From the NCBI GenBank assembly GCA_009668925.1, contig SBEK01000078.1, positions 1 through 17,500 of the forward strand: DNA of 17,500 bases. The letters run 5' to 3'. This DNA is from Deltaproteobacteria bacterium (GTDB taxonomy: Bacteria; Desulfobacterota; Syntrophia; Syntrophales; Smithellaceae). The translations under genes were made by a program, and so were the position numbers. Below are positions 1 through 17,500 of the stretch, piece by piece; positions within the stretch are counted from its first letter, which is position 1, and the number at the start of each line of letters is the position of its first letter. The notes under the pieces were generated by a model. It worked only from the letters and a program-made list of their open reading frames with translations, did no database searches and was not told where the DNA came from.

Positions 1-330
1 TTCAACATTCCAAAACAATCTATACTATATTGAATTTATTAAACAAATTATTGATAAGCTCTAAAATCAGGTGCATAAACGCACCATTTACTCCTCAAAA
101 GCTCTTTGGGCCGAAATAGGTCAGTCGTCTTCACTCCTGAAAGATGCATCTTTTATGCGCAATGATTGGCGACGCCGGCAGATGAAGCGAAAACTGGAAA
201 GCTTTTAGGGCATGGTTCTTCTGTATTGTTGTAGAGCTGAAGATCAGTCCGGCCGCCCGTGATCATTCTTTTCAAAAGAGGCGGCCGGCCACAGGGCTTT
301 TATCGGTTCGTTGAAGACATGAAAGGGCGC
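1..330. other. Non-coding leader upstream of the CoA-transferase gene
   Basis: No convincing gene is visible in this stretch. The first 70 bases are strongly AT-rich, unlike the GC-richer coding DNA of the rest of the window. A small hairpin-capable repeat (GGTGC at 70-74, GCACC at 81-85, six-base loop) and a larger nested inverted repeat at 249-288 are the only clear structures. A 45-codon open frame with a GTG start at 71 and TAG at 206-208 lacks a recognisable ribosome binding site or family. I do not call it a gene. Confidence 0.6.
249..288. repeat. Nested inverted repeat, possible activator site or terminator
   Basis: Perfect 9-bp GC-only arms (CCGGCCGCC at 249-257, GGCGGCCGG at 280-288) flank a second palindrome, TCTTTT-c-AAAAGA, at 267-279. 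The centre lies roughly 90 bp upstream of the start point expected from the -24/-12 promoter at 331-346. That is the usual distance for an enhancer site of a sigma-54 activator. A factor-independent terminator of a gene left of the window is the alternative, but no tight T-run follows the right arm. The repeat is seen in the sequence; its role is inferred. Confidence 0.55.
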
Positions 331-346
331 TGGCATCAAATATGCT
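331..346 (+). promoter_or_regulatory. Candidate sigma-54 (-24/-12) promoter
   Basis: The bases TGGCATCAAATATGCT match the sigma-54 consensus TGGCAC-N5-TTGCW. The invariant GG (332-333) and GC (344-345) have exactly the required spacing. Mismatches are at the sixth and seventh bases and the first T of the -12 block. Transcription would start near 357, leaving a leader of about 70 bases before the ATG at 429. A sigma-54-dependent activator is encoded at 1827-3218, immediately beyond the downstream gene, which supports the reading. Confidence 0.6.
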
Positions 347-417
347 TACGCCAGAACACTGAGGGGGCAGCAGTCTATCCTGCGCCCTGCCATAAAACAT
401 TAACAATTTGCAAAGGT

Positions 418-423
418 GGAGGG
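418..423 (+). promoter_or_regulatory. Ribosome binding site fixing the CoA-transferase start
   Basis: GGAGGG lies five bases before the ATG at 429. An in-frame TTG at 408 sits upstream of this site and has no Shine-Dalgarno sequence of its own, so the ATG at 429 is preferred. Confidence 0.8.
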
Positions 424-428
424 TAGCG

Positions 429-1721
429 ATGAAATGGGAGAAAATCTATCAGCAAAAACTCGTCAGCGCCGCAGAAGCGGTTTCACATATTAAATCAAGA
501 GACCGGGTGGTTGCCGGCCACGCTGCAGGCACACCCGAACTTTTACTGAAAGCAATGGTCGATCATCGTGAGCAATATCGAAACGTTGAAATCGCTCATC
601 AGGTTGCCATGGGTCATTCTCTTTATTGTCTGCCGGAGAACCAGCCTTATTTCACGCATAACTCCCTTTTTGCCGGGGCTGGTTCCAGGCAGGCAATTAA
701 CGAAGGGCGCGCCGTGTTTACGGCCGTTCATAACAGCGACCTGCCCAGACTGTTTGTGGATAAAATCCTGCCGGCTGATGTAACGCTGTGCATGTTGTCC
801 GTGCCGGATCAGCAGGGCTATTGTTCATTCGGTGTATCGGTCGATTATACGAAGCCGGCCGCGGAAAGCGCAAAACTGGTCATTGCGGAAGTGACGCCGA
901 ATATGCCGCGCACGCTGGGAGACGCTTTCATTCACGTATCGGAAATTGATTACATTGTGGAATGCGACACGGCTCCGTTGATTCTCAAGCCTCCGGCCAT
1001 ATCGGCCATTGACGAAGCGATTGGAGGATACTGCGCGGAACTGATCAAAGACGGCGATTGCCTCCAGCTCGGTATCGGCGCCGTGCCGGATGCCGTCCTG
1101 GGTTTTCTTGACGACAAAAAAGATCTGGGGATTCATACGGAAATGTTTTCCGACGGGGTGGTTGATCTGGTGGAAAAAGGAATCGTCACCTGCAACAGAA
1201 AGAATTATCACCGGCGGAAAATGGTCGCCTCGTTTTTTATGGGAACGGAGAAGCTTTACAAATTTATTCACGACAACGCCTTTGTCGAAGCTTACTCCTT
1301 CGATTATACGAATGCCCCGGAAATCATCTCAAGAAACGACAATATGGTTTCCGTCAACTCGGCGCTCCAGGTTGATTTTACCGGTCAGGTAGCATCAGAC
1401 ACCATCGGATACAAACAGTACAGCGGCACCGGGGGACAGGCGGACTTTGTCCGCGGCGCCACCCATTCAAAAGGCGGCCGCTCCATTTTGGCCTTCCATT
1501 CCACGGCGCAGGGAGGCAAGACCTCCCGAATCGTCCCGCATCTTGATGAAGGCGCCGTCGTCTGCACCACAAGAGCGGACGTTCACATCATCATCACCGA
1601 GTATGGCATTGCCAATTTACGGGGCAAGTCTTTCCCGGAAAGAGCAAAAGCGCTCATCTCCATCGCGCATCCCGATTTCCGGGATGAATTGTGGCGGGCG
1701 TATCACAAATACCATCGCTAG
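429..1721 (+). CDS. Acetyl-CoA hydrolase/transferase family CoA-transferase (4-hydroxybutyrate CoA-transferase-like)
   Basis: This 430-residue cytoplasmic enzyme should move CoA between acetyl-CoA (or another acyl-CoA) and a carboxylic acid. Length and sequence fit the 4-hydroxybutyrate/butyrate CoA-transferase branch of the family. The likely catalytic glutamate is Glu238 in GIHTEMFSDG, the position known for 4-hydroxybutyrate CoA-transferase. The C-terminal CoA-binding signature SGTGGQADF is at about 332-340. The start at 429 is chosen because GGAGGG lies just upstream. The gene stands alone on the plus strand behind a sigma-54-type promoter and is convergent with a sigma-54 activator gene, so that activator may control it. 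The acyl substrate cannot be read from the sequence. Activation of acetate made by the neighbouring xsc-ackA pair is possible but speculative. Confidence 0.88.
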   Translation: MKWEKIYQQKLVSAAEAVSHIKSRDRVVAGHAAGTPELLLKAMVDHREQYRNVEIAHQVAMGHSLYCLPENQPYFTHNSLFAGAGSRQAINEGRAVFTAVHNSDLPRLFVDKILPADVTLCMLSVPDQQGYCSFGVSVDYTKPAAESAKLVIAEVTPNMPRTLGDAFIHVSEIDYIVECDTAPLILKPPAISAIDEAIGGYCAELIKDGDCLQLGIGAVPDAVLGFLDDKKDLGIHTEMFSDGVVDLVEKGIVTCNRKNYHRRKMVASFFMGTEKLYKFIHDNAFVEAYSFDYTNAPEIISRNDNMVSVNSALQVDFTGQVASDTIGYKQYSGTGGQADFVRGATHSKGGRSILAFHSTAQGGKTSRIVPHLDEGAVVCTTRADVHIIITEYGIANLRGKSFPERAKALISIAHPDFRDELWRAYHKYHR

Positions 1722-1826
1722 TCCGGTTTGCCGGAAACGAGGCCCTGCAAGAAATACGGGGAACCGGTTGATCCGGCATGCACCGGACTTAAAAGCCTTC
1801 TCCGGCAAAGGGATTGAAAGATCCGT
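1722..1826. other. Convergent intergenic region
   Basis: This 105-bp spacer separates the CoA-transferase and the activator gene. It holds several CCGG-centred inverted repeats: TCCGG-TTTG-CCGGA at 1722-1735, and TTTGCCGGA (1727-1735) pairing with TCCGGCAAA (1801-1809). One of these may help terminate the converging transcripts. None is followed by a clear T-run, so I do not call an intrinsic terminator. Confidence 0.35.
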
Positions 1827-3218
1827 TTATGCTTTGGTCGGCGTTCTGTTGTATTTCTGAAGCTTGCGGGTAATGGTGGAGTGATCAATTTTCAGCGCAG
1901 TCGCTGCTTTCCGGGCGCTGCCGAATTTTCTTATCGCGCTTTTGATGATGGAAATTTCCTGTTCCTCCAGATATTCTTTCAACGGCAGTTCCCGGCCGAT
2001 GTCCGGCATCGGGGTGTTGCCGCTGATCTCGCGGGGAAGGTCTTCCGGATCAATCTGCATTTTATCCGTGACCACCGACAATCTCTCGATGACATTCGCC
2101 ACCTCCCGGACATTTCCCGGCCAGGCATAGGAAATCAGCAGGTCCATCGTTTCATTGGTCACGTACTTTTTTTTCTTATACTTCTGGTTGAAATGGTTGA
2201 TGAAGAATGTGACCAAAGGAGGGATATCGTCCTTTCTTTCCCGCAACGGAGGAACAACCACCGTAACCACGTTTAGACGATAGTAGAGATCGGCCCGGAA
2301 CAGATTCCTGGTCACCATTTCCTTCAAATCCATGTTGGTGGCGCAAACCACCCGCACGTTGACTTTTTTAGGAGTGGTCCCTCCGACACGGACAATTTTA
2401 AAATCCTGAAGGGCTCTGAGCAATTTGGGCTGCAACGAAAGAGGAAGGCACTCCACCTCGTCCAAAAAAATCGTCCCTTCATCCGCCAGTTCAAAAAGTC
2501 CGACCTTGCCTTCTTTCTTCGCTCCCGTGAACGCGCCGGATTCATACCCGAATAACTCGCTTTCCAGAAGCGTCTCCGGAATGGCGCCGCAATTGATTTT
2601 TACCAGAACCCCCTTGTCGTGTCTTGACGACAGCTTGTGCACCTCTTCCACCAGGCGATCCTTGCCCACGCCTGTTTCTCCGTAAAAAAGGACGGTGGCA
2701 TCCGTCTTGCTGACACGTTCCACCAAGTCGCAGACATCATACATGGCCTTGGACACCACGACAAAATCCTTGTTGAAGGAACCGGATTCCTGCATCGTCT
2801 GCAGCTTTTCTTTATACGCCATGGCGATCTGCATCGAGTGCTCCACCTGCTCATGCAGTTTGATAAGTTCGGTCATATCCCGATCATTGGTCACGACCAT
2901 TACGATGCTGCCGCGATCGTCAAATATGGGATTCCCCGTAACCAGAATCTCCTTTCCGGATCGAAGCTTCTGCCTCAGAGTGGCCCGTTTTCCCGTTTCC
3001 AGGACCCTTAGCGTAACGCTTTGATCGATGAAACCCTCCCGCACCAGATCGCGCATGTTGCGTCCGATCACTTCATCCCTCTGAATGCCCGTCATATTTT
3101 CATAAGCCGAATTGACCATAAGCGTATTGGCCTGTCCGTCCGTGACATAAATGCCGTCATAGGATGATTCTATTATTGCTTCGATGTGTTTGGTCAGCAA
3201 AGGTATATTTTTCAGCAT
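1827..3218 (-). CDS. Sigma-54-dependent activator with PAS sensor domain
   Basis: This 463-residue cytoplasmic enhancer-binding protein should activate sigma-54 RNA polymerase. Domains in order: a PAS domain (about 12-118), a short helical linker, an AAA+ domain (about 150-390), and a C-terminal Fis-type helix-turn-helix (about 425-456). Visible AAA+ motifs are Walker A GETGVGKD (180-187), the sigma-54 contact loop GAFTGA (228-233), Walker B IFLDEV (250-255) and WPGNVREV (366-373). There is no receiver domain, so the PAS probably senses a small ligand or redox state. An ATG 20 codons further upstream exists, but the start at 3218 is better: AGAGG lies about ten bases before it and the PAS domain follows directly. 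The nearest candidate target is the -24/-12 promoter at 331-346 before the convergent CoA-transferase gene. The signal sensed is unknown. Confidence 0.93.
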   Translation of the reverse strand: MLKNIPLLTKHIEAIIESSYDGIYVTDGQANTLMVNSAYENMTGIQRDEVIGRNMRDLVREGFIDQSVTLRVLETGKRATLRQKLRSGKEILVTGNPIFDDRGSIVMVVTNDRDMTELIKLHEQVEHSMQIAMAYKEKLQTMQESGSFNKDFVVVSKAMYDVCDLVERVSKTDATVLFYGETGVGKDRLVEEVHKLSSRHDKGVLVKINCGAIPETLLESELFGYESGAFTGAKKEGKVGLFELADEGTIFLDEVECLPLSLQPKLLRALQDFKIVRVGGTTPKKVNVRVVCATNMDLKEMVTRNLFRADLYYRLNVVTVVVPPLRERKDDIPPLVTFFINHFNQKYKKKKYVTNETMDLLISYAWPGNVREVANVIERLSVVTDKMQIDPEDLPREISGNTPMPDIGRELPLKEYLEEQEISIIKSAIRKFGSARKAATALKIDHSTITRKLQKYNRTPTKA

Positions 3219-3328
3219 TAAATGAACGCCTCTCTGTTTTGATGGACACTTATCTTTGCGGGTGAAATGTGGAAGCACGCTCTTTGGTTCATTGTCGGTA
3301 GAAATTGCTATGTCCGCTTGCGTATCGA

Positions 3329-3356
3329 AGTACTAGAAACGCATCTTACATGTCAA
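3329..3356 (-). promoter_or_regulatory. Possible sigma-70 promoter for the activator gene
   Basis: On the minus strand a perfect -35 hexamer TTGACA lies at 3351-3356, about 130 bases before the activator start. The best -10 candidates near 3329-3335 (TAGTAC at 15 bases, TACTTC at 18) match poorly, so only the -35 element is persuasive. The rest of the 235-bp spacer (3219-3453) holds no gene I can support. Confidence 0.3.
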
Positions 3357-3453
3357 GAAAATCTTGGCCGCAAAACCTGGAGCTTCTTCCCGGACCGGCA
3401 AGAAAACAATCTGTCGCCGACCTCCGCCTGAAGAAGGCCGGCCTCATGGGATA

Positions 3454-4077
3454 TTACGGGCTGCGCAGCCCGTCCAGGAATCGATCCACAATCTCGGTAT
3501 AGAGAGAGTGGTATTCATTTTTCGCCAGAATGGTCTTTTGCAGTTTCCTGAGCTGGATCATCCCATTGAAGGCGCCCCAGAGGATAATCGCCTGTCGTTT
3601 CGGATCAACGGCTTTAAATTGTCCTGAATCGATGCCTTCACGGATGGCCGCAGTCAGCATGGCGATGCTGGCGTCGCCATGCTTATCGATTTCGTTTTTC
3701 AAATTCGGCGGAAAGATGGTTGCAGGCGAGGTCAGAAAGTAGTTAATGATGTCGAAATAATTTTTATGGTCTTCGCTGAATTGCAGATAGGCAGCGGCAA
3801 TAACCCGGATCTTCTTTTCCGGGGACACTTTTTTATGAACAGCCTGTTCGATGGCCCCGTGAAGCAATTCCAGTCCCTCCAGTTGAAGAGACGCAAAAAG
3901 CTCTTCCTTGTCTTTGAAATAGAAATAAATCGCCCCGACGCTCAACTCGGATCGCTTGGCAATCTGATTAATGGACGTGGCATTCATCCCCTTCTCCAGA
4001 AGGAGCTCTCTGGCCGAATCCAGAATATGCCTCTTGCGCTGTTCCCTTTCTCTTTGCCGTCTTTCTTTTGCGCCCAT
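3454..4077 (-). CDS. TetR/AcrR-family transcriptional regulator
   Basis: This 207-residue protein has the standard TetR layout. A basic N-terminus precedes a DNA-binding domain (about 15-61) whose recognition helix region reads LSVGAIYFYFKDKEELF (45-61), followed by an all-helical ligand-binding and dimer domain. Members usually repress nearby catabolic or transport genes until a small ligand binds. Here the gene follows the long sulfonate-related gene run on the same strand, with a 75-bp gap, so it may control that run or the adjacent CoA-transferase. The ATG at 4077 has AAGGA about ten bases upstream. The final codons and stop lie within an 18-bp perfect palindrome (3456-3473). The ligand and operator are not identifiable here. 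Confidence 0.9.
   Translation of the reverse strand: MGAKERRQREREQRKRHILDSARELLLEKGMNATSINQIAKRSELSVGAIYFYFKDKEELFASLQLEGLELLHGAIEQAVHKKVSPEKKIRVIAAAYLQFSEDHKNYFDIINYFLTSPATIFPPNLKNEIDKHGDASIAMLTAAIREGIDSGQFKAVDPKRQAIILWGAFNGMIQLRKLQKTILAKNEYHSLYTEIVDRFLDGLRSP
3456..3473. repeat. 18-bp perfect palindrome spanning the tetR stop codon
   Basis: ACGGGCTGC followed directly by its reverse complement GCAGCCCGT covers the last codons and part of the stop codon of the TetR gene. As RNA it could fold into a hairpin at the mRNA end. As DNA it could be a dimer-binding site. No T-run follows, so a classical terminator is not supported. Confidence 0.5.
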
Positions 4078-4152
4078 AAACTTTGAATCCTTTGGTTGTT
4101 TTTACCCATCTGAAATATTTTGTCCGGTTCCTATCATCTGATGCTCATTAAA

Positions 4153-4434
4153 TCAAAGCTTCTTCGCAACACCGTCGCCGCAAACACTATTCCGGCCGGT
4201 CTGGTCGATCACCATATCGTACCATGGTAGCTGCTTTCGGAAAGGGCACCAGGCCGCTCGGCAATAGCGAAGTGGATCTTCGGGAGGGATTTTTAGACCG
4301 GGACAGAGACCTTCTCTGTGATTCTTGACCCACGCCCGGGCCTCTTCTTCCGACTCCGCGTATCCGGCACAGTAGGCCGTCCGGCCGCGACAGTGGACAA
4401 ACCCGTAAATCAATTGATACCGCTCGCCTGGCAT
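4153..4434 (-). CDS. Small cysteine-rich protein of unknown function
   Basis: I do not recognise this 93-residue protein. It has six cysteines (15, 22, 44, 58, 63, 85), including CRAAWC at 58-63, several Trp/Tyr residues, and no signal peptide or membrane segment. Such spacing could bind metal, but no named zinc or iron-sulfur motif is present. The case for a real gene is positional. Its ATG lies 11 bases after the stop of the zinc alcohol dehydrogenase gene, and a GAGGGG ribosome site overlaps that stop codon, so the two are probably translated together. It may be an accessory protein of the dehydrogenase or a stray small protein. Confidence 0.65.
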   Translation of the reverse strand: MPGERYQLIYGFVHCRGRTAYCAGYAESEEEARAWVKNHREGLCPGLKIPPEDPLRYCRAAWCPFRKQLPWYDMVIDQTGRNSVCGDGVAKKL

Positions 4435-4445
4435 CCGTCTGCCCC

Positions 4446-5468
4446 TCAGAATTCCTCGCCGATCTTCAAAAGAACTTTAATGGCCAGTCCGGTATCTATC
4501 CGCTCCCGGTAAAGATGCGGCAGACGCGAAAGCGGCTCGTAATCGGAAATTAACGGCCGGGCGTCGATCTTTCCTTCGGCCATCCATTGCAGGCACTGAA
4601 TGTTCTCCGCGTGCGTGTTGGAGTTGGACGCCGTGATGCGGATTTCCTTGAGATTGATGAGAAAAGGCGCATCCAGGCAGAGCGGTGAGAAAATCATGCT
4701 GACAATGCAGATTTCTCCCGCGTCCGTGGCCAGCAGAACGGCGCGGCTGATGTTGGCCTTCACGCCGGAGCATTCAAATATTTTCTGAAAGCCGGCCGGT
4801 ACCGTCTCCATGACTTTCTGATCCGCGTCTTTTTCCAGAGGATCAAACACGCAATCGGCGCCATAACCGAGAGCGATGGTCCGCTTGGCGGCGACCGGTT
4901 CATAAAGAACAACCGGCCCATAGCCGAGAATTTTCAGAAGCCGCACCGTGGATAGGCCGATGGGCCCGCCTCCCATCACCAGCACCGGGCCTTTCCGGTC
5001 ACCGGTGCAGTTGATGCCGTGCAGGGCCGCCGCAAACGTCTCCGCCAGCGCGGCGTTTCGGGAATCGACGCCCGCCGGAATGGGGATCAGCATCTGTGGA
5101 AAGACTTTGACGTATTCAGCAAAACCGCCCGGCAGATCGCCGATGCCCGTCGTTCGCCGATGCACCCGGCACAGATGCGGCCTGCCGGACCGGCAGTTTG
5201 CGCACTGGCCGCAATAGGTGGGCCGGATGCAAACCTGGGTTCCCGCCGGAGGGCCGCCTGCGTTTGCACCCTTTTCGACAATCACCGCACTGATTTCATG
5301 GCCCAGGATGTAGCCTTCGGCCAGATGTCCGCCGGCCACCAGAGAATGGTCGGAGCCGCAAAATCCCGTATTGGCCACTTTCACCAGCACTTCATCGGGA
5401 CCCACCGTATAATCGGGAACGTCTTCGTAGACGAGTCCCCTGTCTTTATGAAATACCACCGCTTTCAT
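4446..5468 (-). CDS. Zinc-dependent medium-chain alcohol dehydrogenase
   Basis: This 340-residue NAD(P)-dependent dehydrogenase belongs to the sorbitol/threonine/2,3-butanediol dehydrogenase type of the MDR family. Catalytic-zinc residues are Cys37 (FCGSDH) and His57-Glu58 (GHE). Structural-zinc cysteines are 86, 89, 92 and 100. The nucleotide-binding loop GGGPIG is at 166-171. It probably oxidises a secondary or primary alcohol to the carbonyl in the cytoplasm. It follows the MFS gene by 55 bp and precedes a small coupled gene. Its ATG has GAGGA five to six bases upstream. In this setting it could oxidise a hydroxysulfonate such as isethionate, sulfolactate or dihydroxypropanesulfonate, or a related polyol. 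The substrate is inferred from neighbours only. Confidence 0.92.
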   Translation of the reverse strand: MKAVVFHKDRGLVYEDVPDYTVGPDEVLVKVANTGFCGSDHSLVAGGHLAEGYILGHEISAVIVEKGANAGGPPAGTQVCIRPTYCGQCANCRSGRPHLCRVHRRTTGIGDLPGGFAEYVKVFPQMLIPIPAGVDSRNAALAETFAAALHGINCTGDRKGPVLVMGGGPIGLSTVRLLKILGYGPVVLYEPVAAKRTIALGYGADCVFDPLEKDADQKVMETVPAGFQKIFECSGVKANISRAVLLATDAGEICIVSMIFSPLCLDAPFLINLKEIRITASNSNTHAENIQCLQWMAEGKIDARPLISDYEPLSRLPHLYRERIDTGLAIKVLLKIGEEF

Positions 5469-5523
5469 AATTTCCTCTTGTACCTTGTTTGAACCTTGAA
5501 TGTTTTACCTTGCCCCTTCTTTC

Positions 5524-6822
5524 TCAATCCTCACATTCCAGCGTCACTTTTTCCACCTTGCCCAGGTCTTTTTCATAAAAGAAAGACCCGGCAAAAAACA
5601 TCAGGGCGGAAGCCACCAGGAAAATCGGTAAAATAGACATGGCCGCCTGAATGCCGTAAAGATCGGAGAGTTTGCCGATCACGATAGGTGCGAGCGACGC
5701 CCCCAGAAGATTCTGGACCACGACGCAGACGGAATAAGAGATGGCTCTCAGTCCCGGGTGGATGGCCTCCTGCGTGGCGGTGATGGCCGCCGGAGCAAAC
5801 GCGGAAGCCAGAATGCCCATACCCAGAAGCGTGAAATACTGCGCCTGCCCTGTTAGAAGCGAGATGGCCACAAACACGACGACGGCATTGAGTGCGGAGG
5901 TGATCGCGGGAAACAGCAGGCGCGCCCGCTGCCTTCTTTTAAACCACATATCGGCGAGCCACCCGCCCAGCGGCAGGCCCACCAGCGCCAGAATCATGAG
6001 CAGACTCACCTTCATGCCGGCGTCACTCATGGGGATGCCCGCCGTGCGATGAAAATACGGAGGCAGCCACATGATGATGGCGTTGTTGACGAAGATGCAG
6101 CCGATAAACCCGATGTTCGTAAAAATCAGGGAGGGAGTACGCAGAAATTCCCAGACGATATCCATCTTGCTCATCTTGATTTTACCGGTACCGGTTGTGC
6201 AGGTCGCATCGGTTTTCGTAAGCTCCACCGTCTTGTAATCCTTGATGAAGAAAAAGAGGATCGCCACGATCGCCCCGGGAATAGCCACCAGGCCGAAGGC
6301 GTGACGCCAGCCCCAGTGCGTGGCGATGAAACCGCCCAGGCCCATGCCGACGGCGATGCCCAGCGGTATTGAGATATTCCAGATACCCATCATGCGGGAA
6401 CGTTTTTCGGGTGGAAACAAACCGGAGAGCATGGCTGTGCCTGCCGGGGCGTATCCGGCCTCACCGATGCCGATGCCCGCGCGGGCCGCGAGCAGTTGGG
6501 GGAAGGTTTTGGTGAAAGCGCAGGCAGCCGTCGCGAGACTCCAGATCAGGGCCATTAATCCGACGGTCTTTTTCCGGCTCCAGCGATCAACAATGACTGA
6601 AACCGGAAGCACAAAGGCAACAATGGACCAGTAGACGACGGACATTAAGAGACCGGCTTGAAAGTCCGTAAGGCCCCACTCCTTTTGTATAAAAGGAGCA
6701 AGGGACGCCACAATCGTCCGATCGACGTAATCAAAAAAATACAGCAGAAACAGCAGCGCGAAGATATAATAGGTGCTCCGCGTGGAGAGCTTGTATTCCT
6801 TGGGTGCAGTCACATTATTCAT
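5524..6822 (-). CDS. Major facilitator superfamily transporter
   Basis: This 432-residue protein has about 12 hydrophobic membrane segments and an MFS loop-2/3 motif (DRWSRKK at 79-85), with a related motif in the second half (GGWLADMWFKRR). The N-terminal segment with FFDYVDRTIVAS resembles the anion:cation symporter and spinster-like branches that carry organic anions. It should act in the inner membrane, most likely as a proton- or sodium-coupled importer or exporter. The ATG at 6822 has AAGGAG seven bases upstream. It lies between the second ThDP enzyme (73 bp) and the zinc dehydrogenase (55 bp). By context it is a candidate sulfonate importer. Export of an end product such as acetate or sulfite cannot be excluded. 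Confidence 0.9.
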   Translation of the reverse strand: MNNVTAPKEYKLSTRSTYYIFALLFLLYFFDYVDRTIVASLAPFIQKEWGLTDFQAGLLMSVVYWSIVAFVLPVSVIVDRWSRKKTVGLMALIWSLATAACAFTKTFPQLLAARAGIGIGEAGYAPAGTAMLSGLFPPEKRSRMMGIWNISIPLGIAVGMGLGGFIATHWGWRHAFGLVAIPGAIVAILFFFIKDYKTVELTKTDATCTTGTGKIKMSKMDIVWEFLRTPSLIFTNIGFIGCIFVNNAIIMWLPPYFHRTAGIPMSDAGMKVSLLMILALVGLPLGGWLADMWFKRRQRARLLFPAITSALNAVVVFVAISLLTGQAQYFTLLGMGILASAFAPAAITATQEAIHPGLRAISYSVCVVVQNLLGASLAPIVIGKLSDLYGIQAAMSILPIFLVASALMFFAGSFFYEKDLGKVEKVTLECED

Positions 6823-6895
6823 AGGAACTCCTTGTCTCGTTTGAAAAGCTCAACTTTGGGGACCGTTCCTTAAAGCGGCGACAGAAAATTGCTTT

Positions 6896-8593
6896 TCAAT
6901 TACATTTATATCCTCCAAGGTTGGCCAGAGCGACGCTGCCGGGGCTGATGACGGAGGGGTCCACCTTGACATTGACGCAGGCCGTCTTGCCGGAAGCGAA
7001 AGCCGCCTCCAATGCCTTCGCAACATCTTCCGGTCTTTCCACCATGGCGCCGAAGCCGCCCAGCACTTCCACCATTTTGTGATAATCGACCCACCCCAAT
7101 TCCGTACCGTTCGGGATGTTGTGACCCAGGCGCAATTGCTGGCTATGCGCGATCATTCCCCAGGACTGATCATTGGCAACGACCACGACGATAGGGAGTT
7201 TCTTCCGGATCGCCGTGTGAAACTCCATGAAGTTGAAACCGGCCGAACCGTCGCCAATGACCAGCAGAACGCGTTTGTCCGGATGTTTGAGCTTGGCGGC
7301 ATTGGCGTAAGGGATGCCCACGGCCAGACAGCCGTACAAACCGTAGTCCAGATACGTCCCGCCTTTGACGACGGTCCTCGTCATGCCCATCCAGGTGGAC
7401 GTGTCGCCGCCGTCGGCGACGACGATATCGTCTTCCCGGTTCATAAACTTGTTGATCTCACTGGCCAGACGCATGGGATGCATGGGCAGGGTTGCGCACT
7501 CCCACAGGGAGTGGGCTTCTTTCTTGCCGTTTTCATGAGCCGCCCGGACCGTCGCCAGCCAGGGCTGGTATTGATTCTTCAGCGTATCGCCAATTTTTTG
7601 TTCATCCAAATCGGAATTGAGCTCTTTGAGAAACGACTTGATGTCGCTCACGATGCCGAGATCAATCGTCCGGTTGCGTCCTATTTCATCAGGGGCGATG
7701 TCGACCTGAATGAATTTGGCCTGCGGCGGGAAAATATCGCCGAAGATATAGAAAAGACTCAACCGGCCGCCCAGGAAAAGCACCAGATCGGTCGTCATAA
7801 GCGTGAGCATGGCTGAACCGGGACGAATGGCCAGAGAGCCCTCAAAGCACAGAGGATGGGTATCGGGAATGACGCCTCGTCCGGCGCCCGCCGTATAAAC
7901 CGGGATGCCGATCTTTTCCGCGAATTCAATGATTTCTTTTTCCGCATCCGAGTACCACAAGCCGCTGCCGCCGACGACAACCGGATTCTTCGCCGCCTTG
8001 AGCAATTCGACAACCTTTCGGGTATTCTCGCGGTCGACGGGCTTAGAGGCAAGCGTTGTGCTCGGCTTCCTGACCGCAGCCATGTCCACCTTTGCGTTCA
8101 GGATGTTGCAGGGGAATTCCAGGTAGACGGGGCCCGGCCGGCCGCTCATGGCCGCACGGAAGGCCATGTCGACGTACTCGGGGATCCGCTCCGGAACGTG
8201 GCAGACGAAGGCTTTCTTTACCATCGGCTCGATGACCGGCAGCTGCGTCATATCCTGAAGGTCCAGCTTTTCCGTGGCTTCGGTTCCTACGCAGCCGGCA
8301 ATCAAGATGACGGGTGCATTGGAGAGCCTGGCACTGGCGATGCCGGTCAGTGCGTTGGTGAATCCGGGGCCAGCCGTAACCATGGCCACAGCGGGCTTTC
8401 GGTTCATCCGGGCCTGCGCCTCGGCCATGAAGACGGCCGCCTGCTCATGGCGGACGTCAAAAATCGTGATGGGTGTATTTTCGAGATGCTGGTAAATGGG
8501 CGTAATATGCCCGCCGCTCAATGAAAAGATGTAATCCACGCCGCGTTCAACCAGGGCGTCGGCAACGAGCTTGCCGCCGATAACGTTGTTCAT
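6896..8593 (-). CDS. ThDP-dependent enzyme of the acetolactate synthase/decarboxylase family
   Basis: This 565-residue enzyme has the three-domain layout of acetolactate synthase, 2-hydroxyacyl-CoA lyase and benzoylformate decarboxylase: PYR, middle and PP domains. The activating glutamate is Glu50 in VRHEQAAVF. The ThDP-binding block begins with GDG at 447-449 and ends at Asn474. It is distinct from the Xsc enzyme next door and lacks that family's signatures. The start at 8593 is fixed by a perfect AGGAGG seven bases upstream; the longer frame to 8713 would run into the dehydrogenase gene. It may decarboxylate or cleave a 2-oxo or 2-hydroxy acid. In this cluster a sulfopyruvate decarboxylase role, feeding sulfoacetaldehyde to Xsc, is attractive. 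Known sulfopyruvate decarboxylases (ComDE) are two small subunits, so that would be an unrelated solution. Exact activity unknown. Confidence 0.9.
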   Translation of the reverse strand: MNNVIGGKLVADALVERGVDYIFSLSGGHITPIYQHLENTPITIFDVRHEQAAVFMAEAQARMNRKPAVAMVTAGPGFTNALTGIASARLSNAPVILIAGCVGTEATEKLDLQDMTQLPVIEPMVKKAFVCHVPERIPEYVDMAFRAAMSGRPGPVYLEFPCNILNAKVDMAAVRKPSTTLASKPVDRENTRKVVELLKAAKNPVVVGGSGLWYSDAEKEIIEFAEKIGIPVYTAGAGRGVIPDTHPLCFEGSLAIRPGSAMLTLMTTDLVLFLGGRLSLFYIFGDIFPPQAKFIQVDIAPDEIGRNRTIDLGIVSDIKSFLKELNSDLDEQKIGDTLKNQYQPWLATVRAAHENGKKEAHSLWECATLPMHPMRLASEINKFMNREDDIVVADGGDTSTWMGMTRTVVKGGTYLDYGLYGCLAVGIPYANAAKLKHPDKRVLLVIGDGSAGFNFMEFHTAIRKKLPIVVVVANDQSWGMIAHSQQLRLGHNIPNGTELGWVDYHKMVEVLGGFGAMVERPEDVAKALEAAFASGKTACVNVKVDPSVISPGSVALANLGGYKCN

Positions 8594-8600
8594 AATATAT

Positions 8601-8606
8601 CCTCCT
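8601..8606 (-). promoter_or_regulatory. Ribosome binding site fixing the start of the second ThDP enzyme
   Basis: A perfect AGGAGG on the minus strand, seven bases before the ATG at 8593, rules out the upstream ATG at 8713 that would add 40 residues. Confidence 0.85.
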
Positions 8607-8658
8607 AATGATCGATAAACTATTTTATAGACCGATTCTGTATCAAAGATGATTCCCG

Positions 8659-8686
8659 GCAGGGAACGGTCGCGACCGTTCCCTGC
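8659..8686. repeat. 28-bp perfect palindrome between the SDR and ThDP genes
   Basis: GCAGGGAACGGTCG (8659-8672) is followed with no spacer by its exact reverse complement (8673-8686). It begins 11 bases after the SDR stop codon and lies about 65 bases before the next gene. As mRNA it would form a very stable hairpin that could protect the upstream message or cause partial termination, though no T-run follows. As DNA it could be an operator for a dimeric repressor such as the TetR protein at 3454-4077. Confidence 0.7.
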
Positions 8687-8697
8687 ACATCCCAGCC

Positions 8698-9537
8698 TTA
8701 CAGTTCCATGCACTGTCCGCCATCAACGTTGATGGCCTGTCCGGTAATATACCGTGACGCTTCCGAGGCGAGGTAGACCACCAGCTCGGCCACTTCCCGA
8801 GGTGGTCCAATGTAGCCAAGCGGAATCGTTTTACACATTTCCTTTTCCCGTTCTTCAATCGTCGTGCCGAAAAACGACGCCTCCAGTCCGAAGCGCCATT
8901 TCTCCAGATCCGTAGCGATTTGGCCCGGACAAATCGCGTTCACCCGGATACCGTTTCCACCCAGCTCCTTGGCCATGGTTTTCGTCAGCATGATGACGCC
9001 GGCTTTGGCCACGGCGTAGGCGCTGTTGAAGAGAGGCGGCACTTTGCCGGCCCGGGAGGCCGTGTTGATGATTGTTGCGGGTTTTCCCGCCATCAGCGGG
9101 AACAAGGCGCGAGACATGCGGAAAACGGAAAATAAATTTACGTCGATCGTTTTGATCCAGGCGGCTTCGTCGTAACCCAGCACGGTATTGGGCACACCGA
9201 AAGACGCTCCCGCGTTGTTGCAGAGGATGTCTATGTGGTCGAAGCTGTCCTTAATAGCAGCGACCAGAGCGTTAATGGCCTTATTATCCGTAACGTCGAC
9301 GGCGACGGCCAGCGTCCGAACGCCGTACGTTTTCTCCAGTTCGGCGGCGATAGTCGTCATCTCCTCGCTCGTCGCGGGCGACAGCGATTCTCCCGGCGCC
9401 GGAGGCTTTCCCAGGTCTGCGATAACGATGTTGCAGCCGTTGGCAGCCAGTTTTTCGGCGATGGCATAACCGATGCCGGTCTTCTTGCCGGCTCCCGTAA
9501 CAACCGCCGTCTTTTCTTTTAAATCATTATAAATCAT
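8698..9537 (-). CDS. Short-chain dehydrogenase/reductase (SDR family)
   Basis: This 279-residue NAD(P)-dependent oxidoreductase has all classical SDR marks: the Rossmann motif [10 protein letters not shown] (14-23), NNAG (107-110), catalytic Ser161, Tyr174 and Lys178 (YAVAK), and a C-terminal VDGG. Asp41 after the second strand suggests NAD rather than NADP. The start at 9537 is chosen because GGGGGAG lies just upstream; it makes an 11-bp overlap with the end of xsc, so translation is probably coupled. Some sulfoacetaldehyde reductases (IsfD type) are SDR enzymes. With xsc directly upstream, this protein could interconvert isethionate and sulfoacetaldehyde or oxidise sulfolactate. The substrate is inferred, not visible. 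Confidence 0.92.
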
Positions 9538-11290
9538 CTGCTCCCCCTTCATCATACCAGTTGTGGTGGTCCAGATGAGCGTACTTGGGGAGCATTCGCG
9601 TCGGCAAAGCCAGGGCATCTTTCCTAAAAGGCGGCGCGAGCTGCTTGCCGTCCACCAGAAACTCCAGCACGGTTGGCTTGCGGCTCTTGATGCAAGCGTC
9701 GAAGGCTGCCCGGATGTCCTGCGGACGACTGACCTGCATGCTGTTGGCGCCCATTGCCTTCGCGACGGGGACGAAGCTCTCCGGGTTGGGAATGTCGACG
9801 CCGACGAAACGGTTGTTGTAGAAGTCCACCTGGTTTTTGGCCTCGGCGCCCCACCACATATTCCGGAAGACGCAGGCGATGACGGGCAGATTGTGCTCCA
9901 CCGCCGTGCTGACTTCGTGGAGGCTCATGCCCCAGGCGCCGTCACCGATGATGGCGATGACCGGTGATTTGGGCTTGGCGATCTGCGCGCCGAGCGCCGC
10001 GGGGTAGGCGAAGCCCGTGTTGCCAAACGTCAGCGCGGCGACATGACGGCGCGGATTGCTGAATTTCAGGTAGCTATTGGCCGTCGAGGCAACGTTTCCG
10101 ATATCGGTCGTGACAATGGCATCTTCCGGAAGGGCCCTCGAGATTTCCAGCAGGACGCGGCGGGGGTTGATGGGATTACCGTCCACCATGGCCAGACCAA
10201 CAATTTCCTTTTCCCAGATCTTCTTTTCCTTCGCTACCGCAGCCAGACGCTTCTCATCCGGCTTGCGCTTCCCGTCGGCGGCCTTGAGGCGCTTCAGGAT
10301 TTCCACGGTGGCTTCCTTCGCGTCGCCGATGATGCCGACCTCGATGGGGTGAGTCCGGGCGATGTGCTTGGGATTGATGTCGATCTGAATGATCTTCGCC
10401 TGCTCCGGGAAATAATTGATATCGTACTGGGGCAGCGTTCCGAAAACGGAGAGCCGCGTCCCGATGGCCAGCATAACGTCGGCCCTGGCCAGCGTCTTCA
10501 TCGCTGCCTTGGAGCCCATGTAACCGATCGGGCCGACGGACAGGGGGTGGTTTCCGTAAAACGCGTCGTTGTGGAGATAGGTCACGGCCACGGGCGCCGT
10601 CAGGTGTTCGGCGATCGCTTTGACGATATCGAGCGCGTCGGCATCCACCACGCCGCGGCCGGAGACGATGACGGGATTTTTCGCGCGGGCGAGCAGCTGG
10701 GCCGCCCGGTCGAGCTGCTCCATAGATCCGCAGCCGCGGGCGTCAACCCGGTACTGGGACGGTTTCAGAATTTTCTCCTCGAGTTCACCGTAGAAGTAGT
10801 CGCGCGGAATGTCATACAGAACGGCGCCCCGGTCCGCATAGGCAATACGGAAAGCCGTGCGCAGGCAATCGGCCGCCCGCTTGGGATGGGGGACACGCAC
10901 AATCGCTTTGGTCACGGACCGGAAAACGGACATCTGGTCGCACTCCTGAAAACCATCCCAGCCGATCGTGGGTGTTCCCGCCGATGGCGAAATAATCACC
11001 AGGGGCGTATGGCCCATGTTCGCCGCCGCCACCGATGTGACCATATTCGTGATGCCGGGGCCGTTCTGGCCCGTAACGACTCCGCAACGCCCCGATATGC
11101 GGCTGTATGCGTCTTCCATGTGGGCGGCGCTCTGTTCATGACGAACGGGGATGAACCTGATCCCGGCCGTCGGGAAGAGGTCCAGCATGTCCATAAATGC
11201 TGATCCGACTATGCCGCACACATGATCCACACCTTCAGCCAGCAAGGTTTCAACAATTGCCTCACTCGGCGTCATTTTCACTTTCTTCAT
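9527..11290 (-). CDS. xsc: Sulfoacetaldehyde acetyltransferase (Xsc)
   Basis: This 587-residue ThDP enzyme cleaves sulfoacetaldehyde with phosphate to acetyl phosphate and sulfite, the C-S bond-breaking step of taurine, isethionate and sulfolactate degradation. Xsc-type signatures recalled from the family include GSAFMDMLD near the N-terminus, the activating Glu52 in [18 protein letters not shown] (161-169), [15 protein letters not shown] (481-495), and the C-terminal PFRKDAL with LPKY. The ThDP block runs from GDG (449-451) to Asn477. The start at 11290 is fixed by GGAGGT six bases upstream; the frame extends back to 11365 without a better site. Acetate kinase is encoded 76 bp upstream and an SDR overlaps the 3' end, which fits a pathway through acetyl phosphate. 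A generic acetolactate synthase is unlikely given these signatures. Confidence 0.93.
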
Positions 11291-11296
11291 TTTCAA

Positions 11297-11302
11297 ACCT
11301 CC
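11297..11302 (-). promoter_or_regulatory. Ribosome binding site fixing the xsc start
   Basis: GGAGGT on the minus strand lies six bases before the ATG at 11290. The upstream in-frame ATG at 11365 has no comparable site and would reach the ackA stop codon. Confidence 0.8.
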
Positions 11303-11366
11303 AATCCATTCAATCGTTAAGGGTCTTCGCCAGAAAAACGCTTCTTTTCCGTAGGAGCTTTTCACT

Positions 11367-12563
11367 TTAGTTCATTAAGACCGCCCATGCTTCCCGAGCG
11401 ATCATTTCTTCCTCATCCGTCGGCACAACAAAAACTTTAATCGTCGATCCCGGCTTCGAAATCTCTCTTTCCGCTTCACCGCTTCCGTTCATATCTTCAT
11501 CCAATATAATGCCCAGCCACGCGAGAAATGCGCAGATGCGCTTGCGCATCGGCGGCGAGTGTTCGCCGATTCCCGCCGTGAAGGCCAGGGCGTCCAATCC
11601 GCCGATGGCCGGAATCAGCGAGCCCACGCCCCGGGCCACGCTGTAAGCAAAAACGGCCAGCGCCAGGCGCGCCTGCTCATGGCCTTCCGCGGCGGCTTCT
11701 TCGAGGTCGCGGAAATCGGGCGATATGCCGGAAATTCCCAAAACGCCGCTCTGCCGGTTCAGGATATCCATGACGTCGGCCATAGAGCAGCTTTCCTTTT
11801 CCATGATAAAGGAAACGACCGCCGGATCGATGTCTCCCGAACGCGTGCCCATAACCAGGCCGGACAGCGGCGTGAAGCCCATGGAGGTATCCAGCGACTT
11901 GTCGCCCACCACGGCGCAGAGGCTGGAACCGGCGCCGAGATGACAGGTGATGATCCTCGGCGGTGCGGTTGTGTTCTGCAGGAGCGCCGCCGTGCGGCGG
12001 GCGACGTACCGGTGTGACGTCCCGTGGAAACCGTAGCGGCGGACATGGTCCTCGGTATAATATCGGTAGGGAATCGCATAGGTAAAGGCGTGCGCGGGGA
12101 TGGTCTGGTGAAATGCCGTATCGAAAACGGCTATCTGCGGCACGCCGGGCATCAGTTTCGTGCAGACATCGATGCCCATGAGATTCGACGGGTTATGCAG
12201 CGGGGCAAGCTTTTTGGTTGACTCGAGGATGTCCCGCGTCGCGGCATCAACAACGACGGACATTCGGAAATTTTCGCCGCCATGAACCACGCGATGTCCG
12301 ACGCCGTCAATCTCACGCATGTCGGTCAGGATGCCCCGCTTCGCGTCCACCAGGTACGCGAGGAGGGTCTGCGCCGCCTCGGTATGATTCCGCAGCGGCA
12401 TTTTATCCAGAAAAGCTTCCCGCCCTTTCAGATCATGGCGAAACATCGTTTCGCTTTGACCGATGCGGTCCGCCTGACCGTGCGCCAGGACAAGACCTTC
12501 CGGCATGTCGAACAGCTTATACTTTAAAGAGGAACTGCCGCAATTGAGGACAAGAATTTTCAC
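11367..12563 (-). CDS. ackA: Acetate kinase
   Basis: This 398-residue cytoplasmic enzyme converts acetyl phosphate and ADP to acetate and ATP. Length is standard. Active-site residues fall at the positions known for the family: Asn7 (LNCGSSSLK), Arg91 (HRVVHGG), Asp148 (FDTAFHQ), His180 (GFHGTSH), Arg241 (GTRSGDIDP) and Glu384. The ATP-binding blocks CHLGAGSS and TAGIGEHS are intact. The start is GTG, and its GTGA overlaps the dsrP stop codon by four bases, so ackA is translationally coupled to the sulfite-reduction complex genes. xsc follows 76 bp downstream. The arrangement suggests that acetyl phosphate from Xsc is used directly for ATP, with no phosphotransacetylase needed. None is encoded in this window. 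Confidence 0.97.
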
Positions 12564-13762
12564 AAACCGTACCCCGCTCGTTTCTCATCGGAAGGAGAAA
12601 CCTTATTCTCACCCGCTGCGCTGCGAACGACAATAAAAATCCGGTAAAGCATCGTCAGAATTAAGAGCCCTCCGGCCCAGACGCCCAGTACAATGGCGAT
12701 TTCCATCCCCGTCGGATTGTACTCGGTGATAGTCTCCAGCGGAGACGGGATAAAACCGGTGATGACCAGGCCCAGACCCTTCTCGATCCAGAGCGAAACA
12801 AATACCGCGAGGCAGGATAAAGCAAGCCATCCCTCGCTTTGCCGGATCTTCGGGATGATCAGCGCGCCGAGCGCGGCGACCGCCAGGATTGCGGATGCCC
12901 ACATCCAGGGGACGAGATTCCGATGTCCGTCCAGGCCGGCAAACAGGTAAATGAAGGACGCTTCGTGCTCCGGCAGGCCGCTGTAGAAGACCGTGAACAC
13001 TTCGACGCCGACAAAAAAGATGCTGACGGCCAGCGCATAGGTGACGATTTTAGCCAGCGCCTGGATTGCTTTTTCTCCGGCGTCAAAGCCTCCATAGCGC
13101 TTCAGAATCAGGCACAGGATAACGAGCAGGGCCGGGCCCGAGGCAAAGGCGGATGCCAGAAACCGCGGGGCCATGATGGCCGTGAGCCAGAAGCTCCGGC
13201 CGGGCAGTCCCGCATAAATAAAAGCGGTGACGGTATGAATGCTGATCGCCCAGGGAATGGACAGATAGATAATCGGTTTCACCCAACGAGGCGGCGGTAT
13301 TTCCTTGCGGTTACAAGACAAGATCACCCAGCCCGTAACGATGTTGATGAGGAGATAGCCGGAAAGGACGATCATGTCCCAGAACAGGATCGACTTCGGC
13401 TGTGGGTGCAAAAGGACGTTCATCACACGGGCGGGTTGACCCAGATCGACAAAAACAAACAGCACGCACATGACGACGGCGGCAACCGCTAAGAATTCAC
13501 CCAGCACGGTTATTCGGCCGAAAGCCTTATAGTCATGAAGGTAGTAGGGCAAAACCAGCATGACGGCCGAAGCGGCCACGCCGACCAGAAAAGTAAACTG
13601 GGCAATATAGAGCCCCCAGGAGACATCGCGGCTCATACCGGTAATGCCCAAGCCGTAATCGAGCTGGTGCAAATAGGCGAATAATCCGATCGCGGCCACA
13701 ACGAACAAAACGGCTGTCCAGATCCAGTACCTCACGCCGCCTTTCAAAGCTTTTTCCAGCAT
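12560..13762 (-). CDS. dsrP: DsrP, NrfD-family membrane subunit of the DsrMKJOP complex
   Basis: This 400-residue protein has about ten hydrophobic helices and the fold type of NrfD/PsrC/HybB quinone-interacting subunits. With the iron-sulfur protein DsrO it forms the module that exchanges electrons between the menaquinone pool and the periplasmic side. The assignment rests on sequence type and on gene order directly after dsrJ and dsrO. The start at 13762 lies seven bases after the dsrO stop, with GAGG about six to seven bases upstream. An earlier in-frame ATG at 13840 would reach back into dsrO and is rejected. The stop codon overlaps the ackA start. Confidence 0.93.
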   Translation of the reverse strand: MLEKALKGGVRYWIWTAVLFVVAAIGLFAYLHQLDYGLGITGMSRDVSWGLYIAQFTFLVGVAASAVMLVLPYYLHDYKAFGRITVLGEFLAVAAVVMCVLFVFVDLGQPARVMNVLLHPQPKSILFWDMIVLSGYLLINIVTGWVILSCNRKEIPPPRWVKPIIYLSIPWAISIHTVTAFIYAGLPGRSFWLTAIMAPRFLASAFASGPALLVILCLILKRYGGFDAGEKAIQALAKIVTYALAVSIFFVGVEVFTVFYSGLPEHEASFIYLFAGLDGHRNLVPWMWASAILAVAALGALIIPKIRQSEGWLALSCLAVFVSLWIEKGLGLVITGFIPSPLETITEYNPTGMEIAIVLGVWAGGLLILTMLYRIFIVVRSAAGENKVSPSDEKRAGYGL

Positions 13763-13769
13763 GGCATCC

Positions 13770-14549
13770 TCACAGGATGTAATAAGCCTGCGGCTCGGTG
13801 CCCAGATGGGCTCTCCTGCGCAGGGTGAAACGCTTTTCAATCATTTGACGGACTTCTGATTGCGGATTTTCCGCGTCGCCGAAAACCAGGGCCTTCTCTT
13901 TACAGGCCAGAACACACGCCGGAAGCAGACCTTTGGCCAGACGCTCTTCACAGAAACTGCATTTCTCGACGACGCCTTTGGTGCGCGTCGGGAAATCGGG
14001 ATTGATCTTCGCGATGAGCGGCCGGGGATCGCGGTAGTTCATGCTGCGCGCGCCGTAGGGACAGCCGGCCATGCACAGCCGGCAGCCGATGCAGCGGTGG
14101 TAATCCATCATCACGATGCCGTCGGGCCGCTTGAACGTCGCCTGCGTGGGGCAGACCCGGACACACGGCGGATTGGCGCAGTGGTTGCATAAAACGGGAA
14201 ATTTAAGCTTTTGCAGCGCCGATCCCGAATAGGGATGATCTTCCGCGGGAAACACCGAAGCAAACGGCTCGGTCCAGATCCACTTAATTTCATCCTTGCG
14301 GTTGCCGAAGTTCGGAACGTTGTGTACCGAGTGGCAGGCAGCGATGCAGTCTTTGCAGTCCGGCGGACATTTGGTTGCATCAATCGCCATGGCCCAGCGT
14401 TTGGCCCGGAGAGCTCTGGGAAACACATTGTCCTGTCCGGGAATACGAATACTATCTTTTGCCGGTACCGGAAAAAGGGCAGAAGATGTCACCAGCGTAA
14501 AAGCGGAGGCCCCCACGATTTTCAAAAATTCTCTGCGGTTCGTGGTCAT
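13770..14549 (-). CDS. dsrO: DsrO, periplasmic iron-sulfur subunit of the DsrMKJOP complex
   Basis: This 259-residue ferredoxin-like protein begins with a twin-arginine export signal (NRREFLK, then a hydrophobic stretch to about residue 30), so it should be folded before export to the periplasm. Cysteine groups for [4Fe-4S] clusters lie at 61-72, 121-133 (CNHCANPPCVRVC), 153-163 (CIGCRLCMAGC) and 197-216. Electron flow between DsrP and the cytochrome DsrJ is its expected role. The start at 14549 overlaps the dsrJ stop codon as ATGA and has GGGG/GGTGAAG just upstream. A longer frame to 14651 would lie inside dsrJ and lack the export signal at the N-terminus, so it is rejected. Confidence 0.95.
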   Translation of the reverse strand: MTTNRREFLKIVGASAFTLVTSSALFPVPAKDSIRIPGQDNVFPRALRAKRWAMAIDATKCPPDCKDCIAACHSVHNVPNFGNRKDEIKWIWTEPFASVFPAEDHPYSGSALQKLKFPVLCNHCANPPCVRVCPTQATFKRPDGIVMMDYHRCIGCRLCMAGCPYGARSMNYRDPRPLIAKINPDFPTRTKGVVEKCSFCEERLAKGLLPACVLACKEKALVFGDAENPQSEVRQMIEKRFTLRRRAHLGTEPQAYYIL

Positions 14550-14950
14550 TTCTTCACCCCTTCCGGAATGATGTGGCAGTTGAAGCAGGTCGGTTTCGCC
14601 CCAACATAATTGTGGCAGCGGTCGCAGAACTGTTCCTTGTTGCTGTGGCATTGCAGGCAGGTGCCGGTCAGGCTTTTTTCAACCGCATGGCCGTCCTTTG
14701 CGATGTAAACGCGGCGGCCTTCGCGTACAGCCTCGTCGCGCCAGGCATTGAGCATCTTCATATGACTGGCCCGCATAAAGATCTTGTCCTCCACGCATTT
14801 CCTGTCTTGCATGGCATTAATGACGGGCGTACCCAGATCGAGGACGGGCGCCGGTGTCGACTTTATCACGTTGTACCAGACGGGGAAGGTCACGGCGATA
14901 ATAAAAATCGCCAGCCCCAGAATGATTAAGCCCCATTTATCTTGTTTCAT
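14546..14950 (-). CDS. dsrJ: DsrJ, triheme cytochrome c subunit of the DsrMKJOP complex
   Basis: This 134-residue protein has an N-terminal membrane anchor (about 7-29) and three heme-c motifs: CLQCH (98-102), CDRCH (109-113) and CFNCH (122-126). Cys52, in the conserved segment KCVEDKIFMRASHM, matches the cysteine proposed as an unusual heme ligand in DsrJ proteins. It is periplasmic and should take part in electron transfer with DsrO. The start at 14950 is the only sensible ATG, but its ribosome site is weak (GATGGACG). It leads the dsrJ-dsrO-dsrP-ackA run, with ATGA overlap to dsrO. It is separated from dsrK by a 178-bp region carrying a mobile-type repeat, so it may have its own promoter. 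Confidence 0.95.
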   Translation of the reverse strand: MKQDKWGLIILGLAIFIIAVTFPVWYNVIKSTPAPVLDLGTPVINAMQDRKCVEDKIFMRASHMKMLNAWRDEAVREGRRVYIAKDGHAVEKSLTGTCLQCHSNKEQFCDRCHNYVGAKPTCFNCHIIPEGVKK

Positions 14951-15128
14951 TTTCTAAACGTCCATCTGTAAAAAATCATGTCATCATTCCCGCATGGAGA
15001 CTGTATCTCAATGTCATTGCGAAGGAGCGTAGCGACTGAAGCAATCTCAGAGGCGGCCTGACACACTGGATTGCCACGACGTCTGAGAGACGTCTCGCAA
15101 TGACATGGCAACACGTCTTGTTCATGCT
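14951..15128. other. dsrK-dsrJ spacer
   Basis: This 178-bp spacer splits dsrMK from dsrJOP, genes that directly adjoin in many sulfate reducers. Its left half directly before dsrJ is AT-richer and could hold a promoter, but I see no convincing -35/-10 pair. The right half is taken up by a MITE-like repeat at 15011-15106. Confidence 0.6.
15011..15106. mobile_element. MITE-like inverted-repeat element
   Basis: A 96-bp element has perfect 12-bp terminal inverted repeats, ATGTCATTGCGA (15011-15022) and TCGCAATGACAT (15095-15106). It also has an internal hairpin GACGTCT-gag-AGACGTC (15078-15094) and a weaker inner pair TCTCAGA/TCTGAGA (15045-15051, 15082-15088). It encodes nothing. The ends starting TGTCATTGCGA, followed by GCGTAGCGACTGAAGCAATCTC, resemble short repeats I recall as dispersed in many bacterial genomes including Desulfobacterota. 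That resemblance is from memory. It lies 22 bases after the dsrK stop and could also act as an RNA hairpin. Confidence 0.7.
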
Positions 15129-16733
15129 TTATTCTCCGCCAATCTCGTCGCCTCGCAGATCCGTCGTTCTCTCCTTTTCGCCTTTCATAACTAAGGCATT
15201 TCCCACCAACTCATGAACTCCCATCACACTCACTCCCGGCACCCAGTATTCCATCAGTGTTGTCAGCGTCGCCCGGTCGATTGCGCAAATGCAGCCCAGA
15301 CGGTTGACGCCGTGCTTTTTCACGACGTCGCGAACAGCCATCGCCCGCGGCATGCCGCCGCGCATCCGCATTTCCATATTCTCGTCGTTGCCCAGCCCCG
15401 CACCCGAGCCGCAGCAGAAGGTTTTTTCGCGGATGGTGTCTTCGGCCATTTCGAAAAAATGGTTGCACGTATTATGAATGATGTACCGGGGCTCTTCAAA
15501 AAGCCCCATGGCGCGGGCGGGGTTGCACGAATCGTGAAACGTCAGTCTGATGTGGTCGTTGCGTTTGGGATCGAGCTTCAGTTTTCCGTTTTTGATCAGA
15601 TCCGCTGTAAACTCGGTAATGTGCACCATCTTCGTCGATTTTGCGTTTTCGAATCGCGTGCCCGTAATCGGCGATACCGGCTCCTCGAGGAAATCCGCCG
15701 GGCCGTTCATCGTGTCCATGTACTGATGAATCACCCGCCACATGTGCCCGCACTCTCCGCCCAGGATCCATTTGACACCCAGGCGTTTCGCTTCCGCGTA
15801 AATCTTGGCGTTGAGGCGCTTGATCATCTCGTGCGAGGTGAAGAGGCCGAAGTTGCCGCCTTCCGAAGCATAGGTGCTGAAGGTGTAGTTGAGGCCGATC
15901 TCATGGAAGAGCATCATGTACCCCATGCACGTGTAGGTCCCCGGATCGGCAAAATAGTCGGCGGACGGCGTGACAAAAAGAATGTCCGCACCCTTTTTGT
16001 TGATCGGCACGTCCACGCGGACGCCCGTGCGGTCTTCGATGTCGTCGGCCAGAAACTCCAGCATGTCCTTGATTCCGCCGGGCTGAATGCCCAGGTGGTT
16101 GCCGGTCCGGAAACAATTGGCCGCCGGCTCCAGCGCCCAGTTGATGTTGCAGCCCACTAAATTCAATAGCTCGCGGCCGATCATCGTGATTTCCGCCTGG
16201 TCGATGCCGTAGGGACAGAAAACCGAGCAGCGGCGGCATTCCGTGCACTGGTAGAAATAGTAAAACCACTCCTTCAGCACATCGACCGTCAAATCGCGCG
16301 CGCCGGCAAGCTTGCCGAAGCGTTTTCCCGACGTCGTGAAGTAGCGGCGGTAAACCGAGCGCAGCAGTTCCGCGCGCAGCACGGGCATGTTTTTGGGATC
16401 GCCGGAGCCGATGTAAAAGTGGCATTTGTCCGCACAGGCGCCGCAGCGCACGCAGATGTCCATGAACAAGCGGAAAGAGCGGTATTTCTCCAATCGTTCC
16501 TTCATGCCGTCAAGAATGATCTCTTTCCAGTTTTCCGGCAGTTTCCAGTCTTGGTCATTAGGCTGCCAGGTCCGCGGATTGGGCATCTCCAGCGCCGTCA
16601 GGTTCTTGGCGGCTGCCGCATAGCTCCACGTGCCGGGGCGGAAGTCGACGGGCGTCTTCATCCACTCGGTTTTCGGCGGCTTGTAATGGATCTTTATCAG
16701 TTCATCCGGTTTCGGGATTTTGGCAAACGACAT
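15129..16733 (-). CDS. dsrK: DsrK, HdrD-like iron-sulfur subunit of the DsrMKJOP complex
   Basis: This 534-residue cytoplasmic-side protein is the catalytic subunit thought to reduce the DsrC trisulfide formed during sulfite reduction. Two ferredoxin-type motifs are visible: CVRCGACADKC (94-104) and CTECRRCSVFC (163-173). The C-terminal half carries the HdrD/CCG-type cysteine set for a special [4Fe-4S] cluster: Cys403 (HDSCNPARAM), Cys423, and Cys440-Cys441 (CCGSGAG). No export signal is present. The start at 16733 has AAGGAG inside the end of dsrM; the dsrM stop is two bases away, so the pair is co-translated. Length and order fit DsrK of sulfite/sulfate reducers. Confidence 0.96.
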   Translation of the reverse strand: MSFAKIPKPDELIKIHYKPPKTEWMKTPVDFRPGTWSYAAAAKNLTALEMPNPRTWQPNDQDWKLPENWKEIILDGMKERLEKYRSFRLFMDICVRCGACADKCHFYIGSGDPKNMPVLRAELLRSVYRRYFTTSGKRFGKLAGARDLTVDVLKEWFYYFYQCTECRRCSVFCPYGIDQAEITMIGRELLNLVGCNINWALEPAANCFRTGNHLGIQPGGIKDMLEFLADDIEDRTGVRVDVPINKKGADILFVTPSADYFADPGTYTCMGYMMLFHEIGLNYTFSTYASEGGNFGLFTSHEMIKRLNAKIYAEAKRLGVKWILGGECGHMWRVIHQYMDTMNGPADFLEEPVSPITGTRFENAKSTKMVHITEFTADLIKNGKLKLDPKRNDHIRLTFHDSCNPARAMGLFEEPRYIIHNTCNHFFEMAEDTIREKTFCCGSGAGLGNDENMEMRMRGGMPRAMAVRDVVKKHGVNRLGCICAIDRATLTTLMEYWVPGVSVMGVHELVGNALVMKGEKERTTDLRGDEIGGE

Positions 16734-16735
16734 GG

Positions 16736-17500
16736 CTACTCCTTCTCCACCGGCAAACCGGCCGCTTTCATCTTATCCCGGAACTCGTCTTCGTATTCTT
16801 CGTACGTGTGCACTTTGACCGCGGGGTTCCAGGGATTGACATGATGCTCGCCGCGGTTGTTGTTGATCAGGTTGCGGGTCGGGCTCAGGAAAATGCCGCC
16901 CAGATGCGCAAGCTTACTCCACGGCAGCCACGCCAGCAGGACCAGGACAAAACTTAAGTGCATATAAAAGAGGATCCCTGCTCCTCCGGGTGCAGCCGGC
17001 TTTAAGGTTAACCAGCCCACGACCAGAGTCTTGACGGCATTGAGGTCGACGGGATAAAAATGGCGCATCAAAAGGCCGGTGACGGCAATCCCGGCAATCA
17101 GAAGCAGAGCGAAGTAATCGGTAAACAGAGAAAAGTAGCGCATCTGCGGCAACACGACGCGGCGCAGGACAAGAAAGACCAGAGCGCACAAAAGCGCGGC
17201 ATCGCTGATGTACAGTGCCGGAACACCGATTTCAAAAAATCCGTCCACCGCGGACAGCAGATTCACAAAGGGGAGAATGGGTTCCGTAAAAAAGCGCAGA
17301 TGCCGCAGCACTATAATCAGGAGCGAACCGTGAAACATCAATCCGAAAAGCCACAGCCATTTGGCGCTGCCGTACACCGGCCGGCCGTCGACCATTTTGA
17401 CATTGGAATTGCGGAAAAGCGACCGGAACAGCAAAATCTCGTTGGCCATTCTCCCGATGACGCTTGCCTTGCAGCAGGGGTTTTCCAGCGGTTTGTTTTT
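16736..17500 (-). CDS. dsrM: DsrM, membrane cytochrome b subunit of the DsrMKJOP complex (partial, N-terminus outside window)
   Basis: The visible 254 residues are the C-terminal part of DsrM, the NarI-like cytochrome b that links menaquinol to DsrK. Several hydrophobic helices carry candidate heme-b histidines (MFHGSLL, LLRHLRFF-type, LLMRHF, MHLSFV). The family-typical tail GIFLSPTRN, then NPWNP and EYEDEFRDKMKAAGLP, is intact. An ATG at 17449 looks like a start, but the frame stays open through the remaining 17 codons to the edge. Those codons read like DsrM sequence (KNKPLENP, then VIGRM), and no proper ribosome site precedes the ATG. The gene therefore continues beyond position 17500. 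Full family members are roughly 80 residues longer. Confidence 0.93.
   Translation of the reverse strand, partial: KNKPLENPCCKASVIGRMANEILLFRSLFRNSNVKMVDGRPVYGSAKWLWLFGLMFHGSLLIIVLRHLRFFTEPILPFVNLLSAVDGFFEIGVPALYISDAALLCALVFLVLRRVVLPQMRYFSLFTDYFALLLIAGIAVTGLLMRHFYPVDLNAVKTLVVGWLTLKPAAPGGAGILFYMHLSFVLVLLAWLPWSKLAHLGGIFLSPTRNLINNNRGEHHVNPWNPAVKVHTYEEYEDEFRDKMKAAGLPVEKE

Follow-up and report, generated by a model that had tools for sequence, protein, structure and literature searches.

A predicted sulfonate-respiration gene cluster linking dsrMKJOP, ackA and xsc in Smithella/Syntrophaceae-type bacteria

The stretch of DNA analyzed here (the window: 17,500 nucleotides, positions 1 to 17,500 of contig SBEK01000078.1, assembly GCA_009668925.1) comes from a Smithella/Syntrophaceae-type bacterium, of an order that we take to be Syntrophales, and probably carries the downstream part of a gene cluster for sulfonate respiration. 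In the mechanism that we favor, a sulfonate would be imported by an MFS transporter and oxidized by an SDR and/or a Zn-dehydrogenase (ADH), and the ThDP enzyme TPP2 would cleave the oxidized sulfonate to sulfoacetaldehyde. Xsc would then convert sulfoacetaldehyde and phosphate to sulfite and acetyl phosphate, AckA would turn acetyl phosphate into ATP and acetate, and DsrAB-DsrC would reduce the sulfite to sulfide, with DsrMKJOP handing membrane electrons to DsrC. The prediction builds on the genes, their order and recurrence, the dsrABDNC genes of relatives and the lack of aprA above cut-off in those relatives. The Xsc, AckA and Dsr reactions are predicted from known families, and the formation of sulfoacetaldehyde by SDR-TPP2 is proposed with less support than these. 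As substrate, our leading guess is a C3 sulfonate, for example 2,3-dihydroxypropanesulfonate or sulfolactate.

The initial annotation had described dsrM-K-J-O-P-ackA-xsc as a one-strand run at 9527..17500. All seven genes are indeed present in this order on the minus strand and score above curated model cut-offs, including all five DsrMKJOP subunits. Beyond the part first described, the run continues past xsc with six more genes up to position 3454, giving 13 minus-strand genes with a largest gap of 178 bp:

16736..17500, minus strand: dsrM, membrane cytochrome b subunit (NF038037, 336.9 bits against a cut-off of 300, model positions 84-320)
15129..16733, minus strand: dsrK, HdrD-like catalytic subunit (NF045796, 754.8 bits against 400)
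14546..14950, minus strand: dsrJ, triheme cytochrome c (NF038038, 154.9 bits against 100)
13770..14549, minus strand: dsrO, periplasmic Fe-S subunit (NF045797, 298.7 bits against 200)
12560..13762, minus strand: dsrP, NrfD-type membrane subunit (NF045798, 475 bits against 350; PF03916)
11367..12563, minus strand: ackA, acetate kinase (TIGR00016, 455.4 bits against 293.4)
9527..11290, minus strand: xsc, predicted sulfoacetaldehyde acetyltransferase (TIGR03457 equivalog, 842.9 bits against 676.4)
8698..9537, minus strand: SDR dehydrogenase, HpsO-type by family only (PF13561)
6896..8593, minus strand: TPP2, the run's other ThDP enzyme, most similar to 2-hydroxyacyl-CoA lyase and benzaldehyde lyase
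5524..6822, minus strand: MFS transporter, candidate sulfonate importer (PF07690), kept in the cassette of relatives
4446..5468, minus strand: Zn-dependent medium-chain dehydrogenase, HpsP-type by family only (PF08240 and PF00107), kept in the cassette of relatives
4153..4434, minus strand: small Cys-rich protein of unknown function, kept in the cassette (tblastn 54-77% in relatives)
3454..4077, minus strand: TetR-family regulator (PF00440), last gene of the conserved run, kept in relatives

The dsrM gene was called from 16736 to at least 17449, and its reading frame continues to the window edge at base 17500; its start therefore lies outside the window, whose edge removes about the first 80 residues (DsrM of a relative has 333 aa). 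The dsrJ translation contains three CxxCH motifs, and the small Cys-rich protein has no match in Pfam or NCBIfam. From dsrM to xsc the spacings are 2, 178, -4, 7, -4 and 76 bp, with 4-bp overlaps at dsrO/dsrJ and ackA/dsrP, and the SDR gene overlaps xsc by 11 bp. The short spacing first noted, with its exception after dsrK, is thus borne out apart from the ackA-xsc gap: close homologues of Xsc align from residue 1 and a GGAGG lies upstream, so that the likely start of xsc is 11290 and the gap is 76 bp rather than 1. Gene spacing suggests transcription as a single operon. Over 3300-17500, promoter-like sites show no excess (6 against 7.2 in shuffles), and terminator-like sites number 29 against 16.6 (sd 3.9) in shuffles; as the latter are scattered over both strands and also within genes, they do not settle the operon structure. 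A tRNA scan and an Rfam scan of the window returned no match.

The identity of Xsc was examined in a tree whose rows include no biochemically characterized Xsc. In this tree 26 Xsc rows separate from 2 TPP2-type rows (100/100), and the 9 Syntrophaceae-type rows form one clade (100/99), adjacent to two sequences, L020 and L021, whose xsc genes adjoin Tpa and Ald (87/90). The window protein groups with Xsc encoded beside Tpa and Ald.

The association of xsc with dsr genes recurs well beyond the window. There are 20 Smithella/Syntrophaceae-type xsc loci, 3 of which end at a contig edge upstream; in 14 of the remaining 17, dsrP is found a short distance upstream of xsc, with no more than about two intervening genes, a linkage that is more than chance. 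The neighborhood that had been suggested as a test in other genomes is the usual one among these relatives. In 11 of the 14 linked loci ackA stands between dsrP and xsc, and one locus (L002) has 1.7 kb without gene assignment in this interval. Because ackA is missing there in 3 of the 14, the ATP coupling within the operon envisaged at the outset is usual, not universal. Overlapping views of the same contigs were pieced together into a composite cluster, (YeiH)-dsrA-B-D-N-C-narI2-hdrD2-dsrMKJOP-(flavoprotein)-(ackA)-xsc-SDR-TPP2-MFS-ADH-sORF-TetR, in which dsrA-B-D-N-C precede dsrM. One locus (L127) runs from dsrA through TetR in a single stretch, without ackA; three others (L110, L111, L125) are rearranged and still linked, with cassette genes upstream of dsrA. 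The window ends before the corresponding position, and by analogy with these relatives dsrABC probably lie upstream of its dsrM. Linkage of xsc to dsr and a TPP2-like gene is also seen in three Firmicute loci (L040, L052, L071).

A central question is how Xsc obtains its substrate. Taurine was rejected, as close Tpa (at least 59% identity) was found in 0 of 24 related genomes, where nothing exceeded 42% identity to the L021 Tpa; for comparison, three further genomes that have taurine clusters reached 59-84%, and the genome of the query itself 100%. Likewise, the ComDE beta model TIGR03846 was above cut-off in 0 of 28 genomes (all 28 had weak, sub-cut-off ThDP matches), and 2 of 14 control genomes passed. 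Another source of sulfoacetaldehyde is consequently needed, and SDR-TPP2, the SDR gene being kept beside TPP2 in relatives, is a candidate. TPP2 resembles, in sequence, C-C lyases of the benzaldehyde lyase (BAL)/HACL type. It falls below cut-off for all 25 NCBIfam matches listed (of 51). A TPP2 profile searched against PDB at E 1e-70 gave 61 matches (60 listed; no match at E 1e-120), ranking 8vzc/8vzf (named oxalyl-CoA decarboxylase and 2-hydroxyacyl-CoA lyase/synthase) at 397.6 bits, BAL at 375.9, a yfdU-type oxalyl-CoA decarboxylase at 330 and acetolactate synthase at 310, and the window protein alone as query ranks BAL first. H29, E50 and Q113, as aligned to BAL, are invariant in the 19 rows chosen. 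The neighboring genes encode an SDR (PF13561), an MDR (PF08240/PF00107) and an MFS protein together, as in the family definition of HpsO/HpsP/HpsU (PMC11382572), and HpsN is not among the window's genes. In PDB, the cassette SDR and Zn-dehydrogenase match other SDR and MDR enzymes best; among the plasmid-record matches listed, SDR, Zn-dehydrogenase and MFS are 29-39% identical, which is uninformative on Hps orthology, and TPP2 is 31-36% identical.

An explanation that we consider possible, if on the whole improbable, is that the cassette follows the known sulfolactate route with one enzyme exchanged: sulfopyruvate would be formed from both enantiomers of sulfolactate through oxidation by SDR and ADH, with TPP2 acting as a single-chain sulfopyruvate decarboxylase in place of ComDE. 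The route from sulfolactate through sulfopyruvate and sulfoacetaldehyde to Xsc is established in Roseobacters (PMC6278857, PMC11382572), the lack of ComDE beta would require just such a replacement, and in relatives without xsc a neighboring AOR could oxidize the aldehyde. The active-site positions tell in both directions. At the position of BAL Q113, TPP2 carries Gln but the pyruvate, indolepyruvate and phenylpyruvate decarboxylases carry His; at that of BAL T481, TPP2 carries Ile but these decarboxylases carry Glu or Leu. Benzoylformate decarboxylase, however, has Leu at both (PMC13327070, Table 1), which shows that His and Glu are not required of a decarboxylase at these positions. No chain named as a pyruvate, indolepyruvate or phenylpyruvate decarboxylase is among the 60 of 61 PDB matches listed for the TPP2 profile, and the cassette dehydrogenases are SDR and MDR by Pfam. 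SlcC and ComC, by comparison, belong to other families.

Within the preferred mechanism, a more specific and decidedly tentative reading is that TPP2 is a new BAL/HACL-type sulfonate lyase, which would split an oxidized C3 sulfonate into sulfoacetaldehyde and a C1 unit, feeding Xsc and Dsr and allowing bacteria regarded as reliant on hydrogen-consuming partners to respire sulfonates without them. Its substrate would be sulfolactaldehyde or 3-hydroxy-2-oxopropanesulfonate, derived from 2,3-dihydroxypropanesulfonate through the SDR and the Zn-dehydrogenase. A variant in which a CoA-transferase (408-1721) activates sulfolactate and TPP2 cleaves sulfolactyl-CoA to formyl-CoA and sulfoacetaldehyde was put low, since its gene lies on the opposite strand and is missing from all 80 loci as listed.

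It is also conceivable, though we regard it as unlikely, that the SDR-TPP2-MFS-ADH genes are a passenger module serving some other compound and that Xsc is fed by an unlinked gene, such as a distant aminotransferase or an isethionate dehydrogenase. Of eighteen stretches around TPP2 matches of 62-88% in relatives, 17 have SDR beside TPP2, yet an xsc-type match was found in just two of these 18 genomes (G013 and G122); the pair, occurring in many genomes of the order that have no strong xsc match, may therefore have a wider or other role. Aminotransferases 34-42% identical to Tpa occur in 11 of the 24 related genomes, in one case (G013) in the same stretch as xsc, and this genome has a dsr-ackA-SDR-TPP2 run without xsc, which lies on another contig. 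Against an independent module, TPP2 at 75% identity or more is found in 24 of 25 xsc-positive genomes, and TPP2-like genes directly adjoin xsc in Firmicutes (L040, L056, L067, L070, L073). Two loci (L018, L019) do have dsr-ackA-xsc without SDR-TPP2 downstream, but their genomes carry cassette genes on the far side of dsrA (L110, L111).

Across 149 genomes of the order, 19 have both xsc and dsrA, 6 xsc alone, 20 dsrA alone and 104 neither (Fisher p 1e-8, with relatedness not corrected). Six of 25 xsc-positive genomes are thus without dsrA, some of them perhaps through genome incompleteness; among the 20 of 39 dsrA-positive genomes without a strong xsc match, at least one (G078) has xsc pieces beside dsr.

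The Dsr part points to sulfite as the electron acceptor. Loci of relatives hold dsrA, dsrB, dsrC and dsrD together, and in L107, the one locus checked for both features, DsrC has two C-terminal cysteines and DsrD has a Pfam match. Among 20 Smithella/Syntrophaceae-type genomes dsrA is above cut-off in 16 and aprA, which is used in oxidation to sulfate (PMC6018796), in none, against 6 of the other 14 genomes searched. Sulfate reduction was accordingly rejected, and the predicted acceptor is sulfite from sulfonates. That Dsr instead oxidizes or disproportionates sulfur compounds, with xsc merely a carbon or sulfur source gene, is very improbable: Dsr can work both ways in some lineages (PMC10591310), but dsrD, which the same review gives as typical of reductive and not of oxidizing lineages, follows dsrB in the relatives, and aprA is absent as above. 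The recurrent linkage, the dsrA-B-D-N-C genes and the missing aprA together favor the locus first proposed, in which Xsc would supply sulfite to Dsr and AckA would form ATP.

The suggestion that coupling Xsc to Dsr would represent a route not yet described finds no support in this form. Transcript and protein data from Taurinivorans muris strongly suggest that taurine is degraded there by Tpa-Ald-Xsc and the sulfite respired by DsrAB-DsrC (PMC10507020), so that the Xsc-to-Dsr route itself is not new. In that species, however, sulfoacetaldehyde comes from taurine by Tpa, which has no close counterpart in the 24 relatives; here xsc lies inside the dsr cluster with SDR-TPP2-MFS-ADH, and the host is Smithella/Syntrophaceae-type rather than a member of the Desulfovibrionaceae. 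Bilophila and Desulfovibrio also reduce sulfonate-derived sulfite by dissimilatory sulfite reductase (PMC6453916), but use a glycyl radical enzyme (IslA/IseG) yielding acetaldehyde, in contrast to the ThDP-dependent C-S cleavage and acetyl phosphate predicted here. Aerobic clusters on Rhodococcus, Caballeronia and Paracoccus plasmids share Xsc (the window Xsc is 40-51% identical to plasmid-record Xsc in the 15 of 167 records listed), and Paracoccus also has a putative sulfate exporter gene nearby; in these three stretches, which contain no dsr genes, xsc is followed by pta (behind the exporter gene in Paracoccus), whereas here xsc stands with ackA and dsr. The hpsRNOUP-suyAB cluster for DHPS degradation in Cupriavidus pinatubonensis shares the PF13561 SDR, the PF08240/PF00107 dehydrogenase and the MFS protein in the order O-U-P (PMC11382572), a likeness by family only; the window genes include neither hpsN nor suyAB, TPP2 separates the O-like gene from the U-like one, and desulfonation would fall to Xsc. 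Peatland Acidobacteria are likewise described as sulfite reducers without the sulfate part, with sulfonate-cleaving genes and a second DsrMK pair, but are reported to use SuyAB and to lack xsc (PMC6018796). As far as our searches show, what is new is the physical clustering of dsr with xsc, the bacteria that host it and the step supplying sulfoacetaldehyde, and the adjoining SDR-TPP2-MFS-ADH genes, to which the first description did not extend, are the part most likely to be new; no description of xsc next to dsr in these bacteria was found by title or abstract start in the open-license literature, which is weak evidence of absence.

These observations have several implications. The TPP2-type ThDP family, common in the order, becomes a candidate step in C3-sulfonate breakdown. 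The cluster is also relevant where 2-bromoethanesulfonate is used to inhibit methanogenesis: autoclaving partly converts this compound to isethionate, and a Desulfovibrio then used the isethionate as acceptor (PMC6328780). Furthermore, a 2023 survey placed lineage 6, one of the uncultured DsrAB lineages of family level, in the order Syntrophales (PMC10591310); if the dsrAB genes described here are lineage 6, the cluster would give members of that lineage a concrete candidate acceptor. The resulting prediction is that some relatives of obligate syntrophs may respire organic sulfonates, and would thereby live without a methanogen where sulfonates occur.

The seven minus-strand genes named in the initial annotation, dsrM, dsrK, dsrJ, dsrO, dsrP, ackA and xsc, are all present in the window, each scoring above its curated NCBIfam cut-off, with successive spacings of 2, 178, -4, 7, -4 and 76 bp and with the start of dsrM lying beyond the window edge. 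The limits originally drawn for the run had to be revised: the start of xsc is now placed at 11290, and the run extends past xsc, through genes for an SDR, a second ThDP enzyme (TPP2), an MFS protein, a Zn-dehydrogenase (ADH), a small ORF and TetR (spacings from xsc onwards of -11, 104, 73, 55, 11 and 75 bp), to end at 3454. The features of this downstream cassette and its borders include:

8698-9537, minus strand: SDR, adjoining xsc
6896-8593, minus strand: TPP2
4153-4434, minus strand: small Cys-rich protein of 93 aa, between Zn-dehydrogenase and TetR, kept in the relatives' cassette at 54-77% identity (tblastn)
1827-3278, minus strand: PAS-sigma54 regulator, bordering the run
408-1721, plus strand: acetyl-CoA hydrolase/CoA-transferase, bordering the run

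Searches of Pfam and NCBIfam with the small Cys-rich protein gave no match, and neither bordering gene was found by tblastn beside the cassette in 20 loci of the Smithella/Syntrophaceae type.

The window Xsc scored 842.9 bits against an NCBIfam cut-off of 676.4, and its closest proteins and loci (best protein 93%, locus L001 95%) belong to Smithella, Smithellaceae, Syntrophaceae and unclassified deltaproteobacterial assemblies. In a tree of 28 rows, 26 of them biochemically uncharacterised Xsc and 2 of TPP2 type, it falls within a nine-row Syntrophaceae-type clade (100/99). The neighbours of this clade are L020 and L021 (87/90), whose xsc adjoins genes that, named from sequence, resemble taurine-pyruvate aminotransferase (Tpa) and alanine dehydrogenase. 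Plasmid-borne Xsc of aerobes shares 40-51% identity with the window protein among the best 15 of 167 records; in the three such loci inspected pta rather than ackA follows xsc, whereas in the window xsc is paired with ackA.

A scan of a species-genome collection yielded 130 confirmed Xsc relatives, and the window's 15 proteins were compared by tblastn with the best 80 of these loci, 20 of which (L001-L019, L024) are of the Smithella/Syntrophaceae type. The initial annotation proposed a search of other genomes for xsc within a few genes of dsrMKJOP; here, 14 of the 17 judgeable loci of this type have dsrP a short way upstream of xsc. L008, L014 and L016, whose contigs start in or after ackA, were left out, and L013, L017 and L024 carry xsc without an upstream dsr gene. 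ackA stands between dsrP and xsc in 11 of the 14 linked loci. In L005 a flavoprotein resembling CoA-disulfide reductase sits in its place (14901-16595 of the longer stretch L107), L112, L113, L114 and L117 have both, and L004 has neither; in L002 1.7 kb without an assigned gene separates dsrP and xsc, and in L019 a dehydrogenase-like match precedes ackA, on its dsrP side. Within the available flanks of the remaining 60 loci, dsrMKJOP-type matches occur in four, all from Firmicutes (L040, L052, L066, L071). L040, L052 and L071 combine AOR, MFS, a 3-hydroxyacyl-CoA-dehydrogenase-like enzyme, a TPP2-like enzyme, xsc and SDR with dsr genes; their titles (Syntrophomonas, Bacillota and Syntrophomonadaceae) place xsc-dsr linkage in another phylum.

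The relatives' longer stretches show the order YeiH (sometimes missing), dsrA, dsrB, dsrD, dsrN, dsrC and then dsrMKJOP. In most of them a second DsrMK-type pair, made up of NarI-like and HdrD-like proteins, comes between dsrC and dsrMKJOP. In L107 the dsr assignments were verified by HMM, with DsrD by Pfam, and the C-terminus of DsrC is a two-cysteine arm. dsrA exceeded its cut-off in 28 of the 34 genomes searched, including 16 of the 20 of Smithella/Syntrophaceae type, and aprA in none of these 20. The gene ahead of dsrA in several relatives is of the YeiH/Cons_hypoth698 family (e.g. L106, 16498-18075, minus strand); L017, without dsr, has one at 291-1865, ahead of ackA-xsc, and in a Paracoccus taurine cluster (L151) xsc adjoins a gene that bears the annotation putative sulfate exporter.

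Across 149 genomes of the order, which we take to be Syntrophales, a strong xsc match was found in 25 and dsrA in 39 (38 above cut-off): both in 19, xsc only in 6, dsrA only in 20 and neither in 104. The Fisher odds ratio is 16.5 (p 1e-8), with a p-value that overstates the association because the genomes are related. The xsc-positive genomes include one match of just 49% identity (G122) and a few partial matches (G047, G102, G139 and G145); G078 was scored negative, yet xsc pieces adjoin its dsr genes (L123). G013 carries dsrMKJOP-ackA-SDR-TPP2-MFS-ADH-sORF-TetR without xsc (L143), its xsc lying on a different contig near a Tpa-like aminotransferase (39%).

As regards the supply of sulfoacetaldehyde, a close Tpa was found in none of 24 related genomes, 11 of which have a weaker aminotransferase match (34-42% identity), and the beta subunit of sulfopyruvate decarboxylase (ComDE) exceeded its cut-off in none of 28. 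The cassette is a candidate supplier. Its SDR (PF13561), MFS protein and Zn-dehydrogenase (PF08240, PF00107) share the family make-up and order of hpsO, hpsU and hpsP in hpsRNOUPsuyAB, as described in PMC11382572, a likeness by family alone, and TPP2 stands between these hps-like genes. According to a recent report, Ruegeria HpsO and HpsP convert R- and S-DHPS to sulfolactaldehyde by oxidation at C3 (PMC11131964); other papers name them 2-dehydrogenases.

TPP2 itself falls below the cut-off of every one of the best 25 of 51 NCBIfam matches. Among solved structures its profile scores highest against chains that carry the name 2-hydroxyacyl-CoA lyase/synthase or oxalyl-CoA decarboxylase (397.6 bits), then against benzaldehyde lyase (375.9), with yfdU-type oxalyl-CoA decarboxylase at 330 and acetolactate synthase at 310. 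It matches H29, E50 and Q113 of benzaldehyde lyase, which are catalytic in that enzyme, and all three are invariant in 19 chosen family members. Among 73 aligned ThDP rows, including many Xsc, E50 and Q113 occur in each row and the His in 29 of them; this His is missing from the TPP rows of the Bacillaceae loci L064 and L068. In Table 1 of PMC13327070 the Q113 position is His in the decarboxylases of pyruvate, indolepyruvate and phenylpyruvate, Leu in that of benzoylformate and Glu in that of oxalyl-CoA; Gln is given there for 2-hydroxyacyl-CoA lyases, benzaldehyde lyase, Xsc, acetohydroxyacid synthase and pyruvate oxidase. These residues lean towards TPP2 being a candidate lyase, with the Gln falling short of proof because acetohydroxyacid synthase and pyruvate oxidase share it and decarboxylate.

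TPP2 is also present, at 62-88% identity, in members of the order that lack a strong xsc match, and SDR adjoins it in 17 of 18 stretches inspected around such TPP2 hits (L134 being too short to judge; of the 18 genomes only G013 and G122 have an xsc-type match), which counts against an exclusive sulfonate role of the pair. AOR-like matches lie nearby in five of the 18 (L132, L133, L139, L142 and L145, that of L142 confirmed by Pfam), a sodium:sulfate-symporter-family gene in L141 and L142, and a BASS-family gene in L131 and L145. In these genomes the aldehyde product could be oxidised rather than desulfonated, or another substrate could be used.

The initial annotation regarded a Dsr-linked Xsc as a different route; respiration from Xsc to Dsr is, however, already described in Taurinivorans muris (PMC10507020). 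Other studies report the Xsc branch of DHPS degradation, among hpsN carriers, from Alphaproteobacteria only (PMC11382572), and peatland Acidobacteria, which lacked xsc, with Dsr for sulfite alone alongside sulfonate lyases and an additional DsrMK pair (PMC6018796). DsrAB family lineage 6 has been assigned to Syntrophales, with no acceptor named in the passages covered (PMC10591310). Judged by its genes, the window run is a real and recurrent sulfonate-respiration cluster; the route is partly known, and its hosts, the dsr-xsc linkage and the supply module are, as far as searched, new.
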